From contig NZ_JPNB01000001.1 in NCBI RefSeq assembly GCF_000732725.1, forward strand, positions 496,001-560,000: 64,000 nt of DNA, written 5' to 3'. Both the position numbers and the translations under genes were made by a program. This document shows positions 1-64,000 of this stretch, piece after piece (positions within the stretch are counted from its first letter, which is position 1; every line of letters starts with the position of its first letter). Source of the stretch: Kineothrix alysoides (lineage in GTDB: Bacteria > Bacillota > Clostridia > Lachnospirales > Lachnospiraceae). The notes under the pieces were generated by a model. That model made no database searches. It worked only from the letters and a program-made list of their open reading frames with translations, and was not told the origin of the DNA.

Positions 1-1146
1 TTTGAAAATGTTAAAAGCAGTATGGATCTCGGATACTTTAATTCATTTGCGAGTATTCTGGTAGCCATTCTGAGCCCCATTTTAGGTACGATTGCCGATT
101 ACAAGGATAGGAAGAAACGTTTCTTTATATTCTTTACGTTTCTTGGTGTGTTTGCGACAGCCGGACTAGCATTTGTTTCTCCTTCAGGGGGACAATGGCG
201 GATATTGATTCTCTTTTTTATTTTGTCAGCCATCGGGTTTGCAGGTTCCAATATCTTTTATGATGCATTTTTAGTGGATGTTGCGAGTAATGAAAGAATG
301 GATAAGGTTTCGTCCCTTGGCTTTGCATTCGGATATATTTCCAGTATCGTTCCGTTTGGCATCAGTCTGGCATTGATATTCTTTATGGGAATGGATAAAG
401 CGATCGGATATCAGCTCGGGTTTATTATTACGGCGCTTTGGTGGGGGCTTCTGACCATACCTATGCTAAGAGATGTGAAACAGAGACATTACATAGAACC
501 GGAGCCTAAGCCGGTAGTTAACAGTTTTATGCGTTTGGCGGATACGTTTAAAAATATCAGGCAGCATAAAGTCGTAGTCATCTTCCTTCTTGCATATTTT
601 TTCTATATCGATGGCGTGGATACAATTATTAAGATGGTGGTACCCTATGCTACTTCCATTTTAGGGGAGGGCGCGCTTGACACTTTCACTTTGCTCGGGA
701 TTCTGCTGATCATACAGGTGATTGCATTTCCCTGTGCGATTCTCTATGGTAATCTGGCAAAAAGGTTTTCAGCCAGGACGATGATTAGTGTCGGTATCAT
801 TACCTATATCATTTCTTGTGTTGCGGCATATTTTATATCTTCCTTATGGCATATTTTTATTCTGGGTGCCATGATCGGCTCTGCTCAGGGAGGGATTCAG
901 GCACTCAGCAGGTCTTATTATGCAAAGATTATTCCTAAGAAAAAGTCGAATGAGTTCTTCGGATTTTATAATATATTCGGTAAATTTTCAGCTATTATAG
1001 GTCCTATGATAATGTCCCTGACAACAACGATTACCGGTAATGCAAGAGTGAGCATATTTGGGATTATTCCGCTGTTTATTATAGGATTTCTTATTTTTAT
1101 TATGCTGCCAAAGGAACAGAAGTACAACTGCGAAATTATGGAGTGA
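1..1146 (+). CDS. MFS transporter, UMF1-like, 5' end cut by window edge
   Basis: Integral membrane transporter of the major facilitator superfamily, closest by pattern to the UMF1/Atg22-like group; substrate unknown. The frame is open from base 1, and the first Met in the window (base 22) lies just before a transmembrane helix and the loop motif GTIADYKDRKKR, which matches the conserved loop after helix 2 of this family. Roughly the first 40-50 residues are therefore probably outside the window. About ten hydrophobic helices remain. Its TGA overlaps the GTG start of the phosphodiesterase gene by 4 bases, so the two are translationally coupled. Direction of transport cannot be inferred. Confidence 0.85.
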   Translation, partial: FENVKSSMDLGYFNSFASILVAILSPILGTIADYKDRKKRFFIFFTFLGVFATAGLAFVSPSGGQWRILILFFILSAIGFAGSNIFYDAFLVDVASNERMDKVSSLGFAFGYISSIVPFGISLALIFFMGMDKAIGYQLGFIITALWWGLLTIPMLRDVKQRHYIEPEPKPVVNSFMRLADTFKNIRQHKVVVIFLLAYFFYIDGVDTIIKMVVPYATSILGEGALDTFTLLGILLIIQVIAFPCAILYGNLAKRFSARTMISVGIITYIISCVAAYFISSLWHIFILGAMIGSAQGGIQALSRSYYAKIIPKKKSNEFFGFYNIFGKFSAIIGPMIMSLTTTITGNARVSIFGIIPLFIIGFLIFIMLPKEQKYNCEIME

Positions 1147-2465
1147 AAAAGAAGATGGGTGCAGGGAAAGCAAAATATCTGGTGGTTATCTCCTATGATG
1201 CATTTTCGGAAGATAACTGGGAGAAGGCGAGCAGACTTCCGAATCTTTCTGAATTAATAAAAAACGGAGCGTGCAGCACAAAATTAAAAAGTGTTTATCC
1301 GACCCTTACTTATGTGGTACATACCACGATGGTAACGGGTGTCTATCCGGATAAGCATGGGATATATCATAATAACCCCTTCCAGCCATTTGTAGAGGAA
1401 AAGGAGCAGAGCTGGTTCTGGTTTAAGAAGGATGTCAAGGTACCTGCCATTTATGACGCTTTGAAAGAGAAGCGGATGAAATCGGCCGGAATCCTATGGC
1501 CTGTGACAGGCCGGGCTTCTATCCGTTATAATATACCGGAGATAAGAGCCATCAAAAAAGAAAATCAGGCCCTTAAGATTCTAAAAAATGGAAGTCCCCT
1601 CTTTAGCATAAGAATGGAGAAAAAATTCGGAACATTAAGACGGGGAATTGAACAACCTTATCTGGATAATTTTACAACGATGTGCGCAGTGGATACCATT
1701 AAAAGAAAAAAGCCTAATCTTCTTCTGGTACACTTGATTGACTTAGACGATGCAAAGCATGAATATGGCACGGATAGTCCGGAAATTGAGAGAGTACTTA
1801 CTCGTATGGACAAGCGGCTTGGCGATATTATAGAGGCAGCAGAGAAAGCAGGAATCAAAGAGGACACGGTTTTTCTGGTCTTAGGTGATCATGGGCAGAT
1901 CAATGTCAGATACAAGGTGAAATTGAATCAGTTATTGAAAGAAGAAGGGCTTATTTATGAAGAAAAAGGTGAGATGAAATGGAGAGCCTATATACAGAGT
2001 GCCGGCGGGGCGGCGTATCTGCATTTAAAGGAAAATGATGAAGAAGCAAGGCGGAAGGCCCTGAATATTCTTAACAAGGCCATAGCGGAGGAACGCTATG
2101 GAATAGAGCGGCTGTATACGAGAAAGGAGTTGGATGATCTACACGTAGCTTCTTTTGTGCCATACATGCTGGAAGCTAAGACGGGTTATTGCTTCGAAGA
2201 CAGTCTGGATGGCGAAGTTGTCACCAATCTGGAAGAAAAAGGAATGAAGTATGCGACCCATGGGTATTTCCCTGACCGGGAAGGCTATCAATGCAACTTA
2301 GTGATATCGGGAGATTGTATAAAAAAAGGATATTCCTTAGGAGAAATCAGGATGGCGGATATAGCGCCTACTATGGCAAGTATTCTGGGAATTGATTTTC
2401 ACGCTTGTGATGGCCGCCCGTTGAATGAGATTTTTGATCATTGCCTGGGGGTAATAGATTGTTAA
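1143..2465 (+). CDS. NPP-type alkaline phosphatase superfamily phosphodiesterase
   Basis: Predicted type I phosphodiesterase/nucleotide pyrophosphatase of the alkaline phosphatase superfamily (440 aa). Seen: a first metal Asp in VVISYDAF (residue 19), the nucleophile region YPTLTYVVHTTMVTG (Thr54/56) followed by YPDKHGI, a metal site DLDDAKHEYG, the DH pair in VLGDHGQ and a late metal His in ATHGYFP. No signal peptide, so it is probably cytoplasmic; the natural diester or phosphonate substrate is unknown. The GTG start overlaps the upstream MFS stop (GTGA), which suggests uptake and hydrolysis of one compound. Its last 60 codons are duplicated at 7612-7785. Confidence 0.88.
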   Translation: MKKKMGAGKAKYLVVISYDAFSEDNWEKASRLPNLSELIKNGACSTKLKSVYPTLTYVVHTTMVTGVYPDKHGIYHNNPFQPFVEEKEQSWFWFKKDVKVPAIYDALKEKRMKSAGILWPVTGRASIRYNIPEIRAIKKENQALKILKNGSPLFSIRMEKKFGTLRRGIEQPYLDNFTTMCAVDTIKRKKPNLLLVHLIDLDDAKHEYGTDSPEIERVLTRMDKRLGDIIEAAEKAGIKEDTVFLVLGDHGQINVRYKVKLNQLLKEEGLIYEEKGEMKWRAYIQSAGGAAYLHLKENDEEARRKALNILNKAIAEERYGIERLYTRKELDDLHVASFVPYMLEAKTGYCFEDSLDGEVVTNLEEKGMKYATHGYFPDREGYQCNLVISGDCIKKGYSLGEIRMADIAPTMASILGIDFHACDGRPLNEIFDHCLGVIDC

Positions 2466-2589
2466 AATGGACATAGCGATCGCCTGCACTTGTATTTTGC
2501 AAGCCTTTTACGGATCGCCGCGGGGGAATGATTGTTTTTTGACAAAAGATTAAGGCGTAGAACAGCTGTGATTTGACCACATTATTGAT

Positions 2590-2622
2590 GGCATGAGAGT
2601 AAAAACTTTCATGCCTTTTTTT
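2590..2622 (+). terminator. Rho-independent terminator after the MFS/phosphodiesterase pair
   Basis: Stem GGCATGAGAGT / ACTTTCATGCC (11 pairs with one G-T), AAAA loop, then seven T. It separates the upstream pair from the TetR operon. Confidence 0.85.
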
Positions 2623-2654
2623 ATAGAAAATATTTCTATTGCTGAAAAAAGAAG

Positions 2655-2683
2655 TAGACAATAGGAGGGATGAAGTGTATACT
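2655..2683 (+). promoter_or_regulatory. Promoter of the tetR-ABC operon
   Basis: -35 TAGACA (2655-2660), 17-base spacer, -10 TATACT (2678-2683). The inverted repeat at 2686-2711 starts three bases after the -10, so a bound repressor would cover the transcription start. Confidence 0.65.
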
Positions 2684-2685
2684 GA

Positions 2686-2711
2686 ATAAAAACCAACCGG
2701 TCGGTTTTTAT
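2686..2711 (+). promoter_or_regulatory. TetR-type operator (26-base inverted repeat)
   Basis: Two 13-base arms around CCGG (core ACCAACCGGTCGGT) with a single mismatched pair (2695/2702). It lies between the -10 and the start codon of the TetR gene, which is typical of autoregulation in this family. It also shows that the in-frame ATG at 2670 cannot be the start, because that ATG precedes the -10. Confidence 0.75.
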
Positions 2712-2729
2712 TGGAAAGGGGTGTGTGGT

Positions 2730-3395
2730 ATGACAAAAAAATACAACTCACAGGCGACTATTGAAAACATATTGTCTGTTTCGGCAAAGCTATTTTTAGA
2801 AAGAGGATTTGATAAAACAAGTATGCAGAATATTGCTGAAACTGCCGGAATATCAAAAGGTGCAATTTATCATCATTTTCAGTCTAAAGACGAGATTATC
2901 AAAGCTGTTACTGATAAGCAGGCACAAGCCGTTGAGGCGGCAATGGATATCTGGTTAAGGGAGACTGACTCTTTCAACGGAAAGGAAAAACTACAAGCCA
3001 TACTGGAAAAGAACCTTGACAGCCAAAATGCCCATTACTTAGATGATTTAATGAGTGCTCGCATGAAAAGTGCAGAATTTGTCTTAACCTATATGCAGGA
3101 CTGTGTAAACAAGGATGCTTTCTTTATTTCTGAAATAATTAAACAAGGTGTAGCAGATGGTTCACTTATTACCGAATTTCCCGATGAATGTGCAGAAGTT
3201 TTTTTATTGTTAATGAACATATGGTGTGATCCTGCTGTATTTAACTGTGATAGTGAGAAATTATCGCAGCGTCTGGGGCTTTTACAACACATGATGAAGT
3301 CCATCGGAATAGATGTTCTAAGCGACAAGCTTCTCCAGGGAACATTGGAATTATTGCAAAAAATATACCTAAGGGAGAATAAAATCGGTGAATAA
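2730..3395 (+). CDS. TetR/AcrR family transcriptional regulator
   Basis: One-component repressor of 221 aa. An N-terminal TetR helix-turn-helix is visible (SMQNIAETAGISKGAIYHHF, about residues 33-52) before a helical ligand-binding domain. The start at ATG 2730 is preferred because GGAAAGGGG lies just upstream and the promoter and operator occupy 2655-2711. Its stop overlaps the GTG start of the next gene by 8 bases, so it heads an operon with the ABC exporter, whose expression it probably represses together with its own until an inducer binds. The inducer is unknown; a peptide or antibiotic would fit the exporter type. Confidence 0.9.
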   Translation: MTKKYNSQATIENILSVSAKLFLERGFDKTSMQNIAETAGISKGAIYHHFQSKDEIIKAVTDKQAQAVEAAMDIWLRETDSFNGKEKLQAILEKNLDSQNAHYLDDLMSARMKSAEFVLTYMQDCVNKDAFFISEIIKQGVADGSLITEFPDECAEVFLLLMNIWCDPAVFNCDSEKLSQRLGLLQHMMKSIGIDVLSDKLLQGTLELLQKIYLRENKIGE

Positions 3396-4131
3396 AAATT
3401 TAGTTGTAGAAACAGATAACCTTACAAAAACTTTTCTTGGGAAAGAGGTTATTAAAGGGTGTAATATGCATGTGGAAACAGGTATGATTTATGGATTTTT
3501 AGGGGCAAACGGAGCCGGAAAAACGACGGTTTTCAAAATGCTGTCGGGGCTGCTTACACCAACAATGGGCAAAGCGCGAATCTTAGGAATGGACATTATA
3601 TCACAACGCGGCGGCATTTTGTCAGAGATCGGCACCATAATTGAAACACCTATATTTTATGAACATCTGTCAGCAACAGAAAATTTAGAAATACACCTTG
3701 CCTATATGGGTAAGGATAACAGCGATATAGTATCTGCTTTAGCAAAGGTTGGATTGAATGATACAGGTTCTCAGCCTGTTTCAACCTTTTCTTTGGGGAT
3801 GAGACAGCGATTGGCTATTGCAAGGGCTATTATTCATAAGCCTAAACTATTAATTTTGGATGAACCTATTAACGGCCTTGACCCAATAGGAATAAGAGAA
3901 ATGCGTGATTTCTTTATAGAACTCGTAAAAACACAGGGTGTAACTATATTAATTTCCAGTCACATTTTGTCGGAGATTGAGCACCTTGCGGATATCATTG
4001 GAGTAATCGTGAATGGGACAATAGTAAGTGAGGTTTCAATGACAAAAGTAAAGGCTGAATACCCCTCCGGTCTTGAAGCTTATTTCATGGATATAATGAA
4101 CGGGAGGAGAGGACATGAGAACACTAATTAA
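3388..4131 (+). CDS. ABC exporter ATP-binding subunit (ABC-2 type)
   Basis: ATPase subunit (247 aa) of a bacitracin/lantibiotic-immunity-like ABC-2 exporter. Seen: Walker A GANGAGKT (about 39-46), signature FSLGMRQRLAIARA, Walker B LLILDEP and switch His in ISSHILSEIEHLA. GTG start at 3388 with GGGAG eleven bases upstream. The gene overlaps the TetR gene by 8 bases and the permease gene by 17, so all three are probably translated together. The likely role is export of a toxic peptide or drug across the cytoplasmic membrane; the substrate cannot be read from sequence. Confidence 0.9.
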   Translation: MNKNLVVETDNLTKTFLGKEVIKGCNMHVETGMIYGFLGANGAGKTTVFKMLSGLLTPTMGKARILGMDIISQRGGILSEIGTIIETPIFYEHLSATENLEIHLAYMGKDNSDIVSALAKVGLNDTGSQPVSTFSLGMRQRLAIARAIIHKPKLLILDEPINGLDPIGIREMRDFFIELVKTQGVTILISSHILSEIEHLADIIGVIVNGTIVSEVSMTKVKAEYPSGLEAYFMDIMNGRRGHENTN

Positions 4132-4825
4132 ATTAGAATTGAGAAGAAATAAAATCCAAACCTATGTAACTGCCAGCCTTATCATCACGATAACCATGTT
4201 GTGTTTTTTATATCTTTTCGCATATGCCCCTATGTTAGAACCGAACGATAAGGATATGGCAATCTTTTCGGGTTATGACAATCTTATTCCTTTGTTTGAA
4301 GCATTAAATATGGCGGTATTTTGCGTATTATCGGCTGTTATGTATTCAAAAATTATTATTGAGGACTATTCAGGCAAACGTCCGGTTTTACTGTTTTCAT
4401 ATCCGGTAAGCAGAAAAAAGATCATGCTGGCGAAGCTTAGTGTTGTATGTGTATTTACAACCCTTTCGATGTTCCTCAGTAACATTATTGTTTTTTTGAT
4501 ATTCGGCATAACTGAAAAATTTATACATCTCGTGAGTGGAAAATTTACGCTTTCTATTATGTTGCAAGTTGTTGAGACCACGTTGCTTATGTTATTAATT
4601 ACCGCAGGTGCAGGTATTGCTGCCGCAGGAATAGGGTTCATTAAAAAATCCGTTCCGACTACCATCGTTTCAGCGGTGCTTATCGCTTCATTGTTGTGTA
4701 ATGTTGTTGCTAACACAACTTGTAGCAGGATGGCTATGTATATATTCGCAATGGTAATGCTGTTTATTGGAATGGCATTCACAATAATTTTAATAAAAAG
4801 TGTAGATGCTATGGAGGTTGAATAA
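4115..4825 (+). CDS. ABC-2 type exporter permease
   Basis: Membrane subunit (236 aa) partnering the upstream ATPase. It has a short cytoplasmic N-terminus (MRTLIKLELRRNK), then about six hydrophobic helices, with a larger extracytoplasmic loop after the first (APMLEPNDKD region). This layout is typical of ABC-2 permeases of the BcrB/LtrE/NatB type. Start ATG 4115 lies inside the ATPase gene after GGGAGGAGAGG (17-base overlap). The stop directly abuts the ATG of the next small gene (TAAATG). Confidence 0.85.
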   Translation: MRTLIKLELRRNKIQTYVTASLIITITMLCFLYLFAYAPMLEPNDKDMAIFSGYDNLIPLFEALNMAVFCVLSAVMYSKIIIEDYSGKRPVLLFSYPVSRKKIMLAKLSVVCVFTTLSMFLSNIIVFLIFGITEKFIHLVSGKFTLSIMLQVVETTLLMLLITAGAGIAAAGIGFIKKSVPTTIVSAVLIASLLCNVVANTTCSRMAMYIFAMVMLFIGMAFTIILIKSVDAMEVE

Positions 4826-5047
4826 ATGGAACGGACAATAGAAAGAGAAATAGATAATGGACTTGAAAGTATATCGTCGCAATTATATATTTTTAGTGTA
4901 GGGTTGGGTATTGCACTTGTAATTTTGGGAATTATTCTTTTTTTCACTAATAGAGTTTCGAAAGAAAAGAAGGGGATATCAAACAGCGGGCTGATTTGCT
5001 TTATAGTTGGTATTGTTGCTATTGTGAGTGGACTTGTGCAAATATAA
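4826..5047 (+). CDS. Small two-helix membrane protein of the ABC operon
   Basis: A 73-residue protein of unknown function. A charged N-terminus (MERTIEREIDNGLE) precedes two hydrophobic segments (about 22-40 and 52-71) separated by a basic loop (NRVSKEKKG). It starts immediately after the permease stop (TAAATG), so it belongs to the TetR operon and may be an accessory or stabilising subunit of the exporter. No family was recognised. No convincing terminator was found before the next gene. Confidence 0.7.
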   Translation: MERTIEREIDNGLESISSQLYIFSVGLGIALVILGIILFFTNRVSKEKKGISNSGLICFIVGIVAIVSGLVQI

Positions 5048-5196
5048 TCGGTGCTTAATACAAAGGTATAACACAATAAGCGGCTTTTGAGACTGCATTT
5101 CTTTACTATCTTACTGAAAAAGGTTAATATATTTTATGTCTTCTGCGTTTTATATACTAATATTATTATAATAAACAATTATATGGAGGTATATTT

Positions 5197-6321
5197 ATGA
5201 ATCATCTTTTTACACCCGTAAGAATAAAAAATATTACCGTAAAAAACAGAATTGCGGTTCCGCCAATGGTAGTTTTTACATGGGCGGATGATACAGGGCG
5301 TGCGACGCAGAAACATGTTGAGCATTACGAAGCCATAGCAAAAGGAGGTGCCGGACTCATTATCCAGGAAGCAACCTGCGTCAATAAAAACGGCCGCTTA
5401 GCGGATACACAGCTTGGCATTTGGGAAGATGGGCAGATGGAAGGACTCAAAAAGATAACGGAAGCGGTGCACCGCCATGAGACACCGATTCTGGTTCAAA
5501 TACATCATGCAGGTGTTGTCGGCTTTGCAGAGAAAGTGGTTTGCCCAGGCGATTATGAATACATGGTAAAGGGACAGCTTAAAAAAGTCCATAAATTAAC
5601 AATTGAAGAGTTACATGCAATACAACAGGATTTTGTTACAGCGGCAAGACGAGCGTCTCTGGCCGGATACGATGGGGTAGAGCTTCATGCATGCCATAGC
5701 TACCTCATTTCTCAGTTCCTAAATCGTGGAGTCAACCATCGTGATGATAGGTACGGACAGGAACCGGAGCTTTTTGCACTGGAAATCATCCGTGAGATCC
5801 GCCGGCAGACGCCACCGGATTTTATCATCGGCATAAGGCTGGGCGGGTTTGAACCGGCATTGGAAGATGGAATTGCATTTGCCCGCATATTTGAAGAAAG
5901 CGGAGTTGATTTTTTAGACGTTTCTTATGGATTTGTGCAGGAGACAACTCCTGTTGTACCAAAAGACTATCCATTTAAGGATATCATTTACGCCGCACAA
6001 AAGATGAAAGAAGCGGTTTCCATTCCGGTATTCGCGGTTAACGGCATCAATAATCCTGAACTGGCAGATAAAATTCTGGAGCAGACCAATGTTGATATGG
6101 TGGATATAGGACGTGGCACATTGGTGAATTATAACTGGGCAAATGATGCGAAAGAGGGCCGGGATGTTGGAACCTGCCTTTATTGTAAAACCTGCATGTG
6201 GCGTGTCGATCCGATGAAATGTCCCGGAAAACAGAAGCATCAGCGCAATCATCCTTCTATGAACGCCTTTTATGAAAATAATATGAAAAGCCCATTAAGC
6301 GGGAAAGTAGTAAAAAACTGA
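5197..6321 (+). CDS. NADH:flavin oxidoreductase, old yellow enzyme family, single-domain with C-terminal cysteine cluster
   Basis: FMN-dependent ene-reductase (374 aa). The TIM barrel has the usual PPM motif near the N-terminus, HACHSYLISQFLNRGVNHR (substrate-binding His pair and Tyr, near residue 165) and a C-terminal phosphate-binding region (DIGRGTLV). After the barrel is CLYCKTC plus a fourth Cys nine residues later (327, 330, 333, 342), resembling the [4Fe-4S] loop of 2,4-dienoyl-CoA reductases. The protein then stops without the FAD/NADPH domain those enzymes carry. Start ATG 5197 follows TATGGAGG. The 3' end overlaps the convergent membrane-protein gene by 65 bases. Substrate unknown. 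Confidence 0.88.
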   Translation: MNHLFTPVRIKNITVKNRIAVPPMVVFTWADDTGRATQKHVEHYEAIAKGGAGLIIQEATCVNKNGRLADTQLGIWEDGQMEGLKKITEAVHRHETPILVQIHHAGVVGFAEKVVCPGDYEYMVKGQLKKVHKLTIEELHAIQQDFVTAARRASLAGYDGVELHACHSYLISQFLNRGVNHRDDRYGQEPELFALEIIREIRRQTPPDFIIGIRLGGFEPALEDGIAFARIFEESGVDFLDVSYGFVQETTPVVPKDYPFKDIIYAAQKMKEAVSIPVFAVNGINNPELADKILEQTNVDMVDIGRGTLVNYNWANDAKEGRDVGTCLYCKTCMWRVDPMKCPGKQKHQRNHPSMNAFYENNMKSPLSGKVVKN

Positions 6322-6883
6322 TGACGGTCCCCTCTCTTATATGGAGTTGATGGTGGGTCATTAAAGTAAGTATCAAAGTACTTATCATAAAGAAGACATC
6401 AAATCCCATTCGAGTTGTCGTCAGGGTGTATCTAAGCTTTTGACCCAATACAATACATAAGCTTTCAAGCGGGAACTGAATGATTTCCATAGCCAGGATT
6501 GCGCCTAAACTAATAGAAGCTAAAATAAGACCCAGCATAAATGTCAACACTTTTAAAAAATATGATTGTATTATCAAATGATTAAAGATAAAGTAGACAA
6601 ATAGATTAACAATATAGCCATTTGCTAGGGTTGCCGCGATTTGAATAATGTCGAGACGGTTTATGCAGGATTTTCTAAAAATAAGATAGAGAATAAAAAA
6701 CATCATATTTAATAAGTTAAGTACGGTTCCGATCTCTAAATTAAATAATTCCGCCAAAGTCAAAGCAAAAGCATTAAGCATACTTTGACCGACTCCGGCC
6801 TTGATTTGCAGAGAAACGCCTAAGCCAAACATCAGAAATGTGAATACTGAGTATAAAAATTTTTTCATATTTTGTAAGAGCAT
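6257..6883 (-). CDS. YczE/YitT-like integral membrane protein
   Basis: A 208-residue membrane protein with about five hydrophobic helices. The N-terminal pattern (FGLGVSLQIKAGVGQSMLNAF) is typical of the YczE/YyaS/YitT group, whose biochemical function is not established. The start at 6883 is supported by CGAGGTG upstream on the minus strand. It is transcribed divergently from the Crp-like gene at 6967, sharing an 83-base intergenic region that holds a Crp/Fnr-like inverted repeat, so the regulator probably controls it. Its 3' end runs 65 bases into the end of the flavoprotein gene. Confidence 0.75.
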   Translation of the reverse strand: MLLQNMKKFLYSVFTFLMFGLGVSLQIKAGVGQSMLNAFALTLAELFNLEIGTVLNLLNMMFFILYLIFRKSCINRLDIIQIAATLANGYIVNLFVYFIFNHLIIQSYFLKVLTFMLGLILASISLGAILAMEIIQFPLESLCIVLGQKLRYTLTTTRMGFDVFFMISTLILTLMTHHQLHIREGTVISFLLLSRLMGFSYYFHKRRS

Positions 6884-6948
6884 TTTTCACCTCGTATAAT
6901 GTATTTTCTGCTTTCTGAATAAATGTTACGATAAAAAAAGAGAATTCG

Positions 6949-6966
6949 ATATGAGAAATATCATAT
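6949..6966. promoter_or_regulatory. Candidate Crp/Fnr-type operator
   Basis: Inverted repeat ATATGA-N6-TCATAT, the half-site spacing usual for Crp/Fnr dimers. It directly precedes the regulator start and lies in the divergent intergenic region, which suggests autoregulation and control of the YczE-like gene. Confidence 0.45.
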
Positions 6967-7599
6967 ATGGGAGAAAAAGAAGTGATTTTTGACAATGATA
7001 TAACCTCGATTATATTTAAATATGGGACGAAAAGGACTTTTGCCAAAGATAGTAATATTTATAAAGTAAACAGCGGCATAACACGTTGCTATTTCCTTTT
7101 ATCGGGCAGCGTTAAAATTTATATCGACCATAAAAACGGCAGGCGCTCAATCCTTGACCTTGTTGGAAGTAATGGCTGGCTGGGTGAGCTTTCCTTGTTC
7201 TGTAACGAATCGGATATAAAAGAAAATAAGGTTCTTCACGATGTCGAATGTTTGGAATTTGATATGGATGAATTACGAAAATTATGCGAAGAAAATGCAA
7301 AAGTTTCATTTTATTTTGCATCGTATATTGCAGAAAAATTATTAGCAAGAAGTTATAGAATGAGCGAGAGTCTGAATTATCCATTGGAAATCAGACTTGC
7401 TTCATTCATTCTTTTGCATCAGCAGAAGGGCGTATATAATATTCCCCACACCGATATTTCCGAATATATGAATGTCAGCTACCGCCATGTGCTGTACGTC
7501 ATCAAGAAATTATGTGAGCAGGGAATACTTACAAAAGAAAAGGGAAAAGGATATATTATTTCTGATATGGAAAAACTGGAGCAGCTGCAGGATAAATAA
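6967..7599 (+). CDS. Crp/Fnr family regulator, YeiL-like
   Basis: Transcription factor of 210 aa: N-terminal cyclic-nucleotide-binding-like beta barrel (YFLLSGSVKIYIDHKNGRRS, LVGSNGWLGE) and a C-terminal winged helix (HTDISEYMNVSYRHVLYVIK). There is no Fnr-type N-terminal cysteine cluster, so it is unlikely to be an iron-sulfur oxygen sensor; the effector is unknown. ATG 6967 has no upstream ribosome site, whereas GTG 6982 is preceded by GGGAG at a good distance, so the true start may be 6982 (205 aa). It ends 12 bases before the phosphodiesterase remnant, so it abuts a rearrangement junction. Confidence 0.85.
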   Translation: MGEKEVIFDNDITSIIFKYGTKRTFAKDSNIYKVNSGITRCYFLLSGSVKIYIDHKNGRRSILDLVGSNGWLGELSLFCNESDIKENKVLHDVECLEFDMDELRKLCEENAKVSFYFASYIAEKLLARSYRMSESLNYPLEIRLASFILLHQQKGVYNIPHTDISEYMNVSYRHVLYVIKKLCEQGILTKEKGKGYIISDMEKLEQLQDK

Positions 7600-7611
7600 A
7601 AGGACTGCAGG

Positions 7612-7785
7612 GAAGGCTATCAATGCAACTTGGTAATATCGGGAGATTGTATAAAAAAAGGATATTCTTTAGGAGACATCCGGATGACGGACATAGCGCC
7701 TACTATGGCGAGTATTCTGGGAGTTGATTTTCACACGTGTGATGGCCGTCCCTTGAATGAAATCTTTCATTCTTCCCTGAAGTAA
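7612..7785 (+). pseudogene. 3' remnant of a second NPP-type phosphodiesterase gene
   Basis: In-frame 58-codon segment (EGYQCNLVISGDCIKKGYSL through DGRPLNEIF, then stop) that is nearly the same as codons from 2280 to the end of the intact phosphodiesterase gene, differing mostly at third positions and a few residues. No start codon, ribosome site or 5' two-thirds is present. It shows that a paralogous copy once ended here and that the 2.47-7.61 kb block lies between the two 3' ends. Confidence 0.85.
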
Positions 7786-7806
7786 CAAATTATAAAAGTT
7801 GAACAT

Positions 7807-7838
7807 GGCGGTTGCCGATAGGAATGTCGGCTGCCGCC
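7807..7838 (+). terminator. GC-rich hairpin after the phosphodiesterase remnant
   Basis: Stem GGCGGTTGCCGA / TCGGCTGCCGCC (twelve positions, one mismatch and one G-T) with an 8-base loop. The following bases are AT-rich but lack a clean T run, so it is a weak or decayed terminator, probably the original one of the lost paralogue. Confidence 0.4.
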
Positions 7839-7931
7839 ATATAAATACAATTTTGAGGCCGCTAAGTATAAAACCACGCTTTTTGCAAATCATAATGGTA
7901 TATAAAATTGTTATGTAAGGATGGTGAATTT

Positions 7932-8105
7932 ATGGCTAAAGCGGGTATGAGAAGACCTGACCCAAGACAACCCCATGGAACAGAAAGCAACAAAAAAATG
8001 CAAATAACAAAGAACGAAGAGGAACCTGTTCCGGAGATTCAAGGTAAAGCAAAGGCAGGGCATAATAAGGCAAGTAATTTGCACGATAATAATCGAAGCA
8101 AATAA
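7932..8105 (+). CDS. Small conserved hydrophilic protein
   Basis: A 57-residue protein starting MAKAGMRRPDPRQPHGTES, rich in Lys, Pro, Asn and Gln, with no hydrophobic segment. From memory, short proteins with this N-terminus and a PVPEIQGKAK motif recur in Clostridia as uncharacterised genes; this was not checked. ATG 7932 is chosen over the upstream TTG/ATG because AAGGA lies ten bases before it. Monocistronic. Function unknown; composition suggests a nucleic-acid-binding or disordered protein. Confidence 0.6.
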   Translation: MAKAGMRRPDPRQPHGTESNKKMQITKNEEEPVPEIQGKAKAGHNKASNLHDNNRSK

Positions 8106-8159
8106 AAGCAAGCCGGATGGGTAAAGCCATGAAAGCATGACCATCGAGTTTGGGGAATG

Positions 8160-9413
8160 CTATTCATACTTTATCGGAAAATCCAGGGTCGAAAAATAAT
8201 CCGCAGGCGATTCCGGCCGCCGTATCTGACGTACGGAGCCATCCTGGCAGAGCAGCAATTCGGCAGGCCGTAACTTGCCGTTAAAGTTATTTGCATGAGA
8301 ATAGGAATAGGCTCCTGCGTCATGAAATATTAAAATATCTCCGGTTTCCACGTAAGGCAGACTTCTGTCTGTTGCAAAGCGATCTCTGTTTTCACATAAA
8401 GACCCCGTAATATCGTAAGTGTAATTACATGGTTCCTTTTCCTTGCCGGCAACGGTTATATGGTGATGATCGGTATATCTGGAAGGACTCATAAAGCTGT
8501 TGGTGGAAGCATCTAAGCCAAGGAAAGTTTTGCAGCTTTCTTTGATATGGAGAACCGAAGATACAAAATAACCATAAGGGCCGGTCATGAAAAGACCGAA
8601 CTCGATATATAAGGGGAGAGGGGCCAGCCCGGCCGGTTTCAAAATATCCTCATAGGCTTTTTGGATGGCATGGCTCACGGCTTCAATATCCGCACCGGCG
8701 GCATTGTCTTTATAGGGGATTCCTAAGCCTCCGGCCAGATTAATAAATTCAAATTTTATACCGGTCTTTTGATAGATATCTACAACCTTTTCAAACAATG
8801 AACGGGCATTTTCTTCGAAATAATCTGTTTCGGTTCTGTGACAGCCAAACTGGCTGTGTAAACCGAAGCGTCTGATTCCTTTCTTTTTTAAATAAGCAAT
8901 ACCTTCTGTAAACTGTTCCTTTGAAAATCCGAACTTGTAATTATTGTAATCCAGTATTGTTTTGCCGCCGTATTCGATTACCCCGCCGGGATTTAAGCGA
9001 AAGCAGATAAGGTTTGAAATATTCCCATGCTTTTGCAGATAATCAATGTGGGAAAAATCATCCAGATTAACAATTGCTTCCAGACTGTTTGCTTTTTTGA
9101 ATTCTGCGGCTGAAGTCACATTAGAGGTAAACATGATTTCTTCGCCATGAAACGAACAGGAATCGGCTAGAATTAATTCTGTTTCGGAAGAACAGTCCAC
9201 GCCGCAGCCCTCTTCTTTGAATATTTGCAATAGGAAAGGATTTGGTGCGGATTTCACAGCAAAATACTCGCGGAAGCCTGCGTTCCAGGAAAAGGCTTTA
9301 TATAGACGATGTATATTTTGGCGAATCGCTTCTTCGTCATAGAGATAAAAGGGTGTGGGATACTCGGTGATAAGGTCCTTTAAATCTTTGAAATCCAAGG
9401 GAAAAGTTTTCAT
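8160..9413 (-). CDS. PLP-dependent decarboxylase, diaminopimelate/ornithine decarboxylase fold (LysA-like)
   Basis: Fold-type III PLP enzyme of 417 aa. Seen: PLP lysine in YFAVKSAPNP (Lys54), the barrel loop GLHSQFGCH, the PLP-phosphate loop LAGGLGIPY, and the partner-subunit active-site Cys in GSLCENRD. The C-terminal barrel HDAGAYSYSHANNFNGK fits DapDC-like enzymes. The usual EPGR motif is altered to EFGLFMTGPYG, so substrate specificity may differ from meso-diaminopimelate. It is divergent from a MocR regulator across a 126-base region with a perfect palindrome, a typical arrangement of regulator and target. Confidence 0.8.
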   Translation of the reverse strand: MKTFPLDFKDLKDLITEYPTPFYLYDEEAIRQNIHRLYKAFSWNAGFREYFAVKSAPNPFLLQIFKEEGCGVDCSSETELILADSCSFHGEEIMFTSNVTSAAEFKKANSLEAIVNLDDFSHIDYLQKHGNISNLICFRLNPGGVIEYGGKTILDYNNYKFGFSKEQFTEGIAYLKKKGIRRFGLHSQFGCHRTETDYFEENARSLFEKVVDIYQKTGIKFEFINLAGGLGIPYKDNAAGADIEAVSHAIQKAYEDILKPAGLAPLPLYIEFGLFMTGPYGYFVSSVLHIKESCKTFLGLDASTNSFMSPSRYTDHHHITVAGKEKEPCNYTYDITGSLCENRDRFATDRSLPYVETGDILIFHDAGAYSYSHANNFNGKLRPAELLLCQDGSVRQIRRPESPADYFSTLDFPIKYE

Positions 9414-9498
9414 GGTATATATTCTCCTTCTCTGCTCTGTGATATGATTATAGTAATCTTATCCGAGCCGGATAGAAAAAACAAGAATTTCAAAAGCC

Positions 9499-9516
9499 AT
9501 CTGTACCGGTACAGAT
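9499..9516. promoter_or_regulatory. Perfect 18-base palindrome between lysA-like and mocR-like genes
   Basis: ATCTGTACC / GGTACAGAT with no mismatch, 23 bases upstream of the MocR start. Its position and symmetry make it the best candidate binding site for the MocR protein. Confidence 0.6.
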
Positions 9517-9539
9517 AACGCCCGAAAGGAGAGGGAAGC

Positions 9540-10868
9540 ATGTACAAATATGCCCAAATAGCCGATTCCATCAAGGAGAGAATATACAGAGGTGACTTAA
9601 AGCCGGGTGAAAAGCTGCCTTCCATTCAAGCCTATGTCAGGGCATCCGGGTATAATCCGGATACCGTTCTAAAAGCTTACAAACTTTTGGAAGAAGAGCA
9701 TCTGATATATTCAGCACCCAAAAGTGGTTTTTATGTAGTAAAATCCATGGGCAGGCTTTCAAACCCCAAGAATGAGATCGACCTGATTACGGTCAGGCCT
9801 CCGGATGCTATCAACCCTTATAAAGACTTTTATCATTGTATGGAAAAATCTATTTCCATTTATCAGAATAAGCTTATGGAATATGCCCCGCCTCAGGGAA
9901 TGCAGGAATTAAGGGAGGCTTTGGCTAAGCACTTGATAAACTTCCATATCTTTACAAGGCAGCAGGATATTTTCATTACCAACGGTGCCCAGCAGGCATT
10001 ATATATTCTGGCGGCCATGTCCTTTCCCGGGAACGGTACGAAAGTCATTGTGGAGCAGCCGACTTATGCGGTCATGCTTCAAGTACTCCGCTGCAATAAA
10101 ATACCTGTCATAGGCATAAGAAGGACAAAGGATGGGATTGATTTAACGGAATTGGAAGCACTTTTTAAAGCAGGCGCTGTTAAGTTCTTCTATATTATGC
10201 CAAGATTCCAAAATCCGACAGGGTTTAGCTGCCATGAGAAACAGAAACAGGAAATCATAAGGCTGGCTGATCAGTATGGTGTATATATAGTGGAAGACGA
10301 TTATCTGGCAGATTTAGAACTGGAGGAAAAGGCGGATTCCCTTTATGCAATGGGCGGGAAGGAACGGGTTATTTATATCCGCAGTTTTTCCAAAACTTTA
10401 TTGCCGGGGCTGCGCCTTGGGATGGCAATTTTGCCGGAACCTTTGAAAAAGGAGTTTATGAATTATAAGCACAGCATGGATATAAATACTCCGGTCCTGA
10501 CGCAAGGTGCCCTGGAAATATATTTGAAAAGCCGTATGTATAAATCACATGTGCTAAGAACGAAAAAGTTCTATAAGAATAAGATGGAAGTCTTAAGACG
10601 GGCATGCGAGCTCTTTTTTCCAAGTGATGTCAAATACCATATTCCCTCTACAGGTATTTATGCCTTTATAGAAACGGAGATAGGTGTTACGGAGAAGGTG
10701 GTGAACAGTCTGGCAAAATGCAATGTTAAGATAAATAGTATAAAAGACTGTTACATGGACGAATTTACCGCTTCAGAAGGACTGCGTCTGTGTGTATGCA
10801 ACTGTGAGGATGAGGATTTAGTAAAAACGGTAAAATTGATGAGAGATGAAATAACAAAATATAAGTGA
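9540..10868 (+). CDS. MocR-type GntR/aminotransferase regulator
   Basis: A 442-residue fusion: an N-terminal GntR winged helix (about 1-70; IKERIYRGDLKPGEKLPSIQ) joined to a fold-type I aminotransferase domain. Motifs seen: NPTGF, the PLP-binding Asp in IVEDDYL, and the PLP lysine in RSFSKTLLPGLRLG. MocR proteins use PLP bound to the aminotransferase domain as effector rather than for metabolism. Start ATG 9540 follows AAAGGAGAGGG. The likely target is the divergent LysA-like decarboxylase, also a PLP enzyme, so sensing of PLP or of an amino-acid external aldimine is plausible (inference). Confidence 0.88.
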   Translation: MYKYAQIADSIKERIYRGDLKPGEKLPSIQAYVRASGYNPDTVLKAYKLLEEEHLIYSAPKSGFYVVKSMGRLSNPKNEIDLITVRPPDAINPYKDFYHCMEKSISIYQNKLMEYAPPQGMQELREALAKHLINFHIFTRQQDIFITNGAQQALYILAAMSFPGNGTKVIVEQPTYAVMLQVLRCNKIPVIGIRRTKDGIDLTELEALFKAGAVKFFYIMPRFQNPTGFSCHEKQKQEIIRLADQYGVYIVEDDYLADLELEEKADSLYAMGGKERVIYIRSFSKTLLPGLRLGMAILPEPLKKEFMNYKHSMDINTPVLTQGALEIYLKSRMYKSHVLRTKKFYKNKMEVLRRACELFFPSDVKYHIPSTGIYAFIETEIGVTEKVVNSLAKCNVKINSIKDCYMDEFTASEGLRLCVCNCEDEDLVKTVKLMRDEITKYK

Positions 10869-10895
10869 TAAAAATGGAGACTACGAAACAACAAA

Positions 10896-10933
10896 GCCTT
10901 CACGGTTTGTAAGGAAAATGCAGCCGTGAAGGC
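10896..10933 (-). terminator. Hairpin terminator for the LacI gene (possibly bidirectional)
   Basis: Perfect 10-base stem GCCTTCACGG / CCGTGAAGGC with an 18-base loop. On the minus strand it is followed by TTTGTTGTTT, fitting termination of the LacI gene. It also lies 28 bases after the MocR stop on the plus strand. Confidence 0.6.
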
Positions 10934-10958
10934 AGGGAAACGTATCGGGGACCAATCT

Positions 10959-11966
10959 TTATAGTTTTGTAGAACTTCGTACAACCAGCTCTGTATGCAG
11001 GATTACTTGCTTATCCGGTACATGTGGGTTCAGTATTTTTTCGATTAGGAGTTCACAAGCTTGAAAGCCGATATCAAAACAGGGCTGTTCGATTGTCGTT
11101 AAGGGCGGATTGCACATCAAGGACAAGTCGATATTGTCGAAACCGATAATGGACAAGTCTTCAGGCACCTTTATACCCAGTTCGTTGGCAGCGCGGATTG
11201 CGCTGACTGCGAAATAGTCGGATGTACAAAACAAAGCATCCGGTCTGTTGGAAAGGCTTAAAATATGCCTTGCATGTGAAATCGCAGAATTGAAATTAAT
11301 TGAAGAAATATGGGCAGTCCATTCGGGATTCATTTCCAGGCCGGCATTTTCTAAGGCCAGCCGATAACCCTTCTCGCGATGTCTCGCGTATTTGAATTTC
11401 ATATTGCAATTTAAAAACCCGATTTTCCTGCATCCTATAGAAATTAAATAGTTCACCGCTTTCTGCGCAGCAGCCACGTCATCGATGCTCACATAAGATA
11501 CGCCGTAAGTTTCGGAATATTCCGAGCACATTACAACAGGGCAGCGGAAGCTCAGCTCTTCCAATAACTTATTGTTGGGAGCGGAGGATAAAATGAGCAT
11601 ACCCGCCAAAGAATTATTTTTTAGAATGTTTAAATAATCATCACTTTCGGTATAATAATCTTTAGATTGCAGCAACAGTACATCATAGCCATTGTCGTGT
11701 GCTGCTTTTTGGACACCGTCAATGACAAGTGAATTAAAAGGGTTGTTAAAGTCAGGAACACACATGAGAATAACCCTGCTTTTTGAATTATTAAGGCTGG
11801 ATGGAGCTTTGGGCTTAAATTGCAGTTCTTCCATTATAGAAATTACTTTTTCTCTGGTAGCTGGTTTTACAGTATCTTTATTGTTCAAAATTCTTGAGAC
11901 AGTTGCAATGGAAACATTGGCTTTCTGTGCGATTTCTTCTATTGTTATTTTTGAATTTTGCGTCAT
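10959..11966 (-). CDS. LacI family transcriptional repressor
   Basis: A 335-residue regulator with the LacI helix-turn-helix and hinge at the N-terminus (TIEEIAQKANVSIATVSRIL, about 8-27) and a periplasmic-binding-protein-like effector domain (SCRKIGFLN and DLSIIGFDNIDL motifs). It is divergent from the catabolic operon starting at 12243, which it almost certainly controls. Its own promoter on the minus strand overlaps the first of three ATGTAAA repeats, which implies autoregulation. The inducer is presumably the imported sugar or a derivative; identity unknown. Confidence 0.92.
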   Translation of the reverse strand: MTQNSKITIEEIAQKANVSIATVSRILNNKDTVKPATREKVISIMEELQFKPKAPSSLNNSKSRVILMCVPDFNNPFNSLVIDGVQKAAHDNGYDVLLLQSKDYYTESDDYLNILKNNSLAGMLILSSAPNNKLLEELSFRCPVVMCSEYSETYGVSYVSIDDVAAAQKAVNYLISIGCRKIGFLNCNMKFKYARHREKGYRLALENAGLEMNPEWTAHISSINFNSAISHARHILSLSNRPDALFCTSDYFAVSAIRAANELGIKVPEDLSIIGFDNIDLSLMCNPPLTTIEQPCFDIGFQACELLIEKILNPHVPDKQVILHTELVVRSSTKL

Positions 11967-12001
11967 AACAAATCCCCCATTTAAATTTTTATACTTTACT
12001 T

Positions 12002-12030
12002 AGTATAGCGAATAGGAAGTGAAATGTAAA
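12002..12030 (-). promoter_or_regulatory. Promoter of the LacI gene
   Basis: Read on the minus strand: TTTACA (12030-12025), 17 bases, TATACT (12007-12002). The -35 overlaps the first ATGTAAA repeat. Confidence 0.6.
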
Positions 12031-12070
12031 TAAAAATGTAAAAAATAATGTAAAAAATAATTCTTACATT
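12024..12070. repeat. Three 12-base tandem ATGTAAA repeats plus inverted copy
   Basis: ATGTAAA occurs at 12024, 12036 and 12048 (period 12, about one helical turn), followed by the inverted copy TTACATT at 12064-12070. Same-face half-sites in a regulator-operon divergon suggest a multi-site operator. Confidence 0.55.
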
Positions 12071-12160
12071 ACTTTAAAAAATGGAAAAGAAATAATATAC
12101 AAAAATTTGAAAAGTTATTTATTTATAATTACTAAAAATTTTAAAAAACTAAATACACAT

Positions 12161-12189
12161 TTGACAATTATAACAAAATAGAATATTAT
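12161..12189 (+). promoter_or_regulatory. Promoter of the sugar catabolic operon
   Basis: Consensus -35 TTGACA (12161-12166), 17-base spacer, -10 TATTAT (12184-12189), about 50 bases upstream of the first gene. Confidence 0.75.
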
Positions 12190-12194
12190 GAGAA

Positions 12195-12206
12195 TGTAAA
12201 TTTACA
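12195..12206. promoter_or_regulatory. LacI-type operator at the transcription start
   Basis: Perfect palindrome TGTAAATTTACA beginning five bases after the -10. The arms match the TGTAAA of the upstream repeats, so one repressor may bind both regions and loop the DNA. Confidence 0.65.
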
Positions 12207-12242
12207 GAAATAAAATATTTTTACAGTAAAACGAGGTGTGCT

Positions 12243-13085
12243 ATGAAATATGGAATAAGTTCGTATGTATGGGTTTCTCCTTTTTCCAGTTATACATTAG
12301 ATCAATTGCAGCATGCGAAACATATGGGATTCGATATTTATGAAATCGGGGTCGAGAGTCCGGAAGTCATTGACATTGAATTGGTGAAGGAAGAAGCGGA
12401 TAAGATAGGAATTGCGGTGCACATTTGCGGCGCCTTCGGCCAAAGACGAGACATAGGCTCTGATGTAAAAGAGTACAGAGAAGAAGGTATGCAGTATATA
12501 AAGACTCTGATCGATATGGCGGAGGTGACCGGTTCGCCTTATGTGGCAGGCCCTATGTATGCAGCAACGGGAAAGACCGGGGTAACAGGCGCCGGAGAAC
12601 GTAAAAGGCAAAGAGAATATGTGCTTGAAAATATGAAATATATTGCAGAGTATGCCGCTTCCAAAAATGTAAAACTTGCACTTGAACCGTTAAACCGGTT
12701 TGAAACGGACTTTATGAATACGGTTTATCAGGGCCTTATGTTTATGGATGATTTGAAGCAGGACAATGTAGGATTTTTATTGGATACTTTTCATATGAAC
12801 ATTGAAGAAAAAGATATCCCTTCGGCAATACGGCTGGCAGGGAATAAGCTGTATGATTTTCATGCCTGTGCAAATGACAGAGGAACACCGGGAGAAGATC
12901 ATTTCAACTGGCTGGAAATCAAAAAGGCGCTTGCAGATATTAATTATGATGGCTCTGTCGTAATTGAATCATTCACAACCGACATAAAAGAAATTGCAAG
13001 AGCAGTTTCTTTATGGAGACCGCTGGCCAAGGATCAGGATACTTTGGCGAGAGAAGGTCTGAAATTTTTAAAAAACACATTATAA
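12243..13085 (+). CDS. Sugar isomerase/epimerase, D-tagatose/D-psicose 3-epimerase-like
   Basis: TIM-barrel enzyme of 280 aa. The metal-binding residues of ketose 3-epimerases are visible in order: Glu in LALEPLNRFETD, Asp and His in LLDTFHMNIEE, His in DFHACAND and Glu in VVIESF. The LDTFHMNIEE block and the GSVVIE region closely resemble clostridial D-psicose 3-epimerases. Expected reaction: C3 epimerisation of a free ketose with Mn or Co. First gene of the LacI operon, 12 bases before the binding-protein gene. Substrate is inferred by family only. Confidence 0.85.
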   Translation: MKYGISSYVWVSPFSSYTLDQLQHAKHMGFDIYEIGVESPEVIDIELVKEEADKIGIAVHICGAFGQRRDIGSDVKEYREEGMQYIKTLIDMAEVTGSPYVAGPMYAATGKTGVTGAGERKRQREYVLENMKYIAEYAASKNVKLALEPLNRFETDFMNTVYQGLMFMDDLKQDNVGFLLDTFHMNIEEKDIPSAIRLAGNKLYDFHACANDRGTPGEDHFNWLEIKKALADINYDGSVVIESFTTDIKEIARAVSLWRPLAKDQDTLAREGLKFLKNTL

Positions 13086-13097
13086 GGAGAGAGAAGT

Positions 13098-14204
13098 ATG
13101 AAAAAGAAAATGTACAAGAGAGTAGTGGCTTTACTGTGTGCATCCGTTATGGTCCTCAGTCTTACCGCATGTCAGAAGACTGAAAATACGGATAAGGCAG
13201 CGGATAACCAGCAGGCAGTAGAAACGAAAGAAGAAACGGGTAATAGTGAGCCTCAGACAGAAGAAAGCGGTGCAGGGGATAAGAAAGTATATGGTTATAT
13301 TACGCCCGGCCCTGATACATGGTATCAGAGAAACGTAGAAGGTTTCCAGATGGGAGCAGAAAAAGCGGGTTATGACGTAGTGGTACTTAACTCGGATTAC
13401 GATGCGAGCAAAGAAGTTGCCAATATCGACGCAATGATAAATCAGGGAGTTGATGGTGTTTGTATTTTCTCCTTTAATGAAAATGGAGCGAAAATTGCTG
13501 CAGAAAAATTTGCAGAGGCTGGAATTCCGGTAGTGGCTACAGACTCTTGTGCTACGGCGCTGGATGCGAAACAGGATATAGTTGCTGCAATTGATTTTGA
13601 CTGGGTAGAAATGGGAAATAATTATGCGCAATGGATGGCAGATAATCATGCAGGTGAAAATTATGTTATTATTACCGGTAATTTCGAATCGGTACCTTGC
13701 CAGATGATAAATGAAGCAATGACTGCAAAATCCGAAGAATTGGGACAGAATGAGTGCATCGACATAAGAGAGGGCAAGTACGATCCCAGTGAAGCAGTAA
13801 ATGTTGCACAGGATTTGATCGCTTCCGGCAAGGAATTCTCCATTATATATGTAATGAACGAAGATATGGCTGCGGCTGTTGTTCAAATGCTGGAAAACAA
13901 TAATCTGCTGGATCAGTACACAGTAATCGCTCAGAACGGTTCTCCTGCCGGTCTTCCTCTTATTCAAAACGGTAAATTGAGCTATACGATTTCTTCTTCT
14001 CCCGGCTGGGAAGGGCTGGTATCTTTCCTTGTGCTGGACCAATATGTAACCGGCGGCAGCACAGCGGTGGAACAAGCAGTTATGCTGCCTATCATGCCTG
14101 TTGATCAAGAAAATATCGATGATGAATCGAAGGTAGTGCCATGGGAAGTCAATGATATTTATTGGGATTTGACCAATGAGTATTTCCCGGAATTAATGAA
14201 GTAA
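13098..14204 (+). CDS. Sugar ABC transporter substrate-binding lipoprotein (RbsB-like)
   Basis: Extracellular solute-binding lipoprotein of 368 aa. The signal peptide ends in the lipobox LTAC (Cys25), then a low-complexity Glu/Thr/Asn linker to about residue 62, then a two-lobe periplasmic-binding-protein domain starting VYGYITPGPDTWYQRN. AAGGAGAGAG precedes ATG 13098. It is the recognition component of the CUT2-type importer encoded by the next two genes. A strong hairpin after its stop codon would raise its level relative to the ATPase. Confidence 0.92.
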   Translation: MKKKMYKRVVALLCASVMVLSLTACQKTENTDKAADNQQAVETKEETGNSEPQTEESGAGDKKVYGYITPGPDTWYQRNVEGFQMGAEKAGYDVVVLNSDYDASKEVANIDAMINQGVDGVCIFSFNENGAKIAAEKFAEAGIPVVATDSCATALDAKQDIVAAIDFDWVEMGNNYAQWMADNHAGENYVIITGNFESVPCQMINEAMTAKSEELGQNECIDIREGKYDPSEAVNVAQDLIASGKEFSIIYVMNEDMAAAVVQMLENNNLLDQYTVIAQNGSPAGLPLIQNGKLSYTISSSPGWEGLVSFLVLDQYVTGGSTAVEQAVMLPIMPVDQENIDDESKVVPWEVNDIYWDLTNEYFPELMK

Positions 14205-14215
14205 TTAATGTGGTT

Positions 14216-14246
14216 AAGGAAAGGCAGTCATTGACTGCTTTTCCTT
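14216..14246 (+). terminator. Intra-operon attenuating hairpin
   Basis: Nearly perfect stem (AAGGAAAGGCAGTC / GACTGCTTTTCCTT, one G-T) with a three-base loop between the binding-protein and ATPase genes. There is no long T run, so it probably causes partial termination or mRNA stabilisation, giving excess binding protein. Confidence 0.55.
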
Positions 14247-14266
14247 TATAAAGGAGATAAGATACA

Positions 14267-15790
14267 TTGAAAAAAATACTCGAATTAAAGGGAATTAATA
14301 AATCATTTTCGGGCATACAGGTATTGCATGATGTCAGCTTGTCTTTATTGGCGGGAGAAGTGCTTTGCCTTGTAGGAGAAAACGGTGCCGGAAAGTCTAC
14401 ATTGATTAAAATTTTATCGGGTGCTGAGAAACCGGATAGTGGAGAAATCGTGTTATTTGATAAGCATTATGACAAGATGCAGCCGTCGGAGGCGATTAAG
14501 CTTGGAGTAGCAACGATTTATCAGGATGTGGATCTGGTAGATACGCTGACTGTTTCCGATAATATTTTTCAGGGTTCAGAAATTAAATTCGGAGGAATTT
14601 TCATTAACCGGAAGGAGCAGGAGAAGATTACGGGGCAACTGCTTGACCGCCTTAAGATTAGAATCAGCCCCGATACTCTGGTGGAAGATTTGTCTCCCGG
14701 ACAGAAACAAAACTTACAGATTGCGAAAGCGCTGTATAAAGAAGCAAAAGTTATTATTATGGATGAGCCCACTGCGTCGCTGGGCGAAGAGGAAACGGCA
14801 TCGTTGATGCAGCTTATCGGTCAATTGAAAAAGGACGGAATTGGAATTATTTATATTTCACATTATTTTGAGGAAATATATAGAGTGGGAGATCGTGCCC
14901 TCGTGCTGAAAGACGGGCATAGTATATGTGAACGCGTGCTAAAAGAAACAACACAGGAACAGCTGATAAAGGATATGGTCGGCAGAGATGCGTCAAACTT
15001 CTATCAAAAGGGGAATTTTGATAAGGGAGACAATGCCTTGGAGATAAAAAGTTACAGTGGGAACGGTCTGGTGAAAAATGTGAGCTTTTCGGTATCGAGA
15101 GGCGAAATATTCGGTTTAGGCGGTCTGGTGGGAGCAGGGCGGACTGAGTTAGTCAGAATGTTATTCGGTGCTGACAGACAGGAGTCGGGGAAGCTTTATC
15201 TGGATGGGAAGGAAATAACGCCTGCAAACCCTAAAAATGCAATTGAAAAAGGAATATGTTATGTTTCGGAAGACAGAAAAGGCGAAGGCCTTTTTTTGGA
15301 GCGTTCTGTAAAAGAAAATATTTCTATTACTAGAAATGAAAACAAGTTCTTTTTGAGCTTGAAAGAAGAATCAAAGCTTGTCGGGAATCAAATTGGACAA
15401 TTGGATATTAAGGTTTTCAATCAACAACATGAGGTAGGAAAACTCAGCGGCGGAAATCAGCAAAAGGTAGTAATTTCCAGATGGATTTCCATGCAGGGGG
15501 ATATATACATTTTTGATGAACCGTCCAAGGGCGTGGATGTAGGAGCCAGAGAGGAAATATACCGCCTTATGGAGGGACTGGCAAGGCAGGGTAAAATTAT
15601 TATTATGGTCTCTTCTAATATGCCGGAGCTACTGTCTATGAGCGATCGGATCGGTGTAATGAAGGACGGAGAACTGACACATATTTTTAAGGCGGGAGAA
15701 GTGACTGAGGACAAGCTTTTAAAGGCCTATATGGGAGTAGAGGAAACGGGCGAACGGGAAAAGGAGACAGACAATGAATATAAAGATTAA
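14267..15790 (+). CDS. Sugar ABC transporter ATP-binding protein (RbsA/MglA-like)
   Basis: Duplicated ATPase of the CUT2 family (507 aa). First domain: Walker A GENGAGKST, signature LSPGQKQNLQIAKA, Walker B VIIMDEPT. Second domain: the family-typical degenerate loop GLVGAGRTE, signature LSGGNQQKVVISRW and FDEPSKGVDVGA. The start codon is TTG at 14267, set by AAGGAGATAA upstream. It overlaps the permease gene by 17 bases. It powers import of the operon's sugar. Confidence 0.92.
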   Translation: MKKILELKGINKSFSGIQVLHDVSLSLLAGEVLCLVGENGAGKSTLIKILSGAEKPDSGEIVLFDKHYDKMQPSEAIKLGVATIYQDVDLVDTLTVSDNIFQGSEIKFGGIFINRKEQEKITGQLLDRLKIRISPDTLVEDLSPGQKQNLQIAKALYKEAKVIIMDEPTASLGEEETASLMQLIGQLKKDGIGIIYISHYFEEIYRVGDRALVLKDGHSICERVLKETTQEQLIKDMVGRDASNFYQKGNFDKGDNALEIKSYSGNGLVKNVSFSVSRGEIFGLGGLVGAGRTELVRMLFGADRQESGKLYLDGKEITPANPKNAIEKGICYVSEDRKGEGLFLERSVKENISITRNENKFFLSLKEESKLVGNQIGQLDIKVFNQQHEVGKLSGGNQQKVVISRWISMQGDIYIFDEPSKGVDVGAREEIYRLMEGLARQGKIIIMVSSNMPELLSMSDRIGVMKDGELTHIFKAGEVTEDKLLKAYMGVEETGEREKETDNEYKD

Positions 15791-16730
15791 ACAAACATTA
15801 CTCAGGTCGCAATGGCTGATTCTTTTAATGGTTATTTTACTGATTTCTGCAATAACGGCAATTATAAATCCCAGGTTTTTGATGGTGAACAATATTATGA
15901 ATATCTTTGAGCAGATTGCTGTTTTGGGGCTGGTGGCAGCCGGGGCATCTATTATCATAATTTCGGGGAACTTTGATATTTCTGTAGGTGCCATTCTTGG
16001 ACTCACTTGTTGTATTACGGCAATTTTAATCAACGAAGGAGTGAACGGAATTGCTGCGTCGGCAGCAGGTATCCTGGTGAGCATGCTGTGTACTTTATTA
16101 AACGGAATACTAGCAATACTGTTTAAGGCACCGTCCTTTATCATTTCATTGGCAACTACGAGTGTCTATACCGGTGCTGCACTTTTCATAACAAAAGGTG
16201 TGATTCGTACCGTATATGGAGAATTCGACTTTTTAAGCAAAACAAAGGTTTTAAGTATAATACCGTTGATATTTGTAATCAGTCTGATCGGTTATGTCAT
16301 TGTACATATCATTTTAAAATATACACAAATCGGCAGAAGGCTGTTTGCCATTGGCTGTAATGAGAAATCCGCGTTTCTTGCGGGAATACGTGTTACTGGA
16401 AATAAATTGATATTTTTCGTGCTGAATGGTTTTTTCGTGGGTGTAGCTGCCGTTCTTTTGCTTTCAAGGGTCGGTTCAGCCCTCCCGTCATCGGGCGCGG
16501 GCATGGAACTGCAGGCTATGGGAGCAGTGGTAATAGGCGGGGTTCCCATCAGCGGCGGCAAAGGAAATATTATAGGTACATTTTTTGGCGTATTGCTTAT
16601 GGGCTTAATATCCAATGTTCTTAATATTTTGGGAGTTAATCCGTATCTTCAAGAAATTGCTTCCGGAGCTATTATAATCATTGCTCTTGGTATCAGTGCG
16701 TTAAGGGTAAATTTACTGAATAAAAACTAA
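15774..16730 (+). CDS. Sugar ABC transporter permease (RbsC-like)
   Basis: Membrane subunit of 318 aa with about ten hydrophobic segments. The family motifs ISGNFDISVGAILGL near residue 65 and AVVIGGVPISGGKG near residue 250 are diagnostic of CUT2 permeases. Start ATG 15774 lies inside the ATPase gene after AAAAGGAGA. It is followed 14 bases later by the dehydrogenase gene, showing transport and metabolism are in one transcript. Confidence 0.92.
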   Translation: MNIKIKQTLLRSQWLILLMVILLISAITAIINPRFLMVNNIMNIFEQIAVLGLVAAGASIIIISGNFDISVGAILGLTCCITAILINEGVNGIAASAAGILVSMLCTLLNGILAILFKAPSFIISLATTSVYTGAALFITKGVIRTVYGEFDFLSKTKVLSIIPLIFVISLIGYVIVHIILKYTQIGRRLFAIGCNEKSAFLAGIRVTGNKLIFFVLNGFFVGVAAVLLLSRVGSALPSSGAGMELQAMGAVVIGGVPISGGKGNIIGTFFGVLLMGLISNVLNILGVNPYLQEIASGAIIIIALGISALRVNLLNKN

Positions 16731-16744
16731 AGGAGGAAGGATAG

Positions 16745-17782
16745 ATGTTTCATATTGGTATTATCGGATGCGGAAAAATTGCACAGGTCAGGCATATACC
16801 GGAATATATGGCGCAGGATGATGTAAAAATAGCGGGATTTTACGATGTCAGCCGGGAAAGAGCGGAGGCTTTGGCAAATGTGCATGGAGGAATGACATAC
16901 TCTTCCTACGAAGAGATGCTGGAGAATCCTCAAATCGATGCGGTAAGCGTATGTGCTGCAAACAATGTTCATGCGGAGATTACGATAAAGGCACTGGAAG
17001 CGGGAAAGCACGTTCTTTGTGAGAAACCCATGGCAATGACTCTGGAGGAGTGCGAGGCGATGGTAGAGGCATCGGAGAAAACAGGAAAAATACTGATGAT
17101 CGGACATAACCAGCGTCTTGCAAAGGCTCATGGAAAAGCAAAGGAGCTGATAGAAGCCGGGGCAATAGGAAAGCTGATCACCTTCCAGGCAATGTTTGTC
17201 CATAAAGGACCGGAGACATGGAGCATAGATGCGGGGAAAGATACATGGTTTTTCGATAAATCCAAGGCTGTCTTGGGAGCTATGGCCGATTTGGGAATAC
17301 ATAAAACGGATTTGATTCAATATTTGACAGGAGAAAAGGTGACAGAAGCCACAGCCGTTCTGACCACATTGGAAAAAACGGATGCATCCGGAAACAAAAT
17401 AGGCGTAGATGACAATGCTTTTTGCATTTATAAGATGCAAAGCGGTATCGTTGGAACGATGACGGCCGGTTGGACCTGTTATGGAAATGAAAATAATTCC
17501 ACGGTTATGTACGGAACAAAAGGAGTAATGAAGATATACAGCGATCCCGATTATTCGATTATATTGGAAATGAAAGACGGTGAGACAGTCAAATATTGTA
17601 TAGATAAAATCCAAACAAACGATAACCAGACAACGTCAGGTGTTATAGACATGTTTGTAGATGCGTTAAGAACAGGAAAGGAACCGGAGCTGAACGGACA
17701 GACTGCACTGAATGCAATGGAAGCGGTTTTTGCCTGTGTAGAGAGTTCCAGGACAGGCAGAACTGTTCAAATAGAGAGATAA
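16745..17782 (+). CDS. Gfo/Idh/MocA family NAD(P)-dependent oxidoreductase
   Basis: A 345-residue dehydrogenase with an N-terminal Rossmann fold (IGIIGCGKIAQVRHIPEY), the family signature EKPMAMTLEE near residue 93 and a C-terminal substrate domain with the MADLGIHKTDL segment that carries the catalytic His. Expected to oxidise a sugar, sugar acid or cyclitol hydroxyl. Placed between the importer and a second TIM-barrel isomerase, it suggests an oxidation-isomerisation route rather than direct phosphorylation, since no kinase is in the operon. RBS AAAGGAGGAAGG. Confidence 0.88.
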   Translation: MFHIGIIGCGKIAQVRHIPEYMAQDDVKIAGFYDVSRERAEALANVHGGMTYSSYEEMLENPQIDAVSVCAANNVHAEITIKALEAGKHVLCEKPMAMTLEECEAMVEASEKTGKILMIGHNQRLAKAHGKAKELIEAGAIGKLITFQAMFVHKGPETWSIDAGKDTWFFDKSKAVLGAMADLGIHKTDLIQYLTGEKVTEATAVLTTLEKTDASGNKIGVDDNAFCIYKMQSGIVGTMTAGWTCYGNENNSTVMYGTKGVMKIYSDPDYSIILEMKDGETVKYCIDKIQTNDNQTTSGVIDMFVDALRTGKEPELNGQTALNAMEAVFACVESSRTGRTVQIER

Positions 17783-17817
17783 GAGATTATGATAGTGCTT
17801 TGAAAGGAGCAATAAAT

Positions 17818-18732
17818 ATGAAGTTAGGATTTGTAAGCGCGATTTTGGAAAAAGACAGCTTTGAGGAAATGATAGATACGGCGGCAGAGCTGGGGTTTTC
17901 CTGTGTGGAGGTTGCCTGCTGGCCCAGTGGCAAGGCGGAAAGGCGATATGCGGGAGTCAGCCATATAGACGTTAATTGTATGGAGGAAAGCTATATAGAA
18001 CATATTAAGGAATATTGCAGGAATAAATCTGTTGAAATTTCTTCTTTGGCATTCTATCCTAATACGCTGGATGGTAATCCGGAAAAGAGAGAAGCAAATA
18101 TTGCCCATCTGAAACAGGTCATTTTATTCAGCGCAAAGTTAGGCGTGAATATGGTAACTACTTTTATCGGCAGAGACCAGCATAAAACCGTGGAGGAAAA
18201 TCTGAATATATTCGCGGATATATGGAAACCGATTATGGCATTTGCAGAAGAAAACAAGGTGAGAATCGCAATTGAAAATTGTCCCATGCTATTTGGTCCG
18301 GAGCAGTGGCCGGGTGGGCAGAATCTTGCTTCCACACCTGAGATTTGGAGAAAAATGTTCGAACTGATACCCAGCGATTATTTGGGAATCAATTACGATC
18401 CTTCTCATTTTGTTTGGCAGATGATTGATTATATTAAGCCTATTTATGAGTTTGCGGACAAGATATTTCATGTACATTATAAAGATATTAAGCTGTATAA
18501 GGATCGTTTGGAGAAAGTAGGAAGCATGGCATATCCGCTTGCCTATATGTCGCCGAAGATTCCGGGACTGGGCGATGTGGATTGGGGAAGATATGTCAGT
18601 GCGCTGTCCGATGTGGGATATGACGGGTATTCCTGTATAGAAGTCGAGGACAAGGCTTTTGAAGGAACGAGAGAAAATATCATAAAGAGTCTTAAGCTGA
18701 GCAAAAGATATATGGAACAGTATGTTATATAA
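17818..18732 (+). CDS. Sugar phosphate isomerase/epimerase, xylose isomerase-like TIM barrel
   Basis: A 304-residue AP-endonuclease-2/xylose-isomerase-like TIM barrel. Likely metal ligands: Glu in VRIAIENCPM, Asp/His in INYDPSHFVW, His in FHVHYKDIK and Glu in SCIEVEDKAF. Start ATG 17818 is preferred over an in-frame upstream TTG because AAAGGAG lies directly before it. Last gene of the LacI operon, followed by a terminator at 18788. It differs clearly from the first epimerase of the operon and resembles isomerases found next to Gfo/Idh dehydrogenases in inositol-like or keto-sugar pathways. Confidence 0.85.
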   Translation: MKLGFVSAILEKDSFEEMIDTAAELGFSCVEVACWPSGKAERRYAGVSHIDVNCMEESYIEHIKEYCRNKSVEISSLAFYPNTLDGNPEKREANIAHLKQVILFSAKLGVNMVTTFIGRDQHKTVEENLNIFADIWKPIMAFAEENKVRIAIENCPMLFGPEQWPGGQNLASTPEIWRKMFELIPSDYLGINYDPSHFVWQMIDYIKPIYEFADKIFHVHYKDIKLYKDRLEKVGSMAYPLAYMSPKIPGLGDVDWGRYVSALSDVGYDGYSCIEVEDKAFEGTRENIIKSLKLSKRYMEQYVI

Positions 18733-18787
18733 GTCTTAATCAGATGTAAATATTATAAACTTTTATTTCATATATTTTTACTTGAAA

Positions 18788-18811
18788 ATGGGCCGTTTCG
18801 GCTCATTTTTT
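18788..18811 (+). terminator. Terminator of the LacI-controlled operon
   Basis: Eight-pair stem ATGGGCCG / CGGCTCAT with TTT loop and a run of six T. Confidence 0.8.
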
Positions 18812-18818
18812 ATATAAT

Positions 18819-18866
18819 GGGGAAATGCTCCTATTATATAAAGAACGGTTGCGCAGCATACTTTTA
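18819..18866. repeat. Intergenic repeat element, copy A (short form)
   Basis: Shares with copies at 54009 and 62702 the series GGAAA-N3/4-TCCT, an A-rich stretch, TGCGCAGC and a terminal A(C/T)ACTTT. Here the central hairpin is missing, so TGCGCAGC runs directly into ATACTTTT. It lies between the operon terminator and the hydrolase gene. Confidence 0.55.
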
Positions 18867-18942
18867 TTTTATCTAAGGCATATTGCATCGAATGTTTGTT
18901 TGGTATATAATCATACATATATGAAAAGACCGGAAAGGGGTA

Positions 18943-19770
18943 ATGGACATGGGAACTATTGATAAAAGTGATTTGTATTATGAAATTTACGGTGAAGGGC
19001 TTCCGTTCGTGATTCTGCATGGATGGGGGGTGGATCACAATATACTTTCTCACTGTATGGAATCTATGTTTGCTGAGTATCCTATGCCCATTCAGAGAAT
19101 TTATATCGATTTACCGGGTATGGGCCGGTCGCCGGCAGATTCGCATATTCGTACGTCCGATCATGTACTGGATGCATTGGCGGCGCTTTTGGATGGATTG
19201 ATACCCGGACAGCGTTTTCTTCTTATGGGTGAGTCGTATGGCGGCTATCTGGCCCGGGGAATGGTGAAGCAGAACGCATCCCGGATTGCAGGGTTAATAC
19301 TGCTTTGCCCGCTCATGATTCCCGGGAATCGTCAGGGGAATGTGGAACCGCTGCGCGTGATGGAAAGGGACGAAGCCTTTTTGAGTACGCTCAGTGAGGA
19401 GGATAGGGCAAGTTTTGAATATTTAAACGTGATACTTACTGAAAGTGTCTGGAAGCGTTTCCGCGATGAGATATTGGAGGCACTGCGGCATCAGAACATT
19501 CATTTTCTTACTGAGGTGCTGGACGGAGCATTTTCCTTTGACGTGGATGAACTGGAAGAGCCTTTCGCAGCGCCGTGCCTGATACTCACAGGCAGACAGG
19601 ATACCGAGGTTGGATGGCGCGATCAGTTCAAGCTCATGGATATTTATCCTAACGCCACGTTTGCGGCGCTCAACCGCGCGGGCCACAACCTGCAAATTGA
19701 GCAGCCGGAGCAGTTTCTGTCAATCATGCGCCATTGGCTGGGCGACAATAGAAAGTTATTTTACAAATAA
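18943..19770 (+). CDS. Alpha/beta hydrolase
   Basis: Soluble alpha/beta-fold hydrolase of 275 aa. Seen: oxyanion region LHGWGVDHN, nucleophile elbow GESYGGY (Ser about 99), acid in TGRQDTEVGW and catalytic His in RAGHNLQIEQP. Length and motifs fit the proline iminopeptidase/esterase group; substrate unknown. RBS GGAAAGGGG precedes ATG 18943; an in-frame ATG two codons later is also possible. No operon partner is evident. Confidence 0.88.
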   Translation: MDMGTIDKSDLYYEIYGEGLPFVILHGWGVDHNILSHCMESMFAEYPMPIQRIYIDLPGMGRSPADSHIRTSDHVLDALAALLDGLIPGQRFLLMGESYGGYLARGMVKQNASRIAGLILLCPLMIPGNRQGNVEPLRVMERDEAFLSTLSEEDRASFEYLNVILTESVWKRFRDEILEALRHQNIHFLTEVLDGAFSFDVDELEEPFAAPCLILTGRQDTEVGWRDQFKLMDIYPNATFAALNRAGHNLQIEQPEQFLSIMRHWLGDNRKLFYK

Positions 19771-19886
19771 TTAGTATATCCATAGTTTGAAAATTTTTTT
19801 ACGCAATAAAAACGCTATGGTACCATTGTCTGAAAAAGCAGTTGTCATAGAAAACAAGAATTTCTGCGATGGAGGGGCGATAATAC

Positions 19887-20528
19887 ATGGATGAAAATAT
19901 CTCATGGTTTATGAATAAACAAGTTGAAAAAGCGATAAGTGGGTTAGAAAAACATAATATGAAAGGAATCTTCGTAAAAGATGAAAAGGAATTAATAGAA
20001 GTATTAAAAGAATTTATCCAAGAGGATTCTGTTGTTGGAGTAGGTGATTCCATTACTCTTTTGGAAACCGGAGTTTTAGATTTTCTGCGTGAAGGAAATT
20101 ATATCTTTTTAGATAAATACAGAGACGGGATTACGAGTGAAGAGAAAAGGCAGATTTACATACAAAACTTTTCTGCAGACACGTTTCTTTGCAGTACAAA
20201 TGCCTTGACAGAAGAGGGAGAACTTTACAATATCGACGGTAATGGGAGCAGGGTGGCACCGATGATATTTGGACCGAAGCAGGTTATAATAGTTGCCGGA
20301 ATAAATAAACTGGTTAAAAATCTTGAGGAGGCTGAAAGAAGAGTCAGAAATTATGCTGCACCTATTGATGCGAAGCGATTAGGGAAAGATACCCCATGTA
20401 CTAAGCTCGGTCATTGTGTAGATTGTAAAAGTCCTGACAGGATATGCAATGATTTTGTGACTATAACAGGACAGTTTGTTAAGGATAGGATAAAGGTAAT
20501 TATTGTGGCGAAATCGCTGGGATTTTAA
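19887..20528 (+). CDS. LUD domain protein (LutC/YkgG-like, DUF162)
   Basis: A 213-residue protein with the LUD fold: VVGVGDSITLLETG, the GNGSRVAPMIFGPKQVIIV nucleotide/metabolite-binding region and a C-terminal cysteine-rich stretch CTKLGHCVDCKSPDRIC. In lactate utilisation LUD proteins work with LutA/LutB, but neither is nearby, so this is a stand-alone member of unknown function, common in Clostridia. Start ATG 19887 follows GGAGGGG. A hairpin follows its stop. Confidence 0.85.
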   Translation: MDENISWFMNKQVEKAISGLEKHNMKGIFVKDEKELIEVLKEFIQEDSVVGVGDSITLLETGVLDFLREGNYIFLDKYRDGITSEEKRQIYIQNFSADTFLCSTNALTEEGELYNIDGNGSRVAPMIFGPKQVIIVAGINKLVKNLEEAERRVRNYAAPIDAKRLGKDTPCTKLGHCVDCKSPDRICNDFVTITGQFVKDRIKVIIVAKSLGF

Positions 20529-20544
20529 TCTGTCTTTTTATAAG

Positions 20545-20574
20545 GAGAATATGACATGCCATTGTCATATTCTC
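20545..20574 (+). terminator. Terminator after the LUD gene
   Basis: Perfect 12-pair stem GAGAATATGACA / TGTCATATTCTC with a six-base loop and TTT; the T run is short, so read-through into the next gene is possible. Confidence 0.65.
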
Positions 20575-20607
20575 TTTGCTATACTCTTTAAAAAGGAGGA
20601 ACTGCTC

Positions 20608-21651
20608 ATGAATAAAATGAATAATAATGAGGACAGATGCGAAGAATCTCATACTTTTCCGGTTTCAGATTCCTGGCATGTGATTGATGTGATTGATTAT
20701 GGGTCGCAGAAGATAATAAACGGATTGCCGCAGTTTGGGTTTCATGATCATACCGGCGCCTGCTATATTGCAGAATATCACAGGAATTTTATAGGATTAC
20801 TTGAGAATGGCGGTGCCGCATGGACGGCAGGAGAGGTAGAACCGGGACTTGCTCCCGTACACTTTAGCGTTTCACTGACACAGCCTAAATATATTTCAAG
20901 GGCATTTCAGCATAATACTCTGCTTGTTTCCGAAGATAGGTACATATATCAAATGGACTTATCCACGAACTGCTTCATAGCCCTTATTGATAAGGAGAAA
21001 GCCGGAATTGTCGACATAGGAAATGGTATATATGATCACAACGATGATATATGGGTAAACGATGTCAGAGGATTCCAGATTTTTCATTTTAGCTATGATG
21101 GTACGTTGATAGAAACGATAGGAAAAAAGGAGGCTGGTTTCCAAAAAGGGACGGTACCGTTTCATGAGGCTGGTTTCCACTGGATATATGATATGAGATT
21201 GGGGCATGATGGAAATCTTTATGTTCTTGATAGCAGGAACTATGCAGTGCGAAAGATCGACCCCAAGGCGGAAACAGTGACTACAATTTGCGGGGACGGG
21301 GTAGGAGGATATTGCGGCGACGGCGGCGATGCGAGGTACGCCCGCCTTGGAACGAATCCCGTGGAAGTATTCGATGGCCCCTGGTCCTTGTCGGTGGATG
21401 AGGATAATAACATAATCATCGGAGATACGTATAATCGGGCAGTCAGGGTGATTCAGTCCGGCACGAATATCATTACAACGATAGCAGACGACAGTGCCAA
21501 AACAGCCGACGGAAGAACGGCCGGATTTGAAAAAATATGCGGCATGGACTATTGGAACGGAATGCTGTATATTCCTGATTGGAGAGAGGAAACGCCAAAC
21601 ACCTTCATTATTTTGCAGAACAAAAGTAAGGCCTTTTCTGATTATAATTAG
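20608..21651 (+). CDS. NHL-type beta-propeller protein
   Basis: A 347-residue protein with repeated beta-propeller blades; the clearest is SLSVDEDNNIIIGDTYNRAV, with others at RLGHDGNLYVLDSRNYAVRK and a GDGVGGYCGDGGDARYARLG loop typical of NHL/teneurin-like repeats. No signal peptide or catalytic motif, so it is probably cytoplasmic. The start at ATG 20608 is set by AAAAGGAGG; an upstream in-frame start would lie before the terminator hairpin. Function unknown. Confidence 0.75.
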   Translation: MNKMNNNEDRCEESHTFPVSDSWHVIDVIDYGSQKIINGLPQFGFHDHTGACYIAEYHRNFIGLLENGGAAWTAGEVEPGLAPVHFSVSLTQPKYISRAFQHNTLLVSEDRYIYQMDLSTNCFIALIDKEKAGIVDIGNGIYDHNDDIWVNDVRGFQIFHFSYDGTLIETIGKKEAGFQKGTVPFHEAGFHWIYDMRLGHDGNLYVLDSRNYAVRKIDPKAETVTTICGDGVGGYCGDGGDARYARLGTNPVEVFDGPWSLSVDEDNNIIIGDTYNRAVRVIQSGTNIITTIADDSAKTADGRTAGFEKICGMDYWNGMLYIPDWREETPNTFIILQNKSKAFSDYN

Positions 21652-21688
21652 ACAGGATAGTAGGAAATGGTGTAAATGTTGTATTTTT

Positions 21689-21725
21689 GTCAGTGCCTCA
21701 TGATAAAAAGGCACTGACTTTTTTT
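21689..21725 (+). terminator. Terminator after the beta-propeller gene
   Basis: Perfect stem GTCAGTGCC / GGCACTGAC with a 12-base loop and a seven-T run. Confidence 0.88.
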
Positions 21726-21734
21726 GAACGAGTA

Positions 21735-22853
21735 TTACTTTGAGAAAAGGGAATTATAATTATGAATGCTGGCACTGCGTCCTTCGTCCGTCAGCTTTGT
21801 TAAACCACCTGATAGCTTAATATAGCCCTCATGCTCTAGTAACTTGATAATTTTCGATGTGAACTCCTCAGTCCAGTGCAGATGTGCCGGTATGGTATCA
21901 ACACCTGCTTTTGAGTCTTCTTCGGCACTGGACTCATGGTTAAACAGGTGGAAAAGAAGCATTGTTTTAGCAAATTCAATTTTCTGGGTCCTGCGTCTGA
22001 GCAATGAACCAATCAGTCCTCTGCGGGGAGCAAAAATAAAAACGGCCAGAAAAACCAATCCGGTCACCACTGCCATGCTGCCGGCGATGGAGACATCAAA
22101 CAGTGTCGCGGCCTGATAGCCGAGGACTCCGTTGATGGCTCCGATCCCACCGCTTAAGATCAGCATATGTTTGAGATCATCCGTCAGCAAATATGCCGTT
22201 ACGGGAGGTCCGATCATAAAGGCTACGACAAGCACCGAGCCCACCGCCTGAAATGCGCCGACGGTAGTTAAGGATACAAGTGTCATTAAGCCATAGTGCA
22301 TCAAGGCCGGAGAGAAACCCAATACCGCGGCGAGCATGGGATCAAAGGTTGCTGCTTTTAATTCCTTAAAGAATATGATAATGGCGCTAAGGTTGATCAG
22401 CAACAGTGTTCCGGTTGTGTAGATTGCTTTCGCGCCAATATCTTTACCGCCGACGACCATGCGGTCGAAGGGGGCGAAGGCCAGCTCTCCCAAGAGCACC
22501 GAATCGGTATCCAGGTGAACGGAACCTGCGTAGCGGGTAATCAGGATGATAGCGATGGAAAAGAGCAGCGGAAAAACCACACCGATAGCGGCATCTTCTG
22601 CCAGGAGCCGGGTCCGGCTCAGCATTTCCGTCAGCCAGACGGTCATAACACCCATCAACGCCGCGCCCACGATCAGTAGCGGAGAGGAAAGGTCATAAGT
22701 GACAAAGAAAGCAAGCACTATTCCTAACAGTATTGTATGAGTTATGGAGTCAGACATCATAGACATTTTACGGAGTACCAGAAAAACTCCGGGAAGAGCA
22801 CAGGCTACCGCCACAATGACAGCAATGATCTGAATTTCAATTTGAGGGGACAT
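21735..22853 (-). CDS. Metal ABC transporter permease with C-terminal winged-helix domain (MntC/TroD-like)
   Basis: A 372-residue protein: an ABC-3 family metal permease with about eight helices (1 to about 275), then an extension of roughly 95 residues after FAPRRGLIGSLLRRR. The extension reads as a winged helix (EFTSKIIKLLEHEGYIKLSGGLTKLTDEGR). ABC-3 permeases fused to a DtxR-like HTH are known in Firmicutes; the role of the extension is unclear. Start ATG 22853 is fixed by GGAGGT upstream. Last gene of the metal operon, overlapping the other permease by 17 bases. Confidence 0.85.
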   Translation of the reverse strand: MSPQIEIQIIAVIVAVACALPGVFLVLRKMSMMSDSITHTILLGIVLAFFVTYDLSSPLLIVGAALMGVMTVWLTEMLSRTRLLAEDAAIGVVFPLLFSIAIILITRYAGSVHLDTDSVLLGELAFAPFDRMVVGGKDIGAKAIYTTGTLLLINLSAIIIFFKELKAATFDPMLAAVLGFSPALMHYGLMTLVSLTTVGAFQAVGSVLVVAFMIGPPVTAYLLTDDLKHMLILSGGIGAINGVLGYQAATLFDVSIAGSMAVVTGLVFLAVFIFAPRRGLIGSLLRRRTQKIEFAKTMLLFHLFNHESSAEEDSKAGVDTIPAHLHWTEEFTSKIIKLLEHEGYIKLSGGLTKLTDEGRSASIHNYNSLFSK

Positions 22854-23760
22854 CCGGCTTACCTCCTTCCAGTTTATACAAAATTCTATTTCTTCTTCGC
22901 ACATAGATCCGGTGCAGTATCCCTCTGCCCGGTGCAAACAGGACACTGATGACTACTATGGCGCTGATACAAATCACGATAGCCGGGCCGGTGGGCAGCT
23001 TGGGCACGAGAGAACTGGCGGCAGTACCGATAATGCCCGATACAGCGCCGAACAGCGCTGAAAGCATTACCATGATCCACAGTTTATTCGTCCACTGACG
23101 GGCAGCAACGGCAGGGGTGATTAGCATGGCGCTCATAAGGATAACACCTACAGCCTGTAAACCGATAATGATTGCAAGTACGATCATAAACGACAGCAGC
23201 AGATTCAGCCTTTTGGGTGAAAAGCCGAGACTCTGGGCGAAATCCGCATCAAAGGTAAAGAGTTTGAATTCCTTCCAGAACAGAAGTACCAATGCCAGCA
23301 ATATCAGGCCGCAGATTACCATCAGGATGATATCCCGCTGCAAAAGTGTGGATGCCTGCCCGAAAATAAAACGTTTTAGTCCGGCTTGGTTGGAGTTGGG
23401 AATCTTCTGTACATAAGTAAGCATTACCAATCCCAATCCGAAAAAGACGGACATGACCAGAGCGAGGGCGCTGTCAAACTTCACACGGGTATATCGAACA
23501 ATACTAACGATGAACAGCGTTGCCAGCAGGCCGGAAATAAGAGCGCCTAACAGCAAAATTTCCGTATTTTTACTTCCCAATAAAACAAAGGCCATGACTA
23601 CACCGGGCAGAGCAGAATGCGATATCCCGTCTCCTAAAAGGCTCTGCTTTCTCAAGACTGCAAAGCTGCCCAACACTCCGCTGATCAGTCCCAAAAGAGC
23701 GGAACCCAGAGCGACGGTTTGAAAGGTATAGTCTGAAAACAAAGCAATTACACTGTTCAT
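22837..23760 (-). CDS. Metal ABC transporter permease (MntB/TroC-like)
   Basis: ABC-3 family membrane subunit (307 aa) with eight to nine helices and the family segment FAVLRKQSLLGDGISHSALPG near the N-terminus. The chosen ATG 23760 follows GGAG and begins one base after the ATPase stop codon. It likely forms a heterodimeric channel with the fused permease for Mn, Fe or Zn import. Confidence 0.88.
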   Translation of the reverse strand: MNSVIALFSDYTFQTVALGSALLGLISGVLGSFAVLRKQSLLGDGISHSALPGVVMAFVLLGSKNTEILLLGALISGLLATLFIVSIVRYTRVKFDSALALVMSVFFGLGLVMLTYVQKIPNSNQAGLKRFIFGQASTLLQRDIILMVICGLILLALVLLFWKEFKLFTFDADFAQSLGFSPKRLNLLLSFMIVLAIIIGLQAVGVILMSAMLITPAVAARQWTNKLWIMVMLSALFGAVSGIIGTAASSLVPKLPTGPAIVICISAIVVISVLFAPGRGILHRIYVRRRNRILYKLEGGKPDVPSN

Positions 23761-23761
23761 A

Positions 23762-24514
23762 TCAGACCACACTCCTTAGAAGAGCGGCGGAATTGTGATA
23801 GGTTTTCCTCAGATTTTCTTCGTGGAATACCTCCTCCACAGGGCCGCTTGCAACTACGCGAAGGTTGATCAGGGTTACCCAGTCGAAATAATCCGGAACC
23901 GTTTGTAAGTCATGGTGGACAACCACTACGGTTTTGCCTTGCTCCTTCAACTCCTTTAGTAGGGCAACGATGGCCTTTTCCGTTTGAGCATCAACCCCCT
24001 TAAAAGGTTCATCCATAAAGTAGACCTCTGCCTCCTGAGCCAGAGCGCGGGCTAGGAATACGCGCTGCTGCTGACCGCCGGAGAGCTGGCTGATTTGTCT
24101 GGAAGCATAATCCTGCATGCCTACCTTCGACAATGTTTGTTTTGTCAGTTCTATATCTGATTTGCGGGGGCGGCGAATCCACCCCAGCTTGCCGTAGCAT
24201 CCCATCAGAACCACATCCTGTACCGTAGCCGGGAAATCCCAGTCCACACTGCCGCTTTGCGGTACATAACCAATTTGATTTTTCAGGGTTCGTATACTGC
24301 CGCTTCCGTCAAGAAAGCGAACTGCTCCGGTAACCGGCTTCAAAAGTCCCAGCATAGCTTTTATCAAGGTCGTTTTACCTGCTCCGTTAGGGCCGATTAC
24401 CGCCATCAATTTGCCCTTTGGGATCTTCAAGTCGATATCCCAAAGTACCGGCTTGGAGTCATAAGCTACGGTAAGGTCTTCTACCTCCACTGCAAAATTT
24501 TGTTGTTTTTTCAT
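23762..24514 (-). CDS. Metal ABC transporter ATP-binding protein
   Basis: ATPase of 250 aa with Walker A GPNGAGKTT, Q-loop IGYVPQSGSVDWDFP (family-typical for Mn/Zn/Fe importers), signature LSGGQQQRVFLARA, Walker B VYFMDEP and switch His in VVVHHDL. The start at 24514 follows GGAGG; an upstream in-frame ATG at 24529 would lack a ribosome site. Second gene of the importer after the binding protein. Confidence 0.9.
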   Translation of the reverse strand: MKKQQNFAVEVEDLTVAYDSKPVLWDIDLKIPKGKLMAVIGPNGAGKTTLIKAMLGLLKPVTGAVRFLDGSGSIRTLKNQIGYVPQSGSVDWDFPATVQDVVLMGCYGKLGWIRRPRKSDIELTKQTLSKVGMQDYASRQISQLSGGQQQRVFLARALAQEAEVYFMDEPFKGVDAQTEKAIVALLKELKEQGKTVVVVHHDLQTVPDYFDWVTLINLRVVASGPVEEVFHEENLRKTYHNSAALLRSVV

Positions 24515-24528
24515 ATTATTTCCTCCCA

Positions 24529-25467
24529 TTATTTTAAAGCGTTTACAATCGTATCAATATTTGCTTTTACGGTCAGAATATAAGTTTCGGCTCCTGAATC
24601 AGCACCGCCCAGGGAATCAGAATACAGCTCTCCGCCTATGGCTACATCAAAGCCTTTTGCCTTTACTGCGGCTTGCAAGGCTTCAATGGTTTTGGGCGGT
24701 ACGGAGGATTCCACAAAAATAGCCTTGATTTGTCTTTCTGCAATGAAATCTGCCAGGGCGCTCACATCGGACGTGCCCGCCTCTGCGTCGGTGCTGATTC
24801 CCTGCAGACCCCTTACTTCAAATCCGTATGCTTTGCCGAAATATTGAAATGCATCATGGGCGGTAACGAGCACTCGCTGTGATTCCGACAACTCCGTCAC
24901 ACGATTGCGGATGTATGTATCCGTTTCATCCAGCTCTTCCAAATAAGCTTCCAAATTGGCCTCGTAATCTGCTTTTCCCTTTGGGTCAGCCTGAGTCAGC
25001 CCATCCGTAACAGTTTTTGCCGCTTGCTTCCATAGGGAAACATCAAACCATATATGGGGATCGTGGACTGAACTGTCGTTTTCCCAGGCCAGAAGCATGG
25101 ATTCATCCAATCCATTTTCAATACAAATGACAGTAGAGCCCTGAGTGGACAAATTTTCAAATATTTCACCCATCTTCCCTTCAAGATGCAAACCGTTATA
25201 TAATACAACATCTGCTTTTTGCATTAGGGAAACATCTCCGGCACTGGCCTGATACAGGTGAGGATCGATGCCTGGTCCCATAAGACCATTGGCAGTGATG
25301 CGTTCGCCTCCGATTTCTATTGCTAAATCGGCCAGCATGGTAGTAGTAGCGACGACATTCAATTTATCCGTTGATGACTCCGCACTTTCTGCGGGAGCCG
25401 AGCAGCCCGCAAGTAATAGCGTCAAACTTAGAACTGCACCAAGAAGGCTTTTTATTTTTTTGTTCAT
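24529..25467 (-). CDS. Metal ABC transporter substrate-binding lipoprotein (ZnuA/MntA/TroA family)
   Basis: Cluster A-I binding protein of 312 aa. Lipobox LAGC (Cys22). Metal-site residues visible: His in GPGIDPHLYQAS, His in NGLHLEGKM, DPHIWFDVSLW, and a C-terminal Glu/Asp region. It lacks the His-rich loop typical of dedicated zinc binders, which leans toward Mn or Fe. First structural gene of the importer after the DtxR regulator, 30 bases downstream. Confidence 0.9.
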   Translation of the reverse strand: MNKKIKSLLGAVLSLTLLLAGCSAPAESAESSTDKLNVVATTTMLADLAIEIGGERITANGLMGPGIDPHLYQASAGDVSLMQKADVVLYNGLHLEGKMGEIFENLSTQGSTVICIENGLDESMLLAWENDSSVHDPHIWFDVSLWKQAAKTVTDGLTQADPKGKADYEANLEAYLEELDETDTYIRNRVTELSESQRVLVTAHDAFQYFGKAYGFEVRGLQGISTDAEAGTSDVSALADFIAERQIKAIFVESSVPPKTIEALQAAVKAKGFDVAIGGELYSDSLGGADSGAETYILTVKANIDTIVNALK

Positions 25468-25497
25468 GCGAATCCTCCTTAAACTCTTTTTGTGTGA

Positions 25498-26151
25498 TTA
25501 ATCCTCCGTCCGGTCTATATAGATTTGACAAGCGGCTTTATAACTAACCTGAACACGTTTTCCGTCCAAATCAAGGGTAAGCGGTCCTTCATATGCGGCA
25601 GCCTCAACAATGCGAACGGAGCTTCCTATGGTAATACCGGCCTCCTGTAAATAGTCCAGCAATTCCTTTTCCTCTGTTACACGCCGGATATGAGAGACGG
25701 TACCGACGGGAAGCAGATTCAAGGTCTGTAGAGGGTGGTGGTGGATCTGACCGTCAGAATGGGGAATCTCGCTGCCATGAGGGCAGTACGCAGGATAATT
25801 CAAAAAATTATCCAGCCGGGAAGTCAGTCGGGAAGGTGTAATGTGCTCCAGCAGCTCCGCATCTTCGTGAGCCTCACTCCATGAATAACCCAGATGACGC
25901 ATTAGAAACACTTCCCAGAGACGGTGCCCGCGCACCAGTGAAATAGCAGCGCTCATTCCTTCCGCCGTCAGACAGGAACCCTTATAGGGTTCATAATGAA
26001 TAAGCCCTTCCCGCTTCAGTTTCCCGAGCATCTCCGTAACGGAGGCAGGCGCAATCTGCAAGGCTTCGGCAATCTGCTTATTGTTCACTAATTCTTCCAT
26101 TCCGCCAAGCTTATAGATGGTTTTTAAATAATCCTCTTTATTTGGTGTCAT
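25498..26151 (-). CDS. DtxR/MntR family metal-dependent repressor
   Basis: Metalloregulator of 217 aa with an N-terminal winged helix (VNNKQIAEALQIAPASVTEM), a dimerisation and metal-binding domain (HRLWEVFLMRHLGYSWSEAH with E and H ligands, EHITP) and a C-terminal FeoA/SH3-like domain. ATG 26151 is preceded by CGGAGGAAG. It heads the metal operon; a perfect palindrome upstream is a classic DtxR-family operator, so it probably represses itself and the importer when Mn or Fe is plentiful. Confidence 0.9.
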   Translation of the reverse strand: MTPNKEDYLKTIYKLGGMEELVNNKQIAEALQIAPASVTEMLGKLKREGLIHYEPYKGSCLTAEGMSAAISLVRGHRLWEVFLMRHLGYSWSEAHEDAELLEHITPSRLTSRLDNFLNYPAYCPHGSEIPHSDGQIHHHPLQTLNLLPVGTVSHIRRVTEEKELLDYLQEAGITIGSSVRIVEAAAYEGPLTLDLDGKRVQVSYKAACQIYIDRTED

Positions 26152-26215
26152 TTTATCTTCCTCCGTTTTAAACAAACAAGCCGTATGGATTTGGCTGCTA
26201 AGATGTTACAAATAT

Positions 26216-26257
26216 ATTTAGGTATACCTAAATTTAATTTAAATATATACCTAAAAT
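26216..26257 (-). promoter_or_regulatory. DtxR-family operator pair
   Basis: Perfect 18-base palindrome ATTTAGGTATACCTAAAT at 26216-26233, followed by a second half-matching site TATACCTAAAA (about 26247-26257). The core TTAGGTATACCTAA resembles MntR/DtxR-type boxes. Located 65 bases upstream of the regulator start on the minus strand. Confidence 0.8.
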
Positions 26258-26462
26258 ATAAAAAATGCAAGTGATTTTTAAAAATGAATGGATTGACTGT
26301 AAGAATTGTTAGGGGCGGGAAATAACATTTCCCTTGACTAATTTATGATGATTAGTAAAAAGTGTTACGAATATGCTATAAAAAATAAAATATACAGAGA
26401 GTGATTATGAACTGGTTTCCGATTTATGAATATCATGTTATTTGCGTATGTCATCTGTGAAA
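26258..26462. other. Gene-free AT-rich stretch
   Basis: No credible gene. It contains an ACTAAT / ATTAGT inverted repeat near 26338-26358 and an 18-codon ORF at about 26407, too short to support. Confidence 0.4.
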
Positions 26463-26491
26463 ATAAAAAAAGAGCAGGCGTAAGCCTGCTC
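26463..26491 (-). terminator. Terminator of the MerR gene (minus strand)
   Basis: Perfect eight-pair stem GAGCAGGC / GCCTGCTC with a four-base loop; on the minus strand it is followed by seven T. Confidence 0.88.
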
Positions 26492-26510
26492 GAAGGTTTG
26501 CGGTGCGACT

Positions 26511-26900
26511 TTATGACTCAGAAGAAGCAGCGGCGCTGTACTTTTCATATTGAGAGGTAAAATATTCGATCTTATGAGAAACCTTTAGTAAATGTCTTTG
26601 CATCTCTTCCAATTTTTCTTCTACACTTTTTTTATGCTCTTGCAGCATATCACATCTTTGTTTTAATGTGACTTCGCCCTCCATACTCAGCTTAACAAAA
26701 TCTTTTATTTGTTTTATGGACATGCCGGTATTTTTAAGGCAGCAAATTAAACCGAGCCATTCCAAATCATCTTCCGAATAATGCCTGATTCCGCTTTCAC
26801 TTCGTTTTACAAAGGGCAGTAAGCCTTCTCTCTCATAATAGCGCAGAACATGCGCTTTTAAATTTGTTTTTTCCGATACTTGCTTGATAGAATAGTCCAT
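26511..26900 (-). CDS. MerR family regulator (NmlR/AdhR-like)
   Basis: A 129-residue MerR regulator: N-terminal HTH (YSIKQVSEKTNLKAHVLRYY), the ERE-GLL segment and a long dimerisation coiled coil (about 75-120). No conserved metal-site cysteines in the C-terminal region, so it is not a heavy-metal MerR. Start ATG 26900 follows GGGAGGAT. It is divergent from an aldo/keto reductase gene whose promoter has a 19-base spacer with a palindrome, the hallmark of MerR activation. Bacillus AdhR, an aldehyde-responsive homologue, controls similar genes (recalled, not checked). Confidence 0.88.
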   Translation of the reverse strand: MDYSIKQVSEKTNLKAHVLRYYEREGLLPFVKRSESGIRHYSEDDLEWLGLICCLKNTGMSIKQIKDFVKLSMEGEVTLKQRCDMLQEHKKSVEEKLEEMQRHLLKVSHKIEYFTSQYEKYSAAASSES

Positions 26901-27010
26901 AAAAGTTATCCTCCCAATAATCACACTATTTTTTTGTTTGTTTAAGTGAAAAGGTAAAGTACAACACACAATTTACATTTTCATTTCACAAGTTTGTTTT
27001 CGTTTTCGTA

Positions 27011-27041
27011 TTGACTTAAAGTTAACGTTAAGGTTTATAAT
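27011..27041 (+). promoter_or_regulatory. MerR-type promoter with 19-base spacer
   Basis: -35 TTGACT (27011-27016), a 19-base spacer, -10 TATAAT (27036-27041). The spacer region holds the near-palindrome CTTAAAGTTAACGTTAAG (27015-27032). Confidence 0.8.
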
Positions 27042-27096
27042 TTTATCATACGTTATATTTAGCTGTTTTTCAATATAAATTTAGGGAGGTTCTGGA

Positions 27097-27948
27097 ATGG
27101 AATCATTAAGAGATTGTTTTGAATTGCATAATGGAGTGAAAATCCCGTGTGTAGGTTTCGGTACATATCAGATAGCAAATGGAGAGTCTGCGGTATCTGC
27201 TGTGAGAAATGCCCTTGAATTAGGATATCGCCATATTGACACCGCGGCAGGGTATGGTAATGAGGAGAGCGTAGGCATTGCGGTAAGCCAAAGCGGTATC
27301 GATAGGGATGAGATTTTTATTACAAGTAAGCTGCAAAACCCGGAGCATGGTTATGAAAATACAATGAAAGCATTTGAACAAACTATGAAAAATCTGGATA
27401 TGGATTATCTGGATTTATATTTGATCCATTGGCCCAATCCGGTTAAATTCAGAAACGAATGGCAGACAGCGAATGCAGGGACATGGAAGGCATTTGAGGA
27501 GTTGTATAAAGCCGGCCGTATACGTTCCATAGGAATCAGCAATTTTCATCCCCGTCATATGGATGAGCTTATGAAAACTGCAACGATTGTACCTATGGTA
27601 AATCAAATACGTCTTTGTCCGGGAGATACGCAAGATGAGGTAGTGAATTATTGCAAGGAACGCAATATCATATTGGAAGCATATAGCCCTCTCGGAACCG
27701 GACAGATTTTTGAAGTGCCTATGATGCAGGCTATTGCACAAAAATATGGGAAGACTATTGCACAGATAGGAATTCGGTGGAGTCTGCAGAAGGGATATTT
27801 ACCTCTGCCTAAGGCAGTATCGAAATCCCACATAAGAGAGAATGCCGATATTTTTGACTTTGAACTTTCTGAACAGGATGTTCAGGCTATTTCAGATTTG
27901 AAGGGATGCTGCGGGTATTCTCAGAATCCGGACCTAACTACTTTTTAA
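27097..27948 (+). CDS. Aldo/keto reductase (2,5-diketogluconate reductase-like)
   Basis: NADPH-dependent aldo/keto reductase of 283 aa. The catalytic tetrad is visible: Asp in YRHIDTAAGYGNE, Tyr in that same segment, Lys in FITSKLQNP and His in LYLIHWPNP. The C-terminal cofactor motif LPKAVSKSHIRENADIF is typical. AGGGAGG precedes ATG 27097. First gene under the MerR promoter, 27 bases before the alcohol dehydrogenase, so the pair probably reduces toxic aldehydes to alcohols. Confidence 0.9.
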   Translation: MESLRDCFELHNGVKIPCVGFGTYQIANGESAVSAVRNALELGYRHIDTAAGYGNEESVGIAVSQSGIDRDEIFITSKLQNPEHGYENTMKAFEQTMKNLDMDYLDLYLIHWPNPVKFRNEWQTANAGTWKAFEELYKAGRIRSIGISNFHPRHMDELMKTATIVPMVNQIRLCPGDTQDEVVNYCKERNIILEAYSPLGTGQIFEVPMMQAIAQKYGKTIAQIGIRWSLQKGYLPLPKAVSKSHIRENADIFDFELSEQDVQAISDLKGCCGYSQNPDLTTF

Positions 27949-27975
27949 AATATTTTGCAGGAAGGAATATATGTG

Positions 27976-29154
27976 ATGTTGAATTTTGATTTACACATCC
28001 CTACGCGTATCTTATTCGGCAGGGATACACACAAGGAAATTGGTACTTTGTTGCAGCCCTATGCTAAGAAAGTGTTACTTCACTTTGGTGGAAGCAGTGT
28101 TAAAAAGAGCGGTGTGTATGATGCGGTAACTGCTTCTTTAAAAGAAAGTAATATGGAATTCATTGAACTTGGCGGTGTGGTTCCCAATCCCCGGGTATCC
28201 TTGGTCCGTGAAGGAATCGCCCTTTGCAGAAAAGAAGGAGTGGATTTGATTCTCGCTGTGGGAGGAGGCAGTGTCATTGACTCGGCCAAAGCCATTGCAA
28301 TGGGTGCTTACTACGACGGTGATGTTTGGGAGCTCTATGAACAGCAAAATCCAATTACAAAAGCGCTGCCGGTTGCAACAATCCTGACAATCCCGGCGGC
28401 AGGCAGTGAGTCCAGTAACGGTACCGTAGTCACCAATGAAGAAAAACAAATGAAGCTCGGGTATGGAAGTATTCATCTGCGCCCTTTGCTCAGTGTCATG
28501 AATCCGGAATTGTTCTTTACATTACCCAAAAATCAAATAGCGAACGGCGTGGCAGATATGATGAGCCATATCTTTGAGCGCTACTTTACCAATACGGTAC
28601 AAACCGATTTGACGGACGGATTATGTGAGACGACGCTGAAAACGATTATGAAAAATGCTATGCGGGTATTTTCGGATGCTCATGATTATGATGCATGGTG
28701 CCAGGTCGGGTTTGGAGGAACGATTGCTCATAATGATCTGTTGGGGCTTGGCCGTGAACAGGATTGGGCCTGCCACGGTATGGAGCATGAGCTCAGCGCT
28801 ATCTATGATGTGGCTCATGGTGCAGGACTGGCGGTATTGACTCCGGCATGGATGCAGTATGTCTATAAGACGAATACTAATATGTTCGTACAGTTTGCGG
28901 TAAATGTAATGGGAGTGGAAGACAGCTACCGGGATCCGGATGCCATTGTAATGGAAGGTATCGCACGTCTGCGCGATTTCTATAAAAATATGGGGCTTCC
29001 GTCCACCCTTTCGGAGCTTGGTATTGACGAAAGTAAACTGGAAGTGATGGCAAAAAAAGCAACAGGAGATGCTTACGGCTCAGAGCAGCCCCTTGGCAAC
29101 TTGAAGAAGTTATACTGGCAGGATGTGCTTGAAATTTATAAGCTCGCTAAATAA
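27976..29154 (+). CDS. Iron-containing alcohol dehydrogenase (YqhD/BdhA-like)
   Basis: Group III alcohol dehydrogenase of 392 aa. Seen: the GGGS dinucleotide loop (LAVGGGSVIDSAKAIA), PAAGSESSNGTV, and metal ligands spread over NGVADMMSHIFE, the ACHGMEHELSA segment and YDVAHGAGLAV. Resembles NADPH-dependent butanol dehydrogenase/YqhD enzymes, which reduce short aldehydes. Start ATG 27976 is set by GGAAGGA. Coexpressed with the aldo/keto reductase under MerR control. Confidence 0.9.
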   Translation: MLNFDLHIPTRILFGRDTHKEIGTLLQPYAKKVLLHFGGSSVKKSGVYDAVTASLKESNMEFIELGGVVPNPRVSLVREGIALCRKEGVDLILAVGGGSVIDSAKAIAMGAYYDGDVWELYEQQNPITKALPVATILTIPAAGSESSNGTVVTNEEKQMKLGYGSIHLRPLLSVMNPELFFTLPKNQIANGVADMMSHIFERYFTNTVQTDLTDGLCETTLKTIMKNAMRVFSDAHDYDAWCQVGFGGTIAHNDLLGLGREQDWACHGMEHELSAIYDVAHGAGLAVLTPAWMQYVYKTNTNMFVQFAVNVMGVEDSYRDPDAIVMEGIARLRDFYKNMGLPSTLSELGIDESKLEVMAKKATGDAYGSEQPLGNLKKLYWQDVLEIYKLAK

Positions 29155-29160
29155 ATATAT

Positions 29161-29233
29161 AGGTAATTGCAAAACTGCCAGGCTGTGAAATGATATATAA
29201 AATTGGTCAAGGTTACGGGTTTCGCAATTGCCT
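29161..29233 (+). other. Long-range inverted repeat between dehydrogenase genes
   Basis: AGGTAATTGC (29161-29170) pairs with GCAATTGCCT (29224-29233), one T-G pair, enclosing about 53 bases. It starts six bases after the ADH stop and may form a structured mRNA joint or a weak processing site before the next reductase. Confidence 0.4.
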
Positions 29234-29263
29234 GAAATATAATATAAAAGGAGAAAATTGATT

Positions 29264-30187
29264 ATGAAAACTATTAAATTAGGACAATCGAATTTACAAG
29301 TGCCGGTGATTGCAGTCGGCTGTATGCGCATGAAAGATTTGAATAAAAAAGATGCTGAGCATTTGGTTCGGACAGCTTTAGAGAACGGTGCTAATTTTTT
29401 TGATCATGCGGATGTCTATGGCAGGGGAGCCAGCGAAGAAATATTTGCGGATGCCATTCATATGAACGATACCGTGCGCGAAAAGATTATTCTGCAATCC
29501 AAGTGTGGAATCAGGAAGGCGGAGAATACGTTTGATTTTTCCAAGGAGCATATATTAGCCTCTGTAGATGGAATCTTAAAACGCCTGAAAACCGATTATC
29601 TTGATGTTCTGCTCTTACATCGTCCGGATGCATTGGTCGAGCCGGAGGAGGTTGCCGAAGCATTTGACAAGCTCCATAGCAGCGGAAAAGTTAGAAACTT
29701 TGGTGTATCCAATCATAATCCCATGCAAGTACAGCTGCTTCAAAAATCGCTGAATCAGCCTATTGTAGCAAATCAGCTGCAGCTTAGCATCACCAATGCC
29801 ACTATGATTTCGGCAGGCATCCACGTCAATATGCTGGACGATACGGCAGTTAACCGTGACGGAAGCATATTAGATTTCTGTCGTTTGAACGATATCACGA
29901 TACAGCCGTGGTCGCCTTTTCAGTATGGATTCTTTGAAGGCGTTTTCCTGGATAATGAAAAGTTTCCGGAGCTGAATGCCAAGATTAATGAAATTGCAGC
30001 TAAATATGAAGTGACTAACACCACGATCGCATTGTCCTGGATACTTCGTCATCCTGCGCATATGCAGCCTGTAACAGGGACGATGAATCCCGAACGGTTA
30101 AAAGATTGTATAAAGGCAGCAGATATTTATTTGACCCGTGAGGAGTGGTATGAGATTTATCGTGCAGCGGGGAATATTTTGCCGTAA
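29264..30187 (+). CDS. Aldo/keto reductase, YdhF-like
   Basis: A second aldo/keto reductase (307 aa) of a different subgroup. The tetrad is present: Asp and Tyr in FFDHADVYGRG, Lys in ILQSKCGIR and His in LLLHRPDA. The YdhF-like segment FGVSNHNPMQV and the cofactor region GTMNPERLKDC are clear. ATG 29264 follows AAAGGAG. Probably part of the same MerR-linked detoxification transcript; a strong terminator follows. Confidence 0.88.
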   Translation: MKTIKLGQSNLQVPVIAVGCMRMKDLNKKDAEHLVRTALENGANFFDHADVYGRGASEEIFADAIHMNDTVREKIILQSKCGIRKAENTFDFSKEHILASVDGILKRLKTDYLDVLLLHRPDALVEPEEVAEAFDKLHSSGKVRNFGVSNHNPMQVQLLQKSLNQPIVANQLQLSITNATMISAGIHVNMLDDTAVNRDGSILDFCRLNDITIQPWSPFQYGFFEGVFLDNEKFPELNAKINEIAAKYEVTNTTIALSWILRHPAHMQPVTGTMNPERLKDCIKAADIYLTREEWYEIYRAAGNILP

Positions 30188-30232
30188 GCTTATTAATATA
30201 TACGCTTTGGGTATATAGTTTCCTTATTATTT

Positions 30233-30282
30233 ATCCCTCAATAGAAGGTTTAAGAAACCGGACTATTGGGGGATATTTTTTT
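30233..30282 (+). terminator. Terminator of the reductase cluster
   Basis: Stem ATCCCTCAATAG / CTATTGGGGGAT (one T-G) and a run of seven T. Confidence 0.88.
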
Positions 30283-30535
30283 GTCATAGGAAAGGACTTG
30301 CTGTTCTGAAGCATAAGACAAGGTTTGAGAAAACATGTTAAAAATACTAAGCCAAAATGATGGAAATGAGTTATAATAGTTTAATATGTTGAATGGGATA
30401 TATGCAGCGGTATTATCTTTGATTGCTGGATTTTGCTGTTTGCGGTGGTGTATTTCTTTTCCGGCAGGTTCTCTGTCTGGAGATAGTCAGAAAATATTGA
30501 ATAATGTGATTAGGTAACAAAAAGGAGTGTTAGAG
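30283..30535. other. Leader region before the ABC exporter pair
   Basis: No supported gene. A TTATAAT (30371-30377) may be the -10 of the exporter operon. A 43-codon hydrophobic ORF (30386-30517) follows but has no ribosome site. Confidence 0.35.
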
Positions 30536-32287
30536 ATGCCAATTTATAAAGTTCTTGCGAAGAGTATACGGGAATTCAAAACGCCTTCTATTAAAGCGCC
30601 CGTATATGTTTCTTTCGAAGTGGTAATGGAGTGTATCATACCATTTATTATAGCAATGCTGGTAAATCAGATTAAAGCGGGGGGTGAATTCGGGGTAATT
30701 GCAAGATATGGCCTTGTATTGGTAATTATGGCCGCTTTATCCCTGACTTTCGGAACGCTTGCGGGAATGTCCTGTGCCACCGCCTCCAGCGGTTTTGCCC
30801 GCAATTTAAGAAAGGATTTATTTTATAGGATTCAGACGTATTCCTTTGAAAATATTGATAAGTTTTCTACGTCCTCTTTGGTAACAAGGATGACGACGGA
30901 CGTATCCAACGTACAGAATGCCTACATGATGATTATCAGAACAGCGATACGCTGTCCTTTAATGCTTGTATTTTCGTTTGCCATGGCCTTTATTATGGGA
31001 GGGAAGATGGCGTTTATTTTCTTGTTTGTAACACCTTTGCTGGGAATAGGCTTGTATCTGGTCATCCGTAAAACTATACCTTTGTTCCGGAAGGTATTTC
31101 GCAAATACGATGCGCTGAACAATTCTATTCAGGAAAATGTAGCAGGGATGCGGGTGGTAAAGTCCTATGTCCGGGAGGATTATGAAAAAGAAAAATTCGA
31201 GAGAGCGGCGGAGGACGTTTGCGGGGATTTTACCAGAGCGGAAAAAATACTGGCCATCAACAGTCCTCTGATGCAGTTTTGTCTCTATACGGTTATGATA
31301 TTTGTGCTGTATTTCGGCTCCTATACTATTATAACTTCGCGGGGGCTGGATCTGGATGTAGGACAGTTTTCTGCCCTGCTTACTTATAGTTTTCAGATTT
31401 TGAGCAGCTTGATGATGCTTTCTATGGTGTTCGTTATGATAACTATCGCCGGGGAATCGGCACATCGTATTGTGGAGGTATTAGACGAGGAGAGTACGAT
31501 GAAAAGCCCGGAAGGGGGGCTGACTCTTGTAAAAGACGGAACTGTGGATTTTGAACATGTGAGCTTTAAATATTCTAAGGAAGCGGAGCGCATGGCCTTA
31601 GAGGGGATCGATCTGCATATAAAATCGGGAGAAACCATAGGAATTATTGGAGGAACCGGCGCTTCCAAGTCTTCTTTGATTCAGCTCATTTCCCGCCTTT
31701 ACGATACGACCGAAGGCGTTGTGAAGGTAGGCGGTGCGGATGTAAGAGAGTACGACCTGGAAGCGCTTCGAAATCAAGTGGCGGTCGTATTGCAGAAAAA
31801 CGTATTGTTTTCAGGAACGATAAAAGAAAACCTGCGCTGGGGAAATAAGGATGCTTCGGACGAGGAGCTGGAAGAGGTCTGCATGCTGGCACAGGCTGAT
31901 GAATTTATATCTCGCTTCCCCGAGAAATATAACACCCGCATCGAACAGGGTGGAACTAATGTATCGGGAGGGCAGAAGCAGCGCCTATGTATTGCAAGAG
32001 CGCTGCTAAAGAAGCCCAAGATACTCATATTGGATGATTCCACCAGCGCGGTAGATACAAAGACAGATGCGTTGATTCGAAAAGCACTTAGGGAGTATAT
32101 TCCCGAGACAACAAAAATTATTATCGCCCAAAGGACAGCATCTGTAGAGGATGCGGACCGCATTATCGTTATGGAGGGCGGTACAGTGCTCGCTATTGGT
32201 ACCCATCAGGAATTGCTTGCAGGCAATGAAGTATACAGGGATGTCTATGTATCCCAGAATAAGGCAGGTGAGCAGAATGAAGAATAA
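30536..32287 (+). CDS. ABC exporter half-transporter, degenerate-site subunit
   Basis: Six-helix transmembrane domain plus ATPase (583 aa) of the heterodimeric multidrug exporter type. The Walker A is GGTGASKSS, the signature is VSGGQKQRL, and the Walker B is followed by Asp instead of Glu (LILDDSTSAVD), while the switch His is replaced by Gln (IIAQRTASV). These changes are the mark of the non-catalytic site of BmrCD/TM287-288-like heterodimers. ATG 30536 follows AAAAGGAG. It overlaps the partner gene by 11 bases. Confidence 0.92.
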   Translation: MPIYKVLAKSIREFKTPSIKAPVYVSFEVVMECIIPFIIAMLVNQIKAGGEFGVIARYGLVLVIMAALSLTFGTLAGMSCATASSGFARNLRKDLFYRIQTYSFENIDKFSTSSLVTRMTTDVSNVQNAYMMIIRTAIRCPLMLVFSFAMAFIMGGKMAFIFLFVTPLLGIGLYLVIRKTIPLFRKVFRKYDALNNSIQENVAGMRVVKSYVREDYEKEKFERAAEDVCGDFTRAEKILAINSPLMQFCLYTVMIFVLYFGSYTIITSRGLDLDVGQFSALLTYSFQILSSLMMLSMVFVMITIAGESAHRIVEVLDEESTMKSPEGGLTLVKDGTVDFEHVSFKYSKEAERMALEGIDLHIKSGETIGIIGGTGASKSSLIQLISRLYDTTEGVVKVGGADVREYDLEALRNQVAVVLQKNVLFSGTIKENLRWGNKDASDEELEEVCMLAQADEFISRFPEKYNTRIEQGGTNVSGGQKQRLCIARALLKKPKILILDDSTSAVDTKTDALIRKALREYIPETTKIIIAQRTASVEDADRIIVMEGGTVLAIGTHQELLAGNEVYRDVYVSQNKAGEQNEE

Positions 32288-34169
32288 TAGAATTGTAAAA
32301 AAAGGCGTGCTGAAGCGTCTGATTAAAATAATGTTCGAGTTTTATCCGGTCATGCTGCCCATCGTAGTAGTATGCATTATTTTCAATGCAGTAATTTCTT
32401 CCATTCCATCTATATTCATGCAAAATATCATTGCCCTTGTGGAACGTTCCTGGCAAAATGGCGATTGGCAGTCGGTAGCAGGCCGGATTGGCGGTTTTGT
32501 GCTCCTGCTAACAGTCTGTTACATTCTTTCGTTGGCAGCATCTTTTGCCTATAATCGGATGATGGCGGTTATCACTCAGGGCTCTTTGAAAAAGCTGCGT
32601 GTGAAAATGTTCCGCGGAATGCAGGATCTCCCGATTCGTTATTTTGACTCAAATAATCACGGAGATATTATGAGTTACTATACAAACGACATCGATACCC
32701 TTCGTCAGATGATTTCACAAAGTATTCCCCAGCTAATGATGTCCGGCATTGTAGTTACGACTTTGTTTTGCATCATGATGTATTACAGCATTTGGATGAC
32801 GTTTGTGGTTTTGCTTGGCGTAGTCATCATGTATCAGGTTACAAAAAAGGTGGGCGGAGGCTCCGCGAAATATTTCCTGCGCCAGCAGGTGGCGCTCGGT
32901 AGAGTAGAGGGCTTTGTGGAAGAAATAATGAACGGTCAGAAGGTCGTGAAAGTGTTCTGCCATGAGGAGGAAAGCAAGTCGGAATTTGACCGCATCAATG
33001 ATTCGCTTTTTTCGGATGCGGAGCGGGCAAACAAATATGCCAATACACTGGGGCCGATACTGAATAATATCGGAAATATGCTTTATGTAGTAGTAGCTCT
33101 GACGGGAGGCTTTTTCCTACTTGCTAAGGTGCCTAATATGAGCTTTTCCGGATTAGCCTTCAGTATCAGCATTGTTGTTCCTTTCCTGAACATGACCAGA
33201 CAGTTTGCGGGCAATATTAACCAAGTGTCTCAGCAAATTAACGCAGTTGTTATGGGATTGGCGGGAGCCTCCAGAGTTTTTGAGCTGATCGATGAGGAAC
33301 CGGAGCCGGACGAGGGCAGCGTGACTTTGGTAAATGCCAGGGAAGTGGACGGAGAAATCGTAGAATGTGCTGAACGTACAAACATGTGGGCATGGAAATA
33401 CCCCCACGGTGACGGCTCCGTTACGTATACGAAGCTGGCCGGAGATGTGAGAATGGAGGACGTAGACTTTGGCTATGTTCTGGACAAGACGATTCTTCAC
33501 GACATTTCCTTGTATGCGGAGCCGGGGCAGAAGATTGCCTTTGTGGGTGCTACCGGCGCCGGAAAAACAACAATTACGAATTTGATTAATCGTTTTTATG
33601 ATATAGCGGAGGGCGAGATTCATTACGACGGCATAAATATCAATAAGATAAAAAAAGCGGATCTTCGCCACTCCCTCGGTATCGTTTTACAGGATACCAA
33701 TCTGTTTACAGGAACCGTTATGGAAAATATACGGTATGGCAAGCTGGATGCTTCGGACGAAGAATGCAGTGAGGCGGCGAAGCTGGCGGGAGCCCACGAT
33801 TTCATTACCCGTCTGCCCCAAGGCTATGAAACACTTCTTTCCGGCAACGGAGCGAATTTGTCGCAGGGGCAGAGACAGTTGTTAGCTATTGCCAGAGCGG
33901 CCGTAGCGGATCCGCCGGCGATGATTCTGGACGAAGCAACGTCTTCTATTGATACCCGAACGGAGGCTATCGTTCAGCGGGGCATGGATGCTTTGATGAA
34001 GGGGCGTACTGTGTTTGTAATAGCGCACAGACTTTCTACGGTAAAAAATTCCGATGTGATCATGGTGCTGGATCAGGGGAGTATTGCTGAAAGAGGCAGT
34101 CATGAGCAGTTGATTGCGCAGAGAGGTAAATATTATCAGTTGTATACGGGAGCCTTTGAATTGGAATAG
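32277..34169 (+). CDS. ABC exporter half-transporter, catalytic subunit
   Basis: Partner half-transporter of 630 aa with canonical residues: Walker A GATGAGKTT, signature LSQGQRQLLAIARA, Walker B with Glu (MILDEATSSID) and switch His (VIAHRLST). About 55 extra residues between the membrane and ATPase domains (NAREVDGEIVECAERTNMWA region) are longer than in most homologues. The start at 32277 is supported by AGGTGAG and overlaps the first subunit. Substrate of the exporter is unknown; no regulator is adjacent. Confidence 0.92.
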   Translation: MKNNRIVKKGVLKRLIKIMFEFYPVMLPIVVVCIIFNAVISSIPSIFMQNIIALVERSWQNGDWQSVAGRIGGFVLLLTVCYILSLAASFAYNRMMAVITQGSLKKLRVKMFRGMQDLPIRYFDSNNHGDIMSYYTNDIDTLRQMISQSIPQLMMSGIVVTTLFCIMMYYSIWMTFVVLLGVVIMYQVTKKVGGGSAKYFLRQQVALGRVEGFVEEIMNGQKVVKVFCHEEESKSEFDRINDSLFSDAERANKYANTLGPILNNIGNMLYVVVALTGGFFLLAKVPNMSFSGLAFSISIVVPFLNMTRQFAGNINQVSQQINAVVMGLAGASRVFELIDEEPEPDEGSVTLVNAREVDGEIVECAERTNMWAWKYPHGDGSVTYTKLAGDVRMEDVDFGYVLDKTILHDISLYAEPGQKIAFVGATGAGKTTITNLINRFYDIAEGEIHYDGININKIKKADLRHSLGIVLQDTNLFTGTVMENIRYGKLDASDEECSEAAKLAGAHDFITRLPQGYETLLSGNGANLSQGQRQLLAIARAAVADPPAMILDEATSSIDTRTEAIVQRGMDALMKGRTVFVIAHRLSTVKNSDVIMVLDQGSIAERGSHEQLIAQRGKYYQLYTGAFELE

Positions 34170-34208
34170 TGAAAGATAAATTAAGTTTAGGCACAGGAGG
34201 GATAAGAA

Positions 34209-34544
34209 ATGCTGGAACGAAAAGAGGCAATTGTATTTTGCAGTAAACTTAAGAACGTGTACGAGGACTATCCCTTTCACGATCCCAATTGGACGGTAAT
34301 GAGGCATAAGAAAAATAAGAAGGTATTTGCCTGGATATATGAAAAGGACGGGCATATATGGATTAATGTCAAGTGCAGCCCGGAGTGGAGAGACTTCTGG
34401 CGGGGAGCCTTTGAGGCCGTGCTGCCGGGCTATCATCTGAACAAAGAGCACTGGAATTCCATCATACTCAACGGAACGGTGCCCGATAAGGACATTCATC
34501 GGATGATTGAGGAAAGTTATGAGCTTACCCGTGGAAAAGGGTAG
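34209..34544 (+). CDS. MmcQ/YjbR family protein
   Basis: Small protein of 111 aa with the MmcQ/YjbR double-wing-like fold pattern: YPFHDPNWTVMRHKKNKKVF, INVKCSPEW, GAFEAVLPGYHLNKEHWNS and ILNGTVPDKDI. The fold can bind DNA, but the cellular role of the family is not established. AGGAGGGA precedes ATG 34209. It lies 39 bases after the exporter genes and ends before a strong terminator, so it is likely the last gene of that operon. Confidence 0.85.
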   Translation: MLERKEAIVFCSKLKNVYEDYPFHDPNWTVMRHKKNKKVFAWIYEKDGHIWINVKCSPEWRDFWRGAFEAVLPGYHLNKEHWNSIILNGTVPDKDIHRMIEESYELTRGKG

Positions 34545-34623
34545 GAGGACATTTTTCAAATCATATGGTTTCGGTTCGTCCATTATTCACCCATCGGACC
34601 TTCAAAATATTGATTAAAAAAGA

Positions 34624-34666
34624 AGCGGAGATATATTCTATTTTGGAATATATCTCCGCTCCTTTT
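34624..34666 (+). terminator. Terminator after the exporter/YjbR operon
   Basis: Perfect 15-pair stem AGCGGAGATATATTC / GAATATATCTCCGCT, seven-base loop, then CCTTTTG. Strong stem, short T run. Confidence 0.75.
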
Positions 34667-34790
34667 GAATTGCTCCCAACCTGATAAAATGGTACCTTTT
34701 CATTATAAAATCAATGTAATTATCAAAGAATTTAAGAAGTGAAGATACACGCAGGATTGTATTCCATAAAAATGAAAAGGATAAAAGAAC

Positions 34791-36269
34791 ATGAAAAAAG
34801 TAGAAGTAGAAGACTTGCGCTCCGCTCTGGAATTACTTCGTTCCATTCCCGGACAGTTAGTTGAGACAGACGTAGAAGTAGATCCCAACGCTGAATTATC
34901 GGGAGTATACCGCCATGTAGGCGCAGGCGGAACTGTAATGCGTCCGACCCAAGAAGGCCCCGCTATGGTATTTAACAGTATAAAAGGCCACGAAGGAGCC
35001 AAAATAGCCATCGGCGTGCTTTCCAGTCGTAAAAGAGTGGGATACCTGTTAGGCACTGAGCCTGAGAAGTTGGGATTTTTGCTAAAAGACAGCGTATCCC
35101 ATCCAATCAAACCAATAGTAATTGAAAACAGCAAAGCGAAATGTCAGGAGATAGTGCATTATGCGGACGAGGAAGGCTTCGACATCCGCAGGCTGATTCC
35201 GGCTCCCACCAATACGCAGGATGACGCAGGCCCGTACATCACGCTGGGAATGTGTTACGCTTCCAATCCGGAGACCGGAGATTCCGACGTCACCATTCAT
35301 AGAATGTGTTTGCAGTCCAAAGACGAAATATCCATATTCCTCCAACCGGGGGCCCGCCATATCGGATACTTCAGGGAGCTTGCGGAAAAAGAGGGGCGGC
35401 CGCTGCCCATCTCCATAAGCATTGGTGTCGATCCGGCAATCGAAATTGCTTCCTGCTTCGAGCCTCCCACCACTCCTTTGGGCTATGACGAGCTGCAGGC
35501 AGCAGGGGCACTGCGAAATAAGCCCGTGGAATTGGTACAATGTCTGACCATTGACGAAAGGGCGATAGCAAATGCGGAGTATATCATCGAAGGAGAGATA
35601 CTTCCCTATGTAAGAGTAAGAGAGGATCAGAATTCCGGTACCGGAAAAGCCATGCCGGAATTCCCCGGCTACTGCGGGCCGGCAAATCCGAAACTTCCCG
35701 TCATCAAGGTGAAGGCGGTTACCACCCGTAGAGACCCTATTATGCAGACGTGTATCGGCCCCAGCGAGGAGCATGTTTCTATGGCGGGAATTCCTACGGA
35801 GGCAAGTATCCTTTCCATGGTGGAAAAAGCGATGCCGGGAAAATGCCTGAATGTTTACAACGCTTCTTTCGGCGGCGGCAAGTATGTGACAATTATGCAG
35901 TTTAAAAAGACGATGCCGTCGGACGAAGGACGTCAGCGTCAGGCTGCGCTATTGGCTTTTTCTTCATTTGCGGAATTAAAACATGTGATTTTGGTAGATG
36001 AAGACGTGGATATTTTTGATATAAACGATGTGATGTGGGCAATGACCACCAGATTTCAGGCGGATGTGGATTTAATTACGATTCCGGGCGTGCAGTGTCA
36101 TCCCTTAGACCCCTCCAACGGACCGGAATACCATCCTGACATCCGCACAAGAGGAGTGGCATGCAAAGCGATTTTCGATTGCACTGTCCCTTTCGAGCAG
36201 AAAGACCGTTTTGAACGGGCAAAGTTTATGGAAGCGGACCCGAAGCATTGGCTGCCCGATATGTTCTGA
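34791..36269 (+). CDS. UbiD family decarboxylase (hydroxyarylic acid / gallate decarboxylase LpdC-BsdC-like)
   Basis: A 492-residue prenyl-FMN-dependent (de)carboxylase. Seen: RHVGAGGTVMRPTQEGPA near residue 40, the TIGMCYAS/VTIHRMCLQ region with prFMN-contact residues, and EYIIEGEILP with the following acidic residues (UbiD Glu-Arg-Glu region), although the usual EGPFGE is altered to EDQNSGTGKAMPEF. Length matches LpdC/BsdC/AroY-type enzymes. Reaction expected: reversible non-oxidative decarboxylation of a hydroxylated aromatic acid. It needs prFMN from a UbiX, supplied by the fusion gene at 45119. It is convergent with a LysR gene whose end is two bases away. Confidence 0.9.
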   Translation: MKKVEVEDLRSALELLRSIPGQLVETDVEVDPNAELSGVYRHVGAGGTVMRPTQEGPAMVFNSIKGHEGAKIAIGVLSSRKRVGYLLGTEPEKLGFLLKDSVSHPIKPIVIENSKAKCQEIVHYADEEGFDIRRLIPAPTNTQDDAGPYITLGMCYASNPETGDSDVTIHRMCLQSKDEISIFLQPGARHIGYFRELAEKEGRPLPISISIGVDPAIEIASCFEPPTTPLGYDELQAAGALRNKPVELVQCLTIDERAIANAEYIIEGEILPYVRVREDQNSGTGKAMPEFPGYCGPANPKLPVIKVKAVTTRRDPIMQTCIGPSEEHVSMAGIPTEASILSMVEKAMPGKCLNVYNASFGGGKYVTIMQFKKTMPSDEGRQRQAALLAFSSFAELKHVILVDEDVDIFDINDVMWAMTTRFQADVDLITIPGVQCHPLDPSNGPEYHPDIRTRGVACKAIFDCTVPFEQKDRFERAKFMEADPKHWLPDMF

Positions 36270-36271
36270 AT

Positions 36272-37153
36272 TCAAGCCTGCCCTTTTTTGGCGACGAAGT
36301 TCCAGAAGGTACGCGCGAAACCGGATAGCGGTCTATTCTTTATCTTGACCAGACCGATAGTGCTTCTGACCGACTCTTCCAGTGGAATGATGCGGATATT
36401 TTCATTCCGTGCATAGGTCACGGCGTGCCTCATCATAAGGGAAAGTCCTTGATTCTTAGCCACAAGCTCCAATATGTTTTCCATGCGCGTTCCGGTATAT
36501 GTGACATTCGGCGTAAAGCCGCAGTTTTTGCAGGCTTGGAGACTTATATCGTAGAGCAGGGTATTCTTATTTAAGAGCATGAAGTTTTCTCCGGACAATT
36601 CGGATAGGGAGAGTTGTATGCGGTCTGAGAAGGGATGCTCCTTAGATACCACTGCAGCCATCTCATCCTCGAAAATAGGGATAGAGTCAAAGTTCTTATA
36701 CAGTTTCTCAATCCTCATAAAGGCAAAATCGAACGCCTGCTCCTTAAGTCTTGTTAAGATGTCAATTCCTTCCATTTCCGATATCTCCAGCCTGATGTCG
36801 GGATAAGCGTTCTGGAAGTCGGCAATCAAACCGGTAATATTGTAGTGTGCCATCACCGGAATGCTGGCAATGGAGAGAACGCCGTTTGTCCAACCCGATC
36901 GGGCTGCCGCTGACTGGAGCAGATGCTTATAAACGGCCGCGATTTTCTCCGCGTCGGCCAATATCACTTCTCCTTCTTCGGTAAGCCGGATTTTACGGCG
37001 GCTTCGGTCGAAGAGCGAAAGTCCCAGCTCTTTTTCCAAGGAGATAACGTGCTTGGAAACGGATGACTGGGTGGTATATAGATTTTCAGCCGCCTCCGAA
37101 AAGCTTCCCGATTTGGCAACTTCAATAAAATAAAGAATATGATCGATATCCAT
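36272..37153 (-). CDS. LysR family transcriptional regulator
   Basis: A 293-residue LysR protein with N-terminal winged helix (SGSFSEAAENLYTTQSSVSK) and a two-lobe effector domain (GVLSIASIPVMAHYNI onward). ATG 37153 follows AAGGAAACGG. It lies between the UbiD gene (convergent) and the response-regulator gene (divergent). LysR regulators control phenolic acid decarboxylase genes in Bacillus (BsdA) and gallate decarboxylase in lactobacilli, so control of this locus by an aromatic inducer is plausible but inferred. Confidence 0.9.
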   Translation of the reverse strand: MDIDHILYFIEVAKSGSFSEAAENLYTTQSSVSKHVISLEKELGLSLFDRSRRKIRLTEEGEVILADAEKIAAVYKHLLQSAAARSGWTNGVLSIASIPVMAHYNITGLIADFQNAYPDIRLEISEMEGIDILTRLKEQAFDFAFMRIEKLYKNFDSIPIFEDEMAAVVSKEHPFSDRIQLSLSELSGENFMLLNKNTLLYDISLQACKNCGFTPNVTYTGTRMENILELVAKNQGLSLMMRHAVTYARNENIRIIPLEESVRSTIGLVKIKNRPLSGFARTFWNFVAKKGQA

Positions 37154-37320
37154 GATGAATCCGTTTCCTTTGGGCGTATTTAAGTATTCCAATATGGAAT
37201 GATTATAGGGTAACGGGAATTGTTTGTCAAATAGGTATATAGTATCATGAAAATAAAATGGGGAATTTATAATAGTAATGGATAAACTGCAGCAAGGAAA
37301 TCGTATTGAGGGTAAAAAGC

Positions 37321-38934
37321 ATGAGCTATCGAATTATTATTGCAGATGATGAACCAAAAATTATTCAGCTGATCCGCCAGTTGGGGCATTGGGAGGAATT
37401 GGGAATTGAAATTATAGCTGAGTGCCATGACGGCGAACAGGCGCTTCGCTGTATTTTGGAAAAACAGCCGGATTTCGTGCTGTCGGATATCAAGATGCCG
37501 GTGTTCGACGGCATTGAACTAATACAAAAAACGAGAGAGCACGATATGGATACATTGTTCGTCCTGCTTTCCGGATACCGCCATTTCGAGTATGCCCGCA
37601 GTGCCATCCAGCTAAACGTTATGGATTATTTGTTAAAGCCCATTGACGAAAAGCAGTTAAACGAGACACTGGACAAGGTATGCAGGCAGGTAGACCAGCT
37701 AAGGGGGCAGAAGGAAAGCCATCTGCGCCTTTCCCGCTTTGAAACGCAGAAGGGAGAAGAGCAACTTGCAGAGCTGTTCTGGCTGCTGATTGACAGGCAG
37801 CCGGAGGACGTGCGAGAGTTTGAAAAAATGACACCCCGGCAATGTAACGCTGCATATCATACGCAATTCGGTAGGGAATGCTATCAGGTGCTTTGTACCG
37901 TATCCAATCTGAGCGGAATGCTGGAGCAGAAGGATTCGCTTTTCAGCGAAAAGGTAACGGGCTTTATCCAAAGCTGTTTTAAGGATTTGGCGGTGTTCTA
38001 TTACCATGCCACTTTTCAGGGACACATCATCCTTTTGAATTTCAATGAAAAGGATAAAAATGAAGTTAAGGAAGCCGTTTCGGTGCTTTATTATAACATT
38101 CAGGATTTGAGCGAGGCTTATGGCAATTTTCGCTTAAATATCGGTTGCAGCAGCATCAAATATTCCAACAGAGAACTGATAAAAGCCTTTCTGGAAGCCA
38201 ATGCCACGGAATGGGGGAGGCTGATATTTTTGGGAAACAGCGTGATAGAATATGGACAGCTGGAGAAGCTGCCCAGCTTTACTCTTGCAGATTTGATATC
38301 GCCGGAAGAGGAAAGCCAGCTTTTGGACAGCCTGAAATATTTAAGAGAAGAGGAACTTAGCGATTTATTTGCCGAAGTATATAAGCGTGCCGGGAAAGTC
38401 AATAATGCCAATCCGGAAAGTATGAATCGGGCATTTTGGGGGATGTATTCGAAAATCATAAACAGTATATCTTTGGGAACAGAACAGGACCGGTTCCATG
38501 AACGATACTATTATGCTTATCTCGAAGGAAGGAACTTCCAGCAGGTAATGAAGAATTTATATGAGGTTCTGGAAAAGTTTGTAATAGAAGAGCAACAGAA
38601 GCTGAAGGAAAAGCTGGGAAAGCCCCTGGGAGAAGCTGTGAAATTCATAAAAAAGAACTATATGAACCAGATTTCGGCAGAGGATGCGGCAGAGGCAGGA
38701 AATATTTCCACTACATATTTAAGCCGTCTGTTCAAAAGCGAAATGAAAATAGGATTTACCGAATATTTGACGAAAATCCGCATGGAGGAATCCCAGAAGC
38801 TGCTGTCGGAGACGAATTACAGCATCAAGGAGATTGCCGTTATGGTAGGCTATACAGATGAAAAATATTATTCCAAGCTGTTTAAAAAAGGCATGGGAAT
38901 AAAACCGACCGAATATCGCAGGCTGTACGGATAG
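37321..38934 (+). CDS. YesN-like response regulator (REC + AraC HTH)
   Basis: A 537-residue response regulator: receiver domain 1 to about 120 with acidic pocket IADDE, phospho-acceptor Asp56 in VLSDIKMP and Lys in YLLKPIDE; a long helical linker; and a C-terminal AraC double HTH (ISAEDAAEAGNISTTYLSRL, then IKEIAVMVGYTDEKYYSKLF). ATG 37321 is chosen for GAGGG upstream. It pairs with the histidine kinase 12 bases downstream and likely activates the binding-protein/ABC/decarboxylase genes. Confidence 0.9.
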   Translation: MSYRIIIADDEPKIIQLIRQLGHWEELGIEIIAECHDGEQALRCILEKQPDFVLSDIKMPVFDGIELIQKTREHDMDTLFVLLSGYRHFEYARSAIQLNVMDYLLKPIDEKQLNETLDKVCRQVDQLRGQKESHLRLSRFETQKGEEQLAELFWLLIDRQPEDVREFEKMTPRQCNAAYHTQFGRECYQVLCTVSNLSGMLEQKDSLFSEKVTGFIQSCFKDLAVFYYHATFQGHIILLNFNEKDKNEVKEAVSVLYYNIQDLSEAYGNFRLNIGCSSIKYSNRELIKAFLEANATEWGRLIFLGNSVIEYGQLEKLPSFTLADLISPEEESQLLDSLKYLREEELSDLFAEVYKRAGKVNNANPESMNRAFWGMYSKIINSISLGTEQDRFHERYYYAYLEGRNFQQVMKNLYEVLEKFVIEEQQKLKEKLGKPLGEAVKFIKKNYMNQISAEDAAEAGNISTTYLSRLFKSEMKIGFTEYLTKIRMEESQKLLSETNYSIKEIAVMVGYTDEKYYSKLFKKGMGIKPTEYRRLYG

Positions 38935-38946
38935 AGAGGAGAATCC

Positions 38947-39900
38947 ATGAAAAGAAGTATGGCGGTACAGTTTGTGATCATGACACTGAGCATATTGAGC
39001 GTGGTGCTGTTTCTGAACAGAGTCCCTTTTTTTTATATTTTATTTTGTTCGCTTTTGGAGGTAGTACTTCTTGTGTATAACGTATACGAGGCCTTTAAAA
39101 CAAATCAGATGATGGAGTTTTTAGTCAGGGATAATAAACAGAAGATGAAAAAGCAGGTCTCCTGGGATGATGAGGAAGAAGAGAAGCTGAAAATTGTCCG
39201 GAGGAGAGTGGAGGTTTCGGCACTGCAAAGCCAGATCAATCCGCATTTTCTATATAATACGCTGGACAGCATACGCAGCAAAGCACTTTTGGACGGGCAG
39301 ACGGAAATCGGCTCCATGACGGAGATTTTGTCCAAGTTTTTCCGCTACTGTATCAGTAACGATGACGGACTGGTAAAGATAAGGGAAGAGATCAATCATA
39401 TCAAATCCTATTACTATATTCAGAAATATCGGTTTGAAGAGCGAATCCATATGGACTTTTCTGTGGAGGAGGAAGGGATTTACGATTTGTATATCCCTAA
39501 GATGACTCTTCAGCCCTTGGTTGAGAATGCGATGATCCACGGTTTGGAGAGGGTGGCGCAAAATGGAAGGATTCTGATCGAGATTATCAGTACGGAAAAG
39601 AAGGTAATCATTACGATTTCCGACAACGGAATAGGTATGGGTGCCGAGCAGCTGGAGAGGCTGAACCTTAGAATGAAGGGAGAGCTTATAGATGCTGGAA
39701 TGCGCGGCAAAAGGCATAACGGAATAGCCCTTACAAACGTGAATTCCAGAATTAAAATTACCTTCGGGAGGGCCTATGGCATTCATTACCGTTCCATGGA
39801 GGGCAGCGGAACGGATGCGGTAATAACTATCCCCAGAATCGACGAATTCAAGCGGGTGCGATATGAGAAATTGTTGGATGACGATGCACTGGGCTTCTAG
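38947..39900 (+). CDS. YesM/LytS-type histidine kinase without extracytoplasmic sensor domain
   Basis: A 317-residue sensor kinase. Two hydrophobic helices (about 6-23 and 27-48) are separated by only a few residues, so nothing substantial lies outside the cell. A coiled linker (50-90) follows, then the His_kinase motif with His100 in QINPHFLYNTL and the ATPase domain (N-box Asn194 in LQPLVENAMIHG, G-box SDNGIGMG). Typical YesM kinases carry a 200-250-residue extracellular Cache domain that is absent here. The stimulus must therefore come through the membrane helices or a partner protein. Cotranscribed with the regulator and a pseudo-ATPase. Confidence 0.9.
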   Translation: MKRSMAVQFVIMTLSILSVVLFLNRVPFFYILFCSLLEVVLLVYNVYEAFKTNQMMEFLVRDNKQKMKKQVSWDDEEEEKLKIVRRRVEVSALQSQINPHFLYNTLDSIRSKALLDGQTEIGSMTEILSKFFRYCISNDDGLVKIREEINHIKSYYYIQKYRFEERIHMDFSVEEEGIYDLYIPKMTLQPLVENAMIHGLERVAQNGRILIEIISTEKKVIITISDNGIGMGAEQLERLNLRMKGELIDAGMRGKRHNGIALTNVNSRIKITFGRAYGIHYRSMEGSGTDAVITIPRIDEFKRVRYEKLLDDDALGF

Positions 39901-39939
39901 CCCTTTTAAGCGTCAGAGTAAGAAAGGGGCAGCTTATCT

Positions 39940-41292
39940 ATGAGAGAATTGCTTCGAATCGCATATGGCACTCAGGATACGGATAAGAGCTACCGGCTCA
40001 GAGATTACAATATGGAAGTGTATGCGGGAGAGATTCTATATATTCAGGGATTGGCGGGGAGCGGCATCAAGGGTTTGCTGGAGCTGCTTCAGGGAGGCCG
40101 GCGGCTGACTGGCGGACAGATGTATATCGACGAGGAGCTGGTTACGGATTATGCCAAGGAGACGAAGGAAAAGTATGGGATATACACGATTACATCCGAC
40201 GAGGATTTGGTTACGGACATGACGGTAGCCGAGAATCTGGAGGTGGTCAGATATCATCCACTGTCCATGAAGCTGTATAGAAAGAGGCGGACTGACGAAG
40301 CCGTAGCAAATTTTCTGCGGGAGGAGAAGATAGGAATTTCTCCCGATACGGTGTTGAACCGGTTGGACAGTGATACCCTTCCCAAGCTCAGCATGCTGAA
40401 AGCAAAAATGCACGGAGCGAGGCTTATCGTTCTGGACCTTATGGAGGACAACTACGGAGGCAGAAATGCGGAGGAAATACGCAGAATGATACAAAAGCTC
40501 AGGGAGGAAGGAACCTCCTTCCTACTTCTATCCGAGCGTTACTCCATGTTTGCGGAAATGGCAGACCGCATTCAGCTCATTCATCAGGGCAGAGATTTGA
40601 TGGAATGGCACAGAATCGATGACGGGGTGCGCAATTATTTAAAGAGCGCTAAGATACATGGTTACGCGCCAAACGAGAAAGGCGGTTACGATTTTATAGG
40701 ATTTTTTGACTATGAATGGAAAACAGAAATTTCGATTTGGGATTATTTAGAAAGATTTCAACGGGAGAACCCTTTATTATTCGATGAAATAATAGATGGA
40801 TGCCTTCCTGAAAAGGGCAAAGGAACGAGAGATAAGACGGTAGTGATTCCGAGGGAGAGCTCGGAGCAGCTGGTAGGGAAGCTGAGCATCAGTGACAATA
40901 TTATTCTGACAATTCCAGATAGAATCGGCAAAGGGCATTTAGGCTGTATTTCCCTAAAGCTGAAGAAGAGCATCACAGATGTGTTTTACCGCAAAATCGG
41001 TATTCCCGACAGCTTTGATCAGGTGAAGCAGCTAAGCCGTGTGCAGAGAAAAATATTGTCCGTATACCGGTATGAAATTGCAAGACCGAAGGTCATTTTG
41101 TTCGAAAATCCTTATTGGGGAATGGATGTAGAGGAGATCATGCAGTTTCGAAGCTATGTGGAAGATCTTTCCGAAAAGGGGATTAGGGTTATCTTTTTCT
41201 CCAAGGCGCTGGACGAATTGGAATATGACTGCGGCAGGATTTTTCTTAGGAAGGAAGGGGGATATTGGGAAGAACTGACGAGGGAGGGATAA
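39940..41292 (+). CDS. Degenerate tandem ABC ATPase-like protein (pseudo-RbsA)
   Basis: A 450-residue protein with the overall plan of a CUT2 ATPase (two cassettes) but without the residues for ATP hydrolysis. The first P-loop is GLAGSGIKG (about 37-45) where GENGAGKST is expected, so the Lys is lost. The first signature is replaced by LPKLSMLKAKMHGA and the first Walker B by LIVLDLMEDN. In the second cassette LSGGNQQKV becomes LSRVQRKILS and DEPTRGVDVG becomes FENPYWGMDVE. The ORF is intact, has AGAAAGGGG upstream and sits between the kinase and the real importer. A regulatory or adaptor role is inferred. Confidence 0.8.
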   Translation: MRELLRIAYGTQDTDKSYRLRDYNMEVYAGEILYIQGLAGSGIKGLLELLQGGRRLTGGQMYIDEELVTDYAKETKEKYGIYTITSDEDLVTDMTVAENLEVVRYHPLSMKLYRKRRTDEAVANFLREEKIGISPDTVLNRLDSDTLPKLSMLKAKMHGARLIVLDLMEDNYGGRNAEEIRRMIQKLREEGTSFLLLSERYSMFAEMADRIQLIHQGRDLMEWHRIDDGVRNYLKSAKIHGYAPNEKGGYDFIGFFDYEWKTEISIWDYLERFQRENPLLFDEIIDGCLPEKGKGTRDKTVVIPRESSEQLVGKLSISDNIILTIPDRIGKGHLGCISLKLKKSITDVFYRKIGIPDSFDQVKQLSRVQRKILSVYRYEIARPKVILFENPYWGMDVEEIMQFRSYVEDLSEKGIRVIFFSKALDELEYDCGRIFLRKEGGYWEELTREG

Positions 41293-41394
41293 AAATCTCC
41301 TCCTTTTTGCAGAAATTTCCACCCCGGATAAGAGAGGGCCTTTGCTACAATAACAGTGTCAGGAAACTATACATATTAAAGGAGGATATTCTTT

Positions 41395-42471
41395 ATGAAA
41401 AAGAAGATTTTGGCAGCATTATTGACAACAACATTAGCTGTAACGGCCTTAGCAGGCTGCGGACAGAGCGCGACGGCCGAGGTCCCCGCAGCGGAGACAA
41501 CACAGGCTCCTGCGCAGGAAGAAGCACAGGCCGCAGCAGAAGAAACGGCGGCGGATGCTGCTGCAGAGAGCGGGGCGGTAGCGTTAGCGGGCATGACCAT
41601 CGGATATTGCATGCCGGATACTTCCGAAAGCTTTTTATCTTGGCTGTCCAACAGCGTAAAGGACCTTGCGGCAGCGGACGGAGTGACGGTTGACATCGCG
41701 GATGCGGCAGGAAGCGCTACGACGCAGATCAGCCAGATTGAAAACTTCGCGGCTTCAGGCACGGATCTCATTATCGTTATGGCGGTAGAGCCTACGGGAG
41801 TGACCGATGCTATTGAAAGAGCGCAGGCAGCAGGCTCCATGGTGATGGTGGCAGGCGGTGATACGGGAGCCTATGACGCGATTATGTTTACCGACCAGTA
41901 TGAAGATGGAACGATGATGGCGGAAATGGGAGCGGCCTGGGTCGAGGCTACTTTCCCCGATGCGGAACCGGGAAGTATTGAAATCGCTCTTTTAGAGGAC
42001 AGAAGCACGCCGGAAGCCAATAGCAGATGTGACGGTATGAATACGATTACAGATATCTGTGATAAGGTTACGATCGTGCAGACCGTAGGAAGCATTAAAA
42101 CAAACGATGCTGCACAGGCGGCTATGGAAAATATCATGCAGACCAACCCAGAGATCAAGCTGGTGCTCAGCTATAACTCCGGCGGTGCAATGGGCGTTAA
42201 CGAATTTGCTACCAGAGCTGGTTCTCCGGTAAAGGATGCCTCTCAGTTCGCAGTATTCGCCTCCGACCTCGATGAAGCTTCTATCGCAGCTATCGCTCAA
42301 TCCGGCGATAACAGCTCCGTATTTCGCGGACTGATCAAGTTCGGTAGCGATGACCTTCCGGGAGATACTTATAACTTGGCGAAGAAAATACTGTTAAATG
42401 AGACATATGAGGTTGAAAATCCAGATCCGTTAACGAAGATTACCATCGATAACGTTGCAGACTATCAATAA
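41395..42471 (+). CDS. CUT2-type ABC transporter substrate-binding lipoprotein
   Basis: A 358-residue lipoprotein: signal peptide with lipobox LAGC (Cys22), then an Ala/Glu/Thr-rich linker to about residue 63, then a periplasmic-binding-protein-like domain (MTIGYCMPDTSESFLSWL onward). AAAGGAGG precedes ATG 41395. Followed by the ATPase and permease of the same importer. By family it would bind a sugar or sugar-like ligand; the decarboxylase and esterase neighbours suggest an aryl glycoside, ester or similar conjugate (inference). Confidence 0.9.
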   Translation: MKKKILAALLTTTLAVTALAGCGQSATAEVPAAETTQAPAQEEAQAAAEETAADAAAESGAVALAGMTIGYCMPDTSESFLSWLSNSVKDLAAADGVTVDIADAAGSATTQISQIENFAASGTDLIIVMAVEPTGVTDAIERAQAAGSMVMVAGGDTGAYDAIMFTDQYEDGTMMAEMGAAWVEATFPDAEPGSIEIALLEDRSTPEANSRCDGMNTITDICDKVTIVQTVGSIKTNDAAQAAMENIMQTNPEIKLVLSYNSGGAMGVNEFATRAGSPVKDASQFAVFASDLDEASIAAIAQSGDNSSVFRGLIKFGSDDLPGDTYNLAKKILLNETYEVENPDPLTKITIDNVADYQ

Positions 42472-42549
42472 ATTATTACTTTATATCCATTTTAATAAAA
42501 GGAGGCTGTAGCGAATACGCCGCGGCCTCTTTTAGAAAAGAGGAATAAT

Positions 42550-44025
42550 ATGGAACCAATCCTTACACTTAAAAATATTACGAAATTGTACCCCGGCGTC
42601 AGGGCACTGGACGATTTTTCCATCGAATTCAAGCCGGGAGAGATACATGCGTTACTAGGAGAAAACGGTGCGGGTAAATCCACCCTGATAAAAGTAATCT
42701 CAGGGGCGATTGAGCCCACTGCCGGAGAAATTGTCTATAAAAATAAAACGTATAGCAGAATGACTCCTAAGATTTCCAGAGATAACGGGATCGAAGTCAT
42801 TTATCAGGAATTTAATCTGGTGGATACGCTGTCTGCGGCTGAGAATATCTGCATGGGTGACAGGTTCGGCAGATTTGTGGACTTTAAGAAAATGGAAAAA
42901 ATAGCTGCCGATATTTTTAAGCAGTTTAAGATAGATATCAATCCCAAAGCCTTGGTCGAGGGGATGACACCGGCACATAAGCAGATTGTGGAAATTTCAA
43001 AGGCGATTTCCAAAAAGTGTGAGCTGCTTATTATGGACGAGCCCAGCGCGCCTCTTACCGTAAAAGAAGTGGAGTGCATGTTCGACATCATAGAAGTGCT
43101 GAAGAAAAAGGGAATTACCATCATTTACATATCTCACCGCATGGATGAGATATTCCGTATTGCGGACAGAGTTACCGTGATGCGCGACGGGACCTTTGTA
43201 AAAACGTTATTAACAAAAGAGACCAATCGCGATGAGCTGATCAGCCTGATGGTCGGACGGGAGCTCAGCTCCGATTATCCGAAGCCGAAAAAGCATTATG
43301 ACGAAGAGATTCTGCGTCTGGAGCATATTTACGGTAATGGAGACAGCAATATTTCTTTTTCCTTAAGAAAAGGGGAAATCCTGGGCCTTGCCGGTTTGGT
43401 GGGAGCGGGAAGGACGGAGCTTGCCAGACTGATTTACGGAGCAGATAGAATGGATTCGGGAAAAATCTATCTGGAAGGGAAGGAAATAAAAATCAAATCC
43501 ACCTCCGATGCTATTCACTACGGAATTGGACTGATACCGGAGGATAGGAAGAATCAAGGCTGTTTTCTGGAGCAGAGCATAGAGTGGAATATTGCTTTTA
43601 ATAATATTCGAAGATTTTCTAAGAGCGGAATCGTCAATCAGAAGCAAACAGAAGAGGCAGCGAAGAAATATGGGGAAGCGATGAGCATCAAAACGCCCTC
43701 TTACGTGCAGGATGTAAAGAACTTATCCGGCGGTAACCAGCAAAAGGTCGTTATTGCAAAGACTTTGGCGGCAAATTCCAGAATTATTATTTTCGACGAG
43801 CCGACTAGAGGAATAGACGTGGGAGCAAAGCAGGAAATCTATGAGCTGATGTGTGCCCTGGCAGACGAAGGAATCGGCATTATCATGATTTCTTCCGATA
43901 TGGAGGAGCTGCTTGGAATGTCGCAGCGGATTATCGTGCTTGCAGAGGGAAAAAAGGCGGGCGAGCTTGAGAAAGAGGAATTCAGCCAGACTGCTGTTTT
44001 GAAATATGCATCGAGCTGTGGATGA
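42550..44025 (+). CDS. CUT2-type ABC transporter ATP-binding protein
   Basis: A 491-residue duplicated ATPase with intact first cassette: Walker A GENGAGKST (37-45), Q-loop VIYQEFNLVD, signature-like MTPAHKQIVEISKA, Walker B LLIMDEPSAPL and switch YISHRMDE. The second cassette has GLVGAGRTE, LSGGNQQKVVIAK and FDEPTRGIDVGA. This catalytically competent protein contrasts with the degenerate homologue at 39940. GAGG before ATG 42550. Its end reaches past the in-frame upstream part of the permease ORF. Confidence 0.92.
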   Translation: MEPILTLKNITKLYPGVRALDDFSIEFKPGEIHALLGENGAGKSTLIKVISGAIEPTAGEIVYKNKTYSRMTPKISRDNGIEVIYQEFNLVDTLSAAENICMGDRFGRFVDFKKMEKIAADIFKQFKIDINPKALVEGMTPAHKQIVEISKAISKKCELLIMDEPSAPLTVKEVECMFDIIEVLKKKGITIIYISHRMDEIFRIADRVTVMRDGTFVKTLLTKETNRDELISLMVGRELSSDYPKPKKHYDEEILRLEHIYGNGDSNISFSLRKGEILGLAGLVGAGRTELARLIYGADRMDSGKIYLEGKEIKIKSTSDAIHYGIGLIPEDRKNQGCFLEQSIEWNIAFNNIRRFSKSGIVNQKQTEEAAKKYGEAMSIKTPSYVQDVKNLSGGNQQKVVIAKTLAANSRIIIFDEPTRGIDVGAKQEIYELMCALADEGIGIIMISSDMEELLGMSQRIIVLAEGKKAGELEKEEFSQTAVLKYASSCG

Positions 44026-44089
44026 AAATAAACAGATGCAAATAATAGAAAATGAAAAGTGTCTGCAAGGCGGACTGATAGGAGTTCAA

Positions 44090-45061
44090 ATGAAAGAGAA
44101 AGTAATTAAAATATTAAAAAAATATACCATCATATTGGTACTGATTGGATTGATCTTATTTTTTTCCATTATCAATCCGGTATTCTTCTCCTTAACCAAC
44201 TTTACGAATATTTTCGTACAGCAGTCCTACGTGATTATTGCGGCAATCGGCCTTGCGTTCGTCATGATAAGCGGCGGCATGGATTTGTCCGTAGGATATC
44301 AGATGTCTTTGGTCGGAGTCATTACGGCGGTAAGCATGATGTGGCTGAATCTTCCGGTTCTCTTTTCGGTATTAATAGGGCTTGCGATGGGAGTTCTTTT
44401 AGGCATAATCAATGGCGTGGCGGCAGTAAAGCTGAAGGTGCATCCTTTGATCATTACACTGGGTACGATGACAATTTTTCAAGGTACTTCTTATATTATT
44501 TCCAATTCCAACCCTATTTTCGGATTGCCCGACAGCTTCAAATTCTTAGGACAAGGCTATGTGGGGCCTATTCCCTTCAGCGTTATCGCAATGGTCATCG
44601 TCGCTTTTTTTGCCAGCTTCGTGCTGAATAAAACTTATTTCGGACGCTACGTATATGCACTTGGAAGCAATGAAGAGGCGGCACATCTTGCCGGTGTGAA
44701 TACGAAAAAAATCAAAATATGCGTATTTATGATTTGTGGGTTCTTCGTAGCGCTTTCTGCCATCATTCTTGTCGGACGCGCAGGCTCTGCAACTTCCGCT
44801 ACCGGCGTAGGTACGGAATTCACGTGCATGACAGCGGCAGTTTTGGGAGGAATCAGCTTCAAGGGCGGCAGCGGTAAGGTATGGGGCGTTATTACCGGCG
44901 TACTGATTCTCGGAGTTTTGTCCAGCGGCATGCAGATTATCGGACTGGGGACCTATCCGCAGTATATCGCGAAGGGCATCGTGCTTCTCGCGGCAGTTGG
45001 ATTCGATAATTATCAGAAGAACACTAAAATCAAGAAAACCGAGAAAGCGGTGGAGGCGTAA
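44090..45061 (+). CDS. CUT2-type ABC transporter permease
   Basis: A 323-residue membrane subunit with about nine helices and family motifs MISGGMDLSVGYQMSL near residue 65 and AAVLGGISFKGGSGKVWG near residue 260. Start ATG 44090 is preferred because TAGGAG lies just before it and the 28 residues upstream in frame are hydrophilic and unlike the family. It completes the importer encoded from 41395. The next gene, the UbiX-LpdD fusion, starts 57 bases later, tying transport to decarboxylation. Confidence 0.9.
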   Translation: MKEKVIKILKKYTIILVLIGLILFFSIINPVFFSLTNFTNIFVQQSYVIIAAIGLAFVMISGGMDLSVGYQMSLVGVITAVSMMWLNLPVLFSVLIGLAMGVLLGIINGVAAVKLKVHPLIITLGTMTIFQGTSYIISNSNPIFGLPDSFKFLGQGYVGPIPFSVIAMVIVAFFASFVLNKTYFGRYVYALGSNEEAAHLAGVNTKKIKICVFMICGFFVALSAIILVGRAGSATSATGVGTEFTCMTAAVLGGISFKGGSGKVWGVITGVLILGVLSSGMQIIGLGTYPQYIAKGIVLLAAVGFDNYQKNTKIKKTEKAVEA

Positions 45062-45118
45062 GACAAACTATTCCATTAGTTATAGGTTGACGGGCAGGAG
45101 AAAGAGTGTGATATTTAT

Positions 45119-46132
45119 ATGAAAAGAAGAATCGTTATTGGTATGAGCGGCGCTTCCGGCGCTCCGCTTACCATAGAGCTATTGAAACAGCTTCAAAAAT
45201 ATAAGGAGAGTCTGGAGGTTCACCTGATTGTGACGAAAGGGGCGGAAATGACCCTTTCGCAAGAGACGGGGGCTACCTTGGATGAGCTTGGGCATCTGGC
45301 GACGGTAGTCCATGACAACCGCAATGTCGGTGCAGGCCCGGCCAGCGGAAGCTTTCAAACCATCGGCATGATCGTGATACCGTGCAGCGTAAAAACCTTG
45401 GCAGGAATTGTCAGCGGATATAGCGATAACCTTCTATTGCGTGCAGCAGACGTCACCTTGAAGGAGAGAAGAAGTCTCGTTCTGGTAGTGAGGGAATGCC
45501 CCCTCGGAACGATTCACCTGCGAAACATGCTGGAAGCGAGCAGGCTGGGTGCGGTGGTGATTCCTCCGGTATTGAGCTACTATAACCACCCTGAGACAGT
45601 AGAAGACTGCAATCGCCATGTCATAGGAAAAGTGCTGGACCAGTTCGGCTTAGAGGGTGAGGGCTACAAGCGTTGGGCAGGCATGGAAGACATGGGTGAG
45701 GAGAAAAGGAGCAAGGATATAAGCTTTAGAATCGTACATAACCTTATGGGCAGGGATATATCGGCGAAGGTGACCGTCCTTGCTCATGGGATGTCCGTGC
45801 TGCTGACGGGAGGAGAGGTGCCTCACGTGGGGGCTGTATCTCTTGCAGACGAAGCGGGGCAGATAAGAACCATCGGTCTGGATGGGCATAAAGAGCAAGT
45901 CGTAGGGGAACGCTGGGCCGGGGAATTGTACCGGATAAAAAAAGAACCTGTCAGCGTGACTGCGGGTATTCACTACGACAAGCTGACCAAAGAGCAGATA
46001 GAGTATGTGGTAAATGAGATGAATGAGATGCTGGAAGAGGTAAAAAGCATACTGCTGAAGCATCAGTCCGACCTCGGAGGGAGTTGCCTCGAACGAGATT
46101 ATACAATGGAAAGGGGTGTCATTCAAATATGA
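45119..46132 (+). CDS. UbiX-like flavin prenyltransferase fused to an LpdD-like domain
   Basis: A 337-residue two-domain protein. Residues 1 to about 180 are UbiX-like: FMN/phosphate loop GMSGASGAP, IPCSVKTLAGIVSGYSDNLL, LKERRSLVLVVRECPLGTIH and the conserved VIPPVLSYYNHPET. UbiX makes prenyl-FMN from FMN and dimethylallyl phosphate. Residues about 198-320 (VLLTGGEVPHVGAVSL, DGHKEQVV, VSVTAGIHYDKLT) match the LpdD family, described as a chaperone-like partner of gallate decarboxylase. Usually these are separate genes (lpdB, lpdD). The usual UbiD partner is encoded 9 kb away at 34791. It overlaps the esterase gene by ATGA. Confidence 0.85.
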   Translation: MKRRIVIGMSGASGAPLTIELLKQLQKYKESLEVHLIVTKGAEMTLSQETGATLDELGHLATVVHDNRNVGAGPASGSFQTIGMIVIPCSVKTLAGIVSGYSDNLLLRAADVTLKERRSLVLVVRECPLGTIHLRNMLEASRLGAVVIPPVLSYYNHPETVEDCNRHVIGKVLDQFGLEGEGYKRWAGMEDMGEEKRSKDISFRIVHNLMGRDISAKVTVLAHGMSVLLTGGEVPHVGAVSLADEAGQIRTIGLDGHKEQVVGERWAGELYRIKKEPVSVTAGIHYDKLTKEQIEYVVNEMNEMLEEVKSILLKHQSDLGGSCLERDYTMERGVIQI

Positions 46133-47199
46133 AAAAATATAGTGATGAAACAGTAATGAAAATGATGGGACAAACGCAAAGCGTTTTTGTACACGGCGTA
46201 TCGGTGGAGCTGAAGTGTGCGGAGGATGGGAATGGACCGGGAACCATTGACCCTAGAATACTTGAGCAGATGAAAGAACGGCGGTCCTCTGTGGCAGAAG
46301 AGGGTGAGCCGCCTATTGCAGTTATGCGTAAAAGGATGATTGGAACGAATTACAATCAGAATACATTTCCGATTTGTACAAAATATTTGGAAATAGATAC
46401 CACCTGTGGAAAGGTTCCGGGGTGGATGTACTATCCGGTGAGAATGGAGGGAAAACGCCCTTGCTTTATGTACGTGCATGGAGGCGCATTTTTCGGCGGA
46501 AGCGTAATTACGGTAGAAAACGGCTGCCGGTTACTGGCGGAACGGTCGAATTCGATAGTATGCAACATCGATTACAGCCTTCCCCCCGAGACACCTTATC
46601 CGGTTCCGACGACCCAGATCTACGAGTCATTAAACTATTTGAGCAGTCATGCCTCTTTTTATCAAATCGATGAGAAGAATATCTTCATTGGAGGAGACAG
46701 TGCGGGCGGCAATATGTCGGCGGCAGTAACGCAGATGGATAGAGACAGAAATACGGGACTACTAAAGGGAGAGGTGCTGATTTATCCGAAATTGATATTC
46801 GCCAACGATTTGCTGGAGGGATATGAAAGAAATCTTAACGTATTCGAGCTGGTAGAAGAGGAACGGTCATACTTGGAGGAGTTAACAGGTATTGGTTCCG
46901 ATGAATCCAATGAAAGAGATGCGGCCTTTTATGTGCAGGGACAGTATGATTTGAAAAACCCTTATATTAGTCCGATGCTTGGAAAAAAAGAAGGTCTCCC
47001 AAAGACGCTGATGATTCAGGCGGAATATGACGGTCTTCGTTTAGAGGGAGAATATTATGCAAAATTGCTGAAGGAATCAGGCGTACCGGTCAGAATGATT
47101 CGCTACTGTAATGTAAGTCACGGATTTGTAGATCAAATTGGGCTTCTCCCGCAGGCAGAAGCCGCAATCAATGAAATAGCAGCATTTATAAATGAATAA
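46129..47199 (+). CDS. HSL-family alpha/beta hydrolase (esterase)
   Basis: A 356-residue esterase of the hormone-sensitive-lipase/BD-FAE type. Oxyanion motif HGGAFFGGS, nucleophile GGDSAGGNMSAAV, acid in AEYDGLRLEGE and catalytic His in SHGFVDQIG. No signal peptide, so it acts on an imported substrate. ATG 46129 overlaps the stop of the UbiX-LpdD gene (ATGA) and follows GAAAGGGG, so translation is coupled. A role in releasing an aromatic acid from an ester before decarboxylation fits the context but is not shown. Confidence 0.88.
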   Translation: MKKYSDETVMKMMGQTQSVFVHGVSVELKCAEDGNGPGTIDPRILEQMKERRSSVAEEGEPPIAVMRKRMIGTNYNQNTFPICTKYLEIDTTCGKVPGWMYYPVRMEGKRPCFMYVHGGAFFGGSVITVENGCRLLAERSNSIVCNIDYSLPPETPYPVPTTQIYESLNYLSSHASFYQIDEKNIFIGGDSAGGNMSAAVTQMDRDRNTGLLKGEVLIYPKLIFANDLLEGYERNLNVFELVEEERSYLEELTGIGSDESNERDAAFYVQGQYDLKNPYISPMLGKKEGLPKTLMIQAEYDGLRLEGEYYAKLLKESGVPVRMIRYCNVSHGFVDQIGLLPQAEAAINEIAAFINE

Positions 47200-47234
47200 C
47201 CGGGGTTTGTAACAGAAAGAGGAAGAGGAAACAA

Positions 47235-48056
47235 ATGGTTACATTTAAAACAGAAAAAGTATCGCCTTATGTAACGAGAATTTTTGGAATCAATACAGAA
47301 TTAATGTATTTGGTAGAAGGCGCGAAAAAAGCGGCACTGCTAGACACCGGAAGTGGCTTTGGGAGCTTAAAAAAGACGGTGGAACAATTGAGTCAAAAGC
47401 CCGTCATCGTGCTTTTGACTCATGGGCATACGGACCATGCTATGGGTGCGGGGGAATTTGACGAAGTGTATATGAATCATACTGACGATTATATTTTCGG
47501 ACCACATGGGGATAAGGCTTTTCGATGGCAGGGTATGGAAATGTCACCTGACTTTTCGCTGCTAGATGAGGCGGATTATATCGAGACCGCCGATGCAGCA
47601 AGCTTTCATGACATGAAAGGCGGAGATTGCTTCGACTTGGGGGGCGTGCACATCGACATATTCGACTGCCCGGGGCATACCTCCGGCTCTGTGGTCATGC
47701 TGATTCGGGAAGAAAGGATGCTGCTGACAGGGGACGCCTGCAATTCTTTTACCTTCGCTTTTGAGGAGTATTCTCTGCCAATCGGAGAATATGAAGAGAA
47801 CCTGAAAAAAATGAAGAGTGAGACTGACGGCAAGTATGAGCGCATTTTGCTGTCCCACGGAGACGGCAATGCTCCCATCGATATAATCGCGGGTGTGATT
47901 CAGGTGTGTGAAGATATTAAGTCTGGGAATGTGGATGACGTTCCCTTCGAGTTTAAGGGTACATCGGGTTATATAGCTAAAGAAATGAAGATTCCTGAAA
48001 TGCTTCGAGCAGACGGAGGACATGGGAATATTGTGTATAATAAGGGGAAGATTTGA
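47235..48056 (+). CDS. Metallo-beta-lactamase-fold hydrolase
   Basis: A 273-residue MBL-fold protein with the binuclear metal motif LLTHGHTDHAMG, further ligands His in CPGHTSGSVVM, Asp in LLTGDACNS and His in LLSHGDGNAP. Resembles glyoxalase-II/lactonase-like hydrolases; a lactone or thioester substrate is possible. GAAAGAGGAAGAGG precedes ATG 47235. Last gene of the decarboxylase-transport locus, followed by a hairpin at 48146. Confidence 0.85.
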   Translation: MVTFKTEKVSPYVTRIFGINTELMYLVEGAKKAALLDTGSGFGSLKKTVEQLSQKPVIVLLTHGHTDHAMGAGEFDEVYMNHTDDYIFGPHGDKAFRWQGMEMSPDFSLLDEADYIETADAASFHDMKGGDCFDLGGVHIDIFDCPGHTSGSVVMLIREERMLLTGDACNSFTFAFEEYSLPIGEYEENLKKMKSETDGKYERILLSHGDGNAPIDIIAGVIQVCEDIKSGNVDDVPFEFKGTSGYIAKEMKIPEMLRADGGHGNIVYNKGKI

Positions 48057-48145
48057 GGTTATTATTTTGAGGTAAATGCGTATACAGTTTTCTTTTCGTA
48101 TGGATCCGGTATCAGAATAAAATCAATTTCAGAAAGCCCAAGAAA

Positions 48146-48170
48146 ATCGGAGGCCATCATAGCCTCCGAT
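48146..48170 (+). terminator. Hairpin after the MBL gene
   Basis: Perfect nine-pair stem ATCGGAGGC / GCCTCCGAT with a seven-base loop; followed by AAATTATTT rather than a clean T run. Confidence 0.6.
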
Positions 48171-48258
48171 AAATTATTTACAATCATAAGAAGAATCCTG
48201 CACTCCTTTTAGGAATTTCACATTTCCTTCCATCCAAAATCAGTTTATGAAACCATAG

Positions 48259-48378
48259 TATGATGTTATAATACTTAGAAAGTACAACGGCAATCGTATT
48301 TTGCCTGCAGCAAGAATTATCGGTGCTGCGAATACGGTAATCAACAAAGGGAGGAAGAAACCGGAAGATTTGCTGTAA
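48259..48378 (+). pseudogene. Possible shikimate dehydrogenase (AroE) remnant
   Basis: A 39-codon open stretch without a start codon ending in TAA. It reads PAARIIGAANTVINKG, which resembles the IGAxNTV motif of AroE-type dehydrogenases; nothing else of such a gene is present. It may be chance, so confidence is low. Otherwise the 48171-48413 gap holds no recognised feature. Confidence 0.25.
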
Positions 48379-48413
48379 CTTTATACGGTAAGAATATATC
48401 GGGAGGACAGAGA

Positions 48414-49157
48414 TTGAAAAAAGAATTTATTTTGATGGAGCAGGTGTCCTTCTCTTTTGGGCGACAGCAGGTTTTGAAGAAGGTCTGTCTCTCGCTGGAA
48501 CAAGGTATTTCCTACGCTTTGATTGGGAAGTCGGGTTCCGGTAAAACGACAATACTGAATTTGATTGCCGGATTTTTAAAGCCTGACGAGGGAACTGTGA
48601 GCATTAACGGGACAAGGGTGTTAGGCCCAAGGAAGGAAACGGCATTTCTTTTTCAGGAGTTAGGGCTTTTTCCATGGCAGACGGTAGAGGAAGCGGTTGC
48701 TATGCCTCTCAAGCTGAGGGGCGGGAAGCAGGAGGCGAAGGAGGCTGTCTATCATCTGCTTGAGAAGCTGGGACTTGAAAAATACGGGAACAAGTATCCG
48801 CAGGAGTTGAGCGGAGGGGAGCAGCAGAGGGTAGCGCTTGCCAGGACCTTGATCGGAGGCCCTGATATTATCTTGATGGACGAGCCTACTTCCGCTTTGG
48901 ATGCGGCAACCAAGGAGGAATTGCAGGGAGTGATCCGGGAGGAGCAGCAAAGGCGGGGGACGACGCTGTTTTTCGTAACCCACGATGTGGAGGAGGCAAT
49001 GTGGCTGGGGCAGTATGTTCTCATCTTGAAAGAGGATGGCGAGGTGGAGCAAATAGAGAATCCCTATTATTTTAACAAGGATGCCAGAGAGCAGTTAGGA
49101 TTTTATGAAGAATGCATCAAATTAAGACAGTTGTTAAAAATGGAGAAAGAAGGATAA
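48414..49157 (+). CDS. ABC transporter ATP-binding protein (nitrate/sulfonate/HMP family)
   Basis: A 247-residue ATPase of the SsuB/TauB/ThiZ type: Walker A GKSGSGKTT, Q-loop FLFQELGLFPWQTVEEAV (the LFPW pattern is typical of this family), signature LSGGEQQRVALARTL, Walker B IILMDEPTSALD and switch His in VTHDVEEA. The start codon appears to be TTG at 48414, with GGGAGGA upstream. Ten bases separate it from the permease gene. Confidence 0.9.
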   Translation: MKKEFILMEQVSFSFGRQQVLKKVCLSLEQGISYALIGKSGSGKTTILNLIAGFLKPDEGTVSINGTRVLGPRKETAFLFQELGLFPWQTVEEAVAMPLKLRGGKQEAKEAVYHLLEKLGLEKYGNKYPQELSGGEQQRVALARTLIGGPDIILMDEPTSALDAATKEELQGVIREEQQRRGTTLFFVTHDVEEAMWLGQYVLILKEDGEVEQIENPYYFNKDAREQLGFYEECIKLRQLLKMEKEG

Positions 49158-49166
49158 AGAAAGCAT

Positions 49167-49949
49167 ATGGCTATTCGAACAAGGACCAAGAGGAGCGGGG
49201 GAATGTTTGTTAAGAATCAATGTTTAGGCTTTGTCAGCTTTCTTATTTTCTGGGAGATATGCCATCTGCTTTTAAATACTCATACAGTGCCATCTCCGTT
49301 GGAAACTCTTGCGTATATGCTGACAGTTCCGGGAAAGCTTGCACTTCATTGCGGTGCCAGCATGCTGAGGGTGCTGGCGGCAATTGGCATTTCGCTTATA
49401 ATAGGAGTCCCGGCAGGTATGCTTCTGGGTGTAAATGAGACGTGCAAGAAACTATTGTCTCCTTTTTTATATTTTATTTATCCAATGCCGAAGATTGCAT
49501 TTCTTCCGGTTTTTATGCTCTTATTCGGACTCGGCAATACTTCGAAGATAATTCTCATGATCTGGATTATCATATTTCAAATGATTTTATCGGTAAGGGA
49601 TGGTGTAGAGCAGATTTTGCCGGTGCATTTTAAAGTGATGAACAGCTTTTGTGCTACGTCAGGACAAAGATACCGTTATCTGATTTTTCCGGCTATTCTT
49701 CCTCAGATTTTCTCGGGGCTGCGCATTAGCATTGGAATTACGCTGGCTTCTTTATTTTTTGCGGAAAATTATGCGGCCACATACGGCATCGGCTATTATA
49801 TTTTAAGCGCATGGACGAAAATGAATTATGTGGAAATGTTCGGAGGGATTCTGGCAATCGGCTTTTTAGGAATCATATTATTCGATTTGTTAGATTCATT
49901 AGAACGTTTCAGCGCGCCGTGGCTAAAGAAAAATGCTGCGGAGCGCTGA
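49167..49949 (+). CDS. ABC transporter permease (SsuC/TauC/ThiX-like)
   Basis: Membrane subunit of 260 aa with six helices and the binding-protein-dependent permease loop around YRYLIFPAILPQIFSGLRI (EAA-like). Start ATG 49167 is used, but ATG 49203 is better supported by AGGAG seven bases upstream and begins right at the first helix (MFVKNQCLGF). It partners the ATPase upstream. The binding protein is encoded convergently 12 bases downstream on the other strand. Confidence 0.88.
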   Translation: MAIRTRTKRSGGMFVKNQCLGFVSFLIFWEICHLLLNTHTVPSPLETLAYMLTVPGKLALHCGASMLRVLAAIGISLIIGVPAGMLLGVNETCKKLLSPFLYFIYPMPKIAFLPVFMLLFGLGNTSKIILMIWIIIFQMILSVRDGVEQILPVHFKVMNSFCATSGQRYRYLIFPAILPQIFSGLRISIGITLASLFFAENYAATYGIGYYILSAWTKMNYVEMFGGILAIGFLGIILFDLLDSLERFSAPWLKKNAAER

Positions 49950-49961
49950 GAGGATTTTTAA

Positions 49962-50909
49962 TTATGGGAGAAAGGAAAAGTCGGTAAGCTCTTCATAAGT
50001 ATAACTTTTACCAATCAGCTCCTTATTCCTGGTCCATTCGATGATATGATCGAATGGGTCTTTCGCAATGGGGCCTGCATAGGCGAAGGTTCCGCTTTGA
50101 CTTGCGAGGTAACCGCTGATTGCTTCCGGGAACTGGTACTGAGCGAGCAGGTCACTGTATTTGGAAGCATCGGTTTCATTCATATAATCGATAGCAGCAT
50201 TATAAGCGGAATAAAATGCTTTTATTGCCTCCGGCTTGCTTGCGATAGTATCCTCGGTAAACATAATGACACCGCCCTTTATACCGGCCTCTTTCGAGCT
50301 GCCTAGCAAATGAGCGCCCTGCGCGGCCAGCATTCCGGCCTGCGGCTCCGTGAATACGACTCCATCGATCTGATCAGACATCAAAGCCTCAGATCTGCCG
50401 GAGAAGGAAGGGATTTCTACGATTTCATATGAAAAGTTGTATTCAGCAGCAAACTCATCCATGATATATTCTAAAATAAAATTAGGAACGAGAGAAACTT
50501 TCTTTCCGCTTAATTGTTCCATGGATGTAATTCCGGAGTTGGGAGAAGAAAGTATTTTAAAGTCTTCGCTGATGTCCGAGGTGATTTTCATGGGAATGCC
50601 GTTATCTGCAAAAGCCGCGGCAGTCATGACATCACCGATGGCTGCATCGAGGGACTTGGCTTGAACCGCTGCATTACGGTCGTTAGGAGAGGAAAATGAC
50701 TGCAAGGTCACTTTTAAACCGGCATCTTCGAAAAAGCCCATTTCCTGCGCCAGAATCAGGGGAATGGAAGATTCCGCAGGAAGGATGCCGACAGTTAACT
50801 CCTCACTTTCTTTTTCGATAGCCGCAGTATTATCAGCCGTATCTTTTCCGCAGGAAGCGAACAGAAAAAGTCCGGTCAACAATAAGGGCAGTGTAAATAT
50901 TTTTTTCAT
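49962..50909 (-). CDS. ABC transporter substrate-binding lipoprotein, NMT1/SsuA-like
   Basis: A 315-residue lipoprotein with lipobox FASC near residue 20 and an NMT1/THI5-like domain (LTVGILPAESSIPLILAQEM onward; GSSKEAGIKGGVIMF). Such proteins bind sulfonates, nitrate or thiamine precursors. ATG 50909 is chosen because AAGGAGA precedes it and the signal peptide starts there; the longer frame reaching 50951 overlaps the upstream gene. It probably serves the importer encoded convergently at 48414-49949. Confidence 0.88.
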   Translation of the reverse strand: MKKIFTLPLLLTGLFLFASCGKDTADNTAAIEKESEELTVGILPAESSIPLILAQEMGFFEDAGLKVTLQSFSSPNDRNAAVQAKSLDAAIGDVMTAAAFADNGIPMKITSDISEDFKILSSPNSGITSMEQLSGKKVSLVPNFILEYIMDEFAAEYNFSYEIVEIPSFSGRSEALMSDQIDGVVFTEPQAGMLAAQGAHLLGSSKEAGIKGGVIMFTEDTIASKPEAIKAFYSAYNAAIDYMNETDASKYSDLLAQYQFPEAISGYLASQSGTFAYAGPIAKDPFDHIIEWTRNKELIGKSYTYEELTDFSFLP

Positions 50910-50947
50910 AATAATATAAATCTCCTTTTCTGTATTTTCGTTATTTT

Positions 50948-51697
50948 TCACCCCAGAATTTCTTTAAATGCGGCCAGGTCCATAAAATACGGAACGACCA
51001 TGCGATTCAAAAGGAGGGGATCTGTCTCTTGGGTATTTGGTCCATTGTTTGTAGTAAAGGCCAGAAGAAAGCCCTTTGACTTAAGCAGCGAAACGTTGCG
51101 ATCCTCGAATAAACTGAAGGGATAGGCAAAGGTATCCTTTGCATTGACTATGGACTGAGCGTTACAGCGGTCCAAATCTTCGGAGAATTCTAAATCATCA
51201 GCCTCCATCATCCTGCCGACTGCGGCGCTTGACCTCGTATGGAATAAATCGGTATGGTTAGCGTATTCAAAGACGCCTGCCATCTCTTCCAGCTCATGTT
51301 GCGTCAGGCAAACGGATTTCTCGGGCATAAATGATATCTTTTCGCTGTTCAGCCAGCCTGTGACTACAAAGACAACACCATGAAACCCATATTTTTTCAA
51401 GAGCGGGTAAGCGTAACGGGCGATGGACTGATAGCAGTCATCGAAGGTCAATAATACGGACTTATCGGGTAACGTTGCTTTATCATAATAGTAATTCCTG
51501 ACCTCCTCAAGCGTTAAGGTGTGATAGCCGTTTTCATACAGATATTCCATTTGCATCACGAAGTTTTCTAAAGTGATGAATAGCGGGGAGGGCAAATTAT
51601 CTTCATAATCCTGCCTTACTTCAATAGGATGTGTCTGTTCGGGAGAGAACATAGTTCCCTCGCGGATCTCATGATATACAAGAGCCGTAAATGACAT
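50948..51697 (-). CDS. Polysaccharide deacetylase family protein (NodB homology)
   Basis: A 249-residue NodB-homology protein. Motif 1 is LLTFDDCYQS (catalytic Asp and metal Asp), and a metal His region is at EYANHTDLFHTRS; AYPFSLFED and the LLAFTTNNGPN segment complete the fold. No signal peptide or anchor is visible, so an intracellular substrate or unusual location is likely. ATG 51697 follows GGAG. Same strand as, and just upstream of, the NMT1-like binding protein, so they are likely cotranscribed. Confidence 0.85.
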   Translation of the reverse strand: MSFTALVYHEIREGTMFSPEQTHPIEVRQDYEDNLPSPLFITLENFVMQMEYLYENGYHTLTLEEVRNYYYDKATLPDKSVLLTFDDCYQSIARYAYPLLKKYGFHGVVFVVTGWLNSEKISFMPEKSVCLTQHELEEMAGVFEYANHTDLFHTRSSAAVGRMMEADDLEFSEDLDRCNAQSIVNAKDTFAYPFSLFEDRNVSLLKSKGFLLAFTTNNGPNTQETDPLLLNRMVVPYFMDLAAFKEILG

Positions 51698-51712
51698 TGT
51701 GGTATACTCCAA

Positions 51713-51794
51713 TCCGGTTTTGAATTTGTGAAAGCTTAAAACTAATCATAAAGTATAGCACAGAGAAAAATAAAATGATAGATTAAAATTTACT
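51713..51794. other. Upstream region of the deacetylase gene, no further feature
   Basis: Carries the leader of the minus-strand deacetylase operon. No clear -10/-35 pair was found. Confidence 0.3.
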
Positions 51795-51858
51795 GATTAG
51801 AAGATTAGAAGATTAGAAGATTAGAAGATTAGGAGATTAGAAGATTAGAGCATTAGAA
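51795..51858. repeat. Eight-copy 8-base tandem repeat (GATTAGAA)n
   Basis: Eight consecutive 8-base units of GATTAGAA; units 5, 7 and 8 differ by one base each. Non-coding, between divergent genes. Such arrays change copy number by slippage. Confidence 0.9.
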
Positions 51859-51978
51859 GATGTTACTACAAAGCCGAAGACTGGATAGTAACGAATCATT
51901 ATAAGCCGTTAAAACATGAGCGTGCATGGGATTGATAGTATATTTAGAAAAAATAAATTTTATAGTGATGATTTGAAA

Positions 51979-52007
51979 TTGACAAATAAAGGGGAAAGTT
52001 TTATAAT
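51979..52007 (+). promoter_or_regulatory. Consensus promoter of the methyltransferase gene
   Basis: TTGACA (51979-51984), 17-base spacer, TATAAT (52002-52007): both boxes match the sigma-A consensus exactly. Confidence 0.85.
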
Positions 52008-52010
52008 TCA

Positions 52011-52026
52011 GTTAGTTTTAACTAAC
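52011..52026. promoter_or_regulatory. Inverted-repeat operator just after the -10
   Basis: GTTAGTT-TT-AACTAAC, starting three bases after the -10. It resembles TetR/MarR-type operators. No matching regulator gene is adjacent. Confidence 0.6.
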
Positions 52027-52118
52027 CAAAATTCGGTTTAAACAATTTGTATAATGCACTGTCCTTTTAAGATATAGGGCAGCAATAGATGATGAAGATA
52101 ATTTAATGAGGTGGAATC

Positions 52119-52913
52119 ATGAAAGAAAATGAAAAGAAAACCAACTATGGTAATTGGGTGCCGGACAATCTGATGCATAAAATGTGGATAGCAGCGGGCT
52201 TGATATTCCTGCTGTGGATTGTAAATTGGATTTTTTTAGGAAGTATGATATTTGCGGTAATTTTTGGATTCTTTTTCCTGCTTATGCTGGCAGTAAGTGT
52301 CTATATGCACAGATGCAAAGCTATTTTTGCTTTTGAAAAAGGCGGGCTTATGGGAGAAATACACGAATATCTTGTAAACCATCTTCCATATAACGGGGAT
52401 GGAATTCTTCTCGATATCGGATGCGGTGCAGGCGCCTTAACGATACGCTGCGCGAAGCGTTTCCCGAAAGCTAAGCTTCAAGGGGTGGATTACTGGGGGA
52501 AGGAATGGAACTATGCGAATGAACAGTGCGAAAGTAATGCGGTGGTGGAAGGTGTTTCTGACAGAGTGTGTTTCGAGAAAGGAGACGCGGCGAATTTAAA
52601 ATATCCGTCGGGAAGTTTTGATGCGGCAGTCAGTAACTTCGTGTTCCACGAGGTAAAGACACAGCCTGATAAACGCCTTGTAGTGAAAGAGGCGCTGCGT
52701 ATCGTAAAGAAGGGCGGTGCCTTTGCATTCCAAGACCTCTTTGGTATGGAAGCTCTTTATGGAGACATGGAGGCGTTTGTAGAGGAACTGAAGGCAGAAG
52801 GAATCCGGGAGATTCATTATATTGCCGATATTGAGAGGCTTGACTTTGTCCCTAAGTTCGTGCAGGCACCGTGGATGCTGAAGGGGGTAGGAATCATATA
52901 TGGAATCAAATAA
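52119..52913 (+). CDS. Membrane-anchored class I SAM-dependent methyltransferase
   Basis: A 264-residue protein: two transmembrane helices (about 20-40 and 42-63), then a class I methyltransferase domain with motif I LLDIGCGAGAL (about 98-108), acidic GVDYWG, and motif IV-like FDAAVSNFVFHEV. The N-terminal membrane pair is unusual and suggests a lipid or membrane substrate. GAGG before ATG 52119. Driven by a consensus promoter with an operator (52011-52026), so it is probably strongly induced. Confidence 0.85.
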   Translation: MKENEKKTNYGNWVPDNLMHKMWIAAGLIFLLWIVNWIFLGSMIFAVIFGFFFLLMLAVSVYMHRCKAIFAFEKGGLMGEIHEYLVNHLPYNGDGILLDIGCGAGALTIRCAKRFPKAKLQGVDYWGKEWNYANEQCESNAVVEGVSDRVCFEKGDAANLKYPSGSFDAAVSNFVFHEVKTQPDKRLVVKEALRIVKKGGAFAFQDLFGMEALYGDMEAFVEELKAEGIREIHYIADIERLDFVPKFVQAPWMLKGVGIIYGIK

Positions 52914-52926
52914 GGGCATATGGAGA

Positions 52927-53403
52927 TTATACGAGGTCATATTCGAATTCGATCTCATGTTGTAAGGGAATATCATTTTCTCCAATGAATGGAATTTCCG
53001 GTTTCAGCTTTCTGGAAATATCTAAAGCATTATGGTACAACCGTACCATGTCGAAGCCGCGTTTTTGATAAAACCGCATCGCATTAATATTGTCATTTGT
53101 TGTGATTGCGATAATTTTACTGCATTGATTTTGTCTTGCTACTGAAAGAATTTTCTTTATTAATTCAGTAGCAATTCCTCTGCCTTCAAGCAGACTATCC
53201 AAGGAGATTATCTCACAAAGATTGCCGCTTATTGTATACGTTAATAAAGCAATGATTTCTGAATTCTCATAAACTGCAATTCCGTCAACTTGTGTCATGT
53301 CAACAATATTTCCACGGATGATCATCTTTGTGGTCAGCCAGTGACTTGCAATAAATGAATTGATATCTGAACGATTTTCACTATTTATAAAAATATATTC
53401 CAT
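52927..53403 (-). CDS. GNAT family N-acetyltransferase
   Basis: A 158-residue acetyltransferase; the acetyl-CoA loop appears as SLLEGRGIATELIKKIL, after the beta-4 strand LCEIISLDS, and MRFYQKRGFDMVRLYHNA is the usual C-terminal motif. ATG 53403 follows AAGGTGG. It lies ten bases downstream of the short gene at 53414-53587 on the same strand. Substrate unknown. Convergent with the methyltransferase gene. Confidence 0.88.
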   Translation of the reverse strand: MEYIFINSENRSDINSFIASHWLTTKMIIRGNIVDMTQVDGIAVYENSEIIALLTYTISGNLCEIISLDSLLEGRGIATELIKKILSVARQNQCSKIIAITTNDNINAMRFYQKRGFDMVRLYHNALDISRKLKPEIPFIGENDIPLQHEIEFEYDLV

Positions 53404-53413
53404 ACATTCCACC

Positions 53414-53587
53414 TTAAAACGTCTGTTCCCAATTAGCTTTGTTGTTTGCCCATGCTGAGTGGACTCCTCTGTCAAATTGCAGCTGGTTGAATAAATAGGC
53501 CGGAAAGCCTATGGAATAGCTATTAAGTATCAGCTTTTCCATTTGGTCAAAATATTCGTCAGTATAATATGCAAATTTATATTTCAT
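53414..53587 (-). pseudogene. Truncated 57-codon ORF resembling a GNAT N-terminus
   Basis: Starts MKYKFAYYTDEYFDQMEKLI after AAGGGGAA, runs 57 codons and stops. The pattern (YSIGFPAYLFNQLQFDRGVH ... WANNKANWEQTF) looks like the first third of an acetyltransferase that lost its core domain by a stop. It may still be translated, coupled to the complete GNAT gene ten bases further on. Remnant versus functional small protein is undecided. Confidence 0.5.
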
Positions 53588-53682
53588 ATGAATTTCCCCT
53601 TATTCTGTAAGTGAAGCCCAAAAGTGTTATTTGTAAAATTTTATCACTGTTGTTATTCCTTAGTCAACTAATTCCGTCAGGC

Positions 53683-53895
53683 ACCAACTCCGCCAGGAAC
53701 AGTTTTCTTCGACGGGCAGGAGCTTCAGGAACTGCCGGAGCCGAGCGAATCATTTATCTGGAAGACGGGTTTATCAAAGAAGAACTGATTCTGGGAAAAT
53801 ACGACGAAGCAAGAAGGGAAGAAAGAGAAAAACGTGCGGCTGTCTTTATGAGAAAATGGTTAAAGGGAAATATTGACAAAAGTGATTTTCTGTAA
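53683..53895 (+). pseudogene. ABC transporter ATPase remnant with internal deletion
   Basis: Two pieces in different frames. First (from about 53686), VFFDGQELQELPEPSE, as found shortly after Walker A in LolD/MacB-like ATPases. Then, one base off, ERIIYLEDGFIKEELILGKY followed by a Lys/Arg/Glu-rich tail ending at a stop, typical of the C-terminus of the same family. The central 130 or so residues, including signature and Walker B, are missing. No start or ribosome site. Confidence 0.6.
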
Positions 53896-53957
53896 TAATG
53901 TTAGGTTATCATACAACTGACGGAAGTGGAATTAACCACATGAAGTATGACAATGAT

Positions 53958-54003
53958 GTGCCGACCGTCTGGGCGAGTGCCCGGACTGACGGCACTTTTT
54001 TTG
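53958..54003 (+). terminator. Terminator
   Basis: GTGCCG / CGGCAC outer stem with a GC-rich inner stem (GTC-GGGC / GCCC-GAC) and a run of eight T. Confidence 0.85.
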
Positions 54004-54008
54004 TGTAA

Positions 54009-54115
54009 TTAGGAAAGCGCTCCTGTTGCACAAAAATAGATGCACAGCAAAGTGCACGGAACAAAAGCTGTGCTGCCAAAGTGCTTGGCTGCGAGAGTAG
54101 GTGAAGCACACTTTT
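54009..54115 (+). repeat. Intergenic repeat element, copy B (long form, purH leader)
   Basis: AGGAAAGCGCTCCT, A-rich stretch, GATGCACAGC, a central arm with GCTGTGC pairing back to GCACAGC, and a final AGCACACTTTT. It ends directly at the ribosome site of the AICAR transformylase gene, so it forms its mRNA leader. The same order of parts is seen at 18819 and 62702. Confidence 0.6.
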
Positions 54116-54132
54116 GATTGGAGGATGTTCAT

Positions 54133-55305
54133 ATGAAAGAATGGAAATTACGCTACGGATTAAATCCGAATCAAGTTCCCGCTAAAGTATATACGGAGAA
54201 GGGAGAGCTGCCCTTCGAAGTACTAAACGGAAGCCCCGGATATATCAACTTTATGGATGCATTGAATGGCTGGCAGCTTGTCAGAGAGCTAAAAGCAGCT
54301 ACCGGCTTGGCTTCGGCAGCTTCTTTCAAGCATGTCAGCCCTGCCGGAGCAGGAACGGCAACGCCTCTGCCGGATTCCCTTCTCCGGGCTTATCATTTAG
54401 GGGAACAGGAATTATCCCCGATGGCTATCGCTTACGTGCGGGCCAGAGGAACAGATAGGATGTCATCATACGGCGACTTTATCGCGCTGTCCGACGTCTG
54501 TGACATACAGACGGCTAGACTGATAAACAGAGAGGTTTCGGATGGTATCATCGCTCCGGCTTATACGGAGGAAGCCTTGGTATTGCTTAAAAACAAGAAA
54601 AAAGGGATGTACGTGATTTTGAAAATAGATGAAGAGTTTAAACCCGAAGGCACAGAGAAAAGGGAAATATTCGGCATTACATTCGAGCAGGAAAGAAACG
54701 CGGTAGAAATTACGCAAGAACTTTTAAGAAACATTCCAACAATAAGAAAGGAAATACCAGGAGAAGCCGTTCGTGATCTGTTAATTGCGTTGATAACACT
54801 TAAATTTACCCAGTCTAACTCTGTATGCTATGCGTTCGGCGGGCAAACGATCGGAGTAGGAGCGGGCCAGCAATCGAGAATTCACTGTGTCCGTCTGGCC
54901 GGTGATAAGGCGGATGTCTGGCATCTTAGGCAGCATCCCTACATATTGTCTTTGCCTTTTTATGAGAGAACAAAGCTCGTAGACCGTGATAATGCAATTG
55001 ACCTTTTACTTAGTAAGGAACCGGAGGCCGTGACGGAGGGGGATAGCTGGAAACATCTTTTTACGGAGAAACCCAGGCTTCTTTCTTCCTGCGAAAGAAA
55101 GGAATGGTTACGGCAAATCAGTGGTATTTCGCTGGGCTCGGATGCCTTTTTCCCCTTCGGAGATAATATTGAAAGGGCCGTTAAAAGCGGCGTTTCCTAT
55201 GTTGCGCAGGCAGGCGGTTCTATGCGGGATGATAATGTAATTGAGACTTGTAATAAATATGGGATTGCAATGGCTATGACCGGAGTAAGGTTGTTTCATC
55301 ATTGA
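54133..55305 (+). CDS. Stand-alone AICAR formyltransferase (PurH C-terminal domain type)
   Basis: A 390-residue phosphoribosylaminoimidazolecarboxamide formyltransferase without the N-terminal IMP cyclohydrolase domain of bifunctional PurH. Seen: the opening YGLNPNQVPA, GSPGYINFMDALNGWQLV, catalytic Lys-His in ASFKHVSPAG, SNSVCYAFGGQTIGVGAGQQSR and the closing FFPFGDNIERAVKSGVSYV...GGSMRDD. It transfers formyl from 10-formyl-THF to AICAR in purine synthesis. ATG 54133 follows GGAGGA. Isolated from other pur genes, with repeat element B as leader. Confidence 0.92.
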   Translation: MKEWKLRYGLNPNQVPAKVYTEKGELPFEVLNGSPGYINFMDALNGWQLVRELKAATGLASAASFKHVSPAGAGTATPLPDSLLRAYHLGEQELSPMAIAYVRARGTDRMSSYGDFIALSDVCDIQTARLINREVSDGIIAPAYTEEALVLLKNKKKGMYVILKIDEEFKPEGTEKREIFGITFEQERNAVEITQELLRNIPTIRKEIPGEAVRDLLIALITLKFTQSNSVCYAFGGQTIGVGAGQQSRIHCVRLAGDKADVWHLRQHPYILSLPFYERTKLVDRDNAIDLLLSKEPEAVTEGDSWKHLFTEKPRLLSSCERKEWLRQISGISLGSDAFFPFGDNIERAVKSGVSYVAQAGGSMRDDNVIETCNKYGIAMAMTGVRLFHH

Positions 55306-55360
55306 TTTCACATACCGAATATTTTATGGATAAATTGTATGTTCAGCATATAAAGATTTA

Positions 55361-55389
55361 TTGACAAGCACAGTAACCGCGAATACACT
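55361..55389 (+). promoter_or_regulatory. Promoter of the DinB gene cluster
   Basis: TTGACA (55361-55366), 17-base spacer, TACACT (55384-55389), about 100 bases before the DinB start. Confidence 0.55.
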
Positions 55390-55490
55390 TATTAGGTGAA
55401 CCGTGTTCAAGAGAGTGTCGTGGAAGGTGCTTAAAAAATCGGGTTATTAATGCAATGAGGTATAAATTGAATTAGGGGAGGAAGAGGGAC

Positions 55491-56309
55491 GTGAAATATT
55501 TCGGAGAGGGATTAAGTGAGAAACATAAAGAACTTAGCAGAATTATTCGAAAGGAAGAGAAGCTTGAGCAGGCCAAAACGCTGTTTTTAGAGATTCATTC
55601 GAAGCTTAATTTGTCCGGAATGGAGAAGGCCGAAGAGCCAATTATTAATTCCGCGTCTGCCCAAACTTGTATGAGGGATAAGATTGAAAGAAAAGCGCTT
55701 TCAACGATTGATTTCCTTTCCGCCAAAGCGGACAGGGAGGATAAAAATGAGACAGATAATCTCCTGCGTGATCTAAGTAAAGAGGAATATGCCCTTATGC
55801 CTACGAACAAGGACGAGACGATTGCCTGGGTGCTATGGCATATCGCAAGAATTGAAGATTTGACCGTGAATATGCTTATAGCGGGCAAAAAACAGATATT
55901 CAATGAGGAATGGAAGAAAAGGCTGAATGTTTCCATCAGCGATACAGGAAATGCTATGTCCGATGACGAGATTATGGAACTTAGCCGAAATATTGATATT
56001 GATGAGCTGCTTCGCTACCGAAAAGAAGTTGCGAAAAGGACAAGAGAAGTCGTAATGGATTTGAAGGCTTCGGATATGAAAAGAAAAGTTTTGCCGGGTG
56101 CTTTGACAGACATTCAGGCAGTTGGCGGTGTGACTGAGCATCCGGATTCCATCTGGCTCTTGGACTATTGGGGAAAGAAGGATGTTGCCGGTATTCTGCT
56201 TATGCCCCCCACGCGTCATGTCATGCTCCATTTAAATGACTGCTGTAAATGGAAGGAGCATATCAGAAGTAAGAAGAAGATTTTTGCCGGCGATCAATTG
56301 GAGGAATAA
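55491..56309 (+). CDS. DinB-like metalloprotein
   Basis: A 272-residue protein with a DinB/YfiT-like four-helix bundle; metal ligand candidates are His in VLWHIARIED (about 125) and His residues in RHVMLHLNDCCKW. The family includes thiol-dependent S-transferases and many uncharacterised members. GTG start at 55491 with GGGGAGGAAGAGGG. It is the first of a run of closely spaced genes; the next start is two bases after its stop. Confidence 0.8.
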   Translation: MKYFGEGLSEKHKELSRIIRKEEKLEQAKTLFLEIHSKLNLSGMEKAEEPIINSASAQTCMRDKIERKALSTIDFLSAKADREDKNETDNLLRDLSKEEYALMPTNKDETIAWVLWHIARIEDLTVNMLIAGKKQIFNEEWKKRLNVSISDTGNAMSDDEIMELSRNIDIDELLRYRKEVAKRTREVVMDLKASDMKRKVLPGALTDIQAVGGVTEHPDSIWLLDYWGKKDVAGILLMPPTRHVMLHLNDCCKWKEHIRSKKKIFAGDQLEE

Positions 56310-56310
56310 T

Positions 56311-56445
56311 ATGGGAAAGAAAAAAAGGGAACATATTGTATTCGATCAGACGCTTAAGCCTAAAAAGAGCATTCCTTTTGCTGACGTAAATAAGAAGGGC
56401 GACGGGAAGCATAAAATAAGCAGGCAAAGGAGTGGTATGAGATGA
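56311..56445 (+). CDS. Small basic protein
   Basis: A 44-residue Lys/Arg-rich protein (begins MGKKKREHIVFDQTLKPKK), start ATG 56311 after GGAGG. Its stop overlaps the next ATG (ATGA), so it is translated with its neighbours. No family recognised. Confidence 0.55.
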   Translation: MGKKKREHIVFDQTLKPKKSIPFADVNKKGDGKHKISRQRSGMR

Positions 56446-56648
56446 GCAAATATAAATCTTTATGGGAATATGTACAAAAAAGTGGCAGTAAGTCATTTAA
56501 ACTTACGTTTGATGAAATCCGGGATATTGCGGGAATACCGATAGACCATTCTTTTTTGAATTACAAAAAGGAACTGACGGAGTATGGGTATCAGGTAGGA
56601 AAAATATCTATGAAAGAGCAGACGGTTGTTTTTAATAAAACTGATTAA
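56442..56648 (+). CDS. Small conserved protein of unknown function
   Basis: A 68-residue protein: MSKYKSLWEYVQKSGSKSFK, LTFDEIRDIAGIPIDHSFL and a short C-terminal strand region. From memory, very similar short proteins with the PIDHSFLNYKKEL motif occur in many Clostridia as hypothetical genes (not checked). The start overlaps the previous stop. No membrane helix; possibly a small nucleic-acid-binding fold. Confidence 0.7.
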   Translation: MSKYKSLWEYVQKSGSKSFKLTFDEIRDIAGIPIDHSFLNYKKELTEYGYQVGKISMKEQTVVFNKTD

Positions 56649-56660
56649 GAGGAAACAGAT

Positions 56661-57452
56661 ATGAATGCAGTCAATAAAACCCTATACATTCCTTTGTTCG
56701 GAAAAGCGGAGGTAAGTCGAAAAGGCATTATAATCAAAGATCCCAAGGCTGAAGAAATATGGAAACAGGAAGGCTTTGCGCTGCATGGAAAAGCGAAATC
56801 CAGGTGGCTGGCTTATTATATGGCTATGAGAGCGCGGGTATTTGATGAATGGACAAAGAATCAGCTTCAAAAATATCCGGAAGCAATCATTTTGCACATC
56901 GGATGCGGGATGGACAGCCGTGTTGAAAGGATTAATGCCTTCGAAAGGATTTGGTATGACATCGATTATCCTTCTGTGATACAGGAAAGAATGCAATATT
57001 TCACAGAATCCGATAATTACCGGATGCTGAGCGCCGATGCTTCCGACATAAAGTGGATAAACGGATTGGAAAAAGGGAAAGAAGCTATCGTAATCATGGA
57101 AGGTATAAGCATGTACCTTACGAATGAGGAGCTGGGTTCTTTGTTTCTGGCACTGCAAAGCCAATTCGCCAACGTACTTTTGCTTATGGATAGCTACACT
57201 GTTTTCGGGGCAAAAGCATCCAGGTTTAAAAATCCGGTAAATGATGTAGGTGCGAAAATCGTTTCGGGCATCGATTATCCGGAGGTTTTAGAGCAAAATG
57301 AGAGGATACATTTTGCCGGGGAGCTTGACATGACTCCGTCCGGGTTGGTTGATGAGTTAAGTGCTTTCGAACAAATATTTTTTAGGCTCATGTTCGCAGG
57401 GAAAGCAGCGAAAAGAATTTACCGTTTATATGAATATAAAATTATTAAATAG
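56661..57452 (+). CDS. SAM-dependent methyltransferase, leucine carboxyl methyltransferase (PpmA/TcmP) family
   Basis: A 263-residue methyltransferase: SAM loop AIILHIGCGMDSRV (about 75), acidic residue in WYDIDYPSVIQER and EGISMYL as the late motif, which together mark the LCMT/PpmA/TcmP family. Members methylate carboxylates or polyketides; substrate unknown here. AAGAGGAAAC precedes ATG 56661, 12 bases after the previous stop. Confidence 0.85.
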   Translation: MNAVNKTLYIPLFGKAEVSRKGIIIKDPKAEEIWKQEGFALHGKAKSRWLAYYMAMRARVFDEWTKNQLQKYPEAIILHIGCGMDSRVERINAFERIWYDIDYPSVIQERMQYFTESDNYRMLSADASDIKWINGLEKGKEAIVIMEGISMYLTNEELGSLFLALQSQFANVLLLMDSYTVFGAKASRFKNPVNDVGAKIVSGIDYPEVLEQNERIHFAGELDMTPSGLVDELSAFEQIFFRLMFAGKAAKRIYRLYEYKIIK

Positions 57453-57504
57453 GAAAATAGGACGCGGGGAAGAGGCGGCATGTTAGAAATGGGGGAGGAC
57501 AGTT

Positions 57505-57963
57505 ATGTGGTATGGAATGGCATCTATGGAGGATATTGAGCAATTGAAGGCGGTGAGAATTGCCTACATAAACAGTGATCAAGGAGAAATCTCAGAAAAA
57601 GATTCAGCACTGATGATACATAATCTAACCATATATTTTGCAAAGCATTTACAAAAGGATTTAGTTGCTTTTGTAGCGAAGGAAGATGATCGAATCGTAT
57701 CAACTGCATTCCTGCTCATCATTGAAAAGCCTTCCAATCCGCGTTTCATCAATGGGAAAATAGGGGAGGTGCTAAACGTGTACACAGAAGAAGCATACAG
57801 ACGGCAGGGAGTTGCAAAGCAACTTATGAAAATGCTGATATCTTTTTCTAAGGAGAAGGAGCTCGACTACATAGAGCTTAAGGCGACAAGGGATGGCAGC
57901 CTTCTATATAAAAGTCTTGGTTTTACCGAGCAGATTTCACCCTATATACCTATGCGGTACTAG
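57505..57963 (+). CDS. GNAT family N-acetyltransferase
   Basis: A 152-residue acetyltransferase. Acetyl-CoA loop YRRQGVAKQLMKML after the strand GEVLNVYTEEA, then LKATRDGSLLYKSLGF. GGGGAGGA precedes ATG 57505. Different from the one at 52927; substrate unknown. Confidence 0.88.
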   Translation: MWYGMASMEDIEQLKAVRIAYINSDQGEISEKDSALMIHNLTIYFAKHLQKDLVAFVAKEDDRIVSTAFLLIIEKPSNPRFINGKIGEVLNVYTEEAYRRQGVAKQLMKMLISFSKEKELDYIELKATRDGSLLYKSLGFTEQISPYIPMRY

Positions 57964-58040
57964 AAAAAGCAGATGATGCCTAAGATTCCAAGTTTGCTGA
58001 TTCCAGGCTGCAGGATTTGAAAAAAGGAGAACATGGTTGT

Positions 58041-58439
58041 ATGAGGTTAGACGGATTTGGAATCTTTGTGAAGGACATGGCGGTGATGGTGCGTTTTTAC
58101 AAAGATGTGCTGAACTTTGAAATAAAGGAAAGTGAGAATACTTCGAATGTTTACCTTGAAAAAAACGGAACGCTCTTTCTGCTATATCGAAGAACTGATT
58201 TTGAGAAAATGACTAATAATCGTTTTCACTATGCGAAGAACATCAACGGTCATTATGAAATCGCGCTGAGCGTAGAAAATTATGCCGCGGTGGACAGAGC
58301 ATTTGAAGAAGTTATTTCTAAGGGAGCGGTGCCTGTAATGAAGCCTACGACGGAGGAATGGGGGCAGCGTACCTGCTATGTTGCGGACCCGGAGGGGAAC
58401 CTGATTGAAATAGGGTCGTTTACTGAGGGCGCTGACTGA
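58041..58439 (+). CDS. VOC/glyoxalase-like superfamily protein
   Basis: A 132-residue vicinal-oxygen-chelate protein: two beta-alpha-beta modules, DGFGIFVKDMAVMVRFYKDV and HYEIALSVENYAAVDRAFEE, and the closing CYVADPEGNLIEIGSF. Such proteins may be isomerases, dioxygenases or resistance proteins. ATG 58041 is chosen over the upstream TTG because AAAAGGAG precedes it. Confidence 0.85.
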   Translation: MRLDGFGIFVKDMAVMVRFYKDVLNFEIKESENTSNVYLEKNGTLFLLYRRTDFEKMTNNRFHYAKNINGHYEIALSVENYAAVDRAFEEVISKGAVPVMKPTTEEWGQRTCYVADPEGNLIEIGSFTEGAD

Positions 58440-58635
58440 TAAAATATACAGTTTTGACGGGAAATATTATTGCGATGAACAGGCTCTGCGATTTAGGATA
58501 TCAATCAGAGTTTTTGGATGAGGCAAAAATAAACAATACGGCAGAATTTGCCCATACCCTTATGAGAATACCCGTGTGACATAAAGAGTACAGAAATAAG
58601 GCAATACAAGATGCAAAATGAAAGGAAGTGATGAG

Positions 58636-58893
58636 ATGAAAGAATTTGCAACAGCGGCTCTACCGTGGATAATTTTAGGGATTACAATTGCCGTTCTTGC
58701 GGTAAAAGTAAGTAAAAGAAAAAACGACGGAACGGAAGATGACGAAACGAAAGGCGACTGCACGTCTGAGGGGATGTGTCTGGGAATGTGCTTCGGTATG
58801 CTGTTTGGAACTATGGGAATGGTAAATTTGGGGCTTGGACTCAGTCTCGGGATGTTGATCGGCATGACAGCCGGAATGTTTGTGAAGAAATAG
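58636..58893 (+). CDS. Small membrane protein with Gly/Met-rich C-terminus
   Basis: An 85-residue protein: one N-terminal helix (ALPWIILGITIAVLAVKV), a charged stretch, then a Cys/Met/Gly-rich hydrophobic half (CLGMCFGMLFGTMGMV, LGLGLSLGMLIGMTAGMF) that resembles glycine-zipper segments. ATG 58636 follows AAGGAAGTGATGAG; an in-frame ATG at 58618 includes the ribosome site. No family recognised. Monocistronic. Confidence 0.6.
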   Translation: MKEFATAALPWIILGITIAVLAVKVSKRKNDGTEDDETKGDCTSEGMCLGMCFGMLFGTMGMVNLGLGLSLGMLIGMTAGMFVKK

Positions 58894-59050
58894 TATCAGG
58901 AGAATAAGTATTAGGAAGCGGTCAGTGACGGCGATTGCCATGTGGTCAGCGGCAGTTTTCTGCGCCAGCGGTGAAGCCAAGGTAAGCCAGACTGCGATGC
59001 AGGCCTGACATATTTTTCTAAATCGTATTCCAAAATTATGATTATTACTG

Positions 59051-59147
59051 TATAATAAGGGAATAAAAATCGGGAGGAGGATTTTGTATGAAATATTGTA
59101 GTAAATCATCGTTTGCAGCAAACCGGGAGGTTTGCGCAATAATCTAA
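59051..59147 (+). other. Leader with strong ribosome site, 19-codon ORF and hairpin
   Basis: TATAAT (59051-59056), GGAGGAGG (59073-59080) and ATG 59088 start a 19-codon ORF (MKYCSKSSFAANREVCAII, stop at 59147). It covers a perfect seven-pair hairpin GCAAACC / GGTTTGC with a GGGA (GNRA-type) tetraloop. It precedes the RNHCP gene by 61 bases and could be a leader peptide or a truncated gene. The rest of 58894-59208 shows nothing recognisable. Confidence 0.3.
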
Positions 59148-59208
59148 AAAGCGAATCGCGTTGCGTTGACCTCCAAAGGAATTTCAGGCAAACTATTTGG
59201 AGGAGCAA

Positions 59209-59634
59209 ATGAATCGTAAGAATAAAAAAATAGCATATACAGACGGTTATTATAAAAACCATGCTTGTGATAGTGTATTTACATGCAAAATATGCGGGTG
59301 GCTTGTTGTTCAGGAAGGAGCCGGAAGCAATCATAGGAACCATTGTCCTAATTGCCTTAACAGCCTGCATGTAGATGATGAGCCGGGTGACAGGGAATCT
59401 GACTGCGGCGGATATATGGAGCCAATCGGAGTATGGGTAAGGAAGAACGGCGAATGGGCGATTATCCATAGGTGCAAACAATGCGGGAAGCTTGTTTCGA
59501 ATCGCATTGCTGCAGATGATAATCCTATGAAGCTTATGTCGATCGCCATGAAGCCTTTGACTTTTCCACCGTTCCCATTGGAAAAAATTGAAGAATTAAC
59601 AAATCTGATGGGCGGAGAAGGCAGGATAAAGTAA
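59209..59634 (+). CDS. RNHCP domain zinc-ribbon protein
   Basis: A 141-residue protein with the RNHCP signature: zinc ribbon FTCKICGWLVV ... NHRNHCPNCLNSLH, then GEWAIIHRCKQCGKLVSNRI, and a C-terminal part ending LEKIEELTNL. Four CxxC-type pairs imply two zinc sites. The role of the family is unknown; ribosome or RNA association has been considered because of ribbon similarity. ATG 59209 follows TTGGAGGAG. Confidence 0.88.
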   Translation: MNRKNKKIAYTDGYYKNHACDSVFTCKICGWLVVQEGAGSNHRNHCPNCLNSLHVDDEPGDRESDCGGYMEPIGVWVRKNGEWAIIHRCKQCGKLVSNRIAADDNPMKLMSIAMKPLTFPPFPLEKIEELTNLMGGEGRIK

Positions 59635-59682
59635 CCGTAAGAAGAAACGAAATACTCGCCGCTTTTACAGTGGCACTGCCAG

Positions 59683-59720
59683 GCAGGGAACTTGATTGAA
59701 GACAGGTTCCCTGCTGTTTT
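59683..59720 (+). terminator. Terminator after the RNHCP gene
   Basis: Perfect nine-pair stem GCAGGGAAC / GTTCCCTGC, 14-base loop, TGTTTT tail. Confidence 0.8.
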
Positions 59721-59850
59721 AATGTGTGAAAGTATTTCATTCTTATGATATAAACACGAATGGGAATGCCCTCAGGGTAAACAATATTCAGATACGGCTT
59801 TTATTCCAAACTTATTTATATATTTTTTATAAAAAATTATGACTCGGTTC

Positions 59851-59879
59851 TTGACAACATAAGCAACACACGTTATATT
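59851..59879 (+). promoter_or_regulatory. Promoter of clpB
   Basis: TTGACA (59851-59856), 17-base spacer, TATATT (59874-59879). No CIRCE or clear CtsR box was found nearby. The 59721-59850 stretch holds no other feature. Confidence 0.7.
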
Positions 59880-59901
59880 ACAAATAGAACAGAATGATTT
59901 A

Positions 59902-59982
59902 GGCCTATAGTAAAAGGCCGGAGTGAATAGGTTGAAAAGATATTTTTTCAACATCCTGATTTATACGTGTGCTAAAGCACAC
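59902..59982 (+). promoter_or_regulatory. Structured clpB leader with three hairpins
   Basis: GGCCT / AGGCC (59902-59919), TTGAAAA / TTTTCAA (about 59932-59952) and GTGTGC-TAAA-GCACAC (59967-59982), the last just before the ribosome site AGGAG. Candidate temperature- or protein-responsive leader. Confidence 0.4.
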
Positions 59983-59996
59983 AGATAGGAGTTACT

Positions 59997-62579
59997 ATGA
60001 ATATTTCAAAATTTACACAAAAGTCCATGCAGGCAGTAGAACGCTGCGAGCGGCTGGCATACGAATACGGCAATCAGGAGATAGAACAGGAGCATTTGCT
60101 TTACAGTCTTCTGACGATAGAAGACAGCTTGATTCTTAAATTGATCGAGAAGATGGAAATTAACAAAGACCATTTTCTGAACCGGGCGGAAGCGGCGGTT
60201 CAGAAGAGAGTGAAGGTTCAGGGCGGTCAGGTATATGTGGGCAAGGATTTAAATAAGGTGCTTATCAGCGCGGAGGATGAAGCGAAGCAGCTTGGAGATG
60301 AATATGTTTCCGTAGAGCATTTATTTCTTGCCATGATCAAGAATCCGAATAAGGAAATTAGAGAACTTTTCAGAGAATACGGAATTACGAGAGAGCGTTT
60401 TTTACAGGTGCTTTCTACCGTAAGGGGTAATCAAAGAGTTACATCGGATAATCCCGAAGCTACTTATGACACTCTGGAAAAGTATGGTCAGGATCTGGTG
60501 GAAAAAGCGAGGAACCAGAAGCTCGACCCCGTAATAGGAAGAGACAATGAAATCCGCAATATCATAAGAATTCTTTCCAGAAAGACGAAGAACAATCCGG
60601 TGCTTATCGGTGAGCCCGGCGTAGGAAAGACCGCGGTTGTAGAGGGCCTCGCACAACGTATCGTGAAAGGCGACGTGCCGCAGGGGTTAAAGGATAAGAA
60701 GATTTTTGCGCTGGATATGGGAGCCCTCGTCGCAGGAGCGAAGTACAGGGGAGAATTCGAAGAGCGTTTGAAGGCTGTCCTCGAGGACGTGAAGAACAGC
60801 GATGGTCAGATCATACTGTTCATCGACGAGCTGCATACCATCGTAGGAGCGGGGAAGACGGATGGAGCTCTGGACGCGGGCAACATGCTCAAGCCTATGC
60901 TTGCCAGAGGTGAACTGCATTGTATCGGCGCTACCACCTTGGATGAGTACAGACAGTATATCGAAAAAGATGCAGCGCTGGAGCGGAGATTCCAGCCGGT
61001 TATGGTGGAGGAACCTACAGTAGAGGATACGATTTCCATACTGCGCGGTCTGAAGGAAAGATACGAAGTGTTCCATGGCGTTAAAATAATGGATAATGCT
61101 CTCGTCAGTGCGGCTATTTTATCTCATCGCTATATTTCCGATCGTTTTCTTCCGGATAAGGCCATCGACCTTGTGGACGAAGCTTGTGCCATGATCAAGA
61201 CGGAACTGGATTCCATGCCTGCAGAACTGGATGAACTGCGCCGGAAAATCATGCAGATGGAAATCGAGGAAACGGCTCTGAAAAAGGAAGAGGACAGGTT
61301 GAGCAGAGAGCGGCTTGCCGTCTTGCAGAAGGAGCTTGCCGAGTTAAAAGAGGAGTTTAACAACAGAAAGGCTCAGTGGGATAATGAAAAGGCTTCTGTG
61401 GATAAACTCTCCAAGCTCAGAGAGCAGATCGATGCCATCAACAATGAGATTCAGATAGCACAGAGGGATATGGACTTGGAGAAGGCGGCGGAGCTAAGCT
61501 ATGGAAAGCTGCCTGCATTAAAGCAACAATTAGAAATCGAAGAAGAGAAAGTAAAACGCGAGGATTTGTCTTTGGTGCATGAAAGCGTCAGCGAGGAAGA
61601 AATTGCTAAAATAATTTCCAGATGGACGGGCATTCCGGTGGCGAAGCTGACGGAAAGTGAGAGAAACAAGACGCTGCATCTGGACGAAGAGCTGCACAAG
61701 CGTGTGATTGGGCAGGAGGAAGGTGTCACCAAGGTGACGGATGCGATTATACGCTCTAAAGCGGGGATTAAGGATCCGACAAAGCCTATCGGTTCCTTCT
61801 TGTTCCTGGGGCCTACCGGAGTGGGTAAGACAGAACTTGCCAAGGCTTTGGCAGCCTCGCTTTTCGATGATGAGAACAATATGGTCCGCATCGATATGAG
61901 CGAATATATGGAGAAGTTCTCCGTATCCAGATTAATCGGAGCGCCTCCTGGTTATGTTGGTTACGAGGAAGGCGGACAGTTGACGGAAGCGGTAAGAAGA
62001 AAGCCCTATTCGGTTGTTCTGTTTGATGAGATAGAAAAGGCGCATCCCGACGTATTCAATGTGCTGCTGCAGGTACTGGACGACGGACGCATTACCGACT
62101 CACAGGGACGCACCGTAGATTTTAAGAATACCATTCTCATCATGACTTCCAATATTGGTGCGGGATATTTGCTGGACGGCATCCGGGAGGATGGCACCAT
62201 CGGAGAAGATGCGGAAAACATGGTAATGGGAGAGCTTCGTGCCCATTTCCGCCCGGAGTTCTTAAACAGACTGGATGAGACAATTTTATTCAAACCTCTG
62301 ACGAAAGATAATATCGGCGGTATCATAGGATTGATTATGGAGGATCTGAACGAACGGCTGGCGGACAGAAATCTTAAGGTCGAGCTGTCGCCGGAGGCGG
62401 GACGTTACATCGTGGATAACGCTTATGATCCGGTGTACGGAGCAAGGCCGTTAAAGCGTTATATCCAAAAGTATGTAGAAACGCTGTCGGCAAAGCTGAT
62501 TCTGGCAGATGCGGTAGGGGCGGATGACACGATAGAAATCGTTCTGGAAGATGGAGAGCTGAGAGCGAGAAGGAAATAA
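59997..62579 (+). CDS. clpB: ATP-dependent disaggregase ClpB
   Basis: Hexameric AAA+ chaperone of 860 aa that extracts polypeptides from aggregates with DnaK. N-domain 1 to about 145 (two Clp repeats); NBD1 with Walker A GEPGVGKT near 205, Walker B ILFIDELH and [14 protein letters not shown] pore loop; coiled-coil middle domain about 405-525; NBD2 with GPTGVGKT near 605, pore GYVGYEEGG and Walker [13 protein letters not shown]; a D2-small domain to the end. The full-length middle domain distinguishes it from ClpC. AGGAG before ATG 59997. Confidence 0.96.
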
Positions 62580-62593
62580 TTTTCAGATAGAAT

Positions 62594-62693
62594 AAAGGGT
62601 ATCTCAAAATGATGTACCCCTCCTTGAAAGGCATAGTTTTATTTCTTAAACTGCCTGTTCTAAGGGAGGACAGCATTTGCGGGATACCCTTTT
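62594..62693 (+). terminator. Terminator after clpB (long-range stem)
   Basis: AAAGGGTATC (62594-62603) pairs with GATACCCTTT (62683-62692), closing a large loop that itself contains GC-rich complementary parts; T-rich tail TTTTGTTC. Confidence 0.45.
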
Positions 62694-62701
62694 GTTCTTT
62701 A

Positions 62702-62766
62702 ATAGGAAAATGTTCCTATTAAAGAAAGATAGATGCGCAGCTACGCGCGCGGAGCACACTTTCGTT
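62702..62766. repeat. Intergenic repeat element, copy C
   Basis: ATAGGAAAATGTTCCTATT, A-rich stretch, AGATGCGCAGC, a short GC arm (TACGCGCGCG) and GAGCACACTTT. Same order as copies A and B. It ends at the stop of the AraC-type gene, between convergent genes. Confidence 0.6.
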
Positions 62767-63672
62767 CTATATCTTTTTTACGGGAATAGCCAGTTTTGCT
62801 CCTGTTTCGGGGAAGGCACCGTAGTTAAATTTCGGTATAGCGCCATTCTCATAGGAATATCCCAATTCAGTGGGATTATAGGTCTCATATGCTTTAAATA
62901 CGCAGTCGATAGCAATTCCGAAATCTTTTTCATCTTCAAAAGGCTCCGACTTAAAATAAAGCATGATGCCGGAATCGATTTCGATGATTTCATATTTTTC
63001 CGGAATAGCAGTATTGTAGCTGAAAGGTACTTCTACTCCGGCAGCCGTAGAGGTAGTGCCTTCTTTTACTAAGAACTCCGGCAGCTCTACAATGGCGGCA
63101 GTGTCCGTTTTCTCAGGAATACTGTTCAGTATGCCCTCCCAATCGCAGCCATTCTCCTCACAGAAGGACCAATAATCATGAGCACTGGCAGAACGTAAAA
63201 TAATTAACTTTCTTTTTGGTTTCTCAACCGGCGTAACCGTGCAAATCATAGTGTTTTTATCCATTTCCAATCTCTCCTTATGATTAAGATAGGCATGATA
63301 TGAAGATACAGGATACTGGACGAACAAAGGGATAGCTCTTGGCGATTTTCGATATTCAGCGGGACCGATTTGAAAGCTTTTTTTAAATGCTCTGGTGTAG
63401 CCCTCATGTGTCTCATAATTGGTATCCAGCGCGATATCTACAATGCTGTCTTCGGTTTCCAGGAGCTTTTTTGTACTCGAAGTGAGCATTGTCCTTCTCA
63501 CATATTCGTTCGGTGTCATATGCAGCAGTTCGCAAAAAAGTCGCTTGGCATGACGTTCTGAATATCCTATGTGTTCATACATTGCTTTCAGACTAAAATT
63601 TGATATGGCAATATTTTTCTTTATATAGTCCTGCATAGCCTGAACTATTTCAACTTTATTGTCTTGATTCAT
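62767..63672 (-). CDS. AraC family regulator with GyrI-like effector domain
   Basis: A 301-residue regulator: N-terminal AraC double HTH (NFSLKAMYEHIGYSERHAKR, then IVDIALDTNYETHEGYTRAF, about 20-105) and a C-terminal GyrI-like small-molecule domain (about 140-301; FGIAIDCVFKAY, FNYGAFPETGAKLAIPV). This is the plan of Rob/BmrR-like multidrug-responsive activators. ATG 63672 follows AAGGTAATGAT. No obvious target gene lies next to it inside the window. Confidence 0.9.
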   Translation of the reverse strand: MNQDNKVEIVQAMQDYIKKNIAISNFSLKAMYEHIGYSERHAKRLFCELLHMTPNEYVRRTMLTSSTKKLLETEDSIVDIALDTNYETHEGYTRAFKKSFQIGPAEYRKSPRAIPLFVQYPVSSYHAYLNHKERLEMDKNTMICTVTPVEKPKRKLIILRSASAHDYWSFCEENGCDWEGILNSIPEKTDTAAIVELPEFLVKEGTTSTAAGVEVPFSYNTAIPEKYEIIEIDSGIMLYFKSEPFEDEKDFGIAIDCVFKAYETYNPTELGYSYENGAIPKFNYGAFPETGAKLAIPVKKI

Positions 63673-63964
63673 ATCATTACCTTCATATATATTTTAGAAA
63701 AATTTGAGATTGTTTTCTTGACTTAAAAGGACAAAAGTACGTATGCGTTAAGATTGAGACTTATTGCCTCATTTTATTAACGGATTTCTGTATCACAATA
63801 TTATAATTGGAACGTATATACGGAGGAGGTTAATCCCGTCTATGATCTTTTGTAAGAAATTATTGTGCATGCATATTTTTCATATGGATATAAAAAGTAT
63901 ATCATCGACTTAACGGCAAGTAAATCGTCCATATTTTTTAGCCTTTTGGACGGCCTGCGGTAAT
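63673..63964. other. Gene-free stretch upstream of the AraC regulator
   Basis: No supported gene. It includes a TATTATAAT box near 63800 and a strong GGAGGAGG at about 63825 followed by a 23-codon ORF (63842-63913) that is too short to support. Confidence 0.35.
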
Positions 63965-63995
63965 GTTACGGTTCATCCTTCGGCTGAACTGTAAC
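63965..63995. terminator. Hairpin at the window end
   Basis: GTTACGGTTCA / TGAACTGTAAC (11 pairs, one G-T) with a nine-base loop. Its meaning depends on genes beyond the window. Confidence 0.4.
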
Positions 63996-64000
63996 GCAAT

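Follow-up and report, generated by a model that had tools for sequence, protein, structure and literature searches.

A putative import, ester-cleavage and decarboxylation island for a phenolic acid ester in Kineothrix alysoides

Introduction

The closest described system is that of Lactiplantibacillus plantarum (TanB, LpdC, LpdB, LpdD, lp_2943), in which, according to the consulted portions of two reports (PMC4600210, PMC10865409), ester cleavage feeds decarboxylation by a gallate-type UbiD accompanied by UbiX and LpdD. The role of LpdD, as given in the consulted part of PMC10865409, is to hand on prFMN to the decarboxylase. Also comparable are the CUT2/RbsABC-type importers with YesM/AraC-type two-component systems, which have in common with the present locus a substrate-binding protein (SBP), a double ATPase, a permease, a degenerate ATPase, a kinase and a regulator. 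Here, we describe a locus in which genes of both kinds occur together, in a 64,000-nucleotide stretch of the K. alysoides genome (contig NZ_JPNB01000001.1, positions 496,001 to 560,000; referred to as the window).

Results

Layout of the island

The comparison (blastn) of the window with locus L056 of the same-genus genome G299 shows that a segment of about 14.1 kb (34168-48306) is missing from G299, where its flanks are adjacent, with 267 unmatched bases between them. The matching flank pieces are long and 88-91% identical; the left one ends at 34167, and the right end, at 48307, is defined by a 50-base piece of 86% identity. It is possible that the segment has been gained in the window's genome or, alternatively, lost from G299. 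It also includes a YjbR-like small protein (34209-34544, forward strand; PF04237, 105 bits) without known link to the other genes.

The genes named in an earlier sequence-only reading of this DNA (UbiD, LysR, two-component system, CUT2 importer, UbiX-LpdD, HSL esterase and MBL hydrolase) are all recovered, coordinates included. An island gene absent from its list is a degenerate RbsA-like ATPase (39940-41292, forward; PF00005, 40.6 bits), homologues of which occupy the corresponding place in L042, L057, L097 and L108. The genes were described as packed together, which is correct as to their neighbourhood but not as to their arrangement, which is in two units. UbiD is by itself, tail-to-tail with LysR and some 9 kb away from UbiX; the nine genes from the response regulator to the MBL hydrolase form a separate same-strand run. 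A terminator-like hairpin (48146-48170, forward) lies 3' of this run, as found in a scan giving 15 hairpins versus 12.0 expected in shuffles.

The decarboxylase and its cofactor proteins

The UbiD protein (34791-36269, forward; three UbiD domains, PF01977/PF20695/PF20696) is homologous over its full length to AroY (PDB entries 5ny5, 5o3n and 5o3m; 640-668 bits), its best PDB match at 668 bits. It scores below the NCBIfam cut-offs of the UbiD family model TIGR00148 (221.4 of 244.85) and VdcC (470.6 of 650), and it is therefore not VdcC itself. Residues E289, H327, K363 and H436 of AroY, which we take to be active-site positions, are kept as E290, H328, K364 and H437. These features, together with the tree, argue strongly for a decarboxylase of the protocatechuate/gallate type.

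The flavin prenyltransferase UbiX is fused in frame to an LpdD (PAC_bac/LpdD) domain in a single reading frame (45119-46132, forward). The UbiX half exceeds the curated cut-offs (PRK06029, 236.4 versus 188; TIGR00421, 206.9 versus 108.9), and the LpdD half matches PF21758 (86 bits) and the LpdD crystal structures 8p4w, 8pzh and 8po5 (E 4-5e-8), so that homology strongly suggests a prFMNH2 chaperone. UbiD, UbiX and LpdD were named in the earlier reading as the known gene set for gallate/hydroxybenzoate decarboxylases. A stop-free frame across both halves is found in no other match of the homologue search; in G198, read directly, one stop separates UbiX from LpdD. Within the genus, UbiX-LpdD at this similarity is found in one of 16 genomes, the window's only.

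In the UbiD tree (49 frames; the UbiD of G048, on a 3-kb contig, is left out), the window protein groups with those of G264, G291, G130 and G169 with support 100/100. A tannase is present in three of these four relatives: in the same run in G264, about 5 kb away in G130, and next to a fragment of UbiX, where the contig ends, in G291.

The importer

The CUT2 (ribose-type) importer is complete, consisting of an RbsB-type substrate-binding lipoprotein (41395-42471, forward; PF13407), an ATPase with two ABC domains (42550-44025, forward; PF00005 in two stretches, AraG/RbsA-like, below the NCBIfam cut-offs) and a BPD_transp_2 permease (44006-45061, forward; PF02653). The nearest structures found by Foldseek for the AlphaFold model of the SBP (pLDDT 83.4) are ribose-, sugar- and galactofuranose-binding proteins. 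The importer of G208 is 73-77% identical to that of the window, its SBP being 68% identical end to end. The SBPs of G264, G184 and G165 are only 28-32% identical to the window SBP, which is closer (37%) to the SBP of L064, without UbiD nearby; the cargo may differ. We know of no ligand for any SBP of the window or its linked relatives. In the importer tree, the UbiD-linked clusters split into two separate groups, which counts against the module proposed below. The layout of two-component system, degenerate ATPase and CUT2 importer also occurs in L064, L066, L067, L099 and L100 with no UbiD match in the fetched stretch, and is therefore a generic importer layout; L065 has a like layout, also with neither a UbiD match nor further CUT2 ATPase or permease matches.

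The esterase and the MBL hydrolase

The HSL-family esterase (46129-47199, forward; PF07859, 163 bits) has the GDSAGG, HGG, D and H motifs, and its start overlaps the UbiX-LpdD stop as ATGA. It matches carboxylesterases, and its relatives are rare (three of 299 genomes, its own included, at E<=1e-50, with 34-36% identity). No TanB-type tannase is detected in the source genome at E<=1e-20. By eye, neither this esterase nor the starts of the tannases of G264 and G184 have an evident signal peptide, and cleavage should therefore be inside the cell.

This location bears on an alternative in which the importer carries a plain sugar that is freed extracellularly, UbiD only detoxifies the co-released acid, and both are induced by plant material. 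The sugar-binding fold of the SBP and the several genomes having a like importer layout without UbiD nearby agree with such a scheme. We nevertheless consider it unlikely in view of the apparently intracellular tannases and esterase, and as no sugar kinase or isomerase is found among the island genes.

The metallo-beta-lactamase-fold (MBL) hydrolase (47235-48056, forward; PF00753) has the motif THGHTDH and further metal-ligand motifs; a homologue of 54% identity lies directly 3' of a related CUT2 permease in L097. Its assignment as a dihydrophloroglucinol cyclohydrolase was rejected because that enzyme is placed in the 'cyclase' family in the consulted part of PMC10470551; the single PF04199 match of the genome lies elsewhere.

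Regulators and a shared palindrome

The LysR-type regulator (36272-37192, reverse; PF00126/PF03466) probably starts at ATG 37153, the family models beginning at residue 14. Its homologues are convergent with UbiD in L044 (50% identity) and divergent from it in L069 (43-44%), and it is likely to be the cognate regulator of UbiD. The two-component system consists of a response regulator with an AraC output domain (37306-38934, forward; PF00072 and PF12833) and a YesM-type histidine kinase (38947-39900, forward; PF06580 and PF02518). In the regulator tree, the window protein groups with the UbiD-linked regulators of G264 and G184 (support 100/99).

A palindrome is present at both units, before UbiD and before the LysR and two-component genes. 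The candidate LysR operators are ATTCTATTTTGGAAT (34635-34649), upstream of UbiD inside a 17-pair hairpin (34624-34660), and ATTCCAATATGGAAT (37186-37200), between the probable LysR start and the response regulator; the latter 15-mer is found identically upstream of UbiD in L077 and L086. Consensus -35/-10 elements (12/12) for LysR are located at 37230-37202, in a pattern scan giving 21 sites versus 24.2 expected.

The exact pattern ATTCY-N5-GGAAT has four matches at three places versus 0.65 expected, and four were reached in three of 100 shuffles; the third place (378) is inside an unrelated reading frame. When one mismatch is allowed, the search is no better than chance (5 versus 4.5 expected). 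Among the 48 other UbiDs, 12 have the looser palindrome in front of them, as do 23 of the 711 control regions (p=3e-7); the strict form ATTCC-N5-GGAAT, which the window's own UbiD site fails, precedes nine of 48 versus six of 711. The controls were taken in front of frames of 150+ residues that had been picked mechanically in the fetched loci, of which some overlap one another, and the count is not blind because L044, L058 and L069 had been inspected before it was completed. The palindrome is associated with a neighbouring LysR gene, preceding eight of 11 UbiDs with one within 300 bp versus four of 37 others (p=2e-4). It is missing before UbiD in the importer-linked relatives G264, G184 (C39) and G208.

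Recurrence in related genomes

A search of the gene order across genomes of the family shows that a CUT2 importer is linked to UbiD and an esterase in other genera as well, and the association is therefore probably not a mere coincidence in this genome. Related SBPs are found in nine of 397 family genomes, with UbiD within about 7 kb in four of these nine, the own genome included; in most genomes only five or three candidates were scored by the homologue searches. With the pattern already recognised, a follow-up check that used only the regulator brought up a fifth UbiD-importer locus, in G415. In G264 and G415, the run is regulator-kinase-degenerate ATPase-SBP-ATPase-permease-UbiD-UbiX-LpdD-tannase; in G184, it is GH3-UbiD-UbiX-LpdD-tannase-regulator-kinase-degenerate ATPase-SBP-ATPase-permease; and in G208, SBP-ATPase-permease-BD-FAE-UbiD-UbiX-LpdD. 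The relatives' UbiD-importer clusters thus contain a tannase in three cases (L057, L042, L108/L109) and a BD-FAE esterase in one (L040).

In G165, the one genome having an importer-tannase run without a strong UbiD match (L076), the order is SBP-ATPase-permease-tannase. G149 has the importer, MBL and a carboxylesterase, with no UbiD at E<=1e-100. As a similar importer is kept beside the tannase in relatives, the importer-esterase link looks real. The relatives G184 and G149 each have a GH3 next to a cluster of this kind, and in G194 a sugar PTS is in one run with tannase-UbiD-UbiX-LpdD. A tannase (E<=1e-100) is present in 12 of 43 UbiD genomes versus none of 36 others (p=3e-4), the latter being the first genomes without UbiD, some incomplete; G046 and G375 are of one genus.

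The SBP at E<=1e-90 is found in one of five genomes of the genus of G208, and the regulator at E<=1e-110 in two of 37 of that of G264. A CUT2-like ATPase on the strand of UbiD occurs in the fetched stretch of seven of 46 distinct UbiD loci, a raw count (48 loci including the duplicates L071 and L073; six by frame scan plus L042, whose ATPase was dropped by the frame picker), and four of the seven (L045, L060, L062, L080) are outside the importer groups of the window. The presence of UbiX-LpdD in a single genome of the genus, and UbiD standing as a separate unit, would fit an accidental neighbourhood, in which a sugar importer and an unconnected decarboxylase unit came to be adjacent by chance. 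This is very improbable, considering the order conserved in several genera, the G415 locus, the placement of UbiX-LpdD within the importer run and the palindrome at both units.

Discussion

The island is best explained, with a probability of roughly 0.6, as a module with which the cell exploits a small sugar-like carrier esterified with a galloyl- or dihydroxybenzoyl-type group. The lipoprotein would bind the ester and the CUT2 system import it, as suggested by the recurrence with tannase or other esterases and by the sugar-binding fold. The HSL esterase would release the phenolic acid in the cytoplasm, in analogy with the tannase or BD-FAE esterase of the relatives' clusters, and the AroY-type UbiD would, as homology strongly suggests, decarboxylate it to pyrogallol or catechol. 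UbiX would make prFMN, handed on to UbiD by the fused LpdD domain. The carrier would enter central metabolism, and the probable fate of the phenol is to leave the cell, because the genome has no match to PF00384, the molybdopterin oxidoreductase family in which the Mo-dependent transhydroxylase of the pyrogallol-phloroglucinol route was sought. LysR may couple UbiD to the importer/UbiX/esterase run through the shared palindrome, a candidate site whose recurrence is supported statistically, and the two-component system may add a further signal. The earlier proposal, in which an aryl ester or glycoside is imported, cleaved and decarboxylated, is thereby narrowed: the ester is favoured by the tannase and BD-FAE runs of the relatives, and the glycoside is less supported, with no glycosidase found among the island genes.

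It is also conceivable that gallate or protocatechuate enters through the importer as the free acid and that the substrate of the esterase is another compound, as the L. plantarum scheme combines free gallate uptake, thought to use an ion transporter, with decarboxylation (consulted part of PMC4600210). This precedent counts against ester import, and the decarboxylase is the best-supported part of the island. We regard free-acid uptake as quite improbable: the closest SBP structures bind sugars, an ATP-driven importer would presumably forfeit the energy gain of antiport, and in G165 and G149 related importers are beside tannase or another esterase without a strong UbiD match.

More broadly, and more tentatively than the ester module itself, the family may have assembled CUT2 importers from two branches of the importer tree, and a sugar PTS in one genome, with a prFMN decarboxylase and with esterases that act inside the cell and can replace one another, such that tannin-derived galloyl esters are imported whole and not as the free acid. 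The window would then hold a compact form, with fused UbiX-LpdD, an HSL esterase whose specificity is new, and control by both LysR and a two-component system. If this is true, the binding protein provides a direct handle on bacteria competing for tannin-derived esters, the locus can serve as a marker for the formation of pyrogallol or catechol, and the UbiX-LpdD fusion offers a natural case in which to test how the cofactor is handed over.

The open-access literature searched, mainly as titles and the starts of abstracts, describes neither this combination, in agreement with the earlier statement that no such system was known, nor an importer for galloylated sugars in Lachnospiraceae. The tannase of the relatives is of the same family as that of L. 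plantarum. In L. plantarum, lpdC is apart from lpdB-lpdD and an ion transporter is credited with taking up free gallate (consulted portions of PMC4600210 and PMC10865409), whereas the window has a CUT2 ABC importer, an HSL esterase instead of a tannase, a fused UbiX-LpdD and a two-component system. It differs from the CUT2/RbsABC-type importers in that a prFMN decarboxylase and an esterase are linked with the importer.

Gene content and layout

In the island (34168-48306), the UbiD gene (34791-36269) is a single gene lying tail-to-tail with a LysR gene on the minus strand (36272-37192, probable start 37153). A nine-gene run on the plus strand (37306-48056) codes for a response regulator (RR), a histidine kinase (HK), a degenerate RbsA-like ATPase, a substrate-binding lipoprotein (SBP), a CUT2 ATPase, a permease, a UbiX-LpdD fusion, an HSL-type esterase (HSL) and a metallo-beta-lactamase-fold hydrolase (MBL). 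The frames and families assigned to these genes in the sequence-only reading are correct at each place, including the ATGA overlap of the HSL start with the UbiX-LpdD stop. The intergenic gaps of the run range from -20 to 102 bases, and it is probably transcribed as one or two transcripts. The fusion is indeed a single reading frame without interruption. UbiX-LpdD matches occur in 41 of 299 genomes of the same bacterial family, and none of the other matches spans both halves free of stops; in the closest candidate by frame length (genome G198), one stop separates the two halves.

The decarboxylase

The UbiD protein is the sole PF01977 match in its own genome. When compared with the AroY structures, residues 5 or 6 to 492 are covered, with 640-668 bits (next entry, 228). 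The residues of AroY positions E289, H327, K363 and H436, which we take to have functional roles, are conserved. It stays below the NCBIfam cut-offs, with 221.4 of 244.85 for the UbiD family and 470.6 of 650 for VdcC. Its working direction is presumably decarboxylation.

Recurrence of the importer-UbiD-esterase cluster

In an SBP search of 397 family genomes, scoring no more than five candidates per genome, matches at E<=1e-40 are found in nine, and in four of these (the window's, G208, G184 and G264) a UbiD lies on the same contig within ~7 kb; UbiD (E<=1e-100) is present in 43 of the 397. The G208 cluster, on one strand with tight spacing, has an SBP (73%), ATPase (74%), permease (77%), BD-FAE esterase (PF20434, 200 bits), UbiD (69%), UbiX (62%) and LpdD (35%); the SBP is found in one of five genomes of that genus. 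In G264, the order is RR (46%), HK (52%), degenerate ATPase (31%), SBP (33%), ATPase (53%), permease (44%), UbiD (80%), UbiX (47%) and LpdD (31%), then a tannase with ~470 bits to the L. plantarum tannase structures. In G184, it is GH3, UbiD, UbiX, LpdD, tannase (463 bits), RR, HK, degenerate ATPase, SBP, ATPase and permease. A regulator search of 37 genomes of the genus of G264, run once the linkage pattern was known, finds RR matches at E<=1e-110 in two, G264 and G415, and G415 carries the complete RR-to-tannase run. The linkage recurs in the family, in G208, G264, G184 and G415.

Counting against this linkage, the two-component/degenerate ATPase/CUT2 layout is seen in similar form where the fetched stretch has no UbiD match (L064, L066, L067, L099 and L100; L065 partly). 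Two further genomes are without UbiD at E<=1e-100: G165 has an SBP-ATPase-permease-tannase cluster, and G149 (stretches L097/L101) has RR-HK-degenerate ATPase-SBP-ATPase-permease-MBL with a DUF6198 protein, a PF00135 carboxylesterase and, upstream, GH3. The G149 MBL, 54% to the window's, directly follows the related CUT2 permease.

The L099 set (9383-16420) is a paralogous one on contig 2 of the window's own genome. The window contains a second CUT2 sugar locus at 10959-18732, which comprises a LacI regulator, SBP, ATPase, permease, two xylose-isomerase-like barrels and a GFO/IDH/MocA oxidoreductase.

In the regulator tree, the window, G264 and G184 form one group (100/99), with G149 next. In the CUT2 ATPase tree, the window groups with G208 (100/99), and G264, G184 and the tannase-linked G165 form a separate group (95/93), beside which come G149 and then the unlinked copy of G208. 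This split of the linked ATPases may mean that the linkage arose twice, that it arose once and was then lost in places, or that parts were exchanged.

Tannase and varied importers

Tannase was surveyed in 80 chosen genomes: 43 with UbiD, 36 without, and G149, where the match is in pieces. At E<=1e-100 it is found in 12 of the 43 versus 0 of the 36 (Fisher p 3e-4); the window's genome has no tannase match in this survey. Partial matches of lower significance (E 1e-24 to 1e-30) were seen in UbiD genomes, as well as in G029, one of the controls. The window's UbiD groups with those of G264, G291, G130 and G169 (100/100). In this group, G264 has the tannase in one run with UbiD, G291 has it next to a UbiX fragment where the contig ends, and none was found in G169; in G130, outside the 12, the match lies ~5 kb from UbiD, in pieces within one 614-residue frame. 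In G194 (L038:4428-10630), PTS EIIBC, tannase, PTS EIIA, UbiD, UbiX and LpdD form one run that joins a sugar PTS to the gallate enzymes, and in G107 (L088:6660-16493) UbiD, UbiX, LpdD and tannase adjoin an oligopeptide-type ABC importer. The importer type differs from cluster to cluster, and the esterase-decarboxylase pair recurs.

A candidate regulatory palindrome

The palindrome ATTCY-N5-GGAAT has four matches in the window over both strands, versus 0.65 expected (3 of 100 shuffles reach four), falling at 34635 (before UbiD), 37186 (between the probable LysR start and RR) and 378. For UbiDs, which share descent and hence are not independent draws, the looser ATTCN7GAAT precedes 13 of 49 including the window, compared with 23 of 711 control regions (p 5e-8), or 12 of 48 with the window left out (p 3e-7), and the strict ATTCC-N5-GGAAT 9 of 48 versus 6 of 711 (p 3e-8). 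A window-like LysR gene lies within 300 bp of 11 of the 48 other UbiDs, and the motif precedes 8 of these 11 versus 4 of the 37 others (p 2e-4). It was not found before UbiD in G264, G184:C39 and G208. UbiD and the nine-gene run are probably co-regulated. Elsewhere in the window, a ZMP/ZTP riboswitch is found at 53903-53981 (54 bits).

Comparison with a genome of the same genus

The flanks of the island are matched in G299, of the same genus (stretch L056; long pieces 88-91% identical), where all sequence between 34168 and 48306 is missing and 267 unmatched bases are present. The G+C content is 46% for the island and 44% and 43% for the flanks. This 14-kb-scale difference may be a gain in the window's genome or a loss in G299. 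A genus-wide search finds a UbiX match in 2 of 16 genomes, the window's and G299; the latter is 41-43% identical and adjoins a UbiD of just 26%. This other UbiX and distant UbiD, with an NMT1-type ABC importer alongside, lie between AKR and ABC-exporter genes (L056:7235-12917), so that each of the two genomes has a UbiD set of its own kind in this region. An NMT1-type importer also adjoins the island (48414-50951, its SBP gene on the opposite strand) and is present in G299 (90-94% protein identity).

Proposed pathway and known systems

The proposal of import, cleavage and decarboxylation made in the sequence-only reading is supported and made more specific. What the analysis establishes is gene content, order, homology, recurrence and shared sites. 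Most likely, an intact ester, probably galloyl or dihydroxybenzoyl, would be imported, cleaved inside the cell by HSL, which would accept it as a substrate, and decarboxylated by UbiD. The SBP model (mean pLDDT 83.4) has ribose-, sugar- and galactofuranose-binding proteins as nearest Foldseek matches, a predicted fold that suits a sugar-like carrier without identifying which.

Among titles and abstract openings in the open-access literature on tannase and gallate decarboxylase, no description of a CUT2 importer combined with an esterase and UbiD/UbiX-LpdD was found. Excerpts of PMC10865409 describe LpdD as a prFMNH2-binding chaperone aiding UbiD activation; concerning a UbiX-LpdD fusion, that text lacks the word "fused" and has "fusion" once, in a cloning-kit name. 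In excerpts of PMC3102119, tannase and a sugar ABC transporter are named in separate regions. According to excerpts of PMC4600210, tannase, lpdB/C/D and lp_2943 are among the gallate-induced genes of L. plantarum; lp_2943 is an ion transporter that is put forward there as carrying gallate.
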